A stretch of 64,000 nucleotides of DNA, from NCBI GenBank assembly GCA_029570205.1, contig JAKQSI010000051.1, forward strand, positions 45,952 to 109,951, read 5' to 3'. Below are positions 1 through 64,000 of the stretch, in pieces. Source of the DNA: Candidatus Omnitrophota bacterium. Lineage in GTDB: Bacteria; Hinthialibacterota; Hinthialibacteria; Hinthialibacterales; JAKPRU01. The position numbers were made by a program, and so were the translations under genes. The stretch's first letter is position 1. The number at the start of each line of letters is the position of its first letter. Under the pieces are notes generated by a model. The model was not told the DNA's origin. It did no database searches and saw only the letters and a program-made list of their open reading frames with translations.

Positions 1-130
1 AGAGTTTTGGGCTGTTGACAACCTCATCCGCAGTCAACAGCGACTTGTCTCTGGTTCCGCAGCTTGTAAAGGATGCAAGAATTCCAGCTGCAACAAAGAA
101 GGCTGTGAGAAGAGATTTCGGTGGACGCAT
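1..130 (-). CDS. Putative lipoprotein, N-terminal part only
   Basis: The first 43 residues are visible before the gene runs off the left edge. They form a classic lipoprotein signal: a basic start (MRPPKSL), a hydrophobic stretch and a lipobox-like ASFTSC followed by G. The mature protein is therefore probably lipid-anchored at the outer or inner membrane. A purine-rich ribosome site (GAGGGAGAA) lies just upstream of the ATG at 130. The gene lies 65 bp downstream of the flavin oxidoreductase on the same strand and may be co-transcribed with it. The rest of the protein is not visible, so no function can be given. Confidence 0.7.
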   Translation of the reverse strand, partial: MRPPKSLLTAFFVAAGILASFTSCGTRDKSLLTADEVVNSPKL

Positions 131-195
131 GGTCATTCTCCCTCTCGGATGTGTCAACCTTGTTTAACGTTCATAATTGTCTTCACATAACGTTT

Positions 196-2823
196 TCATC
201 CCCCAAGTGCCTCATCAATCGCGTGCGCCGCGCGGAGTCCCTCGGCGATGGCCTGCGCCGCCGTAGTCCCACCATTTACGATATCTCCACCGGCATACAC
301 CTTGGCGCGTGAGGTTTCGCAGGTAGCCGGATCGGTTTCAATCAGGCCGTCTTTACCCAACCGAACACCCGGCAACGTAGAGGCCAGATCAGCGGGCGCT
401 GTCTGCCCGATGGCTTCAATAGCAAGATCCGCTTCGATCACATGTTCGCTGCCACGGACGACAAGTGGACGTCTTCTGCCAGAGGCATCCGGCTCACCCA
501 ACACAGTCCGTGTCACTCGAACACCTGTCAGCCGCCCGTCTTCTATTATATACCCCATCGGCTGTGTGAGAATCAGAAAGTGGACCCCCGCATCCATTGC
601 CTCCCGGCGTTCGGCGGGCCAGGCGGGCATCTCCTTGAATGATCGACGGTAGATCAGAAACACATCCCGCGCACCGGCTTTCGCTGCCATGACTGCTGCA
701 TCCATCGCCGTGTTTCCGCCACCCAGAACCGCCACACGCTGCGGAACCTGACGATTCGCCCCGGTTTTCATCCGGCGCAGGAACGACAACGCGTCCTCAA
801 CTCCCTCTTTCGGTCTTCCCTCGGCTGACAGAGGAATGCCCTTGGACAAACCCATCCCCAGAAACACGGCGTCGAATCCTTCCTTGAACAGCGAGTCCAG
901 GTTGAAGGACTCTCCCAGCGCTTGTCCCATGCGCCATTCCAATCGCTCGGCGAATCCCTCCAGCACGGCTTCGATTTCCTCCCGCAGCGCGCTTCCGGCG
1001 ATGCGGTGGGACGGGATCGATTCGCGCAGAAGCCCCCCCGCTTCTTCTCTCCGGTCAAAGACAGTAATCCGGTGGCCCTGTGCCAAGAGTTGCGCCGTAC
1101 AGGCCAGCCCTGCCGGTCCCGCACCCACAACCGCGATACGTCGCCCGGTCTCTTCCGGCAGCTTCTCCGGTCGAATCCAGCCTTCGATACGTGCCCGCTG
1201 CGAAACATATCGCTGAATTCGCCGAATGGGGATCGCCATGCCCGTGATTTTTCCCTGCACACATCTCCCCTCGCATTGCACCTCGCTCGGACATACCCAC
1301 CCGCACGCCTCCGGCAGGGCATTCGATTCGCGCAGAACCTCATAAGCCTGCCGTATTTCATCTTCGGCGACATGACTCAGGAATCGCGGAACATCAATCC
1401 CGCATGGACACCCGATCCGGCAACCGGCATCCACACACCGCCGACATAACAGCGCCGCGTCCCGGATGCTCTCGGGCGCGTTCGCACGGCCCTCCCGGTA
1501 AATCGGACCATACACCTCCTCATCGCGCACCACACACCCCGTCCGCCCTCCATCCCGCATGATCTGCGTGCAGGAAGAGCAGGCCACGCACACCTTTTGG
1601 GGGTTCATTTTCCCCTGTTCAAGAACGTCCTTCGCAAAATCCGGATATGCGATAGCGCCCCGGCCCAGGCCGACAATGGAAACCCAGCCCCTTCGCACTG
1701 CTGCCGCTGCCACGTAAGGCATGTATTGCCGAAGCCAGGAGTATCCGGCGCCGATGATGGGCAGATCGGGATGCGCCTCCTGGATCTGCCGGGCAATGTG
1801 AATCATGCGAGCCACCCCCTCCAGCGGATGTTCCGGCGGGTCGTATCCCCCGATAGCCGGAAAATCGAACGGCCGTCCGTAATGCGGATTCAAATACGGG
1901 TTCGCGATCGTGATATTCAGAAACGGCGCGCCATGTTCCTTAAACATCGCCGCCAGCTGGATGGGTTCCCGCAAATCCGGTTTTGTCCCGTCCCCATGGT
2001 CGACTCCGAAACCATAAGGGTATCGGATAGCGTCAAAGGCGTTCATTCTGGCGGTCACAACAAAACCCGGCAGATCCGCGCAGATTTTTCCGACAATCTC
2101 TCGAACAAACCGACTGCGATTCTTAAACTCCGGCCCACCGTAACGGCTGTTTGTACGAGTAAAAGAGGCCAGCAATTCGGAAACGAGATACCGATGGCAG
2201 CTCTTGATATCCACTCCATCGAATCCCGCCTGTTTTGCCAGCCGGGCGGTTTCGACAAAGGCATCCTGAAGCCGGTCGAGTTCCTCATCTGTGATGAGTG
2301 GATAATCGGCGGGCAGCCTGTGTTGAGGATCCAACACTTCGGAGTGATGGGCGATAATCGGAGCCGCTTTGTACCCCGGTTTGCTGTATCGACCGGAATG
2401 AGTCAGCTGCAAAATGGCGACTGGTCGATGGTCAGGTCCCATGCTCTCTCTGGCAGCCTTGTGGGTTTCCTCAACAAGCCGGGCGAATTCATCCATGGTT
2501 TCCCTGTGCAGCCATAGCTGACGGGGATTCGCTCGCCCCTCTGAAACAACCGCACACGCCTCAAACCACAGCAGCCCCGCTCCCCCGGCCGCAAAACGCC
2601 GGTATCGACGAAACACCAGTTCCGATGGCGCACCGTTGCTCTCCCCGTCGCAACCTTCCATTGGATGGATCGCCAGCCGGTTCGGTAAACGGAACCGGCC
2701 TGCCTGGAACGGTTCCCCCAGTATGCCGATATCCCTGACTATCGGCAGATCCAGTCCCAAAAACCGGATTTGTTCTTGAAGGTCATTGATATTACTGAAG
2801 TTAAATCGTTCGTGCTCCGCCAT
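196..2823 (-). CDS. Old-yellow-enzyme/GltD-like fusion NAD(P)H:flavin oxidoreductase
   Basis: This is an 875-residue protein. Its N-terminal half (about residues 25-400) is an FMN-binding TIM barrel of the OYE/2,4-dienoyl-CoA reductase type, with motifs such as HSGRYSKPG and FDGVDIKSCHRYL. A cysteine cluster (CVACSSC) follows. Next comes a GltD/DPYD-like segment with CRRCVDAGCRIGCPCGIDVP and CGWVCPSEVQCEGRC, which probably holds iron-sulfur clusters. The C-terminal half has two dinucleotide-binding sites, VVGAGPAGLACTAQL for FAD and VLGGGNTAMDAA for NAD(P)H. It probably passes electrons from NAD(P)H through FAD and Fe-S to FMN to reduce an unsaturated organic substrate; the substrate is unknown. 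The start at 2823 (MAEHERFNF) is preferred. A longer reading adds 48 residues that are only translated palindrome array. Confidence 0.85.
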   Translation of the reverse strand: MAEHERFNFSNINDLQEQIRFLGLDLPIVRDIGILGEPFQAGRFRLPNRLAIHPMEGCDGESNGAPSELVFRRYRRFAAGGAGLLWFEACAVVSEGRANPRQLWLHRETMDEFARLVEETHKAARESMGPDHRPVAILQLTHSGRYSKPGYKAAPIIAHHSEVLDPQHRLPADYPLITDEELDRLQDAFVETARLAKQAGFDGVDIKSCHRYLVSELLASFTRTNSRYGGPEFKNRSRFVREIVGKICADLPGFVVTARMNAFDAIRYPYGFGVDHGDGTKPDLREPIQLAAMFKEHGAPFLNITIANPYLNPHYGRPFDFPAIGGYDPPEHPLEGVARMIHIARQIQEAHPDLPIIGAGYSWLRQYMPYVAAAAVRRGWVSIVGLGRGAIAYPDFAKDVLEQGKMNPQKVCVACSSCTQIMRDGGRTGCVVRDEEVYGPIYREGRANAPESIRDAALLCRRCVDAGCRIGCPCGIDVPRFLSHVAEDEIRQAYEVLRESNALPEACGWVCPSEVQCEGRCVQGKITGMAIPIRRIQRYVSQRARIEGWIRPEKLPEETGRRIAVVGAGPAGLACTAQLLAQGHRITVFDRREEAGGLLRESIPSHRIAGSALREEIEAVLEGFAERLEWRMGQALGESFNLDSLFKEGFDAVFLGMGLSKGIPLSAEGRPKEGVEDALSFLRRMKTGANRQVPQRVAVLGGGNTAMDAAVMAAKAGARDVFLIYRRSFKEMPAWPAERREAMDAGVHFLILTQPMGYIIEDGRLTGVRVTRTVLGEPDASGRRRPLVVRGSEHVIEADLAIEAIGQTAPADLASTLPGVRLGKDGLIETDPATCETSRAKVYAGGDIVNGGTTAAQAIAEGLRAAHAIDEALGG

Positions 2824-2850
2824 GCTTCTGTCTCCATGTTTGACGCTCCA

Positions 2851-3264
2851 GTAGGACAGGCCTCCGTGCCTGTTGCCCCCCGGTGGGACAGGTCTCCGTG
2901 CCCGTCGCCCCCCCGGTGGGACAGGCCTCCATGCCTGTCGCTCCCCCAGTAGGACAGGCCTCCGCACCTGTTGCCCCCCCGGTGGGACAGGCCTCCGTGC
3001 CTGTTGCCCCCCGGTGGGACAGGCCTCCGTGCCTGTCGCTCCCCCAGTAGGACAGGCCTCCGTACCTGTTGCCCCCCCGGTGGGACAGGCCTCCGTGCCT
3101 GTCGCCCCCCGGTGGGACAGGTCTCCGTGCCTGTTGCCCCCCGGTGGGACAGGTCTCCGTGCCTGTTGCCCCCCGGTGGGACAGGCCTCCGTGCCTGTTG
3201 CCCCCCGGTGGGACAGGCCTCCGTGCCTGTCGCCCCCCCGGTGGGACAGGCCTCCGTGCCTGTC
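2851..3264. repeat. Tandem array of 13 palindromic (REP-like) units, type A
   Basis: Thirteen head-to-tail units of about 32 bp share the pattern GTGGG, then ACAGGC-CTCCGT-GCCTGT, then a C-rich tail of TTGCCCCCC or TCGCTCCCCCA. The core is a hairpin with a 6-bp stem and a 6-nt loop. Unit-to-unit changes are few (GTAGG for GTGGG, CCATG for CCGTG, TACC for TGCC). No unit is separated from the next by a unique spacer. The array fills the region between the divergently transcribed OYE-like gene and rnd. The long open frames through it on both strands, which read VGQASVPVAP-like repeats, are compositional artefacts. Confidence 0.9.
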
Positions 3265-3355
3265 GATAGGCCATGCCTCGAATATACCCGGAATCTGCCG
3301 GGTCGGCGCATGGTTCCCTATGTTGCCTTCTGCAGTTCACGCAAAATGACAGCCG

Positions 3356-4591
3356 ATGACTGAACCGGCTTTACATTCACCTTTTATTCGCACCACACAA
3401 CAACTGCGGGCGTTCTGTACTCGAGCACGAGCCACGCAACGGTTCGGGCTGGATACCGAGTTTATATCCGAACGACGGTTCTCGCCGGAACTGGGGATTA
3501 TTCAGGTCTCGGTCGAAGAGGAATGCGCGATTATCGACCCGACGGAACTGACCCACTTGGATGTTTTCTTCGAGATATTATCCGATTCTTGTGTTGAAAA
3601 AGTTTTTCATGCAGGACGGCAGGATTTGGAAATCCTCTGCCGAATGACCGGCCGTGTTCCCGCGCCCATTTTCGATACCCAGGTCGCCGCCGCACTGGTG
3701 GGCTATGGCGAGCAGATATCTTATGCCCGCCTGGTGGAAGAGACGATGGGGGTGACCCTCTGCAAAAGCGAAGGGTTTACCGATTGGCATGCCCGCCCGC
3801 TGAGCCAGGAACAGGTGGAATATGCGCTGGATGATGTTCGGTACCTGCTTCCGGCTGCGGCACGGATTCGCGAGGACCTGCAAAGCACAGGAAGGCTAAG
3901 CTGGGCGGAGGAGGAATTCGCTCGCGTGGTGGATGAAATCGGTGTGTTGAAAACACCTCCACAGGAGCGATATCGGCAAGTCCGACATTGGAACAGCCTC
4001 TCCCGTCGGCACTTGGCCGTACTGAGAGAGCTGGCCTCCTGGCGCGAGACTGCGGCGGAGGAAAAGAACCGCCCACGCGGACGAGTGATCCCCGATGAGG
4101 TCCTGGTCGAGCTGGCTCGACGCGCCCCTGCAAGTATTGAGGAATTGGAACAGATCCGCGCGCTGAATCCCGGAATTGTCAAACGGCACGCGCGGGAATT
4201 GCTCGCCGCAATTGAAAGAGGCATGAATGTCCCCGACCAGGATTTACCCCGCATTCCCAAACGGAAAGCGAAAGCCGCGCCGTCCCCCGGCCTTGTCGAT
4301 CTGCTGACAACGGTTCTGCGGGCGCGTGCTGAGCAGGTCCGTGTCGCACCGGGAATCCTTGCCAGACGAAGCGAACTGGAGGCCATCGCCTCCGACCCGG
4401 ACGCCGATCTCGACCTACCCATTCTTCAGGGCTGGCGATACGAACTCGCGGGTCACGAACTGCTGGATGTTTTACACGGAATTCGCTACGTCGGCTACGA
4501 TGAATCTGAGGGAAGAATTAAAACATTTTTGAGGGAAGGGATGGCAAAGGAGGAGCAGGCGGATTTTCAAATCCCCCGAATGAACGTATAG
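3356..4591 (+). CDS. rnd: Ribonuclease D
   Basis: This 411-residue protein is a DEDDy 3'-5' exoribonuclease that trims the 3' ends of tRNA and other small RNAs. All active-site residues are visible: D33 and E35 in LDTEF (Exo I), D90 in HAGRQDLEIL (Exo II), and Y156 with D160 in YALDDVRYL (Exo III). A helical HRDC region follows (about residues 215-295), and the C-terminal part from about residue 310 resembles the second HRDC domain of the family. The length is close to E. coli RNase D (375 residues). It reads away from the palindrome array, and its promoter would have to lie in or beside that array. Confidence 0.92.
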   Translation: MTEPALHSPFIRTTQQLRAFCTRARATQRFGLDTEFISERRFSPELGIIQVSVEEECAIIDPTELTHLDVFFEILSDSCVEKVFHAGRQDLEILCRMTGRVPAPIFDTQVAAALVGYGEQISYARLVEETMGVTLCKSEGFTDWHARPLSQEQVEYALDDVRYLLPAAARIREDLQSTGRLSWAEEEFARVVDEIGVLKTPPQERYRQVRHWNSLSRRHLAVLRELASWRETAAEEKNRPRGRVIPDEVLVELARRAPASIEELEQIRALNPGIVKRHARELLAAIERGMNVPDQDLPRIPKRKAKAAPSPGLVDLLTTVLRARAEQVRVAPGILARRSELEAIASDPDADLDLPILQGWRYELAGHELLDVLHGIRYVGYDESEGRIKTFLREGMAKEEQADFQIPRMNV

Positions 4592-5032
4592 ACCTTTCCT
4601 CCAATCTTTGACGCCCCGGTAAAAGTGTCAGGCGGGTTGGGTCAGTAAAAAGGAGTTTGTTCTTTTCACCTGCGCCACCAGGCACAAAAGCCGAGTCCGA
4701 ACGCGCAATGGGGACCATCCTCGACCGCAGGCACTGAAAAAGGCTTTCCAGGCGATTGTGTCCTTTCCAAAACCGGCCGCCCGCATCGCAAATGTTCATT
4801 CCCAACACTTTCAGGCTCACCGCGAACCGCACCGCTCCCATCCCGCTCACCCCCAATTGTCTCGCTCCCAGCTGCGACTCGTACCGCGACTCTGTTAAAG
4901 CGCCGTCACCCTCTTCCCCCTCTTTTTTTCTCTATTCGCTCTGTAGTCCTTTTCTGCACTCCTCCGCCGACTTCTTGCCGGAGCATCAATCTTGGGATAG
5001 GGGACCAGATGGGGTTGATTGGAATGAACTTA
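4592..5032. other. Non-coding gap between rnd and smpB
   Basis: This 441-bp interval lies between the convergent rnd and smpB genes. It contains pyrimidine-rich tracts near 4910-4950 but no credible coding frame, clear terminator hairpin, tRNA or tmRNA. One minus-strand open frame (4518-4856) runs into the end of rnd, has no ribosome site and matches nothing I recognise. Confidence 0.5.
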
Positions 5033-5518
5033 TCAACCTCGGTCTGCCATGGCCCGCCCAATGTCGCGCTCCTGGTCTCGGCGTTTCATGTCTTCCCGCT
5101 TATCATAAAGTTTCTTTCCCTTGGCCAGGGCAATATCGACCTTGGCCCTGCTGCGTTCAAAATAAATCGAAAGAGGAATCAGTGTGAATCCGCGTTGTTG
5201 AATCTTGCCGGCCAGCTTGTCGATCTCCCGACGATGGAGCAATAACTTCTTGCGCCGCATAGGGTTATGATTCCAGGCCGTTCCATGCGTATATGGGTTA
5301 ATATGACAATTCATGAGATACAATTCGCCTTCCTGGATATCGGCATAGGAATCGACCAAGCTGACATGACCCGCCCGGAGAGACTTCACCTCCGTGCCCA
5401 GAAGTGCGATTCCAGCCTGATAAACCTCCACAATATGATAATCGTGGCGCGCCTTCCGGTTGGTGGCCGCAATTCTCCTTCCGGAATCGTCCGATTGTTT
5501 TGCTTTTTTCGTACTCAT
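5033..5518 (-). CDS. smpB: SsrA-binding protein SmpB
   Basis: This 161-residue protein is the tmRNA partner in trans-translation, which rescues stalled ribosomes. Family hallmarks are present: NRKARHDYHIVEVYQAGIAL near the start, the GTEVKSLR segment, HINPYTHGTAWNHNP and the basic C-terminal tail (DIALAKGKKLYDKREDMKRRDQERDI). The length matches the family. It lies downstream of the LptF/LptG-like permease on the same strand with a 19-bp gap, so the two may share a transcript. The tmRNA gene itself (ssrA) was not seen in the window. Confidence 0.96.
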   Translation of the reverse strand: MSTKKAKQSDDSGRRIAATNRKARHDYHIVEVYQAGIALLGTEVKSLRAGHVSLVDSYADIQEGELYLMNCHINPYTHGTAWNHNPMRRKKLLLHRREIDKLAGKIQQRGFTLIPLSIYFERSRAKVDIALAKGKKLYDKREDMKRRDQERDIGRAMADRG

Positions 5519-5537
5519 TTCTCAATCCCAAAAACGT

Positions 5538-6764
5538 TCACGGATAAACCGTCTTCCGATACACAGCAACCGCCAGGAGAAGCGCGACAAAGTTGGGCAT
5601 CCAAAGCCCGATCCAAGGCGTAACCCAACCTTCTGCGGCCAGCGCCTTCCCGAGACTCATCAGGACATAATAAACCAGCACAATTAGAATGGTTACACCA
5701 AATGCCACTCCGCGACGGCCTCGTCGCATCAGCACCCCCAGCGGAGCCGCCACCATCGCCATCAGCACAGCCGCAAAAGGCAGCGAAATCCGCAGCGCGC
5801 GTTCAATACTTAATTGCGCAATCAGTTTGCGCTCCCGCTCGATTTCATTCCGAACAATTGAGAGATTCCTCTCTGCCTGCGGCGTGTGCCCTTTCTCCTT
5901 CAGGATTTCCTCCAGTTCCTTCTGCCGAGCCAGACGTTCTTCGAGTCTTGCATGTTCTTCTTGAATCTTCTCGCGGATCTCCCCTGTCTTCAGCGCCTTT
6001 TCTTTCAGCGTCAGTCGCGCAATTCGTCGAACCAGGTCTCCGACATCTGTGGTCCAGTACATCCGCTCAGCCTGCACGGTTTGATCGTCCAGGTTCGTGC
6101 CGTCCCGCGAGGACCGAGGCCGATGGAAATAAACATCCTGCAAATCCAACACAAGTTCTCCCTGTTCCGGGCGGAACTGGAAATCAGCCGTGGGGGCAAA
6201 CACCGTCGCCGCAACACCAAAATCTTTTTTTTTCTCGAAAATCGTCACCCCGTACAGCTGTCTCCGGTCTTTGCTCATTCGGTCGCAGAACAGGGTCAAT
6301 TCACCCAGTTTGGTAAACTGTCCGGGGGTGATTCCGCCGGTGGCGGTCTTTTCAAGTATCTTCATTACGGTCTGATTGCTCAATCGGAGCGATCTCGGCA
6401 CAATAATGTGACTCCAGAAAAGCATAAACACCGTCACAAGCAGTCCAAAAAGAATTGCCGGGAAATAAATCCGGGCAAGCGTAATGCCGCCTGCTTCCAT
6501 AGCGGTAATTTCGTTCTCTTCCGCAAATCGGCCATAGCTCAGCAACGTCCCCAGCAGAACAGACATCGGAAGAGTGAGAAGGCAAGCCGGCGGAATCATA
6601 TTGATAAAAAGATTGGCAACAGTCTCCAGTTGGGCGCCGGTATCCAGCAGGCGGGTCGAGATATAAAACATCTGCTTCAGCAGGAAAATCACGGTCAACA
6701 GAACCAGTCCCTCCCCGCACGAGGGAACCAATTCCGACCAGACATATCGTGTCAGAAGTTTCAT
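5538..6764 (-). CDS. LptF/LptG family permease
   Basis: This 408-residue inner-membrane protein belongs to the YjgP/YjgQ family, the transmembrane part of the LptB2FG transporter that extracts lipopolysaccharide from the inner membrane. Two to three N-terminal membrane segments surround a family-typical stretch (LLTLPMSVLLGTLLSYGRFAEENEITAMEA, residues about 70-100). A periplasmic domain follows, then a charged helical segment (about residues 260-320), then three C-terminal membrane segments including APLGVLMRRGRRGVAFG. The start at 6764 (MKLLTRYVW) is preferred because 25 upstream residues of a longer frame are not family-like. Only one of the LptF/LptG pair is visible, and I cannot tell which. 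Confidence 0.88.
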   Translation of the reverse strand: MKLLTRYVWSELVPSCGEGLVLLTVIFLLKQMFYISTRLLDTGAQLETVANLFINMIPPACLLTLPMSVLLGTLLSYGRFAEENEITAMEAGGITLARIYFPAILFGLLVTVFMLFWSHIIVPRSLRLSNQTVMKILEKTATGGITPGQFTKLGELTLFCDRMSKDRRQLYGVTIFEKKKDFGVAATVFAPTADFQFRPEQGELVLDLQDVYFHRPRSSRDGTNLDDQTVQAERMYWTTDVGDLVRRIARLTLKEKALKTGEIREKIQEEHARLEERLARQKELEEILKEKGHTPQAERNLSIVRNEIERERKLIAQLSIERALRISLPFAAVLMAMVAAPLGVLMRRGRRGVAFGVTILIVLVYYVLMSLGKALAAEGWVTPWIGLWMPNFVALLLAVAVYRKTVYP

Positions 6765-6976
6765 CGCCTCATATCCTATCCATTCTCTCCGCCACAAACA
6801 TATCAGGTTATCGGGAACCGTCTCTTTTCGGAAGCGCACAAGCGTAATGGAAGTATGCCTTTCCCTTCCTGCGTCGGCATAAAGGCTTTAAAATCAAAGT
6901 TTGTGAAATTTCAGGGTGATTTTTCAATTCCGTGCAGGATTTGAGGAATCGCACAACCCGGTATTGAGGTGATAGG

Positions 6977-8050
6977 ATGGCACGGTTCAAGTCGGCAATT
7001 CTAGGTGCGACCGGTGTGGCAGGGCAGCAATTCATTGAGGCGTTGCTCGGTCACCCATGGTTTGATATCTCCGGTTTGTATGCCTCGGAGCGTTCCGCAG
7101 GCAAAAAATACGGCGAAGCCTGCACATGGCGATCCCCAACACCCCTCGCAGATTCCATCGCCGAAACTACCGTGCGTCTGACCGATCGTATTCTCGATGA
7201 TATCGACCGGTACGACATCATTTTTTCCGCACTGCCTTCGGATGTGGCAAAGAAGACGGAAGGCGACTGCGCCGCGCTCAAGCCTGTGATCAGCACCGCC
7301 TCGGCTTTCCGGTATGAGGAGGATGTGCCCATCCTGGTTCCCGAAGTGAATGCTGCTCAGGCGCCGCTTGTCAAACGCCAGCAGAAAGAGCGCGGTTGGA
7401 AAGGCTACGTTGTTCCCGGCCCCAACTGCACCACCATGGGACTGATTGTCTCCCTGAAACCGATTCAGGATACGGTCGGGATCAAGCGCGTCTGGATGAC
7501 CTCGCTCCAGGCTCTCTCCGGGGCGGGTTATCCGGGCCACTCCGCGCTTGATACGCACGACAATATCATCCCGTTCATCAGCAAAGAGGAAGGGAAAGTC
7601 GAGTTGGAGACAGTAAAAACCCTCGGCTCTTTCGCAGATGGGAAAGTAATCCCGGCGCGGTTCAAAGTCAGCTGCACCTGCACGCGGGTCTCCGTGCTGG
7701 ATGGGCATACCCTCTCCGTGTTTGTCGAGACAAAGGCGCCGTTTTCGCCCGAGGATTACCTGGCGGCCGTGGCGGAATTCAACAAAAAATGCGCGGCAGA
7801 GTTCGGAGATTTGCCCTCCGCTCCCAGACAGACCATTGTAATGAAAAAGGAAGACAACCGGCCGCAGCCCCGCCTCGACCGAGACCTCGAAGGCGGTATG
7901 GCCACGGTTGTCGGACGTGTTCGACCCGATCCGGCGCTCGACAACGGGATCAAATATGTCTGTCTGTCGCACAACACCAAGAAAGGCGCGGCGAAAGGCG
8001 AGCTGATGGCGGCAGAGTATCTGCACAAAATCGGCCTTTTCCCCGCGTGA
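6977..8050 (+). CDS. asd: Aspartate-semialdehyde dehydrogenase, archaeal/fungal type
   Basis: This 357-residue enzyme reduces aspartyl phosphate to aspartate semialdehyde, the branch point to lysine, threonine and methionine. The nucleotide-binding loop GATGVAGQQ is at residues 10-18, and the catalytic cysteine is C151 in GPNCTTMGL. The length and motif spacing fit the archaeal/fungal subfamily better than the classical E. coli-type enzyme. The gene is divergent from the Lpt permease and stands alone, with no other aspartate-pathway gene next to it. A ribosome site GAGGTGATAGG precedes the ATG. Confidence 0.93.
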   Translation: MARFKSAILGATGVAGQQFIEALLGHPWFDISGLYASERSAGKKYGEACTWRSPTPLADSIAETTVRLTDRILDDIDRYDIIFSALPSDVAKKTEGDCAALKPVISTASAFRYEEDVPILVPEVNAAQAPLVKRQQKERGWKGYVVPGPNCTTMGLIVSLKPIQDTVGIKRVWMTSLQALSGAGYPGHSALDTHDNIIPFISKEEGKVELETVKTLGSFADGKVIPARFKVSCTCTRVSVLDGHTLSVFVETKAPFSPEDYLAAVAEFNKKCAAEFGDLPSAPRQTIVMKKEDNRPQPRLDRDLEGGMATVVGRVRPDPALDNGIKYVCLSHNTKKGAAKGELMAAEYLHKIGLFPA

Positions 8051-8155
8051 CCTGTCCGTATAACGTTTTCAAAAAAACGGCGGTTTGTCCCAGCCATTTA
8101 CGGATAAACTGCCGGTTCTTTATCTCCATCTCTTTGCTTTCCCGGAAATATCATC

Positions 8156-8175
8156 GGCAAGATGCCTGTGCCACC
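8156..8175. repeat. Dispersed short repeat, type C copy
   Basis: The motif GGCAAGATGCCTGTGCCACC stands alone between asd and the next gene. A near-identical copy in inverse orientation occurs at 42026-42045, and a diverged copy at 19599-19619. It lies in non-coding DNA each time, which suggests a dispersed intergenic repeat family rather than chance similarity. Confidence 0.6.
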
Positions 8176-8318
8176 CTCTTCTCTCTCACCCCGATCTTCC
8201 TTTGGACATGTTCAGGAACCGGGAATTGGTAGCACGCGGAAAATGTGCTACATTTCATGCACGGAGGCCTGCATTTGATCGGAAACAGTCACTTTGACGA
8301 AGGACGGGAGATTGGGCG

Positions 8319-9002
8319 ATGAGACGCGAGTTCGGTATCAAAGCAAGACACATGACCGCCCTGGAAGAGGATCCGGTCGTCAAATCCGCATCGAAGGCAG
8401 AGAACCCGTACACCTTTGTGGTTTTGAGCGATAAACCCGGACGGATCATCAGTTTTCTTCAACCCGTCCTGGCGGAACATGGCAAGTTTTTCCGGTTTCA
8501 CGGTTTCGACTTGTATCGGGAAGGGCTGAAGTTCGCCGCGACGCCGGAGGGAATCCGAACTGTCAGCCTGGTTCTCACCGATGGTCCTGAAGACCGCAAG
8601 CAACTCTCCGAAAACAGATTGGAACTCTGGAAAGAAACCGTATTTACTTACGGGAAAGCTTACACGGAGCATTTTGTCAATGAGATTCTGAGCGATCGGC
8701 TCCCCGCTGTCTTTACGGTCGTGGTTCTATTTAATGAAAAACTCGGCAAACTTTCGCATCAGGATTTTGAGCGCCTCGAGGCGGAGCTCAAGCCGTCGGA
8801 GGCTCAAAAGTTGTTTCATATTCGATCTTGTCAAAACGAGGAGGAATTGGCCGACTGTGTACAAGAAGATTTTGTGCAACGGGTGCTGAAAAGACACCAC
8901 GTTTCCATGAAAATCAAGAAGTCGCACCGGCATCGTGACGACCGGATTGCGCGCGCCACCAAAGCCACCAGAGAGGCTCTTCACCGCAAAGCCGGAATCT
9001 GA
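8319..9002 (+). CDS. Unknown protein with an ACT-like N-terminal segment
   Basis: This 227-residue soluble protein is one I do not recognise. Residues about 30-75 contain YTFVVLSDKPGRI and then alternate strand and helix, which resembles an ACT-type regulatory domain of the GlnD class (strand, D-x-PG-x-I, helix). A second strand-helix-strand unit (SLVLTDGPEDRKQL) may be a related domain. The middle holds TVVVLFNEKLGKLSHQDFERLEAEL, and the C-terminus is very basic (KIKKSHRHRDDRIARATK), which would suit nucleic-acid contact. A ribosome site (GGGAGATTGGGCG) precedes the ATG. The ACT assignment is inference; ligand and role are unknown. Confidence 0.75.
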   Translation: MRREFGIKARHMTALEEDPVVKSASKAENPYTFVVLSDKPGRIISFLQPVLAEHGKFFRFHGFDLYREGLKFAATPEGIRTVSLVLTDGPEDRKQLSENRLELWKETVFTYGKAYTEHFVNEILSDRLPAVFTVVVLFNEKLGKLSHQDFERLEAELKPSEAQKLFHIRSCQNEEELADCVQEDFVQRVLKRHHVSMKIKKSHRHRDDRIARATKATREALHRKAGI

Positions 9003-9017
9003 CCGAGCGGTCGCCGG

Positions 9018-10151
9018 TCAGATTCGCGCATTTTTCCGCAGCCGATTCAACGCCTGCACATACATATCGGGAATCAGTCCGTGCTTATCCGGCGGAACAT
9101 CCAGAAGAAGATTCACTCCGCGTGTGCGGCAGTCTTCAAACTGCTTGAGCAACTCCTCATCCGGGCGTGGCGTATCGCCGGGAACAAAGAACCAGTCTTT
9201 TCCGATGGGATCGCAGACCTCCCCCGGCATGTAATATTCCCCGCCCTCGATCGTCCGCCATTTCGCATGGCCGGTTTCGGGGGGAACGCGGCGCTCAATG
9301 GCTATCAGGTCCGATGGCCAGGCGTACGCGACATCATACGTTGATCCGTCGGAAATCCCGCTGTTCATCATGATACAGGTTTCCGGTTGAAGTTTGGCAA
9401 TATATTCATACAGGTATGTGCGGTACCCCCGTCCCAGAACGCCGGGAATATCGATCCACGTTTCAAATATCGGTCCGAATTCGGTTAATAATTCCGTGAT
9501 TTGGGCCGTTTGAAAACTCTGGTACAGGGAAGTTGTGAAGGCCGGTAAAGGCTTCGCCAACTCCGCCCCTTTCGGGAACGAGTTCATCGCGTTCCAGGTT
9601 GCGCCTTTCTCCACAAAGGAGGGCGTAACACTTCCAAAGCGGTGGTGGTTGTCCCAGGAGCAGTAATAAAAACCGGGACGAACTCCACGTTTTTCGCAGG
9701 ATTGGACGAACTGCTCAAACACATTTGTGGTGTTCCCGCTGTTGGCTACCGTGTAGTCGGTGTGTTTACTGGGCCAGAGGCAATGCCCCGCAACATGTTT
9801 GGCGCACAGAACGATATACTTCATCCCGGCATCCCGCGCGACAGAAACCCACTGATCCACATCGAGCTTGTCCGGTGCGTAAACGCTCGCCGGGTGAGTT
9901 CCATCCGGCAATTCATTCTCTACAAAAGTACTCATGCCGAAATGGATGAACATCCCGTAACCGAGTGATTCCCATGCCTGTAGCTGTTCGACGCTCAACC
10001 GCTGTTGACCGCGCTTCGGGGCCTCTGTGTTTGTTTCCGCAGCGGAGGCTCCCGTGCCTTGACCCATGGAGCCGGCCAGCGAAGCCGCTACCGCACCCTT
10101 TGTCGCATCGGAGAGAAAATCGCGTCGGGAGTATGCCTGATCTTTCATCAT
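9018..10151 (-). CDS. Tat-exported GH29-like alpha-L-fucosidase
   Basis: This 377-residue protein begins with a twin-arginine signal (SRRDFLS at residues 8-14, then an Ala-rich stretch), so it is exported folded. The body matches the GH29 alpha-L-fucosidase catalytic barrel: GYGMFIHFGMST near residue 65, ARDAGMKYIVLCAKHVAGHCLWPS, and PGFYYCSWDNHH. D234 in FETWIDIPG sits where the family's nucleophile Asp is expected. The protein is shorter than many fucosidases and has no C-terminal beta-sandwich. It is followed on the same strand by sugar-oxidising enzymes, which suggests release and then oxidation of a deoxyhexose. Exact linkage specificity cannot be read from the sequence. Confidence 0.85.
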   Translation of the reverse strand: MMKDQAYSRRDFLSDATKGAVAASLAGSMGQGTGASAAETNTEAPKRGQQRLSVEQLQAWESLGYGMFIHFGMSTFVENELPDGTHPASVYAPDKLDVDQWVSVARDAGMKYIVLCAKHVAGHCLWPSKHTDYTVANSGNTTNVFEQFVQSCEKRGVRPGFYYCSWDNHHRFGSVTPSFVEKGATWNAMNSFPKGAELAKPLPAFTTSLYQSFQTAQITELLTEFGPIFETWIDIPGVLGRGYRTYLYEYIAKLQPETCIMMNSGISDGSTYDVAYAWPSDLIAIERRVPPETGHAKWRTIEGGEYYMPGEVCDPIGKDWFFVPGDTPRPDEELLKQFEDCRTRGVNLLLDVPPDKHGLIPDMYVQALNRLRKNARI

Positions 10152-10216
10152 CGTAACCTCGTAAATACGTTATGAATGATCGGACGGGCAGGAAGCCTGT
10201 CTTGGTGTTTCTCCGT

Positions 10217-10993
10217 CTATTTTGCGGTCAGGCCGCCGTCTACCGGAATGTTTACTCCGGTAATATACGCCGAGGCGTGGGAAGCGAGAAAGACGACGAC
10301 GCCTTTCAGATCCTCCTCGTTAGCCATGCGGCCCAGGAAAGTACGTCTCGCATAACGCTCCACGAAAACTCGGTCCTGGTTATTGTAAAAGCCGCCTGGG
10401 CTGATACAGTTCACCCGGACTCCATAGGGGCCTAGTTTGGACGCAGCGAATTTAGTCAATTGAATCATCCCGCCTTTGTGGAAGTAATAGTCCGGCGGTG
10501 TACCCCATCCCAGTTCTTCGTACAGAGTGAAATCCGGCCCCACCATGCCGTAAACCGATGCGATATTGACAATACTTCCGCCCTTCTGTTTCGCCATCTG
10601 TTCGCCGAACGCGCGGGTCATCATAAAAATCCCGGTCGCATTGACCTCCATACTCCGGGCAAAGTCCTCCGCCGGAGAACTCCAATCAGACATCGGTCGC
10701 AGCACGGAATTGTTTACGAGAATATCTACCCGGCCGGCTCGATTCAATACAAACTCCAGCAGCGCCAGGATAGACTCTTCAGATCCCTGGTCCAGCACGT
10801 GGGCCGTAACCTCGTAACCCCTTTGACGCATCCGAGCCGCCTGTGACTCCAGGTTGCCTGTATTCCGGCTGGCAATAAATAATTTCGCGCCAGCCTCCAC
10901 AAGCGCGTCCGCGATCTGGCGACCGAACAAGCCCGCCGAGCCGGTCAGAACCGCCGTTTTCCCATCCAGTCGAAAAGAGTCCATTACATTCAT
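10217..10993 (-). CDS. Short-chain dehydrogenase/reductase
   Basis: This 258-residue NAD(P)-dependent enzyme has the cofactor loop TGSAGLFGRQ at residues 17-26, the NNS motif near residue 94, catalytic S146 (NIAS) and the Y169-x3-K173 pair. It ends with the typical ASAYITGVNIPVDGG. It is closest in style to sugar or sugar-alcohol dehydrogenases such as gluconate 5-dehydrogenase. It sits between the exported fucosidase and two Gfo/Idh oxidoreductases on the same strand. A role in oxidising fucose or a related sugar is inference from context. Confidence 0.9.
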   Translation of the reverse strand: MNVMDSFRLDGKTAVLTGSAGLFGRQIADALVEAGAKLFIASRNTGNLESQAARMRQRGYEVTAHVLDQGSEESILALLEFVLNRAGRVDILVNNSVLRPMSDWSSPAEDFARSMEVNATGIFMMTRAFGEQMAKQKGGSIVNIASVYGMVGPDFTLYEELGWGTPPDYYFHKGGMIQLTKFAASKLGPYGVRVNCISPGGFYNNQDRVFVERYARRTFLGRMANEEDLKGVVVFLASHASAYITGVNIPVDGGLTAK

Positions 10994-11028
10994 GTTTGCC
11001 TCATACTGTCCTTTCGGACTTAATTAAC

Positions 11029-12009
11029 TCATTCAATATCGACATCCTCTACATAAACACGTTCCCCACCATCTTCATGACTCCAAACACCGGCGATAAT
11101 GATCTTCATCAATTCAGCGGTTTCCTCAAAGGGAACCGGGCGAATCCCTGTCTGTAGATAATGGATGAATCCTGTAAGGTGTGTTTTAAAGGCCAGAAAC
11201 GTATCCTTGTGCTGTGCCGAAAGAAGTCCCTTCGTCCCGTAGACATTCAATGCCAGGGAGCCGCCGACCAAGTCACTGATGGCGGCCAGCACTACCTCCG
11301 CCCGACATTCGTGACGGATGTGAAGAATGGCGGCTTTCTCATCTCCCGAATGGACAACGGACTGCCAGCCTCCTCTGGGAAGGAACGGATAGACGGTTTC
11401 CAGCGCATGAATCCCGTAGCGTTCCCAGCTGTTTACAGTAGTCATTGTGAACAGTCGCGGCACGCCGATCAATTCCATTCGGGAACGGAGAGCCACGCAT
11501 TCCGGGCTGTAACGTATCGGGCTGGACGAAACAAAGGGAACTCCTTGCCGATTCCATCGGACAAATGTTCGTAAATCCTCGATATTGTCCGTCAGCGGTT
11601 TGTCGATTAACAGCGGCAGTCCCGCTTCCACGAACGGCCGGGCGCGATCAACATGTTCCCAGCCCTTATCGGTCGGGATAATGACCGCATCGACTTCACC
11701 GATTACCTCTTCCGGGCTGCCGGCAATGTGCGGAATGTTCGAACACTTTGCGACATGCTCCGCCTCAGCGCGGTTCTCGCACCAGATATGTGTAACCCGT
11801 GCCCCGTTAATTCCAAAAGCCTCCGGCGGCTGGAGAGCCAGGTACTCCGGAATAACCGGAAACGGACACTCCGCCATGGCCTCTTTATTATAGCCGTTGA
11901 AAATGGCCGACCAGCTGTACGGATGGCCGTTTCCCTCTACCATGCCGATCATGGCTAGCCGGATCTGTTGCGGATTGTTCACCAAAGCCATTTGCGAATC
12001 CTCAAACAT
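11029..12009 (-). CDS. Gfo/Idh/MocA family oxidoreductase
   Basis: This 326-residue NAD(P)-dependent sugar oxidoreductase starts with a Rossmann unit whose loop is IGMVEGNGHPYSW rather than the usual GxGxxG. The family's catalytic-lysine motif appears as LPLLIDKPLTD. The C-terminal half is a beta-sheet substrate domain (IRHECRAEVVLAAISDLVGG, ALNVYGTKGLLSA). The unusual cofactor loop places it in a divergent subgroup. It is 21 bp from the next Gfo/Idh gene on the same strand, which implies co-transcription. An alternative start at MALVNNPQQ, six residues downstream, is possible. The substrate is unknown. Confidence 0.88.
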   Translation of the reverse strand: MFEDSQMALVNNPQQIRLAMIGMVEGNGHPYSWSAIFNGYNKEAMAECPFPVIPEYLALQPPEAFGINGARVTHIWCENRAEAEHVAKCSNIPHIAGSPEEVIGEVDAVIIPTDKGWEHVDRARPFVEAGLPLLIDKPLTDNIEDLRTFVRWNRQGVPFVSSSPIRYSPECVALRSRMELIGVPRLFTMTTVNSWERYGIHALETVYPFLPRGGWQSVVHSGDEKAAILHIRHECRAEVVLAAISDLVGGSLALNVYGTKGLLSAQHKDTFLAFKTHLTGFIHYLQTGIRPVPFEETAELMKIIIAGVWSHEDGGERVYVEDVDIE

Positions 12010-12030
12010 GACCTGTAAATAACACCTTGC

Positions 12031-13038
12031 TTACCGATTCTCATCCTGATCGAGCTGTTGCAGAGTACGTCCCGAACGAATCCTCGCCAGGGCAGAGCCG
12101 ATCACTTTCTGTGTCTGAAAAGCCTCTACTAATGTACAGGCGGCCTCTCCTGCATTATCGAGAAAATCCAGAAAGGCGACCGTCTGCCTGCCGAACCACG
12201 AATCCCGCTCCAATGGAGCAAGCGTCTCAACATGCCAGGGCCCTTCCGTTTCGTTGCACCAGCTCAGGCGATTTCGATGCAGCTCCGCCCGCAACATCCC
12301 GTCCTCACAAACCAGGGTCAACGTCTGTTCCGGTTGCGGCTGATATTGATTGAGACTATAGGATGCGAGAACTTCACCGTGTCGGGCTAAAATATGTACC
12401 GTGTCCTCTACCGGCACACCGTCAAGGCGCTGATGGGCGGCATCGACAGAGAATCGATCAATCGGTCCCGCAAGCCATTCCCCCAGGTTCAGATGATGAG
12501 ACATCGCATCCTGAAGCGCGCCGCCGCCCGTTTCATGCCGGGCGTAGTAGATATCCCGGTAAGCGGGCCGATAGTGCGGAAAATTCTGGCCGCTGAGATA
12601 GATCAGTTCCAGTAATCGACCGAATCGGCCGCTCCGTAATAACTTTCGCAATTTCTCGAATAACGGATGGTACCGGTAGACATAAGCCACGGCAACCGGA
12701 AGCCTCGATTCCCGGACTTTCCGAATCAACTCCTCGATCCCCTGAAGCGAGGTGGAAAGAGGCTTTTCAATCAACATCGGGATTCCCGCATCGGCTAGTT
12801 TATGAGCCATCGGGATGTGCCATTGGGCGGGAACCGCGATCACAGCCGCATCCCATGTCTCCTCCAGCGCTTTTTCCAGGGAATCCCAGGCCGCCTCCAC
12901 ATCATAACGTTGCGCGATCGCCGTGCGCAATTCCGCATTGATTTCAACAATTCCGACAGCGGCTCTTCCGGTGTTCAAGAAGCAGCGAAGATGACGTTCC
13001 CCGATGGAACCGGTCCCGATAATCAGAATTTTTTTCAT
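12031..13038 (-). CDS. Gfo/Idh/MocA family oxidoreductase
   Basis: This 335-residue protein has the canonical Rossmann loop (IIGTGSIGERH), the catalytic motif PMLIEKPLST and a long substrate domain with YYARHETGGGALQDAMSHHLN. The start was set at the third of three clustered ATG codons because AGGAG lies six bases before it. It heads the minus-strand run of Gfo/Idh, Gfo/Idh, SDR and fucosidase, and is divergent from an MFS carrier across 536 bp. It probably oxidises or epimerises a sugar or inositol derivative. Confidence 0.92.
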   Translation of the reverse strand: MKKILIIGTGSIGERHLRCFLNTGRAAVGIVEINAELRTAIAQRYDVEAAWDSLEKALEETWDAAVIAVPAQWHIPMAHKLADAGIPMLIEKPLSTSLQGIEELIRKVRESRLPVAVAYVYRYHPLFEKLRKLLRSGRFGRLLELIYLSGQNFPHYRPAYRDIYYARHETGGGALQDAMSHHLNLGEWLAGPIDRFSVDAAHQRLDGVPVEDTVHILARHGEVLASYSLNQYQPQPEQTLTLVCEDGMLRAELHRNRLSWCNETEGPWHVETLAPLERDSWFGRQTVAFLDFLDNAGEAACTLVEAFQTQKVIGSALARIRSGRTLQQLDQDENR

Positions 13039-13574
13039 TTTCATCTCCTGCATCCCCGATAACGGTCGTTCAGCATATCAGATTTCGCCGGAGAAGAAAC
13101 CGGCGGCCATTCTTATTGCGCAGTCGCGGTCCCGATCCTGTAGTGAGCCGGAGATTCACCATCCTGCTTCACGGCCAAGCATACGCCATGGCCGCTTTGC
13201 GGAAAAGGACGCTCCGGGCTTCCCGGGAAAAGACACCCGATGCCGTTCCTGCCGGATTTGTCCCTTGGCTTCGACCACAAGTTCCCGTTACCGGGGGATC
13301 TCCGCAGCCCATACATCGAACCCGATTATGCATGGATCCGGTGGAAAAACAGGACGCTATGGGAGATCATCCGACTCCCGAACTTGTTTAAGCCTTGACG
13401 GGGAAAGAACGGGCATGGTAGGGTCCGATGTTCCGGATGACACGCTGGAAACCTGTTCCACATCGAATGTCCCGCGCCCCCAACCCTCCCGAAGGAGAGG
13501 GAGAATCCCCGGACGACACAATGTCGAACCGCCGACGGGACAAGATCAGACAACCTGATTTGGAGAATCTGTGC
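13039..13574. other. Divergent intergenic region with a small hairpin
   Basis: These 536 bp separate two divergent genes and must hold both promoters, though I cannot single out convincing -35/-10 pairs. At 13481-13501 there is a CAACCCTCCC-GAAGGAGAGGG element. It resembles similar CTCCC/GAGGG elements near 14865 and 44045, a further loose dispersed-repeat group. No coding frame in the interval looks real. Confidence 0.5.
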
Positions 13575-14837
13575 ATGATGAAAAAAGATACGTACAAATG
13601 GGCCGTTGTGGCAATGCTTTGGTTTATTTGCTTTTTCAACTATGCAGACCGACAAAGTATCTTTTCCGTGTTTCCGTTGTTGGAAAAAGAATTGGGACTT
13701 ACCGATACACAATTAGGTTATGTGGCCGCATCCTTCATGTGGGTTTACGCCGGATTCGGGTGGATCGCGGGGATGGTGGGAGATCGGTTCAAGCGAAAAA
13801 CCGTCATTCTATCCGGGTTCCTCTTCTGGTCCGTCATTACAGTGCTGTTCGCTTTTTCCCGGCATTACTGGCAATTGGTGACTCTGCGCGCCGTGGAAGG
13901 ATTCGGAGAAGCGTTCTATTTTCCCGCCGCAATGTCGATGATCAGCAGCTATCACGGGAAGGAGACCCGTTCGCGCGCGATGGGGATTCATCAATCGAGC
14001 GTATACATAGGAACCGTAGCCGGAGGCTGGCTGGGGGGCTGGATGGGACAGCATTACGGCTGGCACTCTTCTTTTCTCGTGCTGGGATTGAGCGGGATAT
14101 TCTTTGTCTTCCTTCTCATGTTTTTCCTGAAAGAGCCGAGCGGGAACAGTGTGTTATCCTCCGACAGCCGAAACGACAAACAATCGGAAAGTCTCGGGCA
14201 GATTCTGATGAGCATTGTTTATCTCTACAAAATCCCCATGGTTTGGATTTTGACCGCTGTATTTGTCGGAGCCAATTTTGTAGCAATGATCTACCTGGTC
14301 TGGACCCCGAAGTTTCTCTACGACAAATTCCAAATGAGCCTTTCGATGGCCGGTTTCAGCGCGACAGCCTATTTGCAGGTCGGATCGGTATTGGGCGTGC
14401 TTTGCGGCGGGATGCTGGCGGATTACATGGTCCGGCGCCGGCGCGGAGGGCGCATGATGACACAGTCGCTCGGTCTCTTCTGTGGCGTGCCGTTTATTTT
14501 CGTTGTCGGGTGGACGTTACAAGTCCCTGTTCTGGTCCTTGCATTGGCCGGTTTCGGTTTTTTCAAAGGGGTATACGATGCCAATATCTGGGCATCATTA
14601 CATGATGTGGTTCCGGCAGAACGTCGCGCAACCGCCGTGGGCGTGATGAACTCTATCGGCTGGTTCGGCGGCGGGATTGCTACAGTGACCATTGCCGCCG
14701 CCTCCCAGCGCTTCGGGATGAGCGCTTGCCTGAGCGCAACATCGATGATTTACCTCCTGTTCGGCATTTTATTGCTGGCGGGTGTTTTCAGGTTTATGGG
14801 CGGAAGAACGAATACGCAACAGAATCCGATTCGTTAG
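13575..14837 (+). CDS. MFS transporter, anion:cation symporter-like
   Basis: This 420-residue protein has 12 predicted membrane segments. The first is KWAVVAMLWFICFFNYADRQ, which carries the N-Y-x-D-R signature seen in hexuronate, galactonate and phthalate symporters of the ACS family. The loop motif GMVGDRFKRK after helix 2 is the MFS signature. The ATG at 13575 follows GGAGA by 11 bases, and upstream in-frame codons lack family similarity. Its placement in the sugar island suggests uptake of a sugar acid or oligosaccharide product. Confidence 0.9.
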   Translation: MMKKDTYKWAVVAMLWFICFFNYADRQSIFSVFPLLEKELGLTDTQLGYVAASFMWVYAGFGWIAGMVGDRFKRKTVILSGFLFWSVITVLFAFSRHYWQLVTLRAVEGFGEAFYFPAAMSMISSYHGKETRSRAMGIHQSSVYIGTVAGGWLGGWMGQHYGWHSSFLVLGLSGIFFVFLLMFFLKEPSGNSVLSSDSRNDKQSESLGQILMSIVYLYKIPMVWILTAVFVGANFVAMIYLVWTPKFLYDKFQMSLSMAGFSATAYLQVGSVLGVLCGGMLADYMVRRRRGGRMMTQSLGLFCGVPFIFVVGWTLQVPVLVLALAGFGFFKGVYDANIWASLHDVVPAERRATAVGVMNSIGWFGGGIATVTIAAASQRFGMSACLSATSMIYLLFGILLLAGVFRFMGGRTNTQQNPIR

Positions 14838-14953
14838 TCGTATCGTTGTGGAAACCTTTCACCCAACTTTCTCCCGGAGGTAGAGGAGAGGTCCGCAATG
14901 TAACGATCAGGAATCTGCGTAAAAGTATTCCCATTCCGGGAAACCAAGTACCA

Positions 14954-16432
14954 TTATTTTTTTCGCCATCTCCGAACAAAAGAGAAGAGAGGATAAAACC
15001 ACATCAGCAGGCAAAGAACCCCTAATATCCCGGCAACCGGCCGCGTAAAGAACTGAGCCGGATTCCCCTGCGATTTAATCAGGCTGTTCATAAAATGATG
15101 TTCCACCATCGGGCCGAGCACCAGGCCCAGGACAATCGGACCGATGGGAACCTCGTTGGCCTCCAGGTAATAGCCGAGAAGCCCCATCCCAATCATCACG
15201 CCGATATCGAACGGGCTGTGGTTGATCGCAAAGGAGCCGACCACACAGAAAAGCAGGATGCCCGGCAGCAGGATTCGGCGCGGCAGCATCACCACCCATC
15301 GGCCCGCAAGGATGGCCAGATACCCGAACGGAAGCAGCAGAAGATTGGCGAGAAGGAACACAATATACACCGCATAAAGCAGTTCCGGCTGCCGCTCGAA
15401 AATAGCCGGTCCCGGTTGAAGACCTTTCATCAGGAGCACCCCGATGGCAATCGCCGTGACCGTATCGCCCGGAATACCGAACACCAGCGCAGGAACCCAG
15501 GCACCCGCCACAGCGGAGTTATTCGCAGCGGTCGCATCACTGACACCCTCCAGGCTGCCACGGCCATACTCCTCCGGAGCATCCGAACACCGTTTCGATA
15601 CACCGAACGAAATCCAGGCGGCGATATCCGCTCCGGCTCCGGGAAGCGCGCCGATGCCGGTCCCCAGAGCGGCGGATCGCAAAAGGCTCTTCTTTCTTCG
15701 CCTCAGTAGATGAAAAACATCCTTGAACAAACCGCCTTTCTCTGTTTGACAGACTTGAATGTTGTCATCGAAACGGAGGAGGTTGCGAATGACTTCGGAA
15801 AGCCCGAACAGGCCGATCATCGCCGGAATGAAACTCACACCGCCCACAAGATCCGCAGATCCGAAGGTAAACCGGGCGTATCCATCTACCGGGTCCAGCC
15901 CGACTGTCGAGAGAAACAGGCCAATTCCAAGGGAGATTGCCCCTTTTAGCGGAGAACCTTTCGCGACCAGGGCAGCGCAGCTCAATCCCAATAGCGCAAG
16001 CCAGAAATACTCATAACTCGTGAATTGAAGCGCGAATTGGGCCAGGAGCGGCGCGGCAATCATCAAAACCACAGAGCCGAACAGTCCCCCTGCAACCGAG
16101 AAAACGAGGCACACCCCCAAAACCGACTGCGCCCGCCCTTTTTGAGTTAACGCATACGCATCATCCGTATAGGCCGCCGAGGACGGCGTTCCGGGAATTC
16201 GCACCAAAGCTCCGGGAATGTCGCCTGCGAAGATCGCCATAGCCTCCATAGTCACAATCGCCGCTAAAGCCGGAAGTGGGTCCATGTAAAAGGTGAACGG
16301 AACCATCAGCGCCACGGCCATCGTTGCTGTCAACCCCGGAATGGAACCGACAAACAGGCCGTACAGCCCCGATATTGCCATGACCAGGAGGACAGAGGGT
16401 TGGAACACCAAAGCAAAAGCGTCAGTAATCAC
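14954..16432 (-). CDS. tctA: Tripartite tricarboxylate transporter large permease (TctA family)
   Basis: This protein of about 492 residues has 10-12 membrane segments and is the large subunit of a solute-binding-protein-dependent secondary transporter. The family motifs GSIPGLTATMAVALMVPFTF, a GTPSSAAYTDDAYAL segment and ALPGAGADIAAWISFGVSK are present. A GTG start at 16432, one base after the tctB stop and behind GGGTGGTGAT, fits TctA N-termini. A longer ATG start at 16468 would overlap tctB by 35 bp. It is the last gene of a tight tctC-tctB-tctA operon. The substrate may be a sugar acid, by context. Confidence 0.93.
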   Translation of the reverse strand: MITDAFALVFQPSVLLVMAISGLYGLFVGSIPGLTATMAVALMVPFTFYMDPLPALAAIVTMEAMAIFAGDIPGALVRIPGTPSSAAYTDDAYALTQKGRAQSVLGVCLVFSVAGGLFGSVVLMIAAPLLAQFALQFTSYEYFWLALLGLSCAALVAKGSPLKGAISLGIGLFLSTVGLDPVDGYARFTFGSADLVGGVSFIPAMIGLFGLSEVIRNLLRFDDNIQVCQTEKGGLFKDVFHLLRRRKKSLLRSAALGTGIGALPGAGADIAAWISFGVSKRCSDAPEEYGRGSLEGVSDATAANNSAVAGAWVPALVFGIPGDTVTAIAIGVLLMKGLQPGPAIFERQPELLYAVYIVFLLANLLLLPFGYLAILAGRWVVMLPRRILLPGILLFCVVGSFAINHSPFDIGVMIGMGLLGYYLEANEVPIGPIVLGLVLGPMVEHHFMNSLIKSQGNPAQFFTRPVAGILGVLCLLMWFYPLFSFVRRWRKK

Positions 16433-16433
16433 A

Positions 16434-16874
16434 TCACCACCCCAACCAGCCAACCGGCAGGACCACACCCAGTACGGTTGAAAAAATGGTGTAAACCGAC
16501 GGAACCAAAACCACAGTAACCAAAAGACTGACCCGCCAGGAGTTCCCCAGAAGCAAACAGAATCCGAAAGTCAGACATCCCCCCGCGATCAGAAAGCCGG
16601 TAATGTCCGCGATCATCGAATACAGCACAAGTCCGGCAATCATGGCAGCAACTTTAACCCGATTTCCGGGTTGACTTTCTTCCTTCTCGTTTCCGGTTGG
16701 TTTTGGATGAAGAATCAACAGGATGCCGGACACCATAAATAGAACAGCGAGGATTCTTGGGAGAAATGCAGGGCCGGGACGATTACTTGCCGCGCCAGGG
16801 AAATCCATAGTCGCGATATAGAGGGCAATGCCCCCAATTAGAACCAGCGTTCCCAGGATTCGGTCGCTTTTCAT
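16434..16874 (-). CDS. tctB: Tripartite tricarboxylate transporter small permease (TctB family)
   Basis: This 146-residue protein has four hydrophobic segments: ILGTLVLIGGIALYIATM, LPRILAVLFMVSGILLIL, AAMIAGLVLYSMIADI and a C-terminal pair ending VVLPVGWLGW. A polar linker rich in E, K and N lies between segments 2 and 3. Size and topology fit the TctB/DUF1468 family. Its start overlaps the tctC stop by four bases (ATGA), so the three genes are translationally coupled. Confidence 0.9.
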   Translation of the reverse strand: MKSDRILGTLVLIGGIALYIATMDFPGAASNRPGPAFLPRILAVLFMVSGILLILHPKPTGNEKEESQPGNRVKVAAMIAGLVLYSMIADITGFLIAGGCLTFGFCLLLGNSWRVSLLVTVVLVPSVYTIFSTVLGVVLPVGWLGW

Positions 16875-17872
16875 TCCACAATCCGCGCATCTTTCAGCAA
16901 TTGACCGAACTGGATATCATCCGCCTGGAGGATTTCACGGAATCGTTGTGAATTCTCCGTATCCACCTGGAATCCTGCGTTACGCATTAATGTTTCGAAA
17001 TCTTTTGTGGCAGCGACTTGTTGCAGGGCATCCTCCAGGCGATTGAGGATAGGTTGCGGTGTTCCGACAGGCGCGGCAAGTCCTGCCCAGCCGTAGATTT
17101 CAACATTAACGCCCTGTTCGATACACGTCGGCACCTCGGGAAACATCGGATTGCGCTCACGGCTGAGAATCGCAATCAGGCGGACTTTTCCGGCATCAAG
17201 CAACGGTTTGCCCTCAGCGGGGGAGCAGAACACCACATCGATCCCTTCGCTGATCAGCTGTTGAAGCCCTGCCGCCGCGCCGGTGCTCGGAACCCAGGTG
17301 AGCGCATCCGGCGGCAGTCCACAGGCTTTCAGCCAGGCAGCGCACGCCAGGTGCCAGATACCGCCTTTCGCCGTGCCCGATGCGGTAAACTTGCCCGGGT
17401 TCTCCCGGACGGCGTTCCGTAAATCCTGCATGGTCTGCCAGGGCGAGTTCTCCCGAATGAAAATCGAGCCGCATACTTTGTTCATAATCATTATCGGCTC
17501 GAAATCAGTCGGTCCCACATCTGTCAGCCCGCGCCAGTGCATCATGTTGATTTCGGCGGTGAGCATGGTCAACGTATAGCCATCGGGCTTGGCTCTTGCG
17601 CCGGCAGAATGCCCGGTGACACCCGCGCCACCGGCCTCGTTAATCACATTTACCCGCACACCGAGAACCTCCTGCAACCCTTGCGCGGTGATTCGACTCA
17701 CCGTATCCGTGCTGCCACCCGCTCCCCAGGGACAGATGATCTGAATGGCCCGACTTGGGAATTGATCCGCAGACTCTTCCCGCCCCGGCCCGCAGCCGAT
17801 GAGAATCACGGCCAGACAAACACAGGCCCCACCAATGAAGGACTTTTGTTTTGCTTTCCGGACAGAGAACAT
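16871..17872 (-). CDS. tctC: Tripartite tricarboxylate transporter substrate-binding lipoprotein (TctC/Bug family)
   Basis: This 333-residue protein is the extracytoplasmic binding component. The start MFSVRKAKQ at 17872 is preferred because AAGGA lies six bases upstream; a longer frame adds 23 unlikely residues. A lipobox (CLAVILIGC) shows it is membrane-anchored, whereas many Bug proteins are free in the periplasm. Bug-family motifs follow: FPSRAIQIICPWGAGGSTDTVSR, then GVNVEIYGWAGLAAPVGTP near the C-terminus. It is the first gene of the tctCBA operon. Confidence 0.93.
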   Translation of the reverse strand: MFSVRKAKQKSFIGGACVCLAVILIGCGPGREESADQFPSRAIQIICPWGAGGSTDTVSRITAQGLQEVLGVRVNVINEAGGAGVTGHSAGARAKPDGYTLTMLTAEINMMHWRGLTDVGPTDFEPIMIMNKVCGSIFIRENSPWQTMQDLRNAVRENPGKFTASGTAKGGIWHLACAAWLKACGLPPDALTWVPSTGAAAGLQQLISEGIDVVFCSPAEGKPLLDAGKVRLIAILSRERNPMFPEVPTCIEQGVNVEIYGWAGLAAPVGTPQPILNRLEDALQQVAATKDFETLMRNAGFQVDTENSQRFREILQADDIQFGQLLKDARIVE

Positions 17873-18054
17873 CTTCCATCCTTCCCAACTCACTCTGAGT
17901 GAAGACTGCAAGACTCTATGGAGGAAACCCCTGAAGGTCAAGCCAGTAGAAAGATATCTTTTCTCCTCTCACCCCCCAACGAATGTGCTATTGTACCGGG
18001 GTTTTGCGACCGGATGGATCGTCACACATTTTTCGAGATAGGAGATCGAATCCC

Positions 18055-19293
18055 ATGGTCAGGCAGGTTTCCCGTCGGTCGGTATTTCAAGGCGCATTGG
18101 GCGCGGCGGCATCGGGGGCGCTGATCGGCTTGGCGAGAAGCAGCGAGGCAGCATCAACCGAGTCTGCTCCCATTCAGCCGAAAGATCCTTTGAAGATCAC
18201 AAAACTGGAGACGTTCTTAATCAAACCCCGCTGGCTTTTCCTGAAAATTCACACAAATGCCGGGATTGTCGGACTGGGCGAACCGATCACCGAGGGTCGC
18301 GCGAAAACCTGCGCGACAGCGGTGGAAGAAATTGCTCCCTACCTGGTCGGGCAGGACCCGCGCCGGGTGGTTCATCACTGGCAGGCGATTTACCGTCATG
18401 CGTTCTACCGGGGCGGGCCGATCCTCACCAGCGCGCTGAGCGGCATCGACCAGGCGCTCTGGGATATCAAGGGCAAGGCATTGGGCGTGCCGGTGTACGA
18501 GTTGTTCGGCGGGCCGACCCGTGATCGCGTTAAAGTTTACACCGGCGCGGGCCGACCGGATGACATCAAGAGATCGATCGCGAACGGCTTCACAGCGTTC
18601 AAAACCGGCGTCGGCAATAAGAATCCCGCCAGGATTGTGGAGACACCCGGATTCGTGCAGCAGTGCGCCGAGAGATTCGCAGCGCTTCGTGAGGCCGCCG
18701 GGCCGGATATCGACATCGGAATCGACTTCCACGGCGCAATCAGCCCGCAGACCGCCAAACTCCTGATTAAAGCGCTGGAACCGTACCAGCCCATGTTTAT
18801 CGAGGAACCGGCGCAATGCCAGAATGTAGATGTCATGGCGGAGATTGCGCGGGGCACATTTCTACCGATTGCCACAGGGGAACGTATTTTCACAAAGTGG
18901 GGATTTCGGGAGATTCTGGAGAAACGCGCCGCCGGCATTCTTCAGCCGGATTTGTGCCATGCAGGTGGCCTGACAGAATGCCGAATCATCGCCGGTATGG
19001 CCGAGGCCTACTACGCGGCGATTGCGCCGCACAATCCGCTCGGACCGATTTCCCTCGCTGCCGGTGTTCATCTTGCGGCTTCCATTCCGAATTTCCTGTG
19101 CCAGGAACAGGTCAACTTGGGGGATGGATATCTCAAGAAGCCTTTCAAGATTGAAAACGGCTACATTCCGATTCCCACAGGACCGGGATTAGGAATAGAG
19201 TTAGACGAAGAGGCTATCGCGGACAAGATCGACCACGATTGGAGGAACCCGGAGACCTATGATGCGTATGATGGGTCGGTAACGGATTGGTAA
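18055..19293 (+). CDS. Tat-exported enolase-superfamily dehydratase (galactonate-dehydratase-like)
   Basis: This 412-residue protein belongs to the mandelate racemase/muconate lactonizing family. Metal ligands are visible at D224 (IDFHG), E250/E251 (FIEEP) and E277 (ATGER). The catalytic histidines H226 and H326 (APHNPLGPI) are those typical of D-galactonate dehydratase, so loss of water from a sugar acid is likely. It carries a Tat-type leader (SRRSVFQGALGAAASG). Export is unusual for this family, whose members are normally cytoplasmic. GGAG precedes the ATG by ten bases. It is divergent from tctCBA, which could bring in or release the acid. Confidence 0.9.
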   Translation: MVRQVSRRSVFQGALGAAASGALIGLARSSEAASTESAPIQPKDPLKITKLETFLIKPRWLFLKIHTNAGIVGLGEPITEGRAKTCATAVEEIAPYLVGQDPRRVVHHWQAIYRHAFYRGGPILTSALSGIDQALWDIKGKALGVPVYELFGGPTRDRVKVYTGAGRPDDIKRSIANGFTAFKTGVGNKNPARIVETPGFVQQCAERFAALREAAGPDIDIGIDFHGAISPQTAKLLIKALEPYQPMFIEEPAQCQNVDVMAEIARGTFLPIATGERIFTKWGFREILEKRAAGILQPDLCHAGGLTECRIIAGMAEAYYAAIAPHNPLGPISLAAGVHLAASIPNFLCQEQVNLGDGYLKKPFKIENGYIPIPTGPGLGIELDEEAIADKIDHDWRNPETYDAYDGSVTDW

Positions 19294-19696
19294 TAATCCT
19301 CACCCTTCAATCCCTTCTTCAAGGACGGAGAAGGAGAGTGGCCTTGGAATGTGGCAGCGCAGCTCCCGCCTTGTTGTTTTCTTCCGGATTCCGGCGAAAG
19401 GCGGAATCCGGCACGTTCTGCCTTTGTCCACCTTTGGAGGACGGGCCAGGGGGGAACTTCGTGAGACAATCCCGGCCCGCAGAACCCCCATTCCAGCCCT
19501 CCCCGTAAACAGGGAGGGAGAAAACCCAGGGGGGACAGATGCGTTACCCTTACGGTTGTGTTTTAGCATGGTGGTGTACGGAGGGATCCAGGGTTCACGG
19601 GCAAGATGCTGGCGCCACCCCATACCCACGGGCGGGATGCCCGTGCCGGTGCGCCAGGCGGGGTGGGGAGCATCAGGAGGAGAACCACTAACCGGA
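19294..19696. repeat. Repeat-rich non-coding region
   Basis: This stretch holds no believable gene. It contains a CCCTCCCC-GTAAAC-AGGGAGGG hairpin near 19497-19518, a diverged type C repeat at 19599-19619, and a perfect palindrome ACGGGC-GGGAT-GCCCGT at 19628-19644. Further CTCAC/GGAG-type elements lie near 19300-19340. Several dispersed-repeat types are stacked here directly upstream of the group II intron remnant, which suggests a local landing site for small elements. Confidence 0.65.
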
Positions 19697-19777
19697 GAGC
19701 CATGTGCGAGAAATGCGCACGCACGGTCCGGAGCGAGGGGCGCTGGATACCCAACCTGTTCTCCCTTCCCCTATCAC
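19697..19777 (+). mobile_element. Group II intron 3' remnant (domains V and VI)
   Basis: Positions 19697-19729 read as a group II intron domain V: GAGCC...GAAA loop (19710-19713)...CGCACG...CGGTCC. The AGC of the catalytic triad (19698-19700) and the CG bulge (19720-19721) are kept. The hairpin is damaged: it is 33 rather than 34 nt, and two pairs of the lower stem have become A-C mismatches. Positions 19730-19777 fit domain VI, a GGAGCGAGGGG stem closed by CCCTTCCCCTATCAC with a candidate branch-point A in CTATC. No reverse transcriptase frame lies upstream, so only the 3' end of the intron survives. Confidence 0.6.
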
Positions 19778-19789
19778 CTGTCTCCCCCT

Positions 19790-20209
19790 CTATTTCGGCA
19801 AATCCCCCCCTGTACTCGTAATCACCATGCGGCCATGTTTCACCCCTTTTGTTGCCAGAATCCGGTCGGCCAGGTGCTTGATTTTCGGTCCGGCTCCGCG
19901 AACAACAATGATTTCCAGGCAATTGTCATGGTCCAGATGAATATGCAGTGAGGACAGAACGTGCATGTGGTGATCGTGCTGAAACCGGATGAGCTCCTCC
20001 GACAGTTCGCGGACATGATGATCGTAGATGATGGTCAATGTTCCCACCATTTCTTTCCCCTCAATCTCCTCCTGCTCGACCAGTTCCTTGCGGATAAGGT
20101 CCCGGATTGCCTCGGAGCGGTTGGTATACCCGCGCCTTGTCAGCAGTTCATCGAACTGTTCGATCAGTTCCGGAGAAATCGACACGCCAAACCGCACGGC
20201 CTCACTCAT
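19790..20209 (-). CDS. nikR: Nickel-responsive regulator NikR
   Basis: This 139-residue regulator has an N-terminal ribbon-helix-helix DNA-binding domain (VRFGVSISPELIEQFDELL, RSEAIRDLIR) and a C-terminal ACT-like metal domain. The four nickel ligands are present: H78, H89 and H91 in SLHIHLDHDNC, and C97. It would repress nickel uptake genes when nickel is plentiful, but no nickel transporter or nickel enzyme is nearby, so its targets must lie elsewhere. The intron remnant ends 13 bp past its stop codon. Confidence 0.94.
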   Translation of the reverse strand: MSEAVRFGVSISPELIEQFDELLTRRGYTNRSEAIRDLIRKELVEQEEIEGKEMVGTLTIIYDHHVRELSEELIRFQHDHHMHVLSSLHIHLDHDNCLEIIVVRGAGPKIKHLADRILATKGVKHGRMVITSTGGDLPK

Positions 20210-20469
20210 TTGTGTTTCTCCTAAAAAAGGGCCTGTCTGTATGATTATTCCGGTTGTGGAGACTGTGGGCAGACACTAGAGACAGACATCCAAAGGTAAA
20301 CCGGTTTCCAACCGGCAGGCGGGGCCATTTCTGAGCGGACTGTCCAGTCCCCGTTGCCGTTCTGCATCAAGCCTGGGTTAATGTCTCCAAGACATACTCT
20401 ATCCACCTCATAATAGGCCACCGCGATCCGGGTGTCAACGGGGAAATCTTTACAGAACACAGACAATGT

Positions 20470-21408
20470 TCATCCCTCCTGCGCCCCCATAACCCGCTCT
20501 TCCAGACACAAGTAATGATCGATCAGCTCCTCCGCGATTCGTAAATTGTACTTGTCCCATTGAAACGCCGTTCGCCGCATGGCCGGAAACCGAAAGATCC
20601 CTTTTCGATAGAGTAATCGTTTAAAAAAGGCGATTGAGGTATTGATCTCCTGGTTGTCGAATGCGAGGATCGGCAGTAGTTGTCGAAACAGGGTTAACGC
20701 CTTCTCCCGTTCGCCGTGGCGATATAATCGATCGATGGCTACATAAACACGAACCATGGAACTCTCCGGAATCATCGCATCCACGCCCCGGTCCAGCGCT
20801 TCAATCATCTGGGGAACCGCCCATCCGCCGGAGATAAAGAAATCGGGTCCGAATGCCTCACGAACAGCCGTGTATTTCGGCCCCGCCGGAACGGTTTCAA
20901 TTTTCAAGCCGATGAACGCAGGGATTGTCTCTCGAAGAATCCGAATGGTATCGAGATCCATGCCGGGACCGTTCCATACCAGATCCTGAATCAACAGCGG
21001 CCTGTCGATTCCCGATGTCACTTCCTCAAAGAACTTCGGAATAGCCGACGGACTTTCGTACAGCGGGGCCGGTACAGCAACCAGGTACGCCGCCGCGCCC
21101 ACAGAATTAGCCATCTCCGCAAAATAACGGCATTCCTTCGGATCACCGGAGGATGCGCCGACGATAAACGGTACTCGATCCTGTACCGTGCGGGAAACTG
21201 TGGTGACCAGCCGCTCGCGCTCTTCCCTGGAGAGATACTCCACCTCGCTCGCTACAACCGGCGCAAGGAATCCGTCTACCCCGCCTTTTATGGCGTCCTC
21301 TATCAACCGTTCAAGGCTCTCGAAGTCCACTTCGTTCCGGTCGTCGAACGGAGTCTGCAAAACCGAGATAATACCCTTTCGTAATGGTATGGACTGAACC
21401 TTCTGCAT
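20470..21408 (-). CDS. DapA/NanA-family aldolase or synthase
   Basis: This 312-residue TIM-barrel enzyme of the dihydrodipicolinate synthase superfamily forms a Schiff base with substrate. The lysine is K169 in FIGLKIE. The usual GTTGE loop is replaced by VVASEVEYLS, and the YNxP segment that holds the catalytic Tyr reads IQDLVWNGPG, so it is unlikely to be a true lysine-pathway DapA. A 2-keto-3-deoxy-sugar-acid aldolase is a reasonable reading, since a sugar-acid dehydratase lies 1.2 kb away. The 260 bp between it and nikR contain only a short palindromic stretch near 20293-20315. Confidence 0.82.
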   Translation of the reverse strand: MQKVQSIPLRKGIISVLQTPFDDRNEVDFESLERLIEDAIKGGVDGFLAPVVASEVEYLSREERERLVTTVSRTVQDRVPFIVGASSGDPKECRYFAEMANSVGAAAYLVAVPAPLYESPSAIPKFFEEVTSGIDRPLLIQDLVWNGPGMDLDTIRILRETIPAFIGLKIETVPAGPKYTAVREAFGPDFFISGGWAVPQMIEALDRGVDAMIPESSMVRVYVAIDRLYRHGEREKALTLFRQLLPILAFDNQEINTSIAFFKRLLYRKGIFRFPAMRRTAFQWDKYNLRIAEELIDHYLCLEERVMGAQEG

Positions 21409-21681
21409 GGTTTTTCCCGGGGTGAAGGTTTACCGTTCCATGTCGGTACGGCAGATTTCGACTACATCCGGAACCCTGTAACTGAGCGTCGGTAACCGCG
21501 AATACGACATCGCAGAGACCTTACTGCCGCACGACTTTCTCCGTCTCCCTTCAGGGGGATTCTTCGGGTTGTATCGGCATCCCGGCTGCGGTTTTGGCCA
21601 CTTTAAATTGCTAAAATGATCCGATTACACAACACGACCGTGTATCAAATCCCCCGGAACAAACGCAGATGCGGAAGCTGG
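21409..21681. other. Non-coding gap upstream of the DapA-family gene
   Basis: These 273 bp separate the DapA-family gene start from the end of the large PPIase gene, both on the minus strand. The interval should hold the DapA-family promoter. I see no strong terminator, hairpin or coding frame in it. Confidence 0.4.
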
Positions 21682-24657
21682 TCAGGAAACGTTCTCTTCT
21701 TCCGCCGTCTCGTCGGCAATCTCGCCTGGAGCCAGAGCTTCCGCGCTGTACTCGATTTTCGTGTGGCGGCTGACCGACTCGATCCATGCGTTGAACGCTA
21801 TCGACTGGGCATTCTTTTCCAGATATGTTTCCATGCGTGTCAGGTTATCATCCAGCACCACCGGCCCGGCCTCGCGGCGGCCGAGTACCTGAAGAATGAA
21901 ATAGCCGATAACCCTGCCCTGTTCCAGTTCGCCTTCCGGTGTGTAGTCGGTTTCCCGAACTTCAATCACGTTACTCACCTGTCCCGGTTTGAGCGCAAAA
22001 GCCGTCTTACGAATTTCCACGCTCGGGCCGACTCCGGGCACATAGGAACCGGATCGGGTAATGCCGGTCGGGCGAATATATTCTGCGTTGACAGGAGCCT
22101 TTTGGGTTTCGTCTCCCGCCACGAGGGCCTGCAAGTCAATGGCTTGTGTGGCGGAAACAGGTTGCCCGGATGCCATTTTCTCTTTGATGAGATTCAGCGC
22201 CGACTCGGCCTCTCTCTTGGCGATATCGACAGCCTGAACCAGCCGATAATCTTCCTCAACTTGTTCTCGAACCTCCGCCAGCTCCGGTAAATAGGATTCT
22301 TTAATCTCCAGAAGCGAAACGACAAAGCATCGTTCAATCGGTCCTGTCCCCGGCTGATTCATCTGCATCTGCCGGGAGGACTGTTGACGCGACTCGATCA
22401 CATCGGAGACAACTCCGACCTTTTTCAGGCGAAACGCCTGCTCATTTACTTCCGGAACATAGCCGATCGGATCGATGGGATCGCCCTTTTTGAACAGTTT
22501 ACTTTCTTTGATCTCGACCGCCAGTTTTTTCGCACATTCCTGAAGGGATTTTTGGGTATTGAATACCTCATCGGCCAGTTTGGAGGCTTCCTCGTGTGCC
22601 AGCTCGCCGCTCTGGACAGCGATGAAATCGGTTCGGACCCGAGGCTCCACCTCGCTGAGTTCGGGTAGGTGAGCCTCCCTGATATCGGAAAGACGAAGAA
22701 GGTTCGCCCCATCATCACTTCGAACCGGTCCCCCAACATCGCCCACCTTTTCCAGGCGGAAAGCTTCCGCAGCGAAAGCGCCGAAATTGCCCTTGTAATT
22801 TTCCATGGCGCTTGTCGAACGGCTGAAGAAGGCAGTCCGTTTGGGAGTCAGTTGCTTCTCCTTGAGAAGCTGCTCCCAAGTAACTTTTCCGGCCTTTATT
22901 CGTCCCAGATCGGACTGAGCAGCGCTCATCGCCTGTCGATGAGCCGCCTCGCTGCGAACATCCGCTTTCACCTGCTCCGCGGCTTCCTCGAATGTCTTGT
23001 CGCGCGGTGGCTTATCGCCGACCAATTCGATCAGGTAGAAAGTCTTGGAACCGAAGACCGGCTCCGGTCGTTGATGTTCTTTACGGCGGCCCGCTACGTA
23101 ATACACCATCGTCGTGTCGGCAGGATCGATACCGCTAATTTCTTCGCCCGGTCCGAACCAATCGGATGTGTGGATTTCGTATTGGCCTGCCAAATCATCG
23201 AGAGACTTGACCCCATCCGAAAATTTCTGGAAGGCATCACGCGCTTTTTCCTGTCGAATCGCCGATTCCGCCTCTTCGCGGACATCGTCCAGCGTCTCCG
23301 TATGCGCGGCCCGCTTCTCCTCCACTTTGATCAGATGATAGCCATATTGAGTCTTGACCGGCTCGGAGATTTGGCCCGGCTCCAGTGAAAAAGCCGCATC
23401 CGAAAACGGCGCAACCATCGTGTCTCGTTCAAAGAAACCCAAGTCGCCGCCCTTTCCGGCGCTCCCCGGATCTTCGGAATACTTCTTGGCCGCTTCTGCA
23501 AAGTCGAGACCGTCTGTGATCTCTTTTCGAATCTCTTGTATTCGGGTACTTACCGCTGTTTCAAATTCCGGTGTCGCATCGGCGGGGATTTTCAGCAGAA
23601 TGTGCCGCGCACGGACTTCATCCTGGTGAGTGAATCGGGACTTGTTTCTGTCATACCATGTCTGCAGATCCTCCGCCGTTACTTCCTGGCGATTCGCCCA
23701 TTCCTCCTTCGGAACGGAAATGTAACGGATCTGCATTTTCCGTATCGTTCGATACTTGGACTGATTTTTGGTGAAATACTCCTGCACTTCCTGTTCCGTG
23801 GGGGAGACTTGCCCGATGTAGTCTGCGGCAGGGTACAGAACATACTCCGCTCGCCGCGTCTCCTCGACCATGTAGTTCTCCTGGTTGCGGTTGAAAAAGG
23901 TGTTCAGGCGACCTTCGCTTACCTCAACCCGATCTCGAAAATCCGCAGCCCTGTATTCGGCATACTGGATACGACGCTGTTCGGGAACCCGATAGTCCTC
24001 CTTATGTTCCTCAAAAAAGCAGGCTAGTGCATCTTCTTCAACCTGGACTTGATCCGTATACTTCTCCGGTCTGAAAGCCAGCATATCGCCGGTGACCTGC
24101 TCCTGACGTTCCCGGAAATCCTTCTCCGTATCGGCCATGGAGCGGAGCATGGTGGAGGCGATGAACGCGGTGATTTTTGTGCGCAGGATCTCTTCGCGGA
24201 CGGTCTCCTCAAATAATTGCTCGGTCATCCGAGACTGGCTGATAAAATAGCGATATCGCCCGTAATCAAATTGCCCGTTTTCGTTCTGGAATGCGGGAAT
24301 GGCGAAAATATACTGGGCGAGTTCGGAATCGGAAACCCCGAATCCATACCGTGCAGCGGTATTCAGAAGAATCTGACGGCGAATCAGGGTATCGAGCGCC
24401 TCCTGCCGCAAATCGCGCCCTTCCATAACCTGCTCGAATCGGTCCCCATATTGCTTCCGGTACTGCTCTCGGAGACGGTCCTGCATACGGAGCAATTCCG
24501 AGTACGTGATTTCTTTGCCGTCCACTTTGGCCACCCAGCGTTCCTGGGGGGGCCGCTGGATCTGGCCATACCCATACAGCAGAACAAAACTGGGGATGAC
24601 CAGGTACAGGGTCCAGGTCATAATGGTTTTTTGGTGGCTGCGCATCCAGGTCAGCAT
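21682..24657 (-). CDS. Large SurA/PpiD-like periplasmic peptidyl-prolyl isomerase
   Basis: This 991-residue membrane-anchored chaperone has one N-terminal membrane helix (TIMTWTLYLVIPSFVLLYGY, residues 11-30), a SurA/PpiD-type N-terminal domain (about 37-200) and a parvulin domain at about 348-455 (VRARHILLKIP, GSAGKGGDLGFF, YGYHLIKVEE). Between them are four tandem helical units of about 41 residues (205, 246, 286, 327), each like E-x2-L-x-x-FF-x-x-N-x3-Y followed by RR-x-x-Y. The C-terminal 500 residues hold more helical chaperone-like sequence without clear parvulin motifs. It should fold proteins crossing the periplasm. It is well over the 623 residues of E. coli PpiD. Confidence 0.9.
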   Translation of the reverse strand: MLTWMRSHQKTIMTWTLYLVIPSFVLLYGYGQIQRPPQERWVAKVDGKEITYSELLRMQDRLREQYRKQYGDRFEQVMEGRDLRQEALDTLIRRQILLNTAARYGFGVSDSELAQYIFAIPAFQNENGQFDYGRYRYFISQSRMTEQLFEETVREEILRTKITAFIASTMLRSMADTEKDFRERQEQVTGDMLAFRPEKYTDQVQVEEDALACFFEEHKEDYRVPEQRRIQYAEYRAADFRDRVEVSEGRLNTFFNRNQENYMVEETRRAEYVLYPAADYIGQVSPTEQEVQEYFTKNQSKYRTIRKMQIRYISVPKEEWANRQEVTAEDLQTWYDRNKSRFTHQDEVRARHILLKIPADATPEFETAVSTRIQEIRKEITDGLDFAEAAKKYSEDPGSAGKGGDLGFFERDTMVAPFSDAAFSLEPGQISEPVKTQYGYHLIKVEEKRAAHTETLDDVREEAESAIRQEKARDAFQKFSDGVKSLDDLAGQYEIHTSDWFGPGEEISGIDPADTTMVYYVAGRRKEHQRPEPVFGSKTFYLIELVGDKPPRDKTFEEAAEQVKADVRSEAAHRQAMSAAQSDLGRIKAGKVTWEQLLKEKQLTPKRTAFFSRSTSAMENYKGNFGAFAAEAFRLEKVGDVGGPVRSDDGANLLRLSDIREAHLPELSEVEPRVRTDFIAVQSGELAHEEASKLADEVFNTQKSLQECAKKLAVEIKESKLFKKGDPIDPIGYVPEVNEQAFRLKKVGVVSDVIESRQQSSRQMQMNQPGTGPIERCFVVSLLEIKESYLPELAEVREQVEEDYRLVQAVDIAKREAESALNLIKEKMASGQPVSATQAIDLQALVAGDETQKAPVNAEYIRPTGITRSGSYVPGVGPSVEIRKTAFALKPGQVSNVIEVRETDYTPEGELEQGRVIGYFILQVLGRREAGPVVLDDNLTRMETYLEKNAQSIAFNAWIESVSRHTKIEYSAEALAPGEIADETAEEENVS

Positions 24658-24762
24658 GGTTTACTCTCCTTGACGGCGCTTGGGTTCCGGTGTGACAAAA
24701 ACAACGGGGGCGGTCCCAACCGGGGAATCCTCTCCGCCCGTCGTTTGTCCTGGGCGACCGTC

Positions 24763-26148
24763 TTAACCTCTATCGAAGCTGTGTTCCATTTCGCGAATCT
24801 GATCGGCGACCGCCGTAGCAACGGTCTCCATCGGCACACGAATCTGCTGCATTGTATCGCGGTTGCGGATGGTTACCGCGTGATCCTCCAGGGTATCGAA
24901 ATCGACCGTAATACAAAGTGGTGTACCGACCTCGTCCTGTCGCCGGTACCGCTTGCCGATGGAACCGGTTTCATCATACATGCTGCGGTAATTATGAACA
25001 CGCCGAAGATCGTCTTCCATCTTCCGCGCGATTTCCTCCAGGTCGGGTTTCCGGGACAGCGGAAAGACCGCTACCGTAATCGGAGCCACTCTGGGCCGAA
25101 AGCGCAGCACATCCCGTTTTTCCATCTCTCCCTTGTCGTTGGGAGCCATATCCTGATCGTAGGCATCGCTGATCAGGGCCAAAAATGTCCGGTCCAGCCC
25201 GGCGGATGTTTCCACACAATAGGGAATAAACCGCTCATTCGTGCGGTCATCCCGGTATTCCAGGCTCTTGCCGGAAAATTGGGCGTGGCGGGACAAATCC
25301 CAGTCGCCCCGATTGTGGACTCCCTCGATTTCACCCCAGCCCATGGGGAATTGATACTCGATATCCAGGGCCGCCTTGGCATAATGGGCCAATTTGTCCG
25401 GCGGATGCGGCGCAGTACGCAGCTTGGCCGGATTCAGCCCCAGGGACTTGTGCCAATTCAAACGCACTTCCCGCCATCGCTCATACCACTCCTGCGCCTC
25501 GTCCGGTCGACAGAAAAACTCCATCTCCATCTGTTCGAATTCGCGTTGACGGAACAGAAATGCCTTGGTTGTGATCTCATTCCGAAAGGCTTTTCCGATT
25601 TGGGCGATCCCGAACGGCACGCGCATCCGTGTGGCGGTCAGGATATTGCGAAAATTCGTAAAAAGCGGCTGGCAGGTCTCGGGACGCAGGTAGCAAATAC
25701 TGTCTTCCTCTTCCGTGGGTCCCCAATGAATCTTGAACATCAAATTGAAATTCCGCGCGGGAGTCAGCTCGCCCCCGCATTCGCTGACCCTCTTGCTCGG
25801 ATTCTTGGGACAGTATTCCTCATTGAGATTGTCCGCGCGGAATCGCTGACCGCAGGTCTTGCAGTCCACCATCGGGTCATGAAACGACTCCACATGCCCC
25901 GAGGCCTCCCAGATACGCGGGTTCATGGTCACCGCACAGTCCATTCCCACCACGTTTTCCCGGGAGGTAACCATCTCATCCCACCAGAGACGTTTGATGA
26001 GGTTCTTCAGCTCCACACCCAGCGGACCGTAGTCCCATGATGCGGCAAACCCTCCGTACAATTCACTCGATGGAAAAACAAATCCACGTCGTTTGCAGAG
26101 GGAAACAATATCGTTCAAAGCCCGTTCTACGGATGATACTGTGGCCAT
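24763..26148 (-). CDS. glyS: Glycyl-tRNA synthetase, dimeric class II type
   Basis: This 461-residue enzyme charges tRNA-Gly and belongs to the alpha2 (eukaryote/Gram-positive-like) class rather than the alpha2beta2 type. Landmarks: GFVFPSSELYGGFAASWDYGPLG at the N-terminus, the zinc-type CKTCGQRF, motif 2 as RNEITTKAFLFRQREFEQMEMEFF, motif 3 around ETSAGLDRTFLALI, and a C-terminal anticodon-binding domain (VAVFPLSRKPDLEE). The usual RPETAQGIF reads RPETCQPLF here. The start at 26148 follows GAGGAATAGG; an upstream frame of 11 residues is less likely. It lies upstream of the PPIase gene on the same strand. Confidence 0.95.
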   Translation of the reverse strand: MATVSSVERALNDIVSLCKRRGFVFPSSELYGGFAASWDYGPLGVELKNLIKRLWWDEMVTSRENVVGMDCAVTMNPRIWEASGHVESFHDPMVDCKTCGQRFRADNLNEEYCPKNPSKRVSECGGELTPARNFNLMFKIHWGPTEEEDSICYLRPETCQPLFTNFRNILTATRMRVPFGIAQIGKAFRNEITTKAFLFRQREFEQMEMEFFCRPDEAQEWYERWREVRLNWHKSLGLNPAKLRTAPHPPDKLAHYAKAALDIEYQFPMGWGEIEGVHNRGDWDLSRHAQFSGKSLEYRDDRTNERFIPYCVETSAGLDRTFLALISDAYDQDMAPNDKGEMEKRDVLRFRPRVAPITVAVFPLSRKPDLEEIARKMEDDLRRVHNYRSMYDETGSIGKRYRRQDEVGTPLCITVDFDTLEDHAVTIRNRDTMQQIRVPMETVATAVADQIREMEHSFDRG

Positions 26149-26276
26149 TCCTATTCCTCGATCCAACCGAGAACCAGGCACACGTCGGTCCTCCCTGCTG
26201 GAAAAGTAAGCGAAATTACGATAGTATCTTAGAAACTTTTCAGGGGAAAGACCGGTTACGGATTTGAGAGGGGCCG

Positions 26277-26609
26277 ATGACCGAAGATCGGAAACGTCTG
26301 CGTGAAGAATTGGTCGAACTGCTCGGCGAGGACAAAGTCAGGTTGTTCATTACCCAGGAAATCCTCGCACAGCGGTTTATTCAGAAGCATCCGATTGAAA
26401 TTCGAAAGGCTCTGTTCCGATTCAAGTCTCTGAAAACCCTTGAGGAGCAGCGCGCGATGGTGGAGGGATTCGATGAGCCAATGGCGCGCGCGTTTGTCTG
26501 CTCCCTCTTGTGCGGATCGGCTTCCGCCGCCTTGCTGGATATCGCGGTAGGCGCTCTGGAAGATCGACAGGCAGGCAAGAGAGTCCTGCCGAATCGGTTG
26601 ATCAAATAG
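26277..26609 (+). CDS. Small helical protein of unknown function
   Basis: This 110-residue protein has charged N-terminal helices (REELVELLGEDKVRLFITQEILAQRF), a KALFRFKSLKTLEEQRAMVEGFDEPMARAF middle and a more hydrophobic end (LLCGSASAALLDIAVGALEDR). It has no signal peptide or known motif. The ATG is preceded by GAGAGGGGCCG. It lies nine bases before the PilZ gene on the same strand, so the two are probably co-transcribed and could act together. No function can be assigned. Confidence 0.7.
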   Translation: MTEDRKRLREELVELLGEDKVRLFITQEILAQRFIQKHPIEIRKALFRFKSLKTLEEQRAMVEGFDEPMARAFVCSLLCGSASAALLDIAVGALEDRQAGKRVLPNRLIK

Positions 26610-26617
26610 AGGGCATT

Positions 26618-27100
26618 ATGGGTCTCTTCCGCACCAAAAAAACCGCAATCTCTGCCAAAAATCCCTCGGTTTCAAGCGGTAAAGGGACACCCAAAACCCC
26701 TCCCGAACCGTTGCCCTCCCCACCCCCCGTACACCGGCATACCCCACGCGAGAAGCGCATGGATTACCGAATGCGATGCTGGCTGCTGGTGGAAAAGAAC
26801 GATTGGGTCCTGGAAACTTCTACTCTCAACATGTCGAAAAGCGGATTGCTGGTGCGTTCGCTCAAACCTGTGCCGGTCGGACAGTCGGTTCTGATCCTTC
26901 TGATCGATAAAACCCGTGTAACCGCTGCGGAGATTCGAGCCAACAGGTTTGTTATGAGAGGTAAAGTGGTCCGCGTGGAAAAGCTGGAGGCGATGTGCCG
27001 AATGGGCATTCAGATTACCCTGGGCCGTGTGAACCCTGTCGCCCATGAAAAATCCACAGGGGAAACCAAGTACTGGTGGACCCGGCATTGGCAGGAATGA
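26618..27100 (+). CDS. PilZ domain protein
   Basis: This 160-residue protein has a Pro/Lys-rich N-terminal tail of about 45 residues and then a PilZ domain. The c-di-GMP-binding signature is visible as basic residues in REKRMDYRMRC and the NMSKSG motif, followed by a beta-barrel (GLLVRSLKPVPVGQSVLILL, MCRMGIQITLG). It probably senses cyclic di-GMP. No flagellar, cellulose or cyclase gene is close, although a Maf-like DUF115 gene converges on it. The ATG at 26618 is favoured over an upstream frame that overlaps the preceding gene. Confidence 0.85.
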   Translation: MGLFRTKKTAISAKNPSVSSGKGTPKTPPEPLPSPPPVHRHTPREKRMDYRMRCWLLVEKNDWVLETSTLNMSKSGLLVRSLKPVPVGQSVLILLIDKTRVTAAEIRANRFVMRGKVVRVEKLEAMCRMGIQITLGRVNPVAHEKSTGETKYWWTRHWQE

Positions 27101-27198
27101 CCGGTAGGCCAGGCGTCTCTGCCTGGTAATTCCGGCGGGCCAGGCGTCTCTGCCTGGCAGATAATCATCAAATAACAGGCACGGAGGCCTGTCCTACC
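27101..27198. repeat. Three palindromic units between converging genes (type B, B, inverted A)
   Basis: Two type B hairpins lie at 27109-27126 and 27140-27157 (CCAGGC-GTCTCT-GCCTGG). An inverted type A hairpin lies at 27175-27192 (ACAGGC-ACGGAG-GCCTGT), followed by CCTACC. They begin immediately after the PilZ stop codon and extend into the 3' end of the convergent DUF115 gene. They could serve as a two-way transcription stop, though no T-tract follows. The mix of both palindrome types at one site ties the two arrays in this window into one family. Confidence 0.85.
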
Positions 27199-29030
27199 AG
27201 AGATATCAACTGACGGAAATCCGCGCAAGTCGTCCGGGATTTCTCGAAGAAAACCCGGTATTTCTTCAGCCGCTCCTCCACCGCATCCAGCGGTTCTTTT
27301 TGGCAGAAAAAATAAATCGCAGAGAACACCGCCTGTTCGACCCCGACTTTGACCAACGGGTCCCGATAGATCGTATTAAAAGTCTCTTCCATGCGAATCC
27401 AGGTCGGATCATGTCTCAACGCCGCCCCCTGACTCAAACAAGAAGTAAGATGTTCTGTGAGACTCAGTCCGAATTCCGCCAATTCAACAGCCCGAAAAAG
27501 ACTTTGTGCGACATTGTTTATACAGTTCTTAACTTTTGTAATATCAATCCGTTGAGGGCTTTTCACTTTCTCACGCAGACGCTGTTGCACCGCTCGGTCT
27601 TCTGCGCAATACGCCGCCACGGATTGACGTAAAGGAAGTATCTCCGTGCCCGGAATCAACGCTCCTCCCTCGGTGGAATCGATCACCCGACGACCGCACA
27701 GGGCCACTTCCTCCTGAAACTTGCGGATATAGAGCGCCATGATTCGCGAAGTGGGAACCTGCCCACCCATCGCTCCCGGAACCCACACAAGGCTTTCCTC
27801 AAGGCGATTGTTTGTGGCCGCATGCCGATCCATGGTCACAGAGGCCGCCCCCGGCGCAATGGACTCAAATGCACGCGCCAATGCGGTCCCTCCCGCATGG
27901 CTTGTCCCACCTTTCGGATCATACGCCAAATCCAGCCCCACAAACACAATCGGATTGCACCCCAGAATTCGGGCAAGAGAAAACGCCGTGTTCGCAACCG
28001 ATCCCCCCTTTTCCACAAAACCCCACGGGCCAAACTCCTGCTCGAACCACCGCGTTGTGGCACATTTCTCCAGATTCATCACCAGACGACGCCAGGGAAC
28101 AAGGGCAGGAATCGTGTGATACACCTCCGGATCGAATGCAAGAATCGGATCGCCTGTGAAAGAAAGGCCGTTAAAATGTCGCTCATTCAGCTCCGTAGGA
28201 TCCGTCGCGACGACAAAATGAGGCACAATTCCGGCTTTTTCCAACAGACGATAGGAGGTATCCACACACAGAATAACCCCGGAATCTTTCACGTTCGCGA
28301 GATCAATTAAATTACGGTTCAGGGATGGCCCGGCAGCTATAATGAAAGCAGGGATATTCGGGAGAAGATTCTCGACCTCAACAATCCCGGTTCGACCAAG
28401 AATGTGAGGCAGGTTTCGCCAGAGATTTTCCTGAAGTTGCCGGCCGCTCTGAATCATCAGTTGGAACTCCGCGGCCGTATGTTCCACCAGGTGGTGAATC
28501 TCCTCCGTAATGCGATCGTAATAATCTCCATTCAATGTATCGGCTGTGCGGGTCCGGTAAAACCGCACACGGCTGCTCATAATGCCGGGGAGAATCCTGC
28601 GGGCCATCTCCAGGACAGAATGAAGATTGTCACCGATTGCAAAATGGATGCGGTTATCGCGAAATGCCTCCGATAAATCCACAGATTCCAGCGCGGCCCG
28701 AAACAGTCCCGGGTCCCTTTCTACGACAAGGAGATCATAAAACCGGTCCCGTCGGTTTCGGACCAGTTCCTGCACCACATATCCCAAACCCATCCCCAGT
28801 AAAATCAAGACTGTAGCGCCTTCTTCCAGGATAGATTCCGTCTCGCGTTCCGCTTCGCGGACCGGATCGTATCGGCTGTGAAGAAGCATCGGTCCGTTCG
28901 CCGTGAGGATTTCCCCAGTCAATGGTCCGGCCTGTGATGGAAACAGTCGGACGGGGTTCTCCGTCCGAGCCATTTCCCCCGCCAAAACAGGGTATCGCGT
29001 CCGAACCGCTTCGAGGTTGGCATCAAACAT
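27168..29030 (-). CDS. DUF115/Maf-like protein (motility-associated factor family)
   Basis: This 620-residue cytoplasmic protein has a DUF115/MAF_flag10 core with a nucleotide-binding-like IIAAGPSLNRN at residues 230-240, CVDTSYRLLEKAGIVPHFVVATDPTE and FVGLDLAYDPKGGTSHAGG. Relatives transfer nonulosonic acids to flagellin or make related glycoconjugates; here no flagellar genes are visible, so another surface glycan is possible. The last nine residues (GQASVPVI with the preceding V) are encoded by an inverted type A palindrome, so the stop codon now lies just past the hairpin. Confidence 0.85.
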   Translation of the reverse strand: MFDANLEAVRTRYPVLAGEMARTENPVRLFPSQAGPLTGEILTANGPMLLHSRYDPVREAERETESILEEGATVLILLGMGLGYVVQELVRNRRDRFYDLLVVERDPGLFRAALESVDLSEAFRDNRIHFAIGDNLHSVLEMARRILPGIMSSRVRFYRTRTADTLNGDYYDRITEEIHHLVEHTAAEFQLMIQSGRQLQENLWRNLPHILGRTGIVEVENLLPNIPAFIIAAGPSLNRNLIDLANVKDSGVILCVDTSYRLLEKAGIVPHFVVATDPTELNERHFNGLSFTGDPILAFDPEVYHTIPALVPWRRLVMNLEKCATTRWFEQEFGPWGFVEKGGSVANTAFSLARILGCNPIVFVGLDLAYDPKGGTSHAGGTALARAFESIAPGAASVTMDRHAATNNRLEESLVWVPGAMGGQVPTSRIMALYIRKFQEEVALCGRRVIDSTEGGALIPGTEILPLRQSVAAYCAEDRAVQQRLREKVKSPQRIDITKVKNCINNVAQSLFRAVELAEFGLSLTEHLTSCLSQGAALRHDPTWIRMEETFNTIYRDPLVKVGVEQAVFSAIYFFCQKEPLDAVEERLKKYRVFFEKSRTTCADFRQLISLVGQASVPVI

Positions 29031-29052
29031 TTTTCGGATTCCGAGCGCTAGG

Positions 29053-29082
29053 TTGACGCTTTTCTCTCAACAGCACTATACT
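29053..29082 (+). promoter_or_regulatory. Sigma-70-like promoter for the glycine-rich secreted protein
   Basis: TTGACG (29053-29058) and TATACT (29077-29082) are separated by 18 bp, a near-consensus pair. They lie 39 bp before the ATG at 29121, which has its own AAGGAG ribosome site nine bases upstream. Confidence 0.65.
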
Positions 29083-29120
29083 GTACTTGAAACAGGTTCT
29101 GATGAAAGGAGCCGCCGATA

Positions 29121-30131
29121 ATGAAGTTTCGCATGTTGCTTATTTTCTGCATTCTTGCACTCCCTGTTGCCGCATGGAGCCAGGATGCGGCTTCCACAAC
29201 CGAGGCTCCCGCCCAACCCGCCGTGGAGGAACCCGCCGCCACGGAGGAACCTGTCGCCGTGGAGGAACCCGCCGCCACGGAGGAACCCACGACAGATGCG
29301 ACAACAGATATCGGATCCGGCGGCGGACCCGATTCCCTGGGAACCCCGGAAAGAACCACAACAACCGCTGAGGGCGGCAGCGAGGTTTCCAGCTCTCTCC
29401 AATTGGCCAATCAGGCTTTTCAGATGCTTGCTGGAAGGCAATTTGAGTTGGCCAAGAAATTATATCAGGACGCGGCAGCGGCGGATCCTCGGTACGAACC
29501 GATGGTTCAATTTGTGGACAACATTATTACTCGTGGAACAGAGCTATATACCGAAATGTATGAGCTCCAGCTGAAATATGAAAATCCCCTTACGCCGGAA
29601 GTGACCATTGACCAGATTACCCGCGAAGATATGGAAAAATACCTCGATTTCAACGTTCGGAGCCAGCTGGCACAGGGTGATATTCTCGGCGATTTCACAC
29701 TTGCGGAGCTTGGCCTGGAAAGCGTGCCGGGGGCCGATACGCTGACTCTGGGGGAATACCTGGGTTGGCGGCGCCGAAAATCCATGAATTACCGGATTTA
29801 TGAAGAAATCATGAAAGGGGTTTATGAACGCCAAAAACGATATGCGCGACTGGACTTCCTGGTCCAGCAGAAGCAGGCCAAAGTGCAACGGCGCGAGGAA
29901 TTGCGTCAGCTCCGCTTGGAAGCCCGTGGCGGTATGGGTGTCGGTGGATTCGGCGGTGGCGGCGGATTTGGGGGTGGCGGCGGATTCGGGGGTGGTGGCG
30001 GAATGGGCGGATTCGGGGGTGGTGGCGGATTCGGAGGCATGGGGGGCGGATTGGGCGGCGGGATGGGCGGTATGGGGGGTGGCGGCATGATGGGTGGCGG
30101 TATGGGAGGAAGATTCTCCGGGGGATTCTAA
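29121..30131 (+). CDS. Secreted protein with glycine-rich C-terminus
   Basis: This 336-residue protein has a Sec signal (MKFRMLLIFCILALPVAAWSQ, probable cleavage after WSQ or nearby). Next is an E/A/P/T-rich linker with repeated EEPAATEEPVA motifs (residues about 30-60). A helical region (about 90-270) begins with a TPR-like unit, QLANQAFQMLAGRQFELAKKLYQDAAAADP. The tail of about 60 residues consists of GGFGGGGGFGG and GGMGG repeats. Low-complexity Gly tails like this occur in surface or matrix-associated proteins. A strong promoter lies upstream and a hairpin terminator downstream, so it is a single-gene unit. I do not recognise a family. Confidence 0.85.
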   Translation: MKFRMLLIFCILALPVAAWSQDAASTTEAPAQPAVEEPAATEEPVAVEEPAATEEPTTDATTDIGSGGGPDSLGTPERTTTTAEGGSEVSSSLQLANQAFQMLAGRQFELAKKLYQDAAAADPRYEPMVQFVDNIITRGTELYTEMYELQLKYENPLTPEVTIDQITREDMEKYLDFNVRSQLAQGDILGDFTLAELGLESVPGADTLTLGEYLGWRRRKSMNYRIYEEIMKGVYERQKRYARLDFLVQQKQAKVQRREELRQLRLEARGGMGVGGFGGGGGFGGGGGFGGGGGMGGFGGGGGFGGMGGGLGGGMGGMGGGGMMGGGMGGRFSGGF

Positions 30132-30160
30132 CGCTCGTTACGTTCAAACAGACCGACAAC

Positions 30161-30190
30161 AAGCCCGAAAATATACTTTATTTCGGGCTT
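30161..30190 (+). terminator. Hairpin terminator after the glycine-rich protein gene
   Basis: AAGCCCGAAA (30161-30170) pairs perfectly with TTTCGGGCTT (30181-30190) across a 10-nt loop, giving a 10-bp stem 30 bp after the stop codon. The following GTTCATTTTC is only moderately T-rich. Confidence 0.7.
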
Positions 30191-30309
30191 GTTCATTTTC
30201 CCCATTGGGGATATACTTTTGGGGTGATGTTATCCTCTCGTGGCAAGAACAGACCGTCATGGCGGGAGTGAAAACCATTTTGATTTCCGTGAAAGGACGG
30301 ATGTGGGCG

Positions 30310-30912
30310 ATGAAACGAGGATTCACACTCATTGAGCTTTTGATTGTGGTGGCGATCATCGGGATCCTGGCGGCAATCGCGGTCCCAAACTTTATGAACG
30401 CGCGCGTTCGTGCCCAAGTTGCCCGTGCCGAGGCGGACCTCAAGAACCTAGCAACAGCCATCGGACTCTACAGCGCAGACCACGGCACATTCCCACCAAA
30501 TTACAATTTCATTATGGGAGTGGCAAACAATCACTCCATGTATCAGCTGTATCTCTCCACGCCGGTTTCGTATATCTCCTCCATACCGGAAGACTATTTC
30601 CGCAAGAAATCTCCCTATGACGACCAGCGATGGTATCCGGACTCCGCGCTGGGTATTTATATTTATATCAATTATCCCGTTAATCGGTCCGGTCCGGATC
30701 GAAACCGTATCCCATTTGATTCTTATTTAATGTGGAGTTTCGGCCCGGATCGCGGACTGAATACCGGCTCATACTATACGCTTCAAGAAATTGAGGCCTA
30801 CGAGAAAAACCATCCCGACAAGTGCGGTATCTTCGAGTACCGAGTAGGATGTCGCTACAGCCCGTCCAATGGGCTGACCAGCCCCGGCGACCTCTATTAT
30901 TTCGGCGGCTGA
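30310..30912 (+). CDS. Type II secretion/type IV pilin-like protein (pseudopilin)
   Basis: This 200-residue protein opens with the prepilin peptidase site KRG-FTLIELLIVVAIIGILAAIAVPNF, including the conserved Glu at +5 of the mature form. A long helix follows (NARVRAQVARAEADLKNLATAIGLY), then a globular part with DHGTFPPNYNF and LMWSFGPDRGL typical of the GspG-like SpG-type proteins common in Planctomycetes-like genomes. It would be assembled in the inner membrane as a pilus or secretion-system subunit. No assembly ATPase or peptidase is nearby, so it is an orphan. A start nine bases upstream (MWAMKRG) is equally possible. Confidence 0.88.
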   Translation: MKRGFTLIELLIVVAIIGILAAIAVPNFMNARVRAQVARAEADLKNLATAIGLYSADHGTFPPNYNFIMGVANNHSMYQLYLSTPVSYISSIPEDYFRKKSPYDDQRWYPDSALGIYIYINYPVNRSGPDRNRIPFDSYLMWSFGPDRGLNTGSYYTLQEIEAYEKNHPDKCGIFEYRVGCRYSPSNGLTSPGDLYYFGG

Positions 30913-30962
30913 GCGGGCCGCCAAAGCGATGCGGCAAAAATTGTCTGAGTCTTGATTCAATT

Positions 30963-31033
30963 GTCTGAACCATGGTTTAGACCGTTCTTCTTCATCATGG
31001 TCATCCCCTAATCCTGCGAATTATGGTTCAGAC
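30963..31033. repeat. 71-bp element with perfect 11-bp inverted ends
   Basis: GTCTGAACCAT at 30963-30973 is repeated exactly in inverse orientation as ATGGTTCAGAC at 31023-31033. A related GTCTGAG...GATTCAA lies just before it (30942-30960). The interior holds AATCCTGCGAA, and similar short elements ending in AATCCTG...TTCAGAC are widespread in intergenic DNA of many uncultured bacteria. It sits between the convergent pseudopilin and lipoprotein genes. It encodes nothing and looks like a miniature mobile or palindromic repeat. Confidence 0.65.
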
Positions 31034-31039
31034 GTCAAT

Positions 31040-31438
31040 TTACTTCAAATTTAATTGAATCTTCTTCAGTATCTGCTCGGAGGCCGCTTCATCACCGAAT
31101 GTTCCAACACGAATTTTGATCCTTGTTTCATTGGCCGATACGCTGGTCAGCTGGATTGTAATGAACCGTTTGCGGCTGTCCACGGAGACGATCTTCGCGT
31201 TGAGCGCATCTTTCTCGCGTTCTTTAACCTGAAACTCCATACTTTCCACTGCTTTCTGGGTGGCTTCCCAGACACGGTTCAACGAAGCCCTTTCGGTTGT
31301 CTCCAACTCACCGTGAAGAAAGGCCCATGTTCCGGCTCCTGCTGCCGCGCTGCCCGCGATCACCGCCGCCGCACATCCGCCGAACACCATCGGCAAAAGA
31401 ATCGCAAGACCGATGAATGGATACCGTTTCCGTAACAT
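31040..31438 (-). CDS. Small DUF3568-like lipoprotein
   Basis: This 132-residue protein has a lipoprotein signal (MLRKRYPFIGLAILLPMVFGGC) and a small mature domain. The hydrophobic AAAVIAGSAAAGAGTWAFLHGELE is followed by an alpha/beta unit (NRVWEATQKAVESMEFQVKE, RFITIQLTSVSANETRIKIRVG, SEQILKKIQ). This layout fits the DUF3568 lipoprotein family, whose function is not known. It has its own transcription unit between the convergent pseudopilin and the divergent SGNH hydrolase. Confidence 0.85.
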   Translation of the reverse strand: MLRKRYPFIGLAILLPMVFGGCAAAVIAGSAAAGAGTWAFLHGELETTERASLNRVWEATQKAVESMEFQVKEREKDALNAKIVSVDSRKRFITIQLTSVSANETRIKIRVGTFGDEAASEQILKKIQLNLK

Positions 31439-31700
31439 GTTAAATTCCTCTCAGATTAAATTTGCGCGTTCCCGCCTTGTCATTTTTTCAACAAGTGTTT
31501 GGTGTAACACAGAGTCACCCGCATATCTTAATTTCATCCCCCTTGTATCGGAAGCCAATCACTACCCGAATGGGAGATCCCCCCATCAGCATAGACCCGG
31601 ACCCGCAAAATGCGGACAATATCTGTATGCGTAATATACCGACAACAATACGGGCAGTAAATCCGGCTCTGCTGATGTGAGAAACCCGGGAGGTCGAAGG

Positions 31701-32564
31701 ATGAAAAAACCGTTTGCGATAGGATCGACAGTTTTGATTGCGACGGCAACCTTTCTCTGCCTGGTTGCCCAGGGGGAGACCGAAGGAGCAAAGAGAATGG
31801 AACGCAAGGACTATTCGGCAAAACCGTTCAAACGGATGGTAATCCTGGGCGAAAGTACCGTGGAAGGCGGCGGCTGGGTGAACAACAATTCCGAGCGATA
31901 CGCCGATATCCTGGTGGAACTGATCAATTCCTACCAGGAGGAGCCGATGGAATATATCAACCAGGGCATCGGCGCAAGCGTGATCTCCCCCAAAAGCCCC
32001 GGTTATGAGGCCTCCCGGAAACCGAGCGCCATCGAACGATACAAGGAGGCTGTGATCGCCCAAAACCCGGACCTCTTTGTACTCGCTTACGGCCTGAACG
32101 ACATGCGGGCCGGAATGGACCCCGATGCGTTCAAAGAAGAAATGGCAAAGATCATCCGGGATGTCAAAGCCACCTGTCATCCGGTAATCGTGCTGGTGAA
32201 TGTGTATCACATGACAGCGTTCAACAGCTATCCGCCGTTCGACAAGGGCAGCTCGAACGACACCAATGTATACAACGGAATCATTCGGGAACTGGCGGAA
32301 GAAAACGATTGCCTGCTGGCCGATGTCTGGGAGGCGGAGGGGCAGGCGGATTGGCTGATCAACCCCGACGGGGTCCACGCAAACGCGCTGGGCAATCGGC
32401 TCATCGCAAATCGAATCTTTGAAGTGCTTGCCCAGAATTGCAGCGGCCTTTCCGTGAAAATCCAGAAGCGGGATGCCGATACGAAATGGGTTCGAGATAC
32501 GACACGCATCCGTTATCAGAAGATCGAACCGGTCGGTGAGAGCAAAAATGACGGGGCTAAATGA
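31701..32564 (+). CDS. SGNH/GDSL-type hydrolase (esterase)
   Basis: This 287-residue secreted hydrolase has an N-terminal signal segment (MKKPFAIGSTVLIATATFLCLVAQG). Block I reads VILGESTVEGG (Ser in GES rather than GDS), block II includes NQGIGAS, block III is AYGLNDM, and block V is NPDGVHAN with the catalytic Asp and His. It probably removes acetyl or acyl groups from a carbohydrate. The start at 31701 has GGAGG eight bases upstream. Its last codons overlap the following HAD gene by four bases, so the two are translationally coupled. Confidence 0.9.
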   Translation: MKKPFAIGSTVLIATATFLCLVAQGETEGAKRMERKDYSAKPFKRMVILGESTVEGGGWVNNNSERYADILVELINSYQEEPMEYINQGIGASVISPKSPGYEASRKPSAIERYKEAVIAQNPDLFVLAYGLNDMRAGMDPDAFKEEMAKIIRDVKATCHPVIVLVNVYHMTAFNSYPPFDKGSSNDTNVYNGIIRELAEENDCLLADVWEAEGQADWLINPDGVHANALGNRLIANRIFEVLAQNCSGLSVKIQKRDADTKWVRDTTRIRYQKIEPVGESKNDGAK

Positions 32565-33229
32565 CCGCGATCCGTGCTTTGATTTTCGATTTCAACGGGG
32601 TCATTCTCAATGACGAACCGATTCATAATGAGAATCTGCAATCGGTGTTTGCGGAAAAAGGGATATTTTTATCTTTAGAGGAAATCCGGCATCGCTGCCA
32701 TGGTCGGGGCGATTATGAATGCTTCTCCATGCTGTTGCGGGAAAATACACGTGAACCGACACCCGCTTTGCTGGAGGCTATGATCGCCCGAAAAAGCCGG
32801 TATTACCGGCAGCGCATCGACCGGGAGGTCCCTTTGGTTCCCGGTATGAGGGAATTTCTCGAACGTTGTCATGGGAGATACCCGTCAGCATTGGCCTCCG
32901 GTGCGTTACCTTCTGAAATTCGGTACGTTTTAGATCGATTGGGGCTGAATCGTTTCTTTGCCGTGACAGCAAACACCTGCGAAGTGAACTTTCCCAAACC
33001 CAATCCGGCGGTGTACCTTCTGGCGTTGGAACGGCTTCGCGCCGGTTGTGCGCCCGATTTGGCTCCGGAGCAATGCCTGGTTTTTGAGGATTCGCCGGTT
33101 GGATTGCAGGCGGCGCTGAGCGCCGGGATGGGGTGTATCGGCGTGGCGACCTCCACCGATGCCCGGGAACTGGCCGGCGCAACAATGGTGATCGCCGATT
33201 TTCTTGATCCAAGGCTGTTCCGGCTATAG
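32561..33229 (+). CDS. HAD-superfamily phosphatase, beta-phosphoglucomutase-like
   Basis: This 222-residue HAD-IA enzyme has motif I as IFDFNGVILNDEP (D10 nucleophile), a helical cap, motif II around ALASGALPSE, and motifs III/IV as NFPKPNP and CLVFEDSPVGLQAALSAG. The second motif I aspartate (D-x-D), normally the acid/base, is N12 here. That occurs in one subgroup but would alter catalysis. It is coupled by a 4-bp overlap to the SGNH hydrolase, which suggests action on the same sugar derivative. Confidence 0.9.
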   Translation: MTAIRALIFDFNGVILNDEPIHNENLQSVFAEKGIFLSLEEIRHRCHGRGDYECFSMLLRENTREPTPALLEAMIARKSRYYRQRIDREVPLVPGMREFLERCHGRYPSALASGALPSEIRYVLDRLGLNRFFAVTANTCEVNFPKPNPAVYLLALERLRAGCAPDLAPEQCLVFEDSPVGLQAALSAGMGCIGVATSTDARELAGATMVIADFLDPRLFRL

Positions 33230-33345
33230 AATTAATCTTTTTTCGGATTTCTCTTGCGTTTTTGATGAAGATTGATATCCTGTTGTAATTGCAGGAGAAA
33301 GGTTAAATAGGCTGAGATCGCTTCTCATCTACAGGAGACCGTCTC

Positions 33346-34143
33346 ATGTATCGTCATTCGTTCTCTCTCGCCGGTGTTTCGTTGGCTGTTCTGGTTCTGT
33401 CAGGCGGCTGTGTCACCGATGATCTGGCCCAGCTTCAGAGCGATGTAAACGAGCTGCATTCGCGCATTTACCAGATGCAGCGCAGCAACGAACGCCAGAC
33501 CACGACCACCACCTCCAGTCTGCGTCAGGTATCCAAAGAGATCAGCGATGCCTTCGATGAAATTCGGTTCACACAGTCCGGCCTGGAGGAAAAAGTCGAC
33601 CAGCTCTCGAATCGCCTGCTCACACAAGAGCAGCGAATGGAAGCGATGGAAGCCTCTGTGGCCCAGTTGGAGAATAAGATGGGCCAGAGCGATCAGACAC
33701 TTCGGAATGATCTGAACACTCAGCGGCAGCAACAGGAAACCACTTCGGCAGCTCAGGTTGCAGAGATCAACCAGCTGCGCAGCGATCTGACCGCGTTTCA
33801 GGAACGACATAAGAGCGAGATGACCGCACTGAATGAAACGGTACGGAAAATGAGCAGTGACCTGCAGAAAGAAATGAATGGATTGCATGCGGAGGTCCGG
33901 AATGTTTATCAGGACATTCTCAAAGAGCTGGGTTCCACAAAGGAAACCGCTCCTGCCGCGACGGCAGAAACGACTACACCGGCAAGCAGTTACTCAGGCG
34001 ATGAATACATCGTCGAAACCGGAGATACCTTGAACGGCATTGCCCGAAAGCTGGGCGTGACAACCGAGGCTCTCAGTGAAGCGAATGGAATTACCGACCC
34101 GAATATGATTCGGGTCGGTCAACATCTGAAGGTACCCAAATAA
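33346..34143 (+). CDS. Coiled-coil LysM lipoprotein, CpoB-like position
   Basis: This 265-residue protein has a lipobox (LVLSGGC), then a long coiled coil (residues about 30-200, with heptads such as LEEKVDQLSNRLLTQEQRMEAM), a Thr/Ala linker and a C-terminal LysM domain (YIVETGDTLNGIARKLGV...IRVGQHLKVPK) that should bind peptidoglycan. It stands directly before tolQ, seven bases apart. In E. coli the Tol locus carries CpoB, a coiled-coil TPR protein that links Tol to wall synthesis. This protein has the coiled coil, but LysM in place of TPR. The functional analogy is inference. Confidence 0.88.
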   Translation: MYRHSFSLAGVSLAVLVLSGGCVTDDLAQLQSDVNELHSRIYQMQRSNERQTTTTTSSLRQVSKEISDAFDEIRFTQSGLEEKVDQLSNRLLTQEQRMEAMEASVAQLENKMGQSDQTLRNDLNTQRQQQETTSAAQVAEINQLRSDLTAFQERHKSEMTALNETVRKMSSDLQKEMNGLHAEVRNVYQDILKELGSTKETAPAATAETTTPASSYSGDEYIVETGDTLNGIARKLGVTTEALSEANGITDPNMIRVGQHLKVPK

Positions 34144-34149
34144 ACCGCC

Positions 34150-34929
34150 GTGACCCCAACCCCCTTTCCTGAACCGACCCTGGCGGCACCGATCATGGAA
34201 TCCCTACCCGGCGTCGGCAGCACTTTCTTAACAAACTCTGTTATTTTGAACGACATTTTGAACAGTAGTTCATTTGCCCTGATGATCTATATCGGGCTTT
34301 TTATTTTGTCCGTACTCACTTGGGCAATCGTGATCAAGAAGATATGGGATTTTCGAGTGGAGTGGTTCCGTTCGCGTTCGTTCCTGGATTTGTTCACCCG
34401 TTTGGAAGGCGATATTTTGAGCTTGGCTCATGAGGGAATCATCGCCCGAAACAGCCCCTCACGGATTTTTGTGGCGGCTTATGAGGAACTTCGTCTCTGG
34501 ACACGCCTGGATGCAAATTCGAAACGTCTTGTTTCCGAGAAGCCCATTGTCGGTCCCCTGGAGCGCACATTGGACCGTGCAATCGACCGAGAGCGGCATG
34601 AATGGGAATGGGGTTGCACCACTCTCGCGACAGCCGCCACCATCTCGCCGCTGCTGGGTTTGCTGGGTACGGTGTGGGGCGTGTTCCATTCGTTTCACAG
34701 CATGGGGACAGCAGGCAATTTGTCGTTACAGACCGTTGCTCCCGGTATTTCGGAAGCCTTGTTAACTACCGTGGTCGGCCTGATGGTGGCTATCCCGGCT
34801 TATGTGGCGCACAACGCGATCCTGAGCCATGTGAGACGGATTGAGCAGGACCTGGAAAGCTTTGCCGGCCAGGTCTTGAATCGTTTCGAGCGTCAAGTAC
34901 ACGTCCGCCGAAGTTCCGAGAGCGACTGA
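34150..34929 (+). CDS. tolQ: TolQ/ExbB-type proton channel subunit
   Basis: This 259-residue inner-membrane protein of the MotA/TolQ/ExbB family has three membrane segments: SFALMIYIGLFILSVLTWAIVI, the helix starting TLATAATISPLLGLLGTVWGVFHSF, and SEALLTTVVGLMVAIPAYVAHNAIL. The conserved GLLGTVWG and TTVVGLMVAIPAY stretches form the proton path. It uses a GTG start (34150); an ATG 15 codons downstream (MESLPGVG) is an alternative. It begins an operon with tolR, a TonB/TolA-like gene and tolB, so the Tol role is preferred to the Exb role. Confidence 0.93.
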   Translation: MTPTPFPEPTLAAPIMESLPGVGSTFLTNSVILNDILNSSSFALMIYIGLFILSVLTWAIVIKKIWDFRVEWFRSRSFLDLFTRLEGDILSLAHEGIIARNSPSRIFVAAYEELRLWTRLDANSKRLVSEKPIVGPLERTLDRAIDRERHEWEWGCTTLATAATISPLLGLLGTVWGVFHSFHSMGTAGNLSLQTVAPGISEALLTTVVGLMVAIPAYVAHNAILSHVRRIEQDLESFAGQVLNRFERQVHVRRSSESD

Positions 34930-34946
34930 TCCAACTCGAGGTAATT

Positions 34947-35357
34947 GTGGCCCGATTCCGCAGATATACCCCACGGCGTTCGCCGGTCGCCGACATCAAT
35001 ATCACCAACCTGGTCGATGTGACTATGGTGCTGCTTATTATTTTCATCATGGTCGCGCCGTTTTCACGTGAGGGATTGGAAATCGAACTGCCGAAAGTGA
35101 AGTTGGCTCAGAGATTCGGCAAACAGGCCATCGTGTTGGAGATGGATCAGTACGGAGCGTTGGCTCTGAACGGGAACCCGGTTGATCTCGAATCGCTTCC
35201 GCAGAAGCTGCGGGAGGAAAAAGAAGCGCACAAAGATTGGCCGGTGTACTTCCGGGCGGACGGTCGGAACACCCTTCAGAGCGCGGCGGAGGTCAAAAGC
35301 GCAATGATGGAAGCGGGGATAGAAAGGTATGGCGAGCTCGTTGAGAAGAAGCAGTAA
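34947..35357 (+). CDS. tolR: TolR/ExbD-type subunit
   Basis: This 136-residue protein has one membrane helix (NLVDVTMVLLIIFIMVAPF) that contains the conserved proton-carrying Asp in TNLVDVTMVLL, and a small periplasmic domain (IELPKVKLAQ, VYFRADGRNTLQSAAEVKSAM). It starts with GTG at 34947 behind CTCGAGG. It lies 17 bp after tolQ and two bases before the TonB/TolA-like gene. Confidence 0.93.
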   Translation: MARFRRYTPRRSPVADINITNLVDVTMVLLIIFIMVAPFSREGLEIELPKVKLAQRFGKQAIVLEMDQYGALALNGNPVDLESLPQKLREEKEAHKDWPVYFRADGRNTLQSAAEVKSAMMEAGIERYGELVEKKQ

Positions 35358-35359
35358 TC

Positions 35360-36154
35360 ATGCGTCAGTCTTTTGTTATCTCTTTGATCGCCCATCTGGT
35401 TGTATTGCTGGCGATTGCTGTCTGGCCGGAACGGACTGTCCCGATTCGGATGTCTTCGACCCTTACCATTCAGCAGGTTGATCTGACTCCCCCCGAAAAA
35501 CCTGTTGAGCAACGCCCACAGTTCGTGCCGCCCCCTCCGCCCCCCCCACCACCGCCTCCGGAACCGCAACCACCTTCCAAGGATGATTCGGATCGAGAGG
35601 CCATCTCGCGGATTCGGGAACGCTTGAAAGAGTTACTGAATACGCCCAAGCCGAAACCGACGCCGGTTCCTACTCGGCCAAAGACCAAACCGACCCAGAC
35701 TCCCGTGGAAAAGAGAACCCCTCCCACTCCGGGTCCGACAATTGAGTTCGGAAGATTCAGTGAAGTGACCCAGGCGCAGGGGCAGCCGGGGCCGTTCACC
35801 GCCCAGACTCCCATTCCAGGAACGGGGGCTACCGAAGGGAATCCGATTGTTTTTGAACAAGGATTCAATTATGGGGGCTATGCAGACCGACTCATGCGGC
35901 GACTGGCAAATAACTGGAATCCTCCCGCGTGGCAGCCGAACCGCGAAAAAGGTATTTCCACGCAGGTATGTTTCACCATCCGGTCCGATGGGATGATTGT
36001 TGAGGTCTATGTGGAACGTTCTTCCGGGTGGCCGGAATTGGATGAGAGCGCGAAACGTGCGGTTCAGAAATCCTCGCCGGTCGAGCCGTTGCCTTCGGGG
36101 TACGGCCGCGCGAGCGTGAAAGTTCATGCGCTGTTCCGCCCGAATCCGGAGTAG
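35360..36154 (+). CDS. TonB/TolA-like energy-transducing protein
   Basis: This 264-residue protein has an N-terminal membrane anchor (SFVISLIAHLVVLLAIAVW with the S-x3-H motif that contacts TolQ/ExbB). A proline-rich rod follows, with a run of 11 prolines near residue 56 and KPKPTPVPTRP-like repeats. The C-terminal domain (GISTQVCFTIRSDGMIVEVYVERSSGWPELDESAKRAV) is of the TonB/TolA fold. Its place between tolR and tolB points to the TolA role, spanning the periplasm to the outer membrane, while the domain itself is more TonB-like. Confidence 0.88.
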   Translation: MRQSFVISLIAHLVVLLAIAVWPERTVPIRMSSTLTIQQVDLTPPEKPVEQRPQFVPPPPPPPPPPPEPQPPSKDDSDREAISRIRERLKELLNTPKPKPTPVPTRPKTKPTQTPVEKRTPPTPGPTIEFGRFSEVTQAQGQPGPFTAQTPIPGTGATEGNPIVFEQGFNYGGYADRLMRRLANNWNPPAWQPNREKGISTQVCFTIRSDGMIVEVYVERSSGWPELDESAKRAVQKSSPVEPLPSGYGRASVKVHALFRPNPE

Positions 36155-36206
36155 TTTTTCTGCAATCCATTAGCACAGGTGTCCACTGGAGGCGATACCA
36201 TTCAAA

Positions 36207-36226
36207 GCCCCGCTTTGTATCGGGGC
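36207..36226 (+). other. Hairpin in the leader just before tolB
   Basis: GCCCCG (36207-36212) pairs with CGGGGC (36221-36226) across an 8-nt loop, ending 20 bp before the tolB ATG and 7 bp before its GGAGG. There is no T-tract, so it is more likely an mRNA structure or processing site than a terminator. Confidence 0.5.
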
Positions 36227-36245
36227 AAATTTGGAGGCTGCGTTA

Positions 36246-37583
36246 ATGATGGCCTGTCGCATCGTTCTGATTTTTCTGTTCTTGTTTTCGACTTTTGCCT
36301 ACGCAAATGATGAACTGATTCTGGAAGTAACAGGCTCCACCCCGGCCCCCATTGTGGCCCTGGCTCCGTCCGATCCCGGAGATGTGCCCGATGTGGCCCG
36401 TCAGATCGACGAGGTTCTTTCCTACGACCTCAATTTCAACAAGCACGTCCGGCTTCATACGGATCGTACTGCCGTTGCCGCCCGGATGGCCCAGGATCGC
36501 ACCTCCGGTAATGTCGACTACGCCGCCTGGAAAGGGGTGGGCGTCGAGTATGTCGTGGATGGACGGGTTCGAGCCGACGGTCCCAGCCAGGTTGTCGTGG
36601 ATTTGACAGTCCATGATGTTAGGGACGGAATGCGACTCCTGGCCAGGCGATTTGCCATTCCACGCAAACAGCTTCGACAGGGGAGTCATCTGATCAGCGA
36701 TGTGATTGTGCAAACCTGTACCCTGGAGGATGGGATTGCGCAAACCCGTTTCCTGTTTGTCTACCACAATCCGATCGCGCGAAGCAAAGAGATATTCCAG
36801 GTTGACTACGACGGCTATCCCCCAAGCGTGAAACCTTTAACACAATTCGGAACGATCACCCAATTCCCCGCCTGGTCGCCGAACGGACTTGCGTTCGCGT
36901 TCAGCTCATTTCGCAGCGGATGGCTGGACGCCTACATTCAATCTCTGGATACGGGCAAACTCTCTTTTCTGGCAAAGGCTCCCGGCAACAACCTGACCCC
37001 ATCCTGGTTCCCCACCAATCCGGACTGGCTGGTGATTTCCCTTTCCTATGTCGGGAACGCGGAGATCTTTTTGCTTCGGCGCGACGGTAAACAGCCGAAA
37101 CGAATCACAAATCACCCGGCGATCGACAGCTCCCCGGCGGTTTCGCCGAACGGGCAGGAGATCGTTTTTACCTCCGACCGGGCTGGGATCGCCACCCTGT
37201 ATCTGATGAGTATCGAGGGAACGAATGTCCGAAGGCTTGTGCCGGACAACAGCCTTTCCTGCGACACAGGACAATGGTCGCCGGTCCCCTTGAACGGTCA
37301 GTACCGGATCGCATTTCGCGGTTATCGTGTAGGGCAAGTACGCGGCGATATCTATATGGTCGGGGCCGATGGCTCCGACTTGCGCAATCTGACGAACGGA
37401 CAGGGAGATAACTCAAATCCGACTTGGGCCCCCGATGGAAGATATATCGCTTTTTCGACAAACCGTGGTTCCCCCAGCTCGGAATTGTGGGTTATGGAGT
37501 CAAACGGAACCGCACCGAGACGGCTGCTCAGCTTGAAAGGAAATTGTCTCCAACCGGCCTGGTCACCCCGACCGAAGAAATGA
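36246..37583 (+). CDS. tolB: Tol-Pal system beta-propeller protein TolB
   Basis: This 445-residue periplasmic protein has a Sec signal (MMACRIVLIFLFLFSTFAYA), an N-terminal alpha/beta domain with SYDLNFNKHVRL, and a C-terminal six-bladed propeller of WD40-like/TolB repeats. The repeats include TQFPAWSPNGLAFAFSS, SSPAVSPNGQEIVFTSDR and SNPTWAPDGRYIAFSTNR. It normally shuttles between Pal and the TolA complex. The ATG at 36246 follows GGAGG by eight bases. A Pal gene would be expected next but a deacetylase follows instead. Confidence 0.93.
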   Translation: MMACRIVLIFLFLFSTFAYANDELILEVTGSTPAPIVALAPSDPGDVPDVARQIDEVLSYDLNFNKHVRLHTDRTAVAARMAQDRTSGNVDYAAWKGVGVEYVVDGRVRADGPSQVVVDLTVHDVRDGMRLLARRFAIPRKQLRQGSHLISDVIVQTCTLEDGIAQTRFLFVYHNPIARSKEIFQVDYDGYPPSVKPLTQFGTITQFPAWSPNGLAFAFSSFRSGWLDAYIQSLDTGKLSFLAKAPGNNLTPSWFPTNPDWLVISLSYVGNAEIFLLRRDGKQPKRITNHPAIDSSPAVSPNGQEIVFTSDRAGIATLYLMSIEGTNVRRLVPDNSLSCDTGQWSPVPLNGQYRIAFRGYRVGQVRGDIYMVGADGSDLRNLTNGQGDNSNPTWAPDGRYIAFSTNRGSPSSELWVMESNGTAPRRLLSLKGNCLQPAWSPRPKK

Positions 37584-37592
37584 GATACAGAG

Positions 37593-38828
37593 ATGATCCC
37601 CTGTGGTCGGTACATTATGGAATCTCTCTGTGTGCTTGCGGGCGTTACCGCTTTCTGTGACATTGACTCGGCGGCCGGCGCAATCCACGCTGTAATTTTT
37701 CACGATGTCTCGTTTGAGAACATGGAAGATACGAACGTATCTCCCCATTTCCTCCGCGACATTCTTGCGATGATGAAAATCGGCGGCAGCCGCACAATTC
37801 CTGCGAGTGAGGTTGTCAACTACTTGCGCACGGGAGATATCCCCGAAGAGGATGGGGTTCTATTGACGTTCGATGACGGCTATAAAGGAATCCGGAGATA
37901 TGCTCATCCGATTCTGTTCGAACTCGGTTTTTGCGCCACCGCCTTTATCTACACGTGGGGGCCGGATTCCGCAAGTCCGAAACGTTGCAGCTGGGCCGAT
38001 TTGCGCGAAATGGAGGACAGCCTTGTGTGGGAAATCCATTCGCACAGCGTTACCCATACCGACCTGGTGTCGCTAGAGAATTACTCGCTTCAATATGAAT
38101 TATCGTACTCGTTGTCCAGGCTCCACTCGCAAGGGTTTTTGGGAGACCGCTATTTCGCTTATCCTTACGGGTCCTTTGATGACAGAGTCCGCATCGCCGC
38201 CAAGGAAGCGGGATATGGAGCTGCGTTCGGCGCCGGTCCGGAAGGACGGATCGAGAGCAACGTCGATCCGTATTCCATCCCACGCACCACTATTTCCCAG
38301 CGGCACGATCAGTCACTGGTCTGCCGTAAGCTGGGCCTCGATTTCGATCGGGTGCGTTCTGAATTGGCCGTCTACGATGAACGCGAAGGTGTAAGGCTGG
38401 GAAACTGGGAGGAAACAAATGTCGGCCTGGGGCAGCAACTCGGGCAATATGGTGTTTCCTTTATTCAATCCGGCGATTCAACGTCATCATGGAATCTTGC
38501 ATTTCCAATAGAGAAGAAAGGCAAGTACTCATTCAGTCTGTGGACCCCGATTTCGGCCCCTGTATCGGAAGGGCAGGAAGGGATCCTCTACTGGCGTCTG
38601 AGAAACATAGCCAATGACGAAATAGCCGAGGGGTATGTGACTGATAGAGTTCCCAATGGGTGGACAGCGTTGCATCTTGAACCGCTGGGTGTCGGGGATT
38701 ACAGGATCGAGATCCGTCCGGTAGATAATGCAGGGATGTCCCTTTCGGTAATCGTCGATGCGCTGAAGGTTGAATACCTGGGAGAGGGACCGTCCGATGC
38801 ACGAGGTGGATGGAAAGAATATCGGTAG
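37593..38828 (+). CDS. Polysaccharide deacetylase with C-terminal beta domain
   Basis: This protein of about 411 residues carries a NodB domain with motif 1 LLTFDDGYKG (metal and catalytic Asp), motif 2 HSHSVTH (metal His) and FAYPYGSFDD. It likely removes acetyl groups from peptidoglycan or another N-acetylated glycan in the envelope. Residues about 260-400 form a beta-rich domain (SFIQSGDSTSSWNLAFPIEKKGKYSFSLW) that looks like a carbohydrate-binding or golvesin-type sandwich. It starts nine bases after tolB and is probably the last gene of the Tol operon. A start at 37617 (MESLCVLAG) is possible, and the leader is only weakly signal-like. Confidence 0.85.
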   Translation: MIPCGRYIMESLCVLAGVTAFCDIDSAAGAIHAVIFHDVSFENMEDTNVSPHFLRDILAMMKIGGSRTIPASEVVNYLRTGDIPEEDGVLLTFDDGYKGIRRYAHPILFELGFCATAFIYTWGPDSASPKRCSWADLREMEDSLVWEIHSHSVTHTDLVSLENYSLQYELSYSLSRLHSQGFLGDRYFAYPYGSFDDRVRIAAKEAGYGAAFGAGPEGRIESNVDPYSIPRTTISQRHDQSLVCRKLGLDFDRVRSELAVYDEREGVRLGNWEETNVGLGQQLGQYGVSFIQSGDSTSSWNLAFPIEKKGKYSFSLWTPISAPVSEGQEGILYWRLRNIANDEIAEGYVTDRVPNGWTALHLEPLGVGDYRIEIRPVDNAGMSLSVIVDALKVEYLGEGPSDARGGWKEYR

Positions 38829-38869
38829 GAACCCGGTAATTCCCCCTTGCATGGCCGCTCGACCGACGG

Positions 38870-39637
38870 CTAGCGCGCTATGTGGAATCGGGTAGTCATA
38901 GTAAGATAATCACGCGCAAACGGCTCGACCGGTTTGTATTTCAGATCCGTCCACGTTCCCTGTTGGATGATCCTTCCATTACACAGCAGAATGACTCGAT
39001 CACAGAGAGATTGCGCCTCTTCGATGTAATGCGTTACATAGATTGTTGTCAGGCTCATTTCATCATGTAGCGTGCGAATCAAGTCGATCATCTCTTCACG
39101 CTGATGCGGATCTAATGCGGAAAGAGGCTCATCCAACAGTAGGATGCGGTTACCCGGAGCGAGAGCGCGGATGAGCGCAAACCGTCCCCGCTCGCCGCCG
39201 GAGAGTTGGTGTGGCAAGCGTCGCTCTTTCCCCGCAACTTCGAGGCGTTCCATCATGTCACGGATGTAACGATTGCGATCCTCGGATGAAATCTTCTTGC
39301 CGCGAAAGCCCGAGCGGACAAAGGCAAGCGCATCTTTCTGGGGATGAAGAGGCATGTCCTGAGTCACCAGGCCGGTTCCGCGTCGGGATGGAGCAAAGAA
39401 CCGTCGCAGCGCATTCATCGGCCTGCCGTCAATCTGCACAGTTCCGGTTGTCGGTTTCTCCAGTCCGGCAATCAGGCGAAGTGTCAAGCTTTTTCCCGCA
39501 CCGGACGGCCCCAATAATGCTATCCGCTCGCCCGGCTCGACCGAGAATGTAATATCATGCAGGGCTGTGCCGGTTTCAAATCGCTTCGTTATCTGTAGCA
39601 GTTCTATTTTCGACAGGGAGTCGGACATAATCGTCAT
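38870..39637 (-). CDS. ABC transporter ATP-binding protein
   Basis: This 255-residue ATPase has Walker A GPSGAGKSLT, Q-loop TQDMPLHPQ, signature LSGGERGRFALIRAL and Walker B ILLLDEPLSALD with the switch His in YVTHYIEEA. The pattern is that of importer ATPases for molybdate, sulfate, spermidine or sugars. No permease or binding protein is adjacent, so its partner is elsewhere. It begins four bases after the glycosyltransferase stop. The second Met of MTIMSDSL is an alternative start. Confidence 0.9.
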   Translation of the reverse strand: MTIMSDSLSKIELLQITKRFETGTALHDITFSVEPGERIALLGPSGAGKSLTLRLIAGLEKPTTGTVQIDGRPMNALRRFFAPSRRGTGLVTQDMPLHPQKDALAFVRSGFRGKKISSEDRNRYIRDMMERLEVAGKERRLPHQLSGGERGRFALIRALAPGNRILLLDEPLSALDPHQREEMIDLIRTLHDEMSLTTIYVTHYIEEAQSLCDRVILLCNGRIIQQGTWTDLKYKPVEPFARDYLTMTTRFHIAR

Positions 39638-39640
39638 TGT

Positions 39641-40429
39641 CTAGCAGCCGTTCAGGCCATTGGAATTAACGTATTTTCTTGCAGCCCAGAGCAGGCGCAA
39701 GGTTCCCAGAACGGTTCTCCAGACCGGCATTTTGCTTTGCCCGCGTTTTCTCTCGTAATGAAGAACAAAGGGAACTTCGGTCAGGCGTGCGGGATCGGTA
39801 TGAGCCAGGACTTTCAGAAGCAGTTCGCCGGTGCAGGAGAATCCTGTCGCCTCTAATAGCCGATCCCCCCAGGTTTCATACGTCCGTTTCAGAACATCCC
39901 ATCGGATCATCCGGTAGCCACAGGAGAAATCCCGCACAGTATCCACGCCCAGGGCGAGCCGATATACCAACGCCGCACCGTGGCTCAATAACTTGCGAAA
40001 TGCCGAGACACCCAACTCCTGCCCCCCCTCGGCATACCGTGAGGCAATCACCACGTCAACATCTCCCCGCATGGCTTGACACAGTTCGGAAATAAGCCTG
40101 GGAGAATGAGTCAGATCGGCATCCATAAACACAACGAGGTCCCCCGGACTGCCGGACCGGACAATTTCGGCAATTCCGGTCTGGAGGGCGGCTGCCAGGC
40201 CGCGATTTCGCTCGTGTTGGATCAGGGAAATCGGAGTCGGTCCGATGTGGCAACGCGCCCGGTCGGAGGTTCCATCCGTACTGCCGTCATCCACAAGGAC
40301 CACACGGCACGAGTCTCCGAATGTCGGAGCCGCTAAGTCAATTTCCTGAAGGAGATCCTCCATGGTCTCCGACTCATTGTATGCGGGCAAAAGGATATGA
40401 ATCACAACAGCATCCCGGGTTCCGGCCAT
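39641..40429 (-). CDS. Family 2 glycosyltransferase, polyprenol-phosphate-sugar synthase-like
   Basis: This 262-residue GT2 enzyme has VVLVDDGSTDGTS, the DxD-type MDADLTHSP and an acceptor region (RDFSCGYRMIRWDVL) typical of dolichyl/undecaprenyl-phosphate mannose or glucose synthases. There is no membrane segment except perhaps near the C-terminus, so it would act at the cytoplasmic face of the membrane. It overlaps the leader of the divergent Gfo/Idh gene by transcription but not by coding sequence. Confidence 0.9.
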   Translation of the reverse strand: MAGTRDAVVIHILLPAYNESETMEDLLQEIDLAAPTFGDSCRVVLVDDGSTDGTSDRARCHIGPTPISLIQHERNRGLAAALQTGIAEIVRSGSPGDLVVFMDADLTHSPRLISELCQAMRGDVDVVIASRYAEGGQELGVSAFRKLLSHGAALVYRLALGVDTVRDFSCGYRMIRWDVLKRTYETWGDRLLEATGFSCTGELLLKVLAHTDPARLTEVPFVLHYERKRGQSKMPVWRTVLGTLRLLWAARKYVNSNGLNGC

Positions 40430-40576
40430 TTTTTTGATGCAGGTGAGAATAGCGGTCGGAACGGCGTGAGTCGATGGAAGCGGACCCTGTTGGATTCTTT
40501 ACAGTTGTGGAAGGTTGCTGTACTGTCAGCTGTTGTAAGAAGATTCCGGAATCCGATATTTTGGAGGTGGGCGACC

Positions 40577-41938
40577 ATGTCACCCGAACAACAGACCAAT
40601 CGAAGATCATTTATGAAAAGAACCACGATGGGAACCGCCGGCATTTCCCTGACACTTGCAGCCGGGCCGTTTCCAGGGAAAGTACTGGGGGCGAACGATA
40701 AGATCGCTGTCGGCCTGATCGGTTGCGGCGACCAGGGATGCTACGATCTGAAAAGCATGATGAAAACCGGCGAGATTGTCGTGTCGGGACTGTGCGATGT
40801 CAGCGTGAGCCAACGCGAAAAAGCCGCCGATCTGGCCGGGGAATACGCCATGGAGAATCCCATCCGTAGCTACAAAGATTTCCGGGAACTACTGGAATGT
40901 CCCAAGACCGATGCGGTGATTATCGCCACACCGGACCATTGGCACGCCTTGCCCATGGTAATGGCCTGCCAGGCCGGGAAAGATGTATATGTCGAAAAGC
41001 CGCTGGCGTTGACCATTTATGAAGGACGTAAAATGGTCAAGGCGGCACGGAAATACGACCGGGTGGTGCAAACCGGGACCCAGCAGCGCTCCGGGTCGCA
41101 TTTTCAGAAGGCGGTTGAACTGGTGCGCAGCGGGCGCATCGGCAAAGTCAGCTATGTCCGCACGTTCAATTATGACAACTCTCATCCCGAAGGTATCGGC
41201 AACCCCGCCGATTGCGATCCGCCGGCGGACCTCGACTGGGATTTCTGGCTCGGACCGGCTCCGAAACGACCCTACAACCCGAATCGCTGTTTCGGCACGT
41301 TCCGGTGGTTTTTCGATTATTCCGGGGGAAAGATCACGGACTGGGGCACTCATTTGATCGATATTGTTCACTGGGCCATGCGGAGTGAGTGGCCGAAAAG
41401 CGCGTCGGCCGCAGGCGGGAAATTTTACCTGGAAGACAACCGGGAAACGCCGGATACTCTCACAGTCACTTACGAATTCGACAGCCCGCAAGGGCCGTTT
41501 ATCCTGGAATATCAGAACCGGGATTGCAATTCGAATCCGATCAGCGGCTACGGATACGGGATTATCTTCTACGGCACAGACGGAACTCTATTCCTGGACC
41601 GAGGCGGATACGAACTGGTCCCGGAGACCCGCAAACGAGACCGAAACGAAAAGCCGGTCGATCGGACTCAACCCGAAAAAAGCGATACCTCCGATCAGCA
41701 TTTCCCGCATGTCAAGAACTTCTTGGAGTGCATGAGAACCCGAAAACGCACGATCTCCGATGTGGAAATCACTCACCGCTCCACCAGCACCCCACACTTG
41801 GGGAACATCTCTCTGCATGTAGGTCACAAGATCGAATGGGACGGCGAAAACGAGAAGATTATCGGCGACAGGGAAGCTTCCAAACTTCTGAAACCGAAAT
41901 ACCGGAAACCCTGGAAGATTTCCATGCTGGATGCGTGA
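40577..41938 (+). CDS. Tat-exported Gfo/Idh/MocA family oxidoreductase
   Basis: This 453-residue protein has a twin-arginine leader (TNRRSFMKRTTMGTAGISLTLAAG), the cofactor loop VGLIGCGDQG and the catalytic motif VYVEKPLALT. The C-terminal domain includes WFFDYSGGKITDWGTHLIDIVHW, typical of the Tat-exported glycosyl-hydrolase-like subgroup (GH109-type relatives) common in Planctomycetes-like bacteria. The start at 40577 has GGAGG upstream. It probably performs NAD-assisted glycoside hydrolysis or sugar oxidation in the periplasm with a tightly bound cofactor. Confidence 0.92.
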   Translation: MSPEQQTNRRSFMKRTTMGTAGISLTLAAGPFPGKVLGANDKIAVGLIGCGDQGCYDLKSMMKTGEIVVSGLCDVSVSQREKAADLAGEYAMENPIRSYKDFRELLECPKTDAVIIATPDHWHALPMVMACQAGKDVYVEKPLALTIYEGRKMVKAARKYDRVVQTGTQQRSGSHFQKAVELVRSGRIGKVSYVRTFNYDNSHPEGIGNPADCDPPADLDWDFWLGPAPKRPYNPNRCFGTFRWFFDYSGGKITDWGTHLIDIVHWAMRSEWPKSASAAGGKFYLEDNRETPDTLTVTYEFDSPQGPFILEYQNRDCNSNPISGYGYGIIFYGTDGTLFLDRGGYELVPETRKRDRNEKPVDRTQPEKSDTSDQHFPHVKNFLECMRTRKRTISDVEITHRSTSTPHLGNISLHVGHKIEWDGENEKIIGDREASKLLKPKYRKPWKISMLDA

Positions 41939-41952
41939 TTACCCCCCTCAAT

Positions 41953-42045
41953 CCCCCCGTAAACGGGGGGAAGATTTCCTATCTTCCTCCCTGCTCACGG
42001 GCAGGGCCGGGGTGGGCGGGGTCCCGGTCGGCACAGGCATCTTGC
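41953..42045. repeat. Hairpin plus inverted type C repeat
   Basis: CCCCCCGT (41953-41960) pairs with ACGGGGGG (41963-41970) across a 2-nt loop, 15 bp after the Gfo/Idh stop. GGTCGGCACAGGCATCTTGC at 42026-42045 is the inverse of the type C repeat seen at 8156-8175. The hairpin could stop transcription of the upstream gene, but AAGATTTCC rather than a T-run follows. Confidence 0.6.
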
Positions 42046-42110
42046 GGCTGACTCGTAATCCCTGCGCTCCTCCCAACTGTCATTTCGGACGTGTTTAAGA
42101 TTGTGCGTTT

Positions 42111-42314
42111 CTATGCCAGTTCCGCAACGAGCGGTTTCTGCTTTTCGATGGAACTGACCCGCAAGATGGAAAATCCGAGGATGTGGCCCTGTTCGTCCAC
42201 GCGTTCCATGACCGCATCATTGTCGGTCTCGCGCATAAAACCGGGCTTGTCCGAGAACAGGACCTCCAGAAAATCGCCTTCCGGGTCGTACGAGACTTTC
42301 ACGGTTTGCGCCAT
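42111..42314 (-). CDS. DUF2283 family small protein, antitoxin-like
   Basis: This 67-residue protein matches the DUF2283 layout: VSYDPEGDFLEVLFSD at the start, then VMERVDEQGHILGFSILRVSS. DUF2283 proteins are small beta-rich proteins often found in toxin-antitoxin-like pairs. The start overlaps the end of the upstream gene by 16 bp, so the two are coupled. The upstream partner is a small nuclease-like protein, which supports an antitoxin role by context. Confidence 0.85.
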   Translation of the reverse strand: MAQTVKVSYDPEGDFLEVLFSDKPGFMRETDNDAVMERVDEQGHILGFSILRVSSIEKQKPLVAELA

Positions 42315-42610
42315 AGGATTTCACCTCGTTTCGGTCTGTCCGTCAGATACGCTGTCCACACAAACGCATCCGCATCACCGCATTCTACCACAACGCACAG
42401 CGATTTGCCGCCAATCAGCGTGCGCAAGTAATAGCGATAGTTCAAGGTCGCCATCTCATCGGTCCGCGAGCGGATGACCAGATGCGGGTCGCGTAGCGTT
42501 TCCGCCAGGGCGCTTTCCATAGCGACCATTTCCGGGTGTTCCAAAATATGTTCTAGCCGCTCATCGGTCAACCGCACGGTTCGGCCCAGGAAATCAATCA
42601 GTGTCTTCAT
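42299..42610 (-). CDS. Small nuclease-like protein, possible toxin (PBECR-like)
   Basis: This 103-residue protein begins MKTLIDFLGRTVRLTDERLEHILEHPEM and ends VVVECGDADAFVWTAYLTDRPKRGEILW. The pattern, with an early HILEHPEM and a late TAYLTDR-x-K-x-G-x-(I/V)-x-W, recalls the small BECR/PBECR RNase-like proteins that pair with DUF2283. A ribosome site (GAGGAGAG) precedes the ATG at 42610. A longer frame to 42745 lacks one. Toxicity is inference. Confidence 0.8.
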   Translation of the reverse strand: MKTLIDFLGRTVRLTDERLEHILEHPEMVAMESALAETLRDPHLVIRSRTDEMATLNYRYYLRTLIGGKSLCVVVECGDADAFVWTAYLTDRPKRGEILWRKP

Positions 42611-42762
42611 GACCAGACACTCTCCTCTACCTACGCAATGTCTCAAGCCATAGAGTTCACGCACACTCCGGTCAACGTTCCGACAGCCAGAGAGGATGAC
42701 AGAGGCTGGATTCCGGCTTGCGCCGGAATGACGGTGGAAGGGCAATCACAGGGGGATTGCCT

Positions 42763-43956
42763 CTACGCAGAGAGGCCGCCGGGAGGTGAGGAACGCAGCG
42801 CCTGGTGGTTATTCTCCATGTAGTCAAAAAAACGGTCAAAGTGATAAGTGGCATCGTGCGGGCCGGGGGAGCCTTCCGGGTGGTATTGAACCGAAAAGAA
42901 TTTCATCTCGCGGCATTCCAGGCCCTCCACGGTGTGATCGTTCAAATTGATATGCGTCACTTTCACGTACTCATTGTGCGCCAGTGAATCCATGTCCACG
43001 CAGAATCCATGGTTTTGCGCGGTGATTTCCACTTTGCTGGTGGAGAGATCCTGTACGGGCTGGTTGCCGCCCCGATGGCCGAACTTGAGTTTGTAGGTCC
43101 GTCCACCGGCAGCCAGGCCGATAATCTGATGTCCCAGGCAGATGCCGAATATGGGCAGTCGCCCCATGAGGCTCCGAACCGTTTCAATCGCATACGTAAC
43201 AGGTTCCGGGTCGCCCGGGCCGTTCGACAAAAACACGCCGTGCGGTTCCCATGCCAGGATCTCCTCGGCAGACGTGAAAGCCGGAACGACTCGCACTTCG
43301 CCACCGCGATAAATCAGGTGACGCAAGATATTTCGTTTCACACCGAAATCAATCGCCACCACCCGCTTGGAACCGTCGAATCGCCGCGCCGGCTCCCCTA
43401 ACGGAACCCCCATCGGCAGTAGTGAGTCCTCCCAGAGATAGGGATGGTCCGTGGTGACATATTTCACCAAGTCCTGCCCCGCCATGTTCGGCAGCGCCCG
43501 CGCCTTTTCCAGCAGATCGTCGGGGTGATCGAGGTCCGTGGAGATGATCCCCTGGGTCACGCCGCCGATCCGGAGACGTCGCACCAGCGCGCGGGTGTCG
43601 ATCCCATACAGACCGGTAACCCCCTGCGCTTTCATCCAGTCTTCGAGACCCCCATTTGCACGCCAGCTGCTGAACCGCGCGGACAGCTCTTTGACGATGA
43701 ATCCGGCCACCTGGATTTTCTGAGACTCCAGGTCCTCCGGCGAGATACCGTAATTCCCGATGAGCGGGTATGTCATTGTGACAATCTGCCCGTAATACGA
43801 GGGATCGGTCAGGATCTCCTGGTATCCGGTCATGGAGGTATTGAAAACGACCTCGCCCCCCGCTTCCCCGTACGCTCCAAAGAGACGGCCACGGTAGGCC
43901 GTTCCATCCGCCAAAACAAGCAATCCAGGTGGGTGTTCAGGTTTTTTAATTATCAT
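42763..43956 (-). CDS. carA: Carbamoyl-phosphate synthase small subunit
   Basis: This 397-residue glutaminase subunit supplies ammonia to CarB for pyrimidine and arginine synthesis. The N-terminal CPSase domain ([21 protein letters not shown]) is followed by a class I amidotransferase with C273 (FGICLGHQ), H359 and E361 ([10 protein letters not shown]). The C-terminus is slightly extended. carB is not adjacent, which is common outside Proteobacteria. It stands alone between the toxin-antitoxin-like pair and a divergent glycosyltransferase. Confidence 0.96.
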
Positions 43957-44196
43957 TTTTTATCCACGGCTATGTCCTGCCGATATCAATCAATGTTAAG
44001 TTATGCAGACAACTCTCATCTTGTTGACTGCATAGCAGTCGGAGAATCCCTCACCCCAACGCGTTCCCGGAGGGTAAGGGAGAAGTGACCGTGGCACAGC
44101 AACAGAATAGATGAGAAAACTGCAACGTGCATTTACGCTAAAACTGAAGTATATCATGAGGAAAGGCCGGTCGCCCGGTACGGCGCAAAATGAAAT
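43957..44196. other. Divergent promoter region with a dispersed GAGGG-type element
   Basis: This 240-bp interval contains CCCTCACCCCAACGCGTTCCCGGAGGGTAAGGGAG-type sequence at about 44047-44083, related to the elements near 13481 and 14865. It must hold the carA and glycosyltransferase promoters, but I cannot assign either with confidence. Confidence 0.45.
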
Positions 44197-45213
44197 ATGA
44201 TTTTCTCGCTGATTATCCCAGTCCATAATGGCGGAGACATCCTGAGAGAGGCGCTGGACGCCGTGCAGCAGTGTTCCCCTCCTCCCGCCGAAGTGATTGT
44301 TGTGGATGACGGTTCCACAGACGGCAGTGACCGGGTCGCGGCAGAATACCGGGTGCGGGTTGTGCCCATTCCGGGACCTTCCGGACCGGCTACCGCACGC
44401 ACTCGTGGGGCAGAGACCGCACAGGGGGATATCCTGGTGTTCACCGATGCGGATGTCTTGGTTCCCAGTGATCTTTTTCTCTTGCTCAGAGAGGACTTTT
44501 CGCGAGAGGAAGTCTCGGCAGTCCAGGGAACGTTCTCGGATTACTGCCCGTTCGGCAATTTCTGCTCGGTCTACAAAAATCTATACAACCGTTACGTGAT
44601 CAATTCTTTACCCGATTGGATCGACACAACGTTTACCTCGCTGACAGCAGTCCGGCGAGATATCTTCTTTGCCTGTGGCGGATTCGATTGCAACATCTCT
44701 ACGCCATCGGTCGAAGATCGAACGCTGGGACGGAACCTGATCCGATACGGAGCAAAGATCCTTCTGGATCGACGAATCCAAGTGGTCCACTACAAAGAAC
44801 TCACACTCCTGGGCTTCATTCGAAACCAATTTCGCCGCTCCCGGGACCTCGCAAAGCTCCTGTTGCGAAACCGGAAAGACGAACAAAAATCATCGTCTTC
44901 GCCAAAGTCGTTCGATCCGAAAGGGCGTTTTGGAACCAATGCACCATCCACCATGGCGCGGATACCGGTCGCCTATCTGGGCATGGCGGCGCTGATTGCG
45001 TCATACCTGTGGTCGGGGGCTTGGCCGGTCCTGATGATCTGTCTTGGCACATACCTTGGATTGGCTTACCCGTTTACCGGCTATCTGGTCCGGGAAGAGG
45101 GATTGGGCTTCGCTTTTGTGAGTTTGCCGTTGAATTTCCTGGATGCCGTGGTCAGCGGAGCCGGTGTGGCGTGGGGCGTGTTCAGTTTCATCGTTTTTGG
45201 AAAGCGATATTGA
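44197..45213 (+). CDS. Membrane-bound family 2 glycosyltransferase
   Basis: This 338-residue GT2 enzyme has EVIVVDDGSTDGSD, the DxD FTDADVLVPS, and an acceptor-site segment (FACGGFDCNISTPSVEDRTLGRNLIRYG, where the ED pair is the catalytic-base region). The C-terminal 90 residues hold two to three membrane helices (VAYLGMAALIASYLWSGAWPVL, SLPLNFLDAVVSGAGVAWGVF). It likely transfers a sugar to a lipid-linked acceptor for a surface glycan. The ATG has only a weak ribosome site. Confidence 0.9.
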   Translation: MIFSLIIPVHNGGDILREALDAVQQCSPPPAEVIVVDDGSTDGSDRVAAEYRVRVVPIPGPSGPATARTRGAETAQGDILVFTDADVLVPSDLFLLLREDFSREEVSAVQGTFSDYCPFGNFCSVYKNLYNRYVINSLPDWIDTTFTSLTAVRRDIFFACGGFDCNISTPSVEDRTLGRNLIRYGAKILLDRRIQVVHYKELTLLGFIRNQFRRSRDLAKLLLRNRKDEQKSSSSPKSFDPKGRFGTNAPSTMARIPVAYLGMAALIASYLWSGAWPVLMICLGTYLGLAYPFTGYLVREEGLGFAFVSLPLNFLDAVVSGAGVAWGVFSFIVFGKRY

Positions 45214-45331
45214 ATATCTCCTGAGAGAGCCGGGGCATAACCGTCATTGAGGACCGATACCAGGATTGGGTGCTTGAATGAGATTTCTCCCTTCGGTCGA
45301 AATGACAGGCCTGTTGTCATTCCGCTCATCG

Positions 45332-45827
45332 ACAGGCACAGAGGCCTGTCCCACCAGTGGGCCAGGCGTCCCTGTCTGGCAGCCATCCAGTAGGCCAGGC
45401 GTCCCTGCCTGGCAGCTACCCAGTAGGCCAGGCGTCCCTGCCTGGCAGCTACCCAGTAGGCCAGGCGTCCCTGTCTGGCAGCCACCCAGTAGGCCAGGCG
45501 TCCCTGTCTGGCAGCCACCCAGTAGGCCAGGCGTCCCTGCCTGGCAGCTACCCAGTAGGCTAGGCGTCCCTGCCTGGCAGCTACCCAGTGGGCCAGGCGT
45601 CCCTGCCTGGCAGCTACCCAGTAGGACAGGCGTCCCTGCCTGGCAGCTACCAGTGGGCCAGGCGTCCCTGCCTGGCAGCTACCCAGTAGGACAGGCGTCC
45701 CTGCCTGGCAGCTACCCAGTAGGCCAGGCGTCCCTGCCTGGCAGCTACCCAGTAGGCCAGGCGTCCCTGTCTGGCAGCTACCAGTGGGCCAGGCGTCCCT
45801 GCTTGGCAGCCACCAGTGGGCCAGGCG
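45332..45827. repeat. Tandem array of 14-15 palindromic units, type B, with an inverted type A leader
   Basis: The array opens with one inverted type A palindrome (ACAGGC-ACAGAG-GCCTGT, 45332-45349, then CCCACC). From 45356 there are 14 full 33-bp units and one partial unit of the form AGTAGG-CCAGGC-GTCCCT-GCCTGG-CAGCTACCC. Variants carry TGTCTGG, a GCTACC or GCCACCC end, or GTGGG. The core has the same CAGGC...GCCTG stem as the array at 2851-3264 but with a C-G outer pair instead of A-T. No unique spacers occur. Open frames through it are artefacts. Confidence 0.9.
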
Positions 45828-45835
45828 CGGTTCTG

Positions 45836-45865
45836 TTGGAGAAGGGCCGTTCTTTACGCTATGAT
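45836..45865 (+). promoter_or_regulatory. Sigma-70-like promoter for tpiA
   Basis: TTGGAG (45836-45841) and TATGAT (45860-45865) are 18 bp apart and end 38 bp before the tpiA ATG. The -35 element lies nine bases past the last array unit, so the array sits immediately upstream of this promoter. Confidence 0.55.
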
Positions 45866-45903
45866 AACCTCCATCAATTCTTTCATAAGGAGCAACAAAT
45901 CGA

Positions 45904-46668
45904 ATGCGAAAACTGATTCTTGCCGGGAACTGGAAAATGAATAAAGGCGCTGCGTCCGCGGCTGTGGAATTGGCGCGTGGTGTGGCGGCGGAGGTCGGGG
46001 CTGTGACGGAAGTGGATGTGGTGCTCTGCCCGCCATTTACGTCCCTTCGGCCCGTCGTGGAGGCAGTGAAGGGAACCCGAATCACGGTCGGCGCTCAAAA
46101 CATGTATCCCGAAGACAGCGGGGCGTTCACGGGCGAGATTTCACCGCTGGATCTGCTGGATTGCGGCTGCAAGTATGTCATTCTCGGTCACTCTGAACGT
46201 CGCACGATTTTCAAGGAAACCAACGAGTTCATCAACAAGAAGGTGATCTGCGCCCTTGCAAAGGGGCTGATTCCCATTATGTGTATCGGCGAAACAGAGC
46301 AAGAACGGATTGACGGTAAGACCGAGACGGTTGTGGAAGACCATTTGAAAGGCGGACTTGCAGGTCTTACGCCGGAGCAGGTTCGAACTGTGGTTATCGC
46401 CTATGAGCCGGTTTGGGCAATCGGTACCGGCAAGACCGCCAGCCCTGAAGATGCACAGGCGGTGCATAAGTTCTGCCGCGACTGGTTGACCAATGCCTAC
46501 GACCAGGCCACCGCGCAGGCTGTCCGCATCCAATACGGCGGCAGTATGAAACCGGATAATGCGCACGATCTGCTGACTCAACCCGACATCGACGGCGGGC
46601 TGATCGGCGGTGCAAGTTTGAAGGTGGACTCTTTTGTGGGTATCATTCGAAACAGCGGCGCGTTATGA
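45904..46668 (+). CDS. tpiA: Triosephosphate isomerase
   Basis: This 254-residue glycolytic TIM barrel interconverts dihydroxyacetone phosphate and glyceraldehyde 3-phosphate. K11 (GNWKMNK), H96 (GHSERR) and catalytic E168 (AYEPVWAIGTGKTAS) are all present, and the phosphate-binding IQYGGSMKPDN and GGLIGGASL near the end are intact. It is a single gene directly downstream of the palindrome array. The 204 bp that follow hold no clear feature before the next ribosome site. Confidence 0.97.
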   Translation: MRKLILAGNWKMNKGAASAAVELARGVAAEVGAVTEVDVVLCPPFTSLRPVVEAVKGTRITVGAQNMYPEDSGAFTGEISPLDLLDCGCKYVILGHSERRTIFKETNEFINKKVICALAKGLIPIMCIGETEQERIDGKTETVVEDHLKGGLAGLTPEQVRTVVIAYEPVWAIGTGKTASPEDAQAVHKFCRDWLTNAYDQATAQAVRIQYGGSMKPDNAHDLLTQPDIDGGLIGGASLKVDSFVGIIRNSGAL

Positions 46669-46872
46669 GGTCTTGCGATCACGCTGTAGAGAATGCCGAT
46701 CACAAGAAAATGGACCCGGTCATTTGCATGGAGAAATCTCTTTCGAAAGAAAAATTGCCCCGCGTGGGGATGTCGGCAGCGAAGGCGACACGAAAGCTAT
46801 TGAAACCGGGTCGCCGGTCGAAATAGAAAAACATCGATAGATTGTAAAGAAAGAAGAAAAGGAGGTTCCCAC

Positions 46873-47724
46873 GTGAACACCCAGTTCCTGTCTTTCAGCA
46901 ACCCGAGTTTCAACGCGGTCAGAATCGTTCGGAGACACTTCCCAATTTGCCTGATTGGTGTCGCGGTTTTGTCTTTCTTCTCCTGTGCCGGAATGGAGGG
47001 CGGTGGTGGAGGATTCAACCTGATCTCGGAAAGTGAGGAGAGGCAGCTGGGTACGGAACTCTCCCAGGAGATCGCCAAACAAGGCGAATTGGTCGAGGAT
47101 GCTGTTGTTGTGGGGTATGTCCGGGATGTCGGACTACGCCTGATAGCGGTTTCGGCAAAACCGGATTACAGCTACCAGTTTCATGTATTGAAAAAGGATG
47201 AAGTGAATGCCTTCGCCATTGCAGGCGGCCATCTGTATGTTCAAACCGGGCTGATTCTTGCCGCCGATAACGAGGCGCAGCTGGCGGGGGTGATGGCCCA
47301 TGAATTGGGACATGTCGAGAATCGGCATGTAACGCAGCAGATGTCGCGTCAATACGGAATATCGTTGCTTACCTCCGTACTGCTCGGCAATAATCCGTCG
47401 CAAACCAAACAGATCGTCGCCGGCCTTCTGGGCAACGCAACAATTATGAAATACAGCCGGGATGCCGAGCGAGAAGCGGACTGGACTGCTGTGCACTTGC
47501 TGTACCGAGCGGGGTACGATCCTATGGCATTGGCTGATTTCTTCCGAAAACTGAAAGAGGACGAAGAGCGCAGCCCGGGTCCGTTGGAAAGCCTTTTCCT
47601 GAGTCACCCCATGACCGATGACCGGATTGCCGCTGTGGAGGCGGAAATCAAGAAGTTGGCTCCCAAAACTCCCACGCGGACAGACAACAGCGAGTTCCTC
47701 CGTGTTCAAGCCCGCCTGAAATAA
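46873..47724 (+). CDS. M48 family metalloprotease lipoprotein
   Basis: This 283-residue zinc peptidase has a long signal ending in a lipobox (VLSFFSC, Cys at 38), so it is probably anchored in the outer membrane on the periplasmic side. The zinc site is H143-E144-x2-H147 in AHELGHVEN, with a downstream EREADW supplying the third ligand. Family traits include NAFAIAGGHLYVQTGLI and YRAGYDPMALADFF. It resembles BepA/LoiP-type quality-control proteases of outer-membrane assembly, but without the TPR tail of BepA. A GTG start is set by a perfect AAGGAGG ribosome site seven bases upstream. Confidence 0.92.
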   Translation: MNTQFLSFSNPSFNAVRIVRRHFPICLIGVAVLSFFSCAGMEGGGGGFNLISESEERQLGTELSQEIAKQGELVEDAVVVGYVRDVGLRLIAVSAKPDYSYQFHVLKKDEVNAFAIAGGHLYVQTGLILAADNEAQLAGVMAHELGHVENRHVTQQMSRQYGISLLTSVLLGNNPSQTKQIVAGLLGNATIMKYSRDAEREADWTAVHLLYRAGYDPMALADFFRKLKEDEERSPGPLESLFLSHPMTDDRIAAVEAEIKKLAPKTPTRTDNSEFLRVQARLK

Positions 47725-47876
47725 GGAGTGCCCGATCCGGATTCCTCTTCGCACCGCAGACCCGGCTCGAAAACACGGAGTTGAATTATCGGGGTGAGTA
47801 TGAATGTCTTATGGAATTGGCCCCCGGCGTTCCGGGGGATTGCTGTCTTTGCCGGCCTCCTCCGTAAAGTAACCGC

Positions 47877-49673
47877 TCAGAAATAGTACCAGATCGTCTG
47901 ATAGTCGGCGGGATCTTCACCGATCTCACGGAGGCGGTTCAGGTAATCGAGAATGGGGATGTCCTCGCCGATATATGTACTCTGCGGAGCGATGTTTTTC
48001 TCCCATGGATGAAATTCGTAAATCCGGGAGCCGTCGGGACGAATAGACAGCAGATCATGGTGCTGGTAAGCGCGCAGGTAGTTTTTTCCAAGACCGGGCA
48101 CATTGAAGACGGCTTCATCGGTCCGTTCCAATCCCGGAAGAATCCGTGCTTCCTCTTTCTGTTCCTGTAAGAGCCGTGCAATCGGAACACGATAGGCCTT
48201 CGTTTCTTCTTTGCCTTTTGTGTTAAACGTATAATAAGGATCGATCCCCGCCAGGCGAAGAAGTCTTCTTAACAGTGCCGCCTCAAACCGACGAGAAACG
48301 TAGAAGGTGTATACGAGTTGGTTGTAAACGGGTATCCCTTCGCGTCGAAGGCGGTCGACCGCCGTCACCATATCCGGTGTGATTTCATAAGGATGTTCCA
48401 CATGAGTTACTACGGCAATTTCCCTCTTACCGGGAACACGAAGAGAGCCGAATAATTGTGCAAGACTTTCGGTAAATCTCATCGGCAGCGTAACCGGTGT
48501 CCGCGTGCCGATCCGAATCCGCTCCACACTGGGGATTGCGGCAACTTTTTGGAGGATCTCGCCCAGAATGTCGTCGTCGAGAGTCAGGGGATCTCCACCG
48601 GTAACCAGCACCTCGCGAATAGTCGGATGATCTCGAATCCAGGCAAGCGCCGCATCGATCCGCTCCGTGGAAGCAAGCGCCTCTTCCGAGAGAACATCCG
48701 TAATTTCCCAGTTCCTCTGACAGTAAACACAAATTTGGGGGCAGGTGTTATACGGTTTGAAAATCACGATCCCCGGATATCTCCGGGTAATCAGGTCGAT
48801 GGGTGAAGTGTCATGCTCCCGCATGAAATCGAGATCGCATTCCTTGCTCGTGCGGTATTGTTTCATCTGTTCGATGTATTCGGAGTTCGGAATTACCTGA
48901 GCACGAATCGCCCGGTCTCGAGTGGATGGGTGACAATCCATTAACGAGAGATAGTAAGGGGTAATGCCCACGGGGATTCGGGCCTCCCTCGCCGACCGGA
49001 TATCCTCGAGTTCTTCTTTCGTCACATGTACAAGCGAAAGAACCGGATGAGCATCCCGAATGACGTGTCTTAAATGCCAGCGCCAATCATTCCAATCCTC
49101 GGTGGATGCTCCGAATTGCCGGCAAATCCTGTCACGGAGCATGAGACGTTCTGCGACGATTTCCCCCTGCAATCCATGCGCGTACCGTTGCATCCTCTCT
49201 TCTACATGTTTGCCGAATCGATCGAGTTCGTTGGATCGTGCCAAGGCCGCCCTTCGTCCCGTCAGCGAGCTGCTGATATTGAGATAATCGGATATTTCCG
49301 AGGCTCCCCGTGTTTCCAGGCCCATAATAATGTGCATGAGATCCGCAAAAAATCCGGGCTGAAGATCGGGGCGTGGATTCCTTTTGCCAAGATCGAAAAG
49401 AACTCTGGCCACGCTGAATCCGGTAAAACTGTCCGACCGTGCCTTGAGAAGAGAACGCATGGCACGCGCGCAATCCCGTACACGGATCACCTTGCCCTCC
49501 GACAGCCCGACATCTTCGCGAAACATGTCGTATTGGTACCGGCTGACCTGCTCGAATATCCGTTCACGGGCGACTTCCACATTACTTGCGGACTCGGCAA
49601 TCACCAGGAACTCAGCCGCCTCTGCACGGAATTTCTCTTCGGTATATTCAATGGTCTGAGTGGGAAGCGCCAT
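47877..49673 (-). CDS. KamA-family radical SAM enzyme (lysine 2,3-aminomutase-like)
   Basis: This 598-residue protein has the radical SAM cluster C311-x3-C315-x2-C318 in NTCPQICVYCQRNWE and the family stretch ITGGDPL-like VLVTGGDPLTLDDDILG. The DWNDWRWHLRHVI segment near residue 195 is typical of KamA relatives. About 190 extra residues precede the core. The C-terminus has VFNVPGLGKNYLR where aminomutases carry a Gly-rich PLP-lysine loop, so PLP use is uncertain. An aminomutase or other radical rearrangement is likely; the substrate is not readable. The ATG at 49673 is preferred; a GTG 12 codons upstream is possible. Confidence 0.85.
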   Translation of the reverse strand: MALPTQTIEYTEEKFRAEAAEFLVIAESASNVEVARERIFEQVSRYQYDMFREDVGLSEGKVIRVRDCARAMRSLLKARSDSFTGFSVARVLFDLGKRNPRPDLQPGFFADLMHIIMGLETRGASEISDYLNISSSLTGRRAALARSNELDRFGKHVEERMQRYAHGLQGEIVAERLMLRDRICRQFGASTEDWNDWRWHLRHVIRDAHPVLSLVHVTKEELEDIRSAREARIPVGITPYYLSLMDCHPSTRDRAIRAQVIPNSEYIEQMKQYRTSKECDLDFMREHDTSPIDLITRRYPGIVIFKPYNTCPQICVYCQRNWEITDVLSEEALASTERIDAALAWIRDHPTIREVLVTGGDPLTLDDDILGEILQKVAAIPSVERIRIGTRTPVTLPMRFTESLAQLFGSLRVPGKREIAVVTHVEHPYEITPDMVTAVDRLRREGIPVYNQLVYTFYVSRRFEAALLRRLLRLAGIDPYYTFNTKGKEETKAYRVPIARLLQEQKEEARILPGLERTDEAVFNVPGLGKNYLRAYQHHDLLSIRPDGSRIYEFHPWEKNIAPQSTYIGEDIPILDYLNRLREIGEDPADYQTIWYYF

Positions 49674-50031
49674 GATGTTCGCCTTCTGATGTCTCTGAAT
49701 ATTCCCCACCTTTCATCGGCAACATGTGATTATGCCTGCTGACTGCCCAATCGCGATCTGTTTCAGACCACAAATTGGGAAAGGCATTTCTTCAGAAAAT
49801 CACGCGCAAGTTGCTGTCAGGCTGTCCCTGCAGCCTGTTCATCGACAGGGAACGCAGTTCACTGCATTGCTATCCCCCGCTTCGCTTCGAACATTCCGAT
49901 CATTTCATGACGGCTATCTTCATTAGTCACATATCTTATCAATATGCAACATTATTTCATTACAAAAGCATTGCTGATTCTCGAATAATCCACCGTCGTA
50001 TGCCGGCATCATATCGTAAAATACAAAAAGA
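49674..50031. other. Non-coding gap with a small palindrome
   Basis: These 358 bp lie between the ATP-grasp partner gene and the KamA-like gene, both on the minus strand. At about 49819-49838 CAGGCTG-TCCCTG-CAGCCTG forms a hairpin of the same general shape as the array units. GCAGT-TC-ACTGC occurs near 49855. No coding frame looks real. The A/T-rich stretch 49920-50030 may hold the KamA-like gene promoter. Confidence 0.45.
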
Positions 50032-51441
50032 TCAAGGTATTAATTCGGCAGCCGCGAGACCCGCTGGACGTGCATTCGCCTCAAGGAGCATCCAGCGGAT
50101 TGTCACCTCGTCCGGATGCCAAACCGGAATCATGTCGAATGCAATCAACGATAATCGGTCCATATCCGGCACATCATGCTCCAGCGCTGCAACCGCAATC
50201 TGAGCGAGGGATTTGATAGATTCCATATCCAAGACTTCTTCGGGAATAAAGTGGTGTTTCTCTTCTTCAACGCACATGAGTGCTTTTTTGCCACCACTGA
50301 GGCGGAGAATAGCCGCGCCGCACCCCACGGACACAACATCGGATGACGCATCTCTCGCCATGTACCAGCACCCGGAATAGGACCAGGTTCCTGAACTCGT
50401 CTTGACGACATTTAAACGCAACACAGCCCTTTTTGGAACCCCCTCGTGGTAGATATATACGTTTCCGCATTCTTCGCGAATCAGGACATCATTCCACGAT
50501 TGAATATTCTGCGTAATGTGTAATAGCGCATTCTCTACCTCGGCGGATTGCAGGGGAAACCGGCGCACACGATCTCCCTCGGTGGAATCATCCGGCAGCA
50601 CATACACCACGAGGACCCGTTCGCCTATCTCCAACAGAAGACGATGCACTTGATCCCGCGTCCATTCCTTTGGCACAAACCAGTGACCCGGCGTCGAAAT
50701 CCCGATACGTTCCCAGCACCGATGGGCAAGATGCTTCCGATCCGCTCTTTCACTGACTCGACCGGCAGGGTTTAACAGGACAATCCCCGTCTCCCGGGCT
50801 TCGATTGTCAGTTGACGATGAAGAGGAATTTCTTCCTTGCGTGGCAGGTTGAGGATGAGCGCTGAATGAATCCGTACAGGATGCTTAAACCGAACAAGGC
50901 GGGACTTTCCATCTTCACCCACCAGAACTCCCCCGAGTGCCGTTCCGTCATTCCGAATCCAACACGAGCGTGGCACTCCGAGTACCCTTGCATGAGATCG
51001 CAGTTCCCCGATGCGTCCCTCTTCCAGTGCATGAACCGTCTGAACAATAGAGAGGATTTCATTACCGGTAAGAACCGCCAATATTTCGTTCCCCCCTTTC
51101 CATTCCTCGACGGACTCCGCCGTCCACACCGCCGGATCGACTCGAACCATAGGTAATCGAAATCGACCGGCAACCCGCTCCCGAAACAGGGCCTTCACGA
51201 TATCGAGGTAGGTCTTGTCTCTTACGAAAACAAACTCCCCATCCGTTAGCCGTACGCGATTGCGGATATCCTGCCAGACATCCTCATTCTGCACTGCGGC
51301 ATCAATGGCGTCAACAAGAAGAACACAATTCGCGGGAGCAGCCAGCCGATCCCAACAATTCAGTCCGAAGCGCGATTCCAGCAGGGTCCTCAACAAAGCG
51401 TCCAGGAACACACTGAACTCATCCCTGGAAAACTCTTTCAT
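50032..51441 (-). CDS. ATP-grasp-like partner protein of unknown function
   Basis: I do not recognise this 469-residue soluble protein as a named family. The C-terminal 200 residues look like an ATP-grasp fold. VVYVLPDDSTEGDRVRRF is a nucleotide-loop-like segment, but without the usual Lys-Pro lysine. It is followed by VLIREECGNVYIYHEGVPKRAVLRL and finally LLEANARPAG (residues 452-461), which matches the metal-binding L-E-x-N-x-R motif. The N-terminal half (about 1-190) is alpha/beta with no motif I can name. Its ATG overlaps the stop of the giant gene (ATGA), so the two are translationally coupled and probably work together. Confidence 0.8.
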   Translation of the reverse strand: MKEFSRDEFSVFLDALLRTLLESRFGLNCWDRLAAPANCVLLVDAIDAAVQNEDVWQDIRNRVRLTDGEFVFVRDKTYLDIVKALFRERVAGRFRLPMVRVDPAVWTAESVEEWKGGNEILAVLTGNEILSIVQTVHALEEGRIGELRSHARVLGVPRSCWIRNDGTALGGVLVGEDGKSRLVRFKHPVRIHSALILNLPRKEEIPLHRQLTIEARETGIVLLNPAGRVSERADRKHLAHRCWERIGISTPGHWFVPKEWTRDQVHRLLLEIGERVLVVYVLPDDSTEGDRVRRFPLQSAEVENALLHITQNIQSWNDVLIREECGNVYIYHEGVPKRAVLRLNVVKTSSGTWSYSGCWYMARDASSDVVSVGCGAAILRLSGGKKALMCVEEEKHHFIPEEVLDMESIKSLAQIAVAALEHDVPDMDRLSLIAFDMIPVWHPDEVTIRWMLLEANARPAGLAAAELIP

Positions 51442-54400
51442 TGTTTCAGTTCATTCTCGATGCGGCGAATGGCTTTGCCGACCGGGTCCTCTTCCGAAGA
51501 TGCTGAGACGAAACGAACTGTTGCGGTTGTCTCATCGTAGAGCGATTTTGTTTTCATCAGTCTTGCAAGACAATCTTTGTAGATTTTCGCTCGTTCACCC
51601 AGGCATCGGAAAATCGTGTAGACCCCTTCACCTTTCCGTTCCGGCGGAAGCTGATCGTTATGCGGACGCCACAACCCCGCGCCGGGATTCGGCTCAATTT
51701 TGAAGACGGTCAACAAACGGAGCGCCTCGCCCCGACTGTCAAACAAGGGTATCCGGATTCCTGCCTCATCAAAAGCCGGAATGGGTAATGGGTAACCTCG
51801 CGCATCGACCCGGGGGATCGGTCGTCGTTTCTTATCGAAAATCTCTACCTCGGTCGGAGAACCGTCCCTGTTGAACAGCGGTAGAATCTCTTCCGCCTTC
51901 TTATCGTACACCGCAATGTAACGGTCCTCTTGATCGACCAGCATGACCGGCATATAGTCGCCCATTTCGTAAGGAATATCCCAGTCGGCTATTCCGGTCA
52001 GATCTTCGCCCAACTCGCGTGGAACACGATCCCTGAATTCGGGATAAATATCCAGATACTCATCGAGAATCTCTCGCCAGTGTTCCCGGATATAGTTCCG
52101 CTGGCTGACCAGGGATTCCAGCGCTGCGTAAGTGATTCCATCCCGAAGGTCTTTCCGGTACTTGGGATGGATCATGTTGTCCGTGTATTCATACAGCAGC
52201 CCACCCTGGCCCACATTGGCAATCCCGGCGGTAGAGATAACACAAATATGATGCGAGATCTGGTAATCCTGCGCCCCGCGTACAACTATCTGCCGGAAAT
52301 AACAGAACAGAGGGGTCTGCGGCTCCCGATCCAGATGGCAGGTCACGCCGATTCGAGCAAACCGGTCCACCATAGACTCCAGGAACTCCCGCCGGAACAA
52401 CTGGCGCACGCGAGAAGGAATTACCGATTGCACCACAACATTATCAGTCTGCGATATATCGTAGATCAATTCGGTCAGTTCCCGGATATTATCTTTCAGG
52501 AGTTCGTGATTCTGACGGAGAGGCAAAATCTTCGCGCGTCGGCCGCCGGATTCCTTTTCCGGTTTTACAATTACAATGTCATGTGTTTCGGCAAACTCCA
52601 TAAGACGACGCCGGACCTCCCGGATTCCCTCCTCTTCGGACAGGGCATTCCGTTCCCGCCGATACCAGTTGAACTGGTCCGCCGTGCGCACACCGCTGCC
52701 CTTCAGCATATCCGGAAGCGCGCATTTGAGATGAGTCGCCGCTTCCCACAGAATCGGCTGAATCAGCGGACATCCGACTTTGCCGATATCAGGCCGTAGA
52801 GGATGCGTAAAGTGGAAGAACACCGCATCGGCAATTAACGGTTCCGGTAGTTGAATGGCTACAAAAATTCCGTCGTCACCCAGGAGACGGCAACGGGCCT
52901 TGATTTCGTTGTCCGGTTTCCCCGCCGCCCGGAGTAGCCGTTCGAAATCCAGGGCGTTCAGGTACATCAAGCCATCATGAAGCCGAAGCACTTCTCGGCC
53001 CGCCCGTGGATCCTCCTCAATCGTCGGGAATGCCGACAGAATCAGGTTGATCTGTTCATTGCGCGCAAGACGATGTCCCTGCTCCAGGGCAACCGGGACA
53101 GTCGTGTTCCCAAACGGGTAGATGATTCCCACCGTGGCCCGCTTGTTCGCCTGTAATAACTCCGGCGATACGTCAAGCAGCAATTCAGGTAACGGAAACC
53201 CATCGTGTACCAGCACAGAGGCATCCCGGAGCCGCGAGTACGAGAACCAGAACCGCTCCGCCTCGTTATCGGCCCTTACTCCAAGAGGAATCACCCCTCG
53301 GGAAACATCGCCGATCCAGATATCTTGGTAAGCAGGCTCTGTCTCTGCAAGGCATGTCTCGGTCAGCATCAGCATCCGGGCATAGCGGTATAGCCATTGA
53401 TGCCGCCGGAACGCCAGATCGATTTTCTGTCCGCGTGACAGTCCCTCAAATGCCGCTGAGCGCTGCTTGTGATAATGGTACGGAATGTAGTCGAAAATAT
53501 GGCTATTGACGGTCACATCGAAATAGCGTGCGATCTGGACCATCATCTCATCGGGATTATCCACGCCCAGCGTGCGCTGAATCAGCAGGGCGCGATCGAC
53601 TAATTCAAGCGTCTCCGCACAGCGGGTTAATGTGTCGCTGTCTTCACGAAACTTCTCCGTGGCTTTCGCTAAAGCCTGAACCAGCGGCAGGTATCCTTGC
53701 TCCAGGACCCCTCCGGCGCCAAAGAAGCCATCCAGTGCGGCATCCGCGTCCCGGTCGGCCATTACCAGTTCGGAGGAAACCTGACTCACAAGGTGCCTGG
53801 CCCATGCAAGGAATCGTCCGTAATTTTCCGGATCGACCTTGACCGTCCCGTCACCAAGAAAAGCGGCGGCGGTATCATATAGCGTGCGGAAGTCCCCGGC
53901 GGGAGATTCCGCGAGAAACGCGCGGCGTTGTTTGCGCTGACGATCGGCTAATTCGGCCTGTTTACGCCGCGCGGCACGCGCGGCAAGACGGCTCACCTGT
54001 TCTTCGGCCGCCTTCAGCGAGCCTTCAATGCCGGTCGAGACCTCTCGATACTCCGAAACCTCCGGCATGATATAAATCGGTCGGACAAAAGAAACAACCA
54101 CATCATCTACCATATTTTGCGGCAGGCCCGCCAAGCCTCCGTGTTCCGCTCCCGATTCGGCAATCAGGCTCTCGAACTCCTTTCGGCGAGTCGTAATGTC
54201 ATGCGCTTCCAGTTTGCCGTTAATCGCATACACCCCGCCCAGGATCAACCAGGTTCCAAAATCGAGATGGCCAAGTTTCAAGCCGCGTTTGATCAGGCTC
54301 ATCGCCTGGGAGGCCAGGTGGTAGGAATGCTGAACTCGTTTGGAACAGTGCATCTGCCGGGCGGTAATTTCATCCTGTGCGGCCCGCTCGGCGCGTCGAT

Positions 54401-57400
54401 GCCGGATCATCCGGTCTGAAATCCGGTCGAAAATAGCCGTCGCTTTCAGCGTATCCCCTTCTTTCAACGCATCCAGAAGCGTAACGGCCCGGTCCCGGTC
54501 CTTTTCCATTTCGCGTCGCCAAGTCTCGATGGTTTCATCGCCCAGGCCCAGTGAGCCATAAACCGCATTCGGCTCCAGCGCGAGCAGTTCCTTTACTTTG
54601 CGCTCACTGGAGGCATAACGGTATGAGAACGCGCGGCGGCGACCGCCGGATGTGCCGTCCGCAAATACCAGGGCGCTGTGCGGCCGGCCCCGGCGAAGGT
54701 ACGCAATGAATCGCGGGAGATCGTCGATCAGATCGAGCAGTTCGGGATCGGGAATCCCCAGATCGACAAAGTCCGCTCCCTGTAACGCCTCGCGATACGT
54801 GCGGAAGGGACCGCGCCGATCAATAACGACCAGATGAATCTGTGCGCCAAATTTCTCTATCAAGGTCTTTCGTTCCGCTTCAGGAAGATCCTTTACTCCC
54901 ACCCATCGCTTCAGGTCCCCGCCATAGACATCGCAATTGCAGCGAATCATATTGTCGTCCAGTCCGGCTTGATACAGGATGTCAATCACTTCGTCTTTAG
55001 CGGGTTCCAGACCGGAGGCCGGCACATAATTAAGAAGGTCCGAACCGGTGCAACGTCCGACCAGACGAAGATCGGCAGGCGATTTCACATCCCGGATCAT
55101 CCGTCGCGCTAACTCTCGCCCATCCGGGTCCAAATCCAACAGGAGCTGTTTTTCAGACAGGCCGGAATAGATGGCTAGTTTTCGCGCACCTGCGCTGAAC
55201 CGCACATCGGTAATGGGGATTTCCTTTCCTGCAATTCGTTCGCTTTCTTTGTATGAGGCCCCGATTACACCAATACAGTCCTCTTCCGCAGCCACCTGCG
55301 GATTGCGATTCCGTGCGGCTCTCAGAAGACGTCGGATCAGATGCACCTTCCGGAATGGGCCGGATCGGTTGATTTCTTCCAGCCCCTGCGCTTTCTTGTT
55401 CACCCAATCCGTAAAGGCATATTGGATTTCACGTTCCTCATCGCCGTCACGGCCCATTACTCCGAGCTGCTCGAAAATGGAGGCCAGGCGAGGGAGCCGG
55501 GCAAGGAATCCTTTTCCCTCGGTTACTGTTACATATTCGAGGATTCGCGGCTTCAGAAATGCGCGGGCTTTCTGTTCCCATTCCAGAATGGAGTCGCATT
55601 CCGTCCAGAGTCTCAGCGCGCCCCTTAAATCTTTCGTCAGATCGGCTCGGATTTCCTTCGGTATGCCGAACGAATCGTAGACATCCTCTGCCGTACTGGG
55701 GCGCAACGCGGCCACAATAATCGCGTAAAGTAACGAAAACTCTTTCGGCACACAGAACCCGCCATACGTCTCGCCGGTCGGTAAAACCATGCGGTCACCG
55801 CGCATGTTCCATTGATCCCGGAAAAACTCAAAATCGCCGATCCCAAGAACATCGATATTCACTCCGGCTGTCAGGGACAGATAAAAGACCCCCCCGCGCG
55901 AGAAAAAGTTCTCGCCGACTTTCAGGAATTCCGCAAGTCGGGGTGAATCCACAGCGGTCACACCCGCCATGTTGTACAGGCCATAGAACGAACGACCGCT
56001 GTTCGCGGCGTTGACATCTACCCCGCCTACCCATTTCGGCACGTTCTGAACCGAATGCACCTCCTGTGCCCCCAGGTCCACACGGCTTGGAGTGTAAAGG
56101 AGATTATATCGTTTATATGGGCCGGTAGCTTCGTAACGGAATCGGGGATCGTCGAGATCGGCGGTTCGTCCCGCCTCGGCGATCACCTCGCGGCGTGCAT
56201 AGAGCAGGGCATGCATATTGCGCAGGCGTCGTTTCAGATAGGCGGCCGCTTCACTCTGCAAGCCGAGTTCCTCGACCAATTTCCGCCGCGCTTCCGCATA
56301 GATATGGCTTTCCTTTTCCCGTCTCCAATCGGGATTCGCATCGACAAACGCTTTCGCGCTCTTCTTTGATTCCCGGACGGCAGACTCCAGAGCATTTTCA
56401 GCAACAACCCGCGCCACGGCATTCTTCTCCAATTCGGGATGCTTCGAGCAGTATTCGGAGATAGACGGCAGTGTTTGCTCGCGGGCAAGGCTGTCGAGTT
56501 CCCCCTTTCCTTCCGCAAGCGCCGCCAGAAGCGCAACCTCACGCCCGACTTCCGGGTACGACAAAACAACCTTAAGAAGAGCGACATCGCAATCTTTCGG
56601 ATTTTCGGGGTCCAGCCCCTCTTCCTCCATCACCGTGAACAAATCACCCTGCAAATCCATTTCATGGACAAGGATGCGCGCCGCTGAAAGGACCCGAGAC
56701 TCGTATTCCTCAATCCGCTCCTGCACCTTGTCTTCAAGCCCCCGCGTGCGCGTGACATTGAACAGAGCCATCGATTCTTCCAGCCAGTTTCGGATATGCG
56801 TGTCCGTTTCGCCGGGACCCAGAGTGGTCAGGACATGAAGGTTCGGCAAGTTCCGACGTCTGGCAACAGCGATATTCCGATAGAGATCCAGTCGCTCCTG
56901 TCCGCCGGACTGTTTCAATTGCAGGGAAACGGCCTCGGACAGATCCGTTGTGTCAAGGGCTTTCCTAATCGGATTGTCGGTCGATTTCAGCAGGGAACCC
57001 AGCGCCTCCAGTCGTGTTGACTCGTCTGCTTCCATGCGTTTCGCCAGATTCTCGGCCTGTTCCTGCTCAAATTGTTCGATCAGCAGCGCCAATCCGGCGA
57101 CAAGGTCTCGCTGTTCAAACAGTTGAGGCAGGTGGCGAATCCCTTCTTCAATCGGTTCGTTCTTCTCAACGGCAAGCGCCTCGGCTCGCCCCATCCAGCC
57201 CTCACGTTCCACCAGCAGTTCCCGCGCAATCGCCACATTTTCGGACTTCATAACTTCTTCGATATTCAACGCCCAATGTTCCGCGTGACGGCGGAACATG
57301 TCCTCCAGTATGCCGCGCTGCACATACGGCTTGATATCGTATCCGCTCCCGGGGCGCGGGGTGATCGTGTAACTCGCATAAGCAGGGAGCGCCTCCACCC

Positions 57401-58718
57401 AGTCCTCGCAATGTTGAAGCCATGCCGCCAGGTTCGGCGTGATATACATCCGATGACCGCAATCACAGATCAACTGCCGGACATGTTCATCCTCGCCGAA
57501 AAACGGATCGACAAATTCATTCACCGTGCCGAGGTTGATTGCATCGAGCGGGAAAAGACGCTGAAGAAAAATGACAAACGCAGGATCGTATTTCGGGGCC
57601 GCCGCCACGGCTTCCTCAATGCGCATCAGCTGGTAACGCACCCGGTCACATTGGTAGACAATCTCGGCGCGGTCGGACTGGAATTTCCGCCATGTCGGAC
57701 TGACACCGCTTTCCCTGCGACGCTCTTCGAGAATGGCGTCCCGATGTTGCCTCTGCAAATCGTCTACCACCTTCTGAATGCGTTGTTCAACGGACCGCAA
57801 GGCTTTGAGAAAATTGTTGATCGCCCCGTCGATCTGGGCTTCCGAGATAAGCCGTTCGCCAAGAAGATTGACAATGGCCTGCTTCTCTCCTCCCAGATCC
57901 TGCATAACCGTGCTGAGATCGCGCAGGTCCTCCGTAAGAAAATTCAAACGGGCCTCGCGCACACAGCGGTCCAGCTCCTCAATACTCGATTGCAGGATTC
58001 GCGTGTCGAAAACCTTGGCGCTCGCCGCCAGCATAGCCTCCAGGTAAAATGCCCGACTGAACCGCCCCCCCACCAGCCGGACACCTTCTTCCCGACACCA
58101 TTCCGCGATTCGACGCGCATTCTCAGTATCCAAATCGGCCTGAAAGGTCTCATTGATGATGGAATAAACCTGCTGACGCAGCTGGGCAATGTCGGTGATA
58201 TTCTGAAGAGCGCGCCGGACTCTATCGCCATCATAAGGCAATTCAATTTGAGTACGTGCCAGGACCCAGGCAGCAAGGCGCCGACGTTCTTCAATACCGA
58301 CTGCAAGGCCGTTGCGTAAAAAGCGTTCGAATACTCCGGCCGCATCGACATCCTTGGACGAAAGAGCCTCAAAAACCTCCTTCCGGCTCCCCTGCGGCCA
58401 TGTATCCATCAAATCCAGACAGGCAATCAGCGAATCCCGCTCGGTTTTCCCGCGAAGTACCTCCAGACAGAACACCACCCCCAGACCGACCAGCAGGGCC
58501 GCACCATGAGAAGAACCCTGGGCCAGCCGACGAATCCCCTCCACTCCCAACCGAAGAATCGGAGATTGACCGTTCCAACGCGAGATCAACAGATCCGCCA
58601 CCGCATCGTGCTCCTCCATCGCGCAAACCGAGAGACCGGCCCACTGCTCCCTGTCCGGCAGGGAAGCGCCGACACGGGTCCGAACCGGCTCCGCGAGCTT
58701 GCCCAGAGTCTTATCCAT
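51438..58718 (-). CDS. Giant multidomain protein with C-terminal ATP-grasp-like region
   Basis: This intact protein of 2,426 residues (2,482 if it starts at 58886) is one I do not recognise. In 2,482 numbering, roughly the first 900 residues are mostly helical. Residues about 950-1,650 are mixed, with CNCDVYGG and KWVGGVDVNAANSGRS segments. A basic coiled stretch (RLAARAARRKQAELADRQRKQRR) lies near 1,720. From 1,919 an ATP-grasp arrangement appears: IIYPFGNTTVPVALEQ pre-domain, DIVIVKPEKESGGRRAKIL (2,103-2,121), VVVQSVIPSRVRQL, then GIANVGQGGLLYEY near 2,222. An ATP-driven ligase or kinase reaction is plausible. The start at MDKTLGKL follows GGTGGGG closely; the longer start cannot be excluded. 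Confidence 0.8.
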   Translation of the reverse strand: MDKTLGKLAEPVRTRVGASLPDREQWAGLSVCAMEEHDAVADLLISRWNGQSPILRLGVEGIRRLAQGSSHGAALLVGLGVVFCLEVLRGKTERDSLIACLDLMDTWPQGSRKEVFEALSSKDVDAAGVFERFLRNGLAVGIEERRRLAAWVLARTQIELPYDGDRVRRALQNITDIAQLRQQVYSIINETFQADLDTENARRIAEWCREEGVRLVGGRFSRAFYLEAMLAASAKVFDTRILQSSIEELDRCVREARLNFLTEDLRDLSTVMQDLGGEKQAIVNLLGERLISEAQIDGAINNFLKALRSVEQRIQKVVDDLQRQHRDAILEERRRESGVSPTWRKFQSDRAEIVYQCDRVRYQLMRIEEAVAAAPKYDPAFVIFLQRLFPLDAINLGTVNEFVDPFFGEDEHVRQLICDCGHRMYITPNLAAWLQHCEDWVEALPAYASYTITPRPGSGYDIKPYVQRGILEDMFRRHAEHWALNIEEVMKSENVAIARELLVEREGWMGRAEALAVEKNEPIEEGIRHLPQLFEQRDLVAGLALLIEQFEQEQAENLAKRMEADESTRLEALGSLLKSTDNPIRKALDTTDLSEAVSLQLKQSGGQERLDLYRNIAVARRRNLPNLHVLTTLGPGETDTHIRNWLEESMALFNVTRTRGLEDKVQERIEEYESRVLSAARILVHEMDLQGDLFTVMEEEGLDPENPKDCDVALLKVVLSYPEVGREVALLAALAEGKGELDSLAREQTLPSISEYCSKHPELEKNAVARVVAENALESAVRESKKSAKAFVDANPDWRREKESHIYAEARRKLVEELGLQSEAAAYLKRRLRNMHALLYARREVIAEAGRTADLDDPRFRYEATGPYKRYNLLYTPSRVDLGAQEVHSVQNVPKWVGGVDVNAANSGRSFYGLYNMAGVTAVDSPRLAEFLKVGENFFSRGGVFYLSLTAGVNIDVLGIGDFEFFRDQWNMRGDRMVLPTGETYGGFCVPKEFSLLYAIIVAALRPSTAEDVYDSFGIPKEIRADLTKDLRGALRLWTECDSILEWEQKARAFLKPRILEYVTVTEGKGFLARLPRLASIFEQLGVMGRDGDEEREIQYAFTDWVNKKAQGLEEINRSGPFRKVHLIRRLLRAARNRNPQVAAEEDCIGVIGASYKESERIAGKEIPITDVRFSAGARKLAIYSGLSEKQLLLDLDPDGRELARRMIRDVKSPADLRLVGRCTGSDLLNYVPASGLEPAKDEVIDILYQAGLDDNMIRCNCDVYGGDLKRWVGVKDLPEAERKTLIEKFGAQIHLVVIDRRGPFRTYREALQGADFVDLGIPDPELLDLIDDLPRFIAYLRRGRPHSALVFADGTSGGRRRAFSYRYASSERKVKELLALEPNAVYGSLGLGDETIETWRREMEKDRDRAVTLLDALKEGDTLKATAIFDRISDRMIRHRRAERAAQDEITARQMHCSKRVQHSYHLASQAMSLIKRGLKLGHLDFGTWLILGGVYAINGKLEAHDITTRRKEFESLIAESGAEHGGLAGLPQNMVDDVVVSFVRPIYIMPEVSEYREVSTGIEGSLKAAEEQVSRLAARAARRKQAELADRQRKQRRAFLAESPAGDFRTLYDTAAAFLGDGTVKVDPENYGRFLAWARHLVSQVSSELVMADRDADAALDGFFGAGGVLEQGYLPLVQALAKATEKFREDSDTLTRCAETLELVDRALLIQRTLGVDNPDEMMVQIARYFDVTVNSHIFDYIPYHYHKQRSAAFEGLSRGQKIDLAFRRHQWLYRYARMLMLTETCLAETEPAYQDIWIGDVSRGVIPLGVRADNEAERFWFSYSRLRDASVLVHDGFPLPELLLDVSPELLQANKRATVGIIYPFGNTTVPVALEQGHRLARNEQINLILSAFPTIEEDPRAGREVLRLHDGLMYLNALDFERLLRAAGKPDNEIKARCRLLGDDGIFVAIQLPEPLIADAVFFHFTHPLRPDIGKVGCPLIQPILWEAATHLKCALPDMLKGSGVRTADQFNWYRRERNALSEEEGIREVRRRLMEFAETHDIVIVKPEKESGGRRAKILPLRQNHELLKDNIRELTELIYDISQTDNVVVQSVIPSRVRQLFRREFLESMVDRFARIGVTCHLDREPQTPLFCYFRQIVVRGAQDYQISHHICVISTAGIANVGQGGLLYEYTDNMIHPKYRKDLRDGITYAALESLVSQRNYIREHWREILDEYLDIYPEFRDRVPRELGEDLTGIADWDIPYEMGDYMPVMLVDQEDRYIAVYDKKAEEILPLFNRDGSPTEVEIFDKKRRPIPRVDARGYPLPIPAFDEAGIRIPLFDSRGEALRLLTVFKIEPNPGAGLWRPHNDQLPPERKGEGVYTIFRCLGERAKIYKDCLARLMKTKSLYDETTATVRFVSASSEEDPVGKAIRRIENELKQ

Positions 58719-59159
58719 TGCCCCACCGAAGAACTCTTTTAGCGAGATCACCCCCGGCTTTGCTTTCAGACGCCCTTCCCGACGACATGCCGTTTGAACC
58801 CCCCTCGTCAAAGTGCGTTCCACCAGTGTCAGGGGAAAAAGCACACGGCTGAAACCGGGCCGCTCATGTTGCAAACAAACAGTCATTATCTCAATTCCTT
58901 TCGGCTTTGGTTCTTATGGACTTATGCTGGATATATACAATATTATCAGAAAAGGACTGGAGCCGGCAGACTTCATCCAATGGCCCCGTTTTGTCCGGGT
59001 TGTTTCCTATTAGACACCAGAGAAGAACAGAGAGCCAAGGGAACTGTTTATCCGGGTTCCCGCTCTTTCCGAATAGGATATCCTATCACAAATCTTGTGG
59101 TAAAATGGAATGAGGCTTTGGAGCCATTGGCGTGCAACAATAGGCATGGAGGTTTCCGG
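58719..59159. other. Divergent intergenic region upstream of the giant gene
   Basis: These 441 bp (273 if the giant gene starts at 58886) separate two divergent genes and must hold both promoters. A TAAAAT at 59101-59106 could be a -10 box for the rightward gene, but no matching -35 is clear. No coding frame in the region is convincing, and I see no array or hairpin. Confidence 0.4.
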
Positions 59160-61673
59160 ATGTATCGAGTTTCTGTCAAACCATCCATCGCGCTTCTTCT
59201 TTTTGTCGTATCGGTGGCACTGCCGGTTCACGCACAAACAAGGATTCAAATCGGACAATTGGTCGAAGGTACCCTGACACCGGAGCAGGCGACAGCGGAT
59301 TTTGTCATCTCCGGAACAGGAGGAACGTATCTTTCCATCATCTGCGAGGCTCCCAACCGAGATGTTTATCTCACGCTAAAAGTTTTTGATTATTTCAACA
59401 ACCTCCTGGGAAGAAATGAGGGTATCAATTTTCCGGAGTTTTATGGGGCTTATCTGCCCATCTTGTTGCCGTCGAGCTCCAGTATACGGATACGCATTGA
59501 AAGTAGTTTTCCTTCGGGCGTTTCTCGGGCAACCTTCACGTTGGAAACACGGGAGTTCCCCTCGGATGAACAGGATGGGACCATCATTACACGAGATAGT
59601 CCGTTCTCCGGCCTGATCGGGCTTGAAGGGGATTATGATATCTACGCAATCAAACTCTCTCAAAGCAAATCGCCGGTTTGGGTGACGCTGCGGACGCCCC
59701 ATGATGTCCTGGACGGATACCTGAAAGTTTATACCTACGAATGGGTTACACTGGGAGTCAACGACGATTTTCTTGATACCTCTCCATGTGTGCTGTTCCG
59801 ACCGGACTACACCGGCTGGTATTTCATTGTGGTTCAAGGGTCTTTCTGGGAGTCGGTCGGTCCCTACGAGCTGACCGTGCAATCCGTCTGGGATGTTGCG
59901 CCGGAAGATGAATTTCCCGATGTGATCGCTGTCCAGGGGCAGTCCCAGGCTTATTTTCTTGAACTGACTCCTGATGATACCGTCTCGGTAGAAATTAAGA
60001 GTATTACGGATGGTTTCAAACCGACGTTTATTCTCTTCGATATCTGGCGACGGCTGGTCACAATCCAGGAAGCCGATCCAACCACCGGCATTGCCCGGAT
60101 TCGCGGGTATACACCTGTCGCCGACGGTTTAAATGTGTTCATCGTGCTGGGGGCGCGCGACGAAGAAACTGGGGAGTATCTCGTGCGAACACATTTGGAA
60201 CAGGACGAGCAAGACAACCGCGCGATATCGACTCAACAGGACATCGAAGGGATTCTCGGTCCGGCGGGGGACATCGATACCTTTACATTTGACGGACGGT
60301 CCGGCGAGCGCGTGTCTGTGTGGGCCTGGCCCGATACTTCGCGGACACTCCCGCTCGATCCGCTGGTTCGATTGAAAGGTCCGTCAGGGCAGCTGATTGC
60401 TGAGAACGATAACGCCGTCAGCGTGGAAGGATCTCTCATTAGCGGCGCATACCTCTCGCAGACCGGAAAACACACCATCGAGCTGCCGGCTTCACCGCTC
60501 TTGCCGGATGCAACCGCCGCAACCGGCGCGTACATCCTCTCCGTCACAGAAGGAACCGGTTTTGACCTGGAAGCGCCTCGATTTGCCTACCAGGGGCTTC
60601 AATTCCGTCACGAATCCGGACAGGCAGTCATTACAATAACAAGCAGTGAAGTGGCGGATGACACCTGGCCGGTCCACGCCGACCTTGTACTCGACCGGAC
60701 AGGCGAGAAGCAAAACGCAGTCTTGTCTCCCTTATCGGACACGACATTCAATGTCCCTTCGCAAACGAGAGATATTTTCTTCCTGTACTTGCAGGATGAC
60801 GCGGATATACCCAATCGCACCGATCCGTTAATTATTCCCTCGCCGGTAGCCATTGCGAGTGATCTGGGTATGCCGTTCGGCCTCGCCGTGCGCGAAACCG
60901 GTGAAGTGTTGGCCATCGACGCACTGCAAGGAAGGATTCTGGAATTCGACAGTTCGGGTAATTATCAGGTCTTTGCCTCCGGCATTGCCACAAGTGGCGG
61001 ATTGCTTGGTCCGAACGCTCTGGCGTTCGATCATAACGGCGATCTGTATCTTTCAAACGCCAAAACCGGAGAGATCGTTCGATACGACATCCACGGAGCA
61101 ACAGAAACTGTGGCATCGGGGTTGGATTTTCCGGTGAGTATTACATTCGATGCCGAAAACCGCCCCGTTGTCTGCTTGATCGGTAGCGATGAAATTATCA
61201 GAATCGAGCCGAACGGGGATTGTACAGTCCTGACGGGGGGAGTTCGGAATCCATTCGACGCCGCGTTCGGCCCGAGCGGCGACCTGTTCATAACATCCAA
61301 TGACGCCGGTAACGGCACGATATTTCGACTGAGCCGGGATGGGGCTTTAAGGCAAGTGGTTGAACCCTTCGCGAATGAACTGGACTCCATTGCGGTAGAC
61401 ATGGAGGGCAATCTGTATGTAGCGGATGGTAGTCAAGGCTGGATTTGGCGGGTTCGCCCCGATGGCACGATGCAGAAATTCGCCTGGGGGTTCTCCGGCC
61501 CGACGGATCTGGCATTCGGGCGCGGCGAGCAATCGGACATTCTGTATATAGCCGCGATGGGTGCAACCTGGTTCAGTTATTTCGGCGGCAGCTTGTCGAG
61601 TGTACGAACCGGCAAGAGCGGGTTGCCGTTACCGTTTGATGGAACCGCCGTCTCCGACTGGTCCTTATACTAA
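59160..61673 (+). CDS. Large secreted protein with PPC-like and NHL-propeller domains
   Basis: This 837-residue protein has a Sec signal (MYRVSVKPSIALLLFVVSVALPVHAQ). The N-terminal two thirds contain repeated beta-sandwich units like bacterial pre-peptidase C-terminal domains, for example DYDIYAIKLSQSKSPVWVTL and GDIDTFTFDGRSGERVSVWAW...ISGAYLSQTGKHTIELP. The C-terminal third is an NHL/SMP-30-like beta-propeller (GMPFGLAVRETGEVLAIDALQGRILEFDSSG, LAFDHNGDLYLSNAKTGEIVRYD). Such proteins are extracellular or surface-attached binders; no catalytic residue set is evident. GGAGG lies seven bases before the ATG. Confidence 0.88.
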   Translation: MYRVSVKPSIALLLFVVSVALPVHAQTRIQIGQLVEGTLTPEQATADFVISGTGGTYLSIICEAPNRDVYLTLKVFDYFNNLLGRNEGINFPEFYGAYLPILLPSSSSIRIRIESSFPSGVSRATFTLETREFPSDEQDGTIITRDSPFSGLIGLEGDYDIYAIKLSQSKSPVWVTLRTPHDVLDGYLKVYTYEWVTLGVNDDFLDTSPCVLFRPDYTGWYFIVVQGSFWESVGPYELTVQSVWDVAPEDEFPDVIAVQGQSQAYFLELTPDDTVSVEIKSITDGFKPTFILFDIWRRLVTIQEADPTTGIARIRGYTPVADGLNVFIVLGARDEETGEYLVRTHLEQDEQDNRAISTQQDIEGILGPAGDIDTFTFDGRSGERVSVWAWPDTSRTLPLDPLVRLKGPSGQLIAENDNAVSVEGSLISGAYLSQTGKHTIELPASPLLPDATAATGAYILSVTEGTGFDLEAPRFAYQGLQFRHESGQAVITITSSEVADDTWPVHADLVLDRTGEKQNAVLSPLSDTTFNVPSQTRDIFFLYLQDDADIPNRTDPLIIPSPVAIASDLGMPFGLAVRETGEVLAIDALQGRILEFDSSGNYQVFASGIATSGGLLGPNALAFDHNGDLYLSNAKTGEIVRYDIHGATETVASGLDFPVSITFDAENRPVVCLIGSDEIIRIEPNGDCTVLTGGVRNPFDAAFGPSGDLFITSNDAGNGTIFRLSRDGALRQVVEPFANELDSIAVDMEGNLYVADGSQGWIWRVRPDGTMQKFAWGFSGPTDLAFGRGEQSDILYIAAMGATWFSYFGGSLSSVRTGKSGLPLPFDGTAVSDWSLY

Positions 61674-61785
61674 TATCGGAACAGGCATTCTGCCGTGAAT
61701 TCGCAAGGGCGCACAACCGTGCGCCCCTGCGGGCAATATGCGCGGACGGAATTCCGGTATGAGCCGCCATGACAAGAGGCGTGTT

Positions 61786-62139
61786 TTACCTCCCCCGAAG
61801 ATCGGGGGAGGTCAGGTGGGGGTTGACAGGAGACCCGATAGATTCCCGGCAAAATCCCGCATCCCCCTGTATCGCAATCTCTACTTTCGGCCACCTTGCT
61901 CGGACCCGCTCCACGATCCGCGCCACCCACTCCGCCACCGTGTGTTCAATCCGTTCCGCATCCCGTGAATCCCGAAAACACCCGCTGAACTGCCGGAGAA
62001 TCCCACACCGCTGTTCCTCTTCCCGCAACAGCAGCCCGCCTGCGTCCGATGTGATCCTTCCCTCGTCAAACAAGGCCACCAGTTCCGGTTTCTCCAATGG
62101 TTGAAAATCGAACAACGTCCCTGTACACTCTGTTCTCAT
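61786..62139 (-). pseudogene. IS1380-family transposase remnant with internal deletion
   Basis: The 117-residue frame opens like an IS1380 transposase (FDFQPLEKPELVALFDEGRITSDAGGLLL, then RDAERIEHTVAEW). It then jumps in frame to a segment that normally lies much further on (VARIVERVRARWPKVEIAIQGDAGFCRE). Intact transposases of this family have more than 400 residues, so about the middle and all of the C-terminal half are missing. The DNA ends at a strong hairpin, ACCTCCCCCGA/TCGGGGGAGGT (61788-61812, 11-bp stem), at the 3' edge. It sits between two secreted-protein genes and is not expected to be active. Confidence 0.85.
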
Positions 62140-62268
62140 ACAGTCACCTGCCTGGCACAGGATAAAGTTCTATTTCAACTTTATTCCATAAGAGGTGACC
62201 TTTAAAAATGGCTGCCGCGAGGAATCCGGGGTAGGTCAGCAGAAAATGAAAGAAAGGGACTTTTTCGG

Positions 62269-63186
62269 GTGTACCGGCCATATATTCTATTGCTGGTTAC
62301 TTTGCTGCCGATCGAGGCACTGCACGGGACAGCCGAAGGAGAAGACGGCCCGGAACGATCCCATCACCCAGTCCCTGCGGTCGAGGTTGGCGCGTCCCTG
62401 GTCGGGTTTGTCAGTTGGGAGCCGGACAATCCGCCGGGTTCACCAGCCATGTTTCGCCACATGGGAACCGGATTCCTGGCGACCAACACCGGCTGGATTC
62501 TCACCCTGGAACATGTTCTGGCCTCCAATCCGGAAGGAGCTACGTTCTCCGTGCTGGCATTTATCGGTCCCAACAAGGTCACGGAACTCCCGGTTATCGA
62601 GGGGCCGATTTATCAGCCGAACATTGATCAGAGCATCGGGATGGCTCTTCTGAAGGTGGGTCGTGTTCCTCCGCAATTGCACCCGGTCGCGTTCGGGTAT
62701 AATTACACCATGGCCCCCGACAATACCCTCAATCTCACGAATGGGATTTATCCGGGTGATGAGGTTGGTGTGTACGCCACGCTTCAGGAGATTCTGCAAA
62801 CCTTTCCGAAGAGAGTCTCCATCATTCGTCCCTATGTCCGTAAAGGAATTGTCAGTGCGATCTCGTACTATAATGAGATGGAATCGTTCTATTTTCTTGA
62901 TCTTGTCGGATTCTCTGGATATAGCGGAGGGCCGGTTTTCCGCTGGGAGGACGGCGGAGTGATCGGAATCGTTACGAGTCTGGAGGCTCGTCAACAGCAA
63001 ATCGAACAGGAAGGGAGTAAAAATCCGGTGGACACCTATTGGATGCACGGGGTCCGTGCTGTGCCGGTCAACCGGTGCATCCAGGAACTCTTGAGCCGTG
63101 GCGAAATGGTTCGATTTATCGACCCGAATACAGGGGAACGATTTCAGTATTCCTACGCGAACGGTCGTCAACCCGCAGGCAAATAA
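62269..63186 (+). CDS. Secreted trypsin-like serine protease
   Basis: This 305-residue protein has a short signal (YRPYILLLVTLLPIEALHG) and a chymotrypsin-fold peptidase domain. The His is in WILTLEHVLAS, the Asp is probably in NIDQSIGMALLKVG, and the Ser is in SGYSGGPVFRWEDGGVIGIV. The Asp motif is stretched compared with the usual DIALLK. The C-terminal part (about 255-305) has no recognisable domain. It uses a GTG start with AAAGGGA nine bases upstream. A trypsin-like fold with a degenerate Asp site may be a chaperone-like or weakly active protease. Confidence 0.85.
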   Translation: MYRPYILLLVTLLPIEALHGTAEGEDGPERSHHPVPAVEVGASLVGFVSWEPDNPPGSPAMFRHMGTGFLATNTGWILTLEHVLASNPEGATFSVLAFIGPNKVTELPVIEGPIYQPNIDQSIGMALLKVGRVPPQLHPVAFGYNYTMAPDNTLNLTNGIYPGDEVGVYATLQEILQTFPKRVSIIRPYVRKGIVSAISYYNEMESFYFLDLVGFSGYSGGPVFRWEDGGVIGIVTSLEARQQQIEQEGSKNPVDTYWMHGVRAVPVNRCIQELLSRGEMVRFIDPNTGERFQYSYANGRQPAGK

Positions 63187-63278
63187 TCGGATCGCTCCCG
63201 ACTGGTCATAATCCCTTTCCTCTTGTAGACTCATCGCCGGCATATAAGAACCGGAGCGTCGGACTGGAGAATAGAACC

Positions 63279-63749
63279 ATGAAATGCCCCTATTGCGGCT
63301 CCAACGATGACCAGGTGGTGGATTCGCGAAATATGAATGAGGGCGAGATAATCCGTCGCCGTCGCAAGTGCCTTTCCTGTCAGAAACGGTTTACAACTTA
63401 TGAACGGATCGAAGAAATTCGCCTGATGGTTATCAAGCGGGATGAACGTCGCGAACTGTACAGTCGGGATAAGATCATCAAGGGGATCCGTACCGCCTGT
63501 CAGAAACGGCCCATCTCGGAACAGCAGATTGAAGAACTTGGGTTGGCGGTCGAGCGAACGTTGTTTCGGCTGAATGAGCGTGAGGTTCCTACCTCGGTAA
63601 TCGGTGAAGAGGTCATGCGCCTTCTGCATGAACTGGATCAGGTGGCCTATGTCCGGTTCGCATCGGTCTATCGGCAATTTAAAGATATCAACCAGTTCCT
63701 GCACGAACTTCGCCAGATGATGGAACCGGCGGATTCGGAGAGGAAATGA
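63279..63749 (+). CDS. nrdR: Transcriptional repressor NrdR
   Basis: This 156-residue regulator represses ribonucleotide reductase genes. The zinc ribbon CPYCGS...CLSCQKRFTTYERIEE is followed by the ATP-cone domain with VIKRDERRELYSRDKIIKGI, which binds ATP/dATP. The length is standard. Its stop overlaps the start of the following gene (ATGA). No nrd operon is visible in the window. GGAG in GGACTGGAGAATAG precedes the ATG. Confidence 0.96.
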   Translation: MKCPYCGSNDDQVVDSRNMNEGEIIRRRRKCLSCQKRFTTYERIEEIRLMVIKRDERRELYSRDKIIKGIRTACQKRPISEQQIEELGLAVERTLFRLNEREVPTSVIGEEVMRLLHELDQVAYVRFASVYRQFKDINQFLHELRQMMEPADSERK

Positions 63750-64000
63750 CGGAACCGATCCAACCCCATGATCGATTTTTCCGCAGCGCCTTCTCGAAAC
63801 GGGAAACAGTGGAGGACATTGTTTTCAGCAACCTTCCAGAGATCGCGGCGCACCTGATGCCGGGGACATTCGAGAACACCGACGAAACATTCGTGAATGA
63901 GGAATTGCGCAAATATGTTTCGGACATGCTGTATCGGGCCAAACTGCGGGATGGGGAGGATGCGTACATTTATATTTTGTTTGAGCACAAAAGCCGACCG
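63746..64000 (+). CDS. Rpn-family recombination-promoting nuclease, N-terminal part
   Basis: The 85 visible residues (the gene runs off the right edge) match the start of the Rpn/YhgA-like PD-(D/E)XK nucleases. HDRFFRSAFSKRETVEDIVFSNLP is followed by ETFVNEELRKYVSDMLYRAKLRDGE (Asp of the active site) and AYIYILFEHKSRP (E-x-K). Such proteins are DNA endonucleases found in many, often copy-variable, genes of mobile origin. It starts inside the nrdR stop codon, an unusual fixed partner for this mobile-type family. Confidence 0.85.
   Translation, partial: MTEPIQPHDRFFRSAFSKRETVEDIVFSNLPEIAAHLMPGTFENTDETFVNEELRKYVSDMLYRAKLRDGEDAYIYILFEHKSRP

Follow-up and report, generated by a model that had tools for sequence, protein, structure and literature searches.

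The window, the whole stretch of 64,000 nucleotides of Candidatus Omnitrophota DNA that was analysed, carries a gene for a giant protein and an overlapping gene for a small ATP-grasp protein, and together with a GHMP sugar kinase these almost certainly form a three-gene system. No description of such a giant, small protein and kinase system was found in the literature searched. An initial annotation, made from the sequence, had proposed that the two overlapping genes act as one system, and their distribution agrees with this. Among 386 bacterial genomes the two proteins were present together in the same 14 and neither was found in the 372 others; in one phylum (n = 64 genomes), 19 carried both, one the giant only, one the small protein only and 43 neither (Fisher p = 4.5e-14). 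Overall, the small protein accompanied the giant in 39 of 42 giant-bearing genomes. The annotation had named genes found apart as often as together as evidence against its proposal; the opposite was observed across genomes.

Results

The gene pair and its homologues

The features of the pair are listed in Table 1. Both reading frames are intact and overlap by an ATGA at 51438-51441, made of the ATG of the small gene and the TGA of the giant gene. This overlap, the open frames and the motifs quoted in the annotation (KPEKESGGRR, GIANVGQGGLLYEY, LLEANARPAG and LPDDS) were all confirmed in the sequence. The giant, however, had been taken to start at 58718 and to comprise about 2,430 residues. We place its start further upstream, at 58886, giving 2482 residues, because an ATG with GGA upstream of it stands there and because residues 17-38 align with the conserved N-terminal motif of the homologues (FPL..V....ARR..G).

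Table 1. Features of the gene pair in the window, with residue numbers of the encoded proteins.
Feature	Position	Strand	Basis or remark
Giant protein gene	51438..58886	-	intact ORF, 2482 aa, type-A subfamily
Small ATP-grasp protein gene	50032..51441	-	469 aa, ATGA overlap with giant gene
Conserved N-terminal motif FPLTLV...ACRREG, giant residues 17-38	58773..58838	-	aligned in giants of both subfamilies
TTLGPGET, giant residues 684-705	56772..56837	-	hhalign, weak alone but collinear; Thr687 and Thr688 invariant 28/28
Nucleotide-sugar dehydrogenase central domain, giant residues 905-1078 (Glu986, Lys989, Asn993, Cys1045)	55653..56174	-	hhalign, PDB 3g79, Pfam; residues invariant 28/28
Start of dehydrogenase C-terminal substrate domain, giant residues 1164-1246 (Asn1173, Lys1213, Arg1229)	55149..55397	-	hhalign prob 57%, E about 1e-4, collinear; invariant 28/28
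Whole ATP-grasp module, giant residues 2004-2410 (Lys2054, Lys2108, Arg2198, Glu2398, Asn2400)	51657..52877	-	residues conserved in both subfamilies
ATP-grasp lobe with KPEKESGGRR, giant residues 2061-2158	52413..52706	-	VIA-align fold matches
ATP-grasp core of small protein, residues 230-463 (ADRK, LPDDSTEG, RE, RLNV, D436, LEANARPAG)	50053..50754	-	alignments

Searched alone against Pfam, NCBIfam and with phmmer, the window proteins gave almost no matches, and the window copy of the giant matched no Pfam family. The giant is not a chance open reading frame, since several bacterial phyla and Bathyarchaeota encode full-length homologues that are 42-55% identical to it; bacterial and Bathyarchaeota giants are about 50% identical over most of their length. 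These proteins measure about 2,350-2,740 aa and fall into two subfamilies, type A, to which the giant of the window belongs, and type B. Residue invariance was counted across 28 giants of both subfamilies. Frames of about 450 aa matching giant residues ~900-1055 were taken as ordinary dehydrogenases rather than giants and left out of counts, and so were weak matches of the small protein, short ones with E 1e-3 to 1e-6 in frames of about 300-490 aa that resemble ATP-grasp proteins. Nearly all sequences of the system apparently come from metagenome assemblies.

A GHMP sugar kinase and other neighbours

Of 41 loci, 27 have a GHMP kinase gene immediately after the small gene, on its downstream side, and another 4 have one close by; this arrangement extends to loci where the giant is encoded elsewhere in the genome. 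In the window's genome the kinase was found on another contig (C20, 606 bits). The GHMP N and C domains of the third-gene kinases scored above the curated cut-off, and their two branches track the two giant subfamilies, galactokinase-like kinases accompanying type A and fucokinase/heptokinase-like kinases type B. With known GHMP sugar kinases (galactokinase TIGR00131, fucokinase PRK13412 and heptose kinase HddA) they share both domains and the glycine-serine phosphate loop. The type-A kinases are nevertheless not galactokinases proper: three of them scored 124-164 against a TIGR00131 cut-off of 226.65, and the galactokinase sugar signature GEHTDY reads GVHxEH in most type-A members.

No conserved acceptor gene was found beside the system loci. 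Sugar-type neighbours (ROK, Gfo/Idh/MocA and DUF2064) were each seen in single lineages. Two further candidates were discarded: KamA (47877-49709) is next door in the window genus only, and the scores of the HisH and HisF/HisA-like genes, which adjoin the small gene in several loci, are those of ordinary histidine biosynthesis genes.

A dehydrogenase-derived core in the giant

Judged from profile comparisons, residues 905-1078 and 1164-1246 of the giant derive from UDP-glucose/GDP-mannose dehydrogenases, although the initial annotation had seen no named family in the first 1,900 residues. Residues 925-1055 of the window's giant match the nucleotide-sugar dehydrogenase family TIGR03026 (3e-5), Pfam UDPG_MGDP_dh was found in 6 of 18 homologous sequences, profile-profile alignment of the central domain with hhalign gave a probability of 98% (E about 1e-13), and PDB 3g79 matches the same domain with E = 1.3e-5. 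The match to the C-terminal domain is moderate. Between residues 684 and 1399 the motifs follow the order seen in the dehydrogenases, beginning with TTLGPGET, which resembles the STVPxGTT motif that closes the NAD domain of these enzymes.

We compared the giants with the published set of residues invariant in nucleotide-sugar 6-dehydrogenases (PMC4794789). The catalytic Cys1045 (Cys260, the cysteine of GGxCxPKD in these enzymes) as well as Lys989 (Lys204), Asn993 (Asn208) and Glu986 (Glu201) are invariant in all 28 giants, and so are the substrate-diphosphate residues Asn1173 (Asn287) and Lys1213 (Lys320). At position 1049, equivalent to Asp264, type-B giants keep the Asp and type-A giants have Glu. 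Together with the equivalents of Thr118, Pro140, Gly257 and Gly258, these are shared with the UDP-glucose, UDP-ManNAc and GDP-mannose enzymes (PF00984, TIGR03026, PDB 3g79), as are the central domain and the start of the C-terminal domain. The giants depart from these enzymes by long insertions, by the fused ATP-grasp module and by their length, which compares with about 425 aa. In addition, of the Pro140-Glu141 pair only the proline is kept (Pro933), the catalytic glutamate being replaced by serine (Ser934) in 28 of 28. Neither the GxGxxG NAD-binding motif nor Thr83 was found in the giant, and hhalign of residues 240-330 and 400-560 gave no Rossmann match. Where GxGxxG was sought, the giants carry a conserved GR[FLM]SRAF, in a region of low model confidence. 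Since the NAD-binding motif was not found and the catalytic glutamate is a serine throughout, oxidation by the giant may not occur.

AlphaFold models of residues 260-1459 and 1283-2482, built from 13-row alignments, were weak (mean pLDDT 60 and 65). VIA-align of the first-half model returned mostly helical bundles, and this result was not used; its lack of dehydrogenase matches is uninformative because the dehydrogenase part has in large part a pLDDT of about 25-45. PDB profile searches with sub-alignments of giant residues 130-700, 1440-1890 and 1880-2460 gave nothing credible.

ATP-grasp modules in both proteins

Profile matches, mutual homology and conserved residues support the earlier view that both proteins bear an ATP-grasp module. 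Giant residues 2004-2238 are homologous to the small protein (hhalign probability 90%, E 1.4e-6), and Pfam GSH-S_ATP and ATPgrasp_ST match the giant's module weakly. Lys2054 and Lys2108 are present in 28 of 28 giants, and Arg2198, Glu2398 and Asn2400 in every giant spanning them. The fold comparison suggested in the annotation held for one lobe of the giant: the VIA-align matches of residues 2061-2158 formed a coherent set made up of Ddl, DcsG and RimK (Z 6-9; rmsd about 2.1-3.9 over about 66-86 residues). Neither giant model had a PDB match by Foldseek at E 0.001 or better. The second lobe has low pLDDT, and fold matches came from the first lobe only. The giant resembles ATP-grasp carboxylate-amine ligases (D-Ala-D-Ala ligase, DcsG, RimK and glutathione synthetase, GSH-S_ATP) in one superposing lobe and in the Lys, Lys, Arg and Glu-x-Asn residues, but differs from them by a very low sequence identity, a poorly modelled second lobe and its attachment to a dehydrogenase-derived core.

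For the small protein, 9 of 14 relatives match ATPgrasp_ST, and the best ATP-grasp_3 match reached 1.1e-8. Searched as a single sequence, the window's own protein matched none of ATPgrasp_ST (PF14397), ATPgrasp_YheCD (PF14398) and ATP-grasp_3 (PF02655), the families that its relatives match. The small protein differs from these families by an extra N-terminal region and, in type A, by replacement of the phosphate-loop lysine. The small-protein family is probably catalytic, because it retains the acidic residue and the Asn of the ATP-grasp site (LEANPRPAG), the Arg and the first Lys: in the alignment this Lys, Arg342, Asp436 and Asn456 are invariant and position 454 is Glu or Asp. The Lys-Pro phosphate loop is LPDDS in the window's protein and QPN.GTEG or KPN.GTEG in relatives; its lysine is Gln, Leu or Met in type-A proteins, and many type-B members keep the lysine and the full KPN.GTEG. 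In the window genus, identity to the other type-A proteins is about 25-30% for the small protein but about 50% for the giant. Given this faster divergence and the LPDDS loop, it may be impaired or changed in that genus.

Discussion

The initial annotation had suggested a system making a peptide-like bond or phosphorylating a large substrate; the dehydrogenase-derived core and the GHMP kinase point instead to sugar chemistry, which we regard as probable. More tentatively, and at less than even odds, we propose a three-component system for sugar activation and ligation. The GHMP kinase would phosphorylate a sugar, probably at C1, and the sugar phosphate or a nucleotide sugar would enter the dehydrogenase-derived site of the giant, where Cys1045 could bind C6 of the sugar in a thiohemiacetal or thioester, the way UDP-glucose dehydrogenase does. 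The ATP-grasp module of the giant, alone or with the small protein, might then convert the carboxylate to an acyl phosphate, and the activated carboxylate would be passed to an amine or other acceptor, yielding a uronamide-type sugar conjugate. Replacement of the active-site glutamate by serine might slow release of the free acid and favour transfer. This specific ligation route via the cysteine site and the ATP-grasp module is rather doubtful. It is quite unlikely, in our estimate, that the cysteine site has lost NAD binding and serves as a thioester station, charged by the fused ATP-grasp module and transferring a sugar-derived acyl group, while its substrate is supplied by the second ATP-grasp protein and a GHMP kinase that can be exchanged.

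The ATP-grasp fold also occurs in some inositol phosphate kinases. In the system, the GHMP kinase might act first and both ATP-grasp modules might then phosphorylate a sugar or polyol, with the dehydrogenase core serving for substrate binding alone. A sugar kinase as partner and a giant in which no NAD-binding motif was found and the catalytic glutamate is missing fit such a phosphotransferase system, but the invariance of Cys1045, Lys989 and Asn993 is more than substrate binding by itself would call for, and the folds closest to the giant's module belong to carboxylate-amine ligases; we consider it unlikely. The giant could conversely be a working NAD-dependent nucleotide-sugar 6-dehydrogenase, its NAD domain diverged and split by insertions, with the ATP-grasp module coupling the uronate to an amine. 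The collinear motifs and the retained Thr688, Pro933, Lys989, Asn993, GG, Cys1045, Asn1173 and Lys1213 speak for this, as does a resemblance by eye of residues about 425-520 to the strand order of the NAD domain. The failed Rossmann alignments, the serine at Glu141 in all giants and the unseen Thr83 make it rather improbable.

The catalytic/regulatory pair of the initial annotation, in which a catalytically reduced small protein would control the giant, draws on the rapid divergence and LPDDS loop in the window genus and on the Gln, Leu or Met of type-A relatives; it is very unlikely in view of the invariant ATP-grasp residues, the complete loop of many type-B members and the fact that the small gene stays with the kinase even where the giant is elsewhere. 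Patchy distribution (4 of 250 sampled genomes in the class to which the Bathyarchaeota locus L042 belongs) and a spread across bacteria and archaea, whose type-A giants are about 50% identical, could suggest a conflict or defence system. The conserved partners are metabolic, however, no PADLOC model matched and no phage, nuclease or toxin was noticed among annotated neighbours, which leaves this reading extremely improbable.

Through its partners, a sugar kinase, a dehydrogenase-derived giant and a second ATP-grasp protein, an orphan giant gene becomes part of a testable pathway. If the ligation chemistry proposed above is true, a nucleotide-sugar dehydrogenase scaffold would have been recruited to ATP-driven group transfer, and a sugar conjugate would be predicted in several little-studied phyla.

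Giant and small proteins form one conserved system

The stop codon of the giant gene and the start codon of the small gene lie on the same ATGA, as the initial annotation had described. Its giant start at 58718 had to be replaced: residues 1-56 are lost from it, and a GGA upstream of the ATG at 58886, together with a conserved N-terminal motif (FPL..V....ARR..G; residues 17-38 in the window giant, present in homologues of both giant subfamilies, types A and B), points to the longer frame.

Coordinates of the genes and repeats discussed
Feature	Location	Positions	Strand	Details
Giant ORF (type A)	window	51438-58886	minus	2482 aa
Small ATP-grasp ORF	window	50032-51441	minus	469 aa
KamA-family radical SAM protein	window	47877-49709	minus	610 aa, extended N-terminus
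33-bp tandem repeat	window	45354-45827		14.5 copies (CCAGTAGGCCAGGCGTCCCTGCCTGGCAGCTAC), 94% matches
Similar array, 32/98-bp	window	2848-3263
Divergent neighbour of giant	window	58794-61673	plus	PPC and SMP-30/NHL-like beta-propeller domains
Short ORF	window	61786-62139	minus
Second giant (type B) of the window's genome, with its own small ATP-grasp	L053 (G000:C87)	3047-14015
Bathyarchaeota giant in two overlapping frames	L044	4105-9729; 9710-11770

The proposal that both proteins act as one system was supported by their distribution. When giant matches had to be long and small-protein matches strong, both were found in the same 14 of 386 bacterial genomes. In the phylum of genome G102 (64 genomes), 19 carried both and 43 neither; the giant alone was seen in one genome, with a truncated contig, and the small protein alone in another, where it lies at a contig edge, giving a Fisher p of 4.5e-14 without phylogenetic correction. 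The small protein was present in 39/42 giant-bearing genomes. The same two-gene order, which the annotation had suggested looking for, recurred: of 12 testable type-A lineages, 10 have the genes side by side, as do 11 type-B genomes, and outside these cases both sit in the same genome but at separate places. Distances between giants were correlated with those between small proteins: r was 0.80 across 28 genomes, 0.87 among type-A and 0.88 among type-B members, and 0/2000 permutations reached so high a value, shared ancestry contributing to this correlation.

A GHMP sugar kinase gene directly follows the small gene in 27/41 loci and is close by in 4 more. Small gene and kinase stay in this order even where the giant is elsewhere in the genome (14 loci: L069, L070, L183-L194). 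The kinases that go with type A resemble galactokinases and those that go with type B fucokinases/heptokinases, so that each giant subfamily has a different GHMP branch at its side. A close family member lies on another contig in the window genus, G040, G174 and G486. At five of the 14 loci (L069, L070, L183, L184, L185), from the window's order, with the kinase directly after the small gene and the giant elsewhere, the small gene is part of an operon-like run that includes HisH and HisF genes, joined in 4/5 by a Trp/Tyr-type tRNA synthetase gene.

Distribution and genomic surroundings

Type-A homologues (42-55% identity, many full length) occur in Bathyarchaeota, Zipacnadia, Latescibacteria/Latescibacterota, Elusimicrobia, UBP4 and two further bacterial genomes. 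Type-B giants (about 2,350-2,740 aa, ~30% identity) occur in the order and class of the window itself as well as in the phyla to which the Latescibacterota and Zipacnadia loci belong; one is a paralogue in the window's own genome. There, the small ATP-grasp gene is divergent and 1.4 kb away, with an FAD synthetase/riboflavin kinase in between, and no GHMP kinase adjoins the giant. Sensor kinase, sigma-54 regulator and HDOD genes adjoin several type-B giants. The two types split with full support in the tree, where the two archaeal rows stay together. Rarity in the Bathyarchaeota class of L042 (4/250 sampled genomes) fits transfer between domains, these being metagenome assemblies in which misbinning is possible. 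The split giant at L044 is either an assembly frameshift or a genuinely split gene.

The KamA-family gene follows the pair in the window genus only; the encoded protein falls short of the lysine, glutamate and arginine aminomutase cut-offs and could provide a beta-amino acid. The listed start of the divergent neighbour overlaps the 5' end of the giant gene, so that its true start is probably further downstream. The short ORF resembles a fragment of an IS1380-type transposase and is a putative remnant of one.

ATP-grasp modules and a dehydrogenase-derived core

Searched alone, the window giant and small protein gave no Pfam match, the sole match of the window proteins being a weak nucleotide-sugar dehydrogenase. 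ATP-grasp-like signatures had been noted in both proteins, and a structural comparison proposed. Although the model of residues 1283-2482 was weak overall (pLDDT 65), residues 2061-2158 gave a coherent hit list made up of D-Ala-D-Ala ligases, DcsG and RimK (Z 6-9, ~66-86 residues). Since such Z scores are only middling, the predicted ATP-grasp module of the giant is argued from the uniformity of this list and from conserved residues (Lys2054, Lys2108, Arg2198, Glu2398, Asn2400). The small protein is homologous to this module (probability 90%, E 1.4e-6), and its relatives match ATPgrasp_ST, ATPgrasp_YheCD and ATP-grasp_3. The window's small protein evolves fast and reads LPDDSTEG at a site where most type-A relatives have QPN.GTEG and type B often has KPN.GTEG.

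Profile-profile alignment matched giant residues 905-1078 to the nucleotide-sugar dehydrogenase central domain (probability 98%, E about 1e-13) and residues 1164-1246 to the beginning of its C-terminal domain (57%, E about 1e-4); weaker matches at 684-705 and 1361-1399 are collinear with these. Among the 18 invariant residues listed for the family (PMC4794789), Thr118, Pro140, Glu201, Lys204, Asn208, Gly257, Gly258, Cys260, Asp264 (Glu in type A), Asn287 and Lys320 are kept in 28/28 giants, whereas Glu141 is Ser in 28/28 and Thr stands in place of Ser117; of this set, the three Rossmann glycines and Thr83 were not found in the giants. A Glu161 mutant of human UDP-glucose dehydrogenase was solved with a bound thiohemiacetal intermediate (PMC3184952). 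Taking human Glu161 as the match of the residue that is Ser in giants, this structure makes their natural Ser suggestive with regard to a putative activity.

Possible mechanism

What these data establish is the parts and their association. In rival readings, the giant, whose nucleotide-sugar site keeps the catalytic Cys, may be a true dehydrogenase whose NAD domain has been remodelled; the system, which has two ATP-grasp modules, may be an ATP-grasp-type phosphotransferase; or the small protein may be regulatory. A literature search on these combinations, with incomplete coverage, turned up no publication describing either the giant or the set of three genes, which is weak evidence of novelty. 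Taken with the sugar kinase, the parts suggest, at the level of sequence, a mechanism in which a sugar would be phosphorylated, its C6 or carboxylate held at the giant's Cys site, activated by ATP and then transferred to an acceptor.
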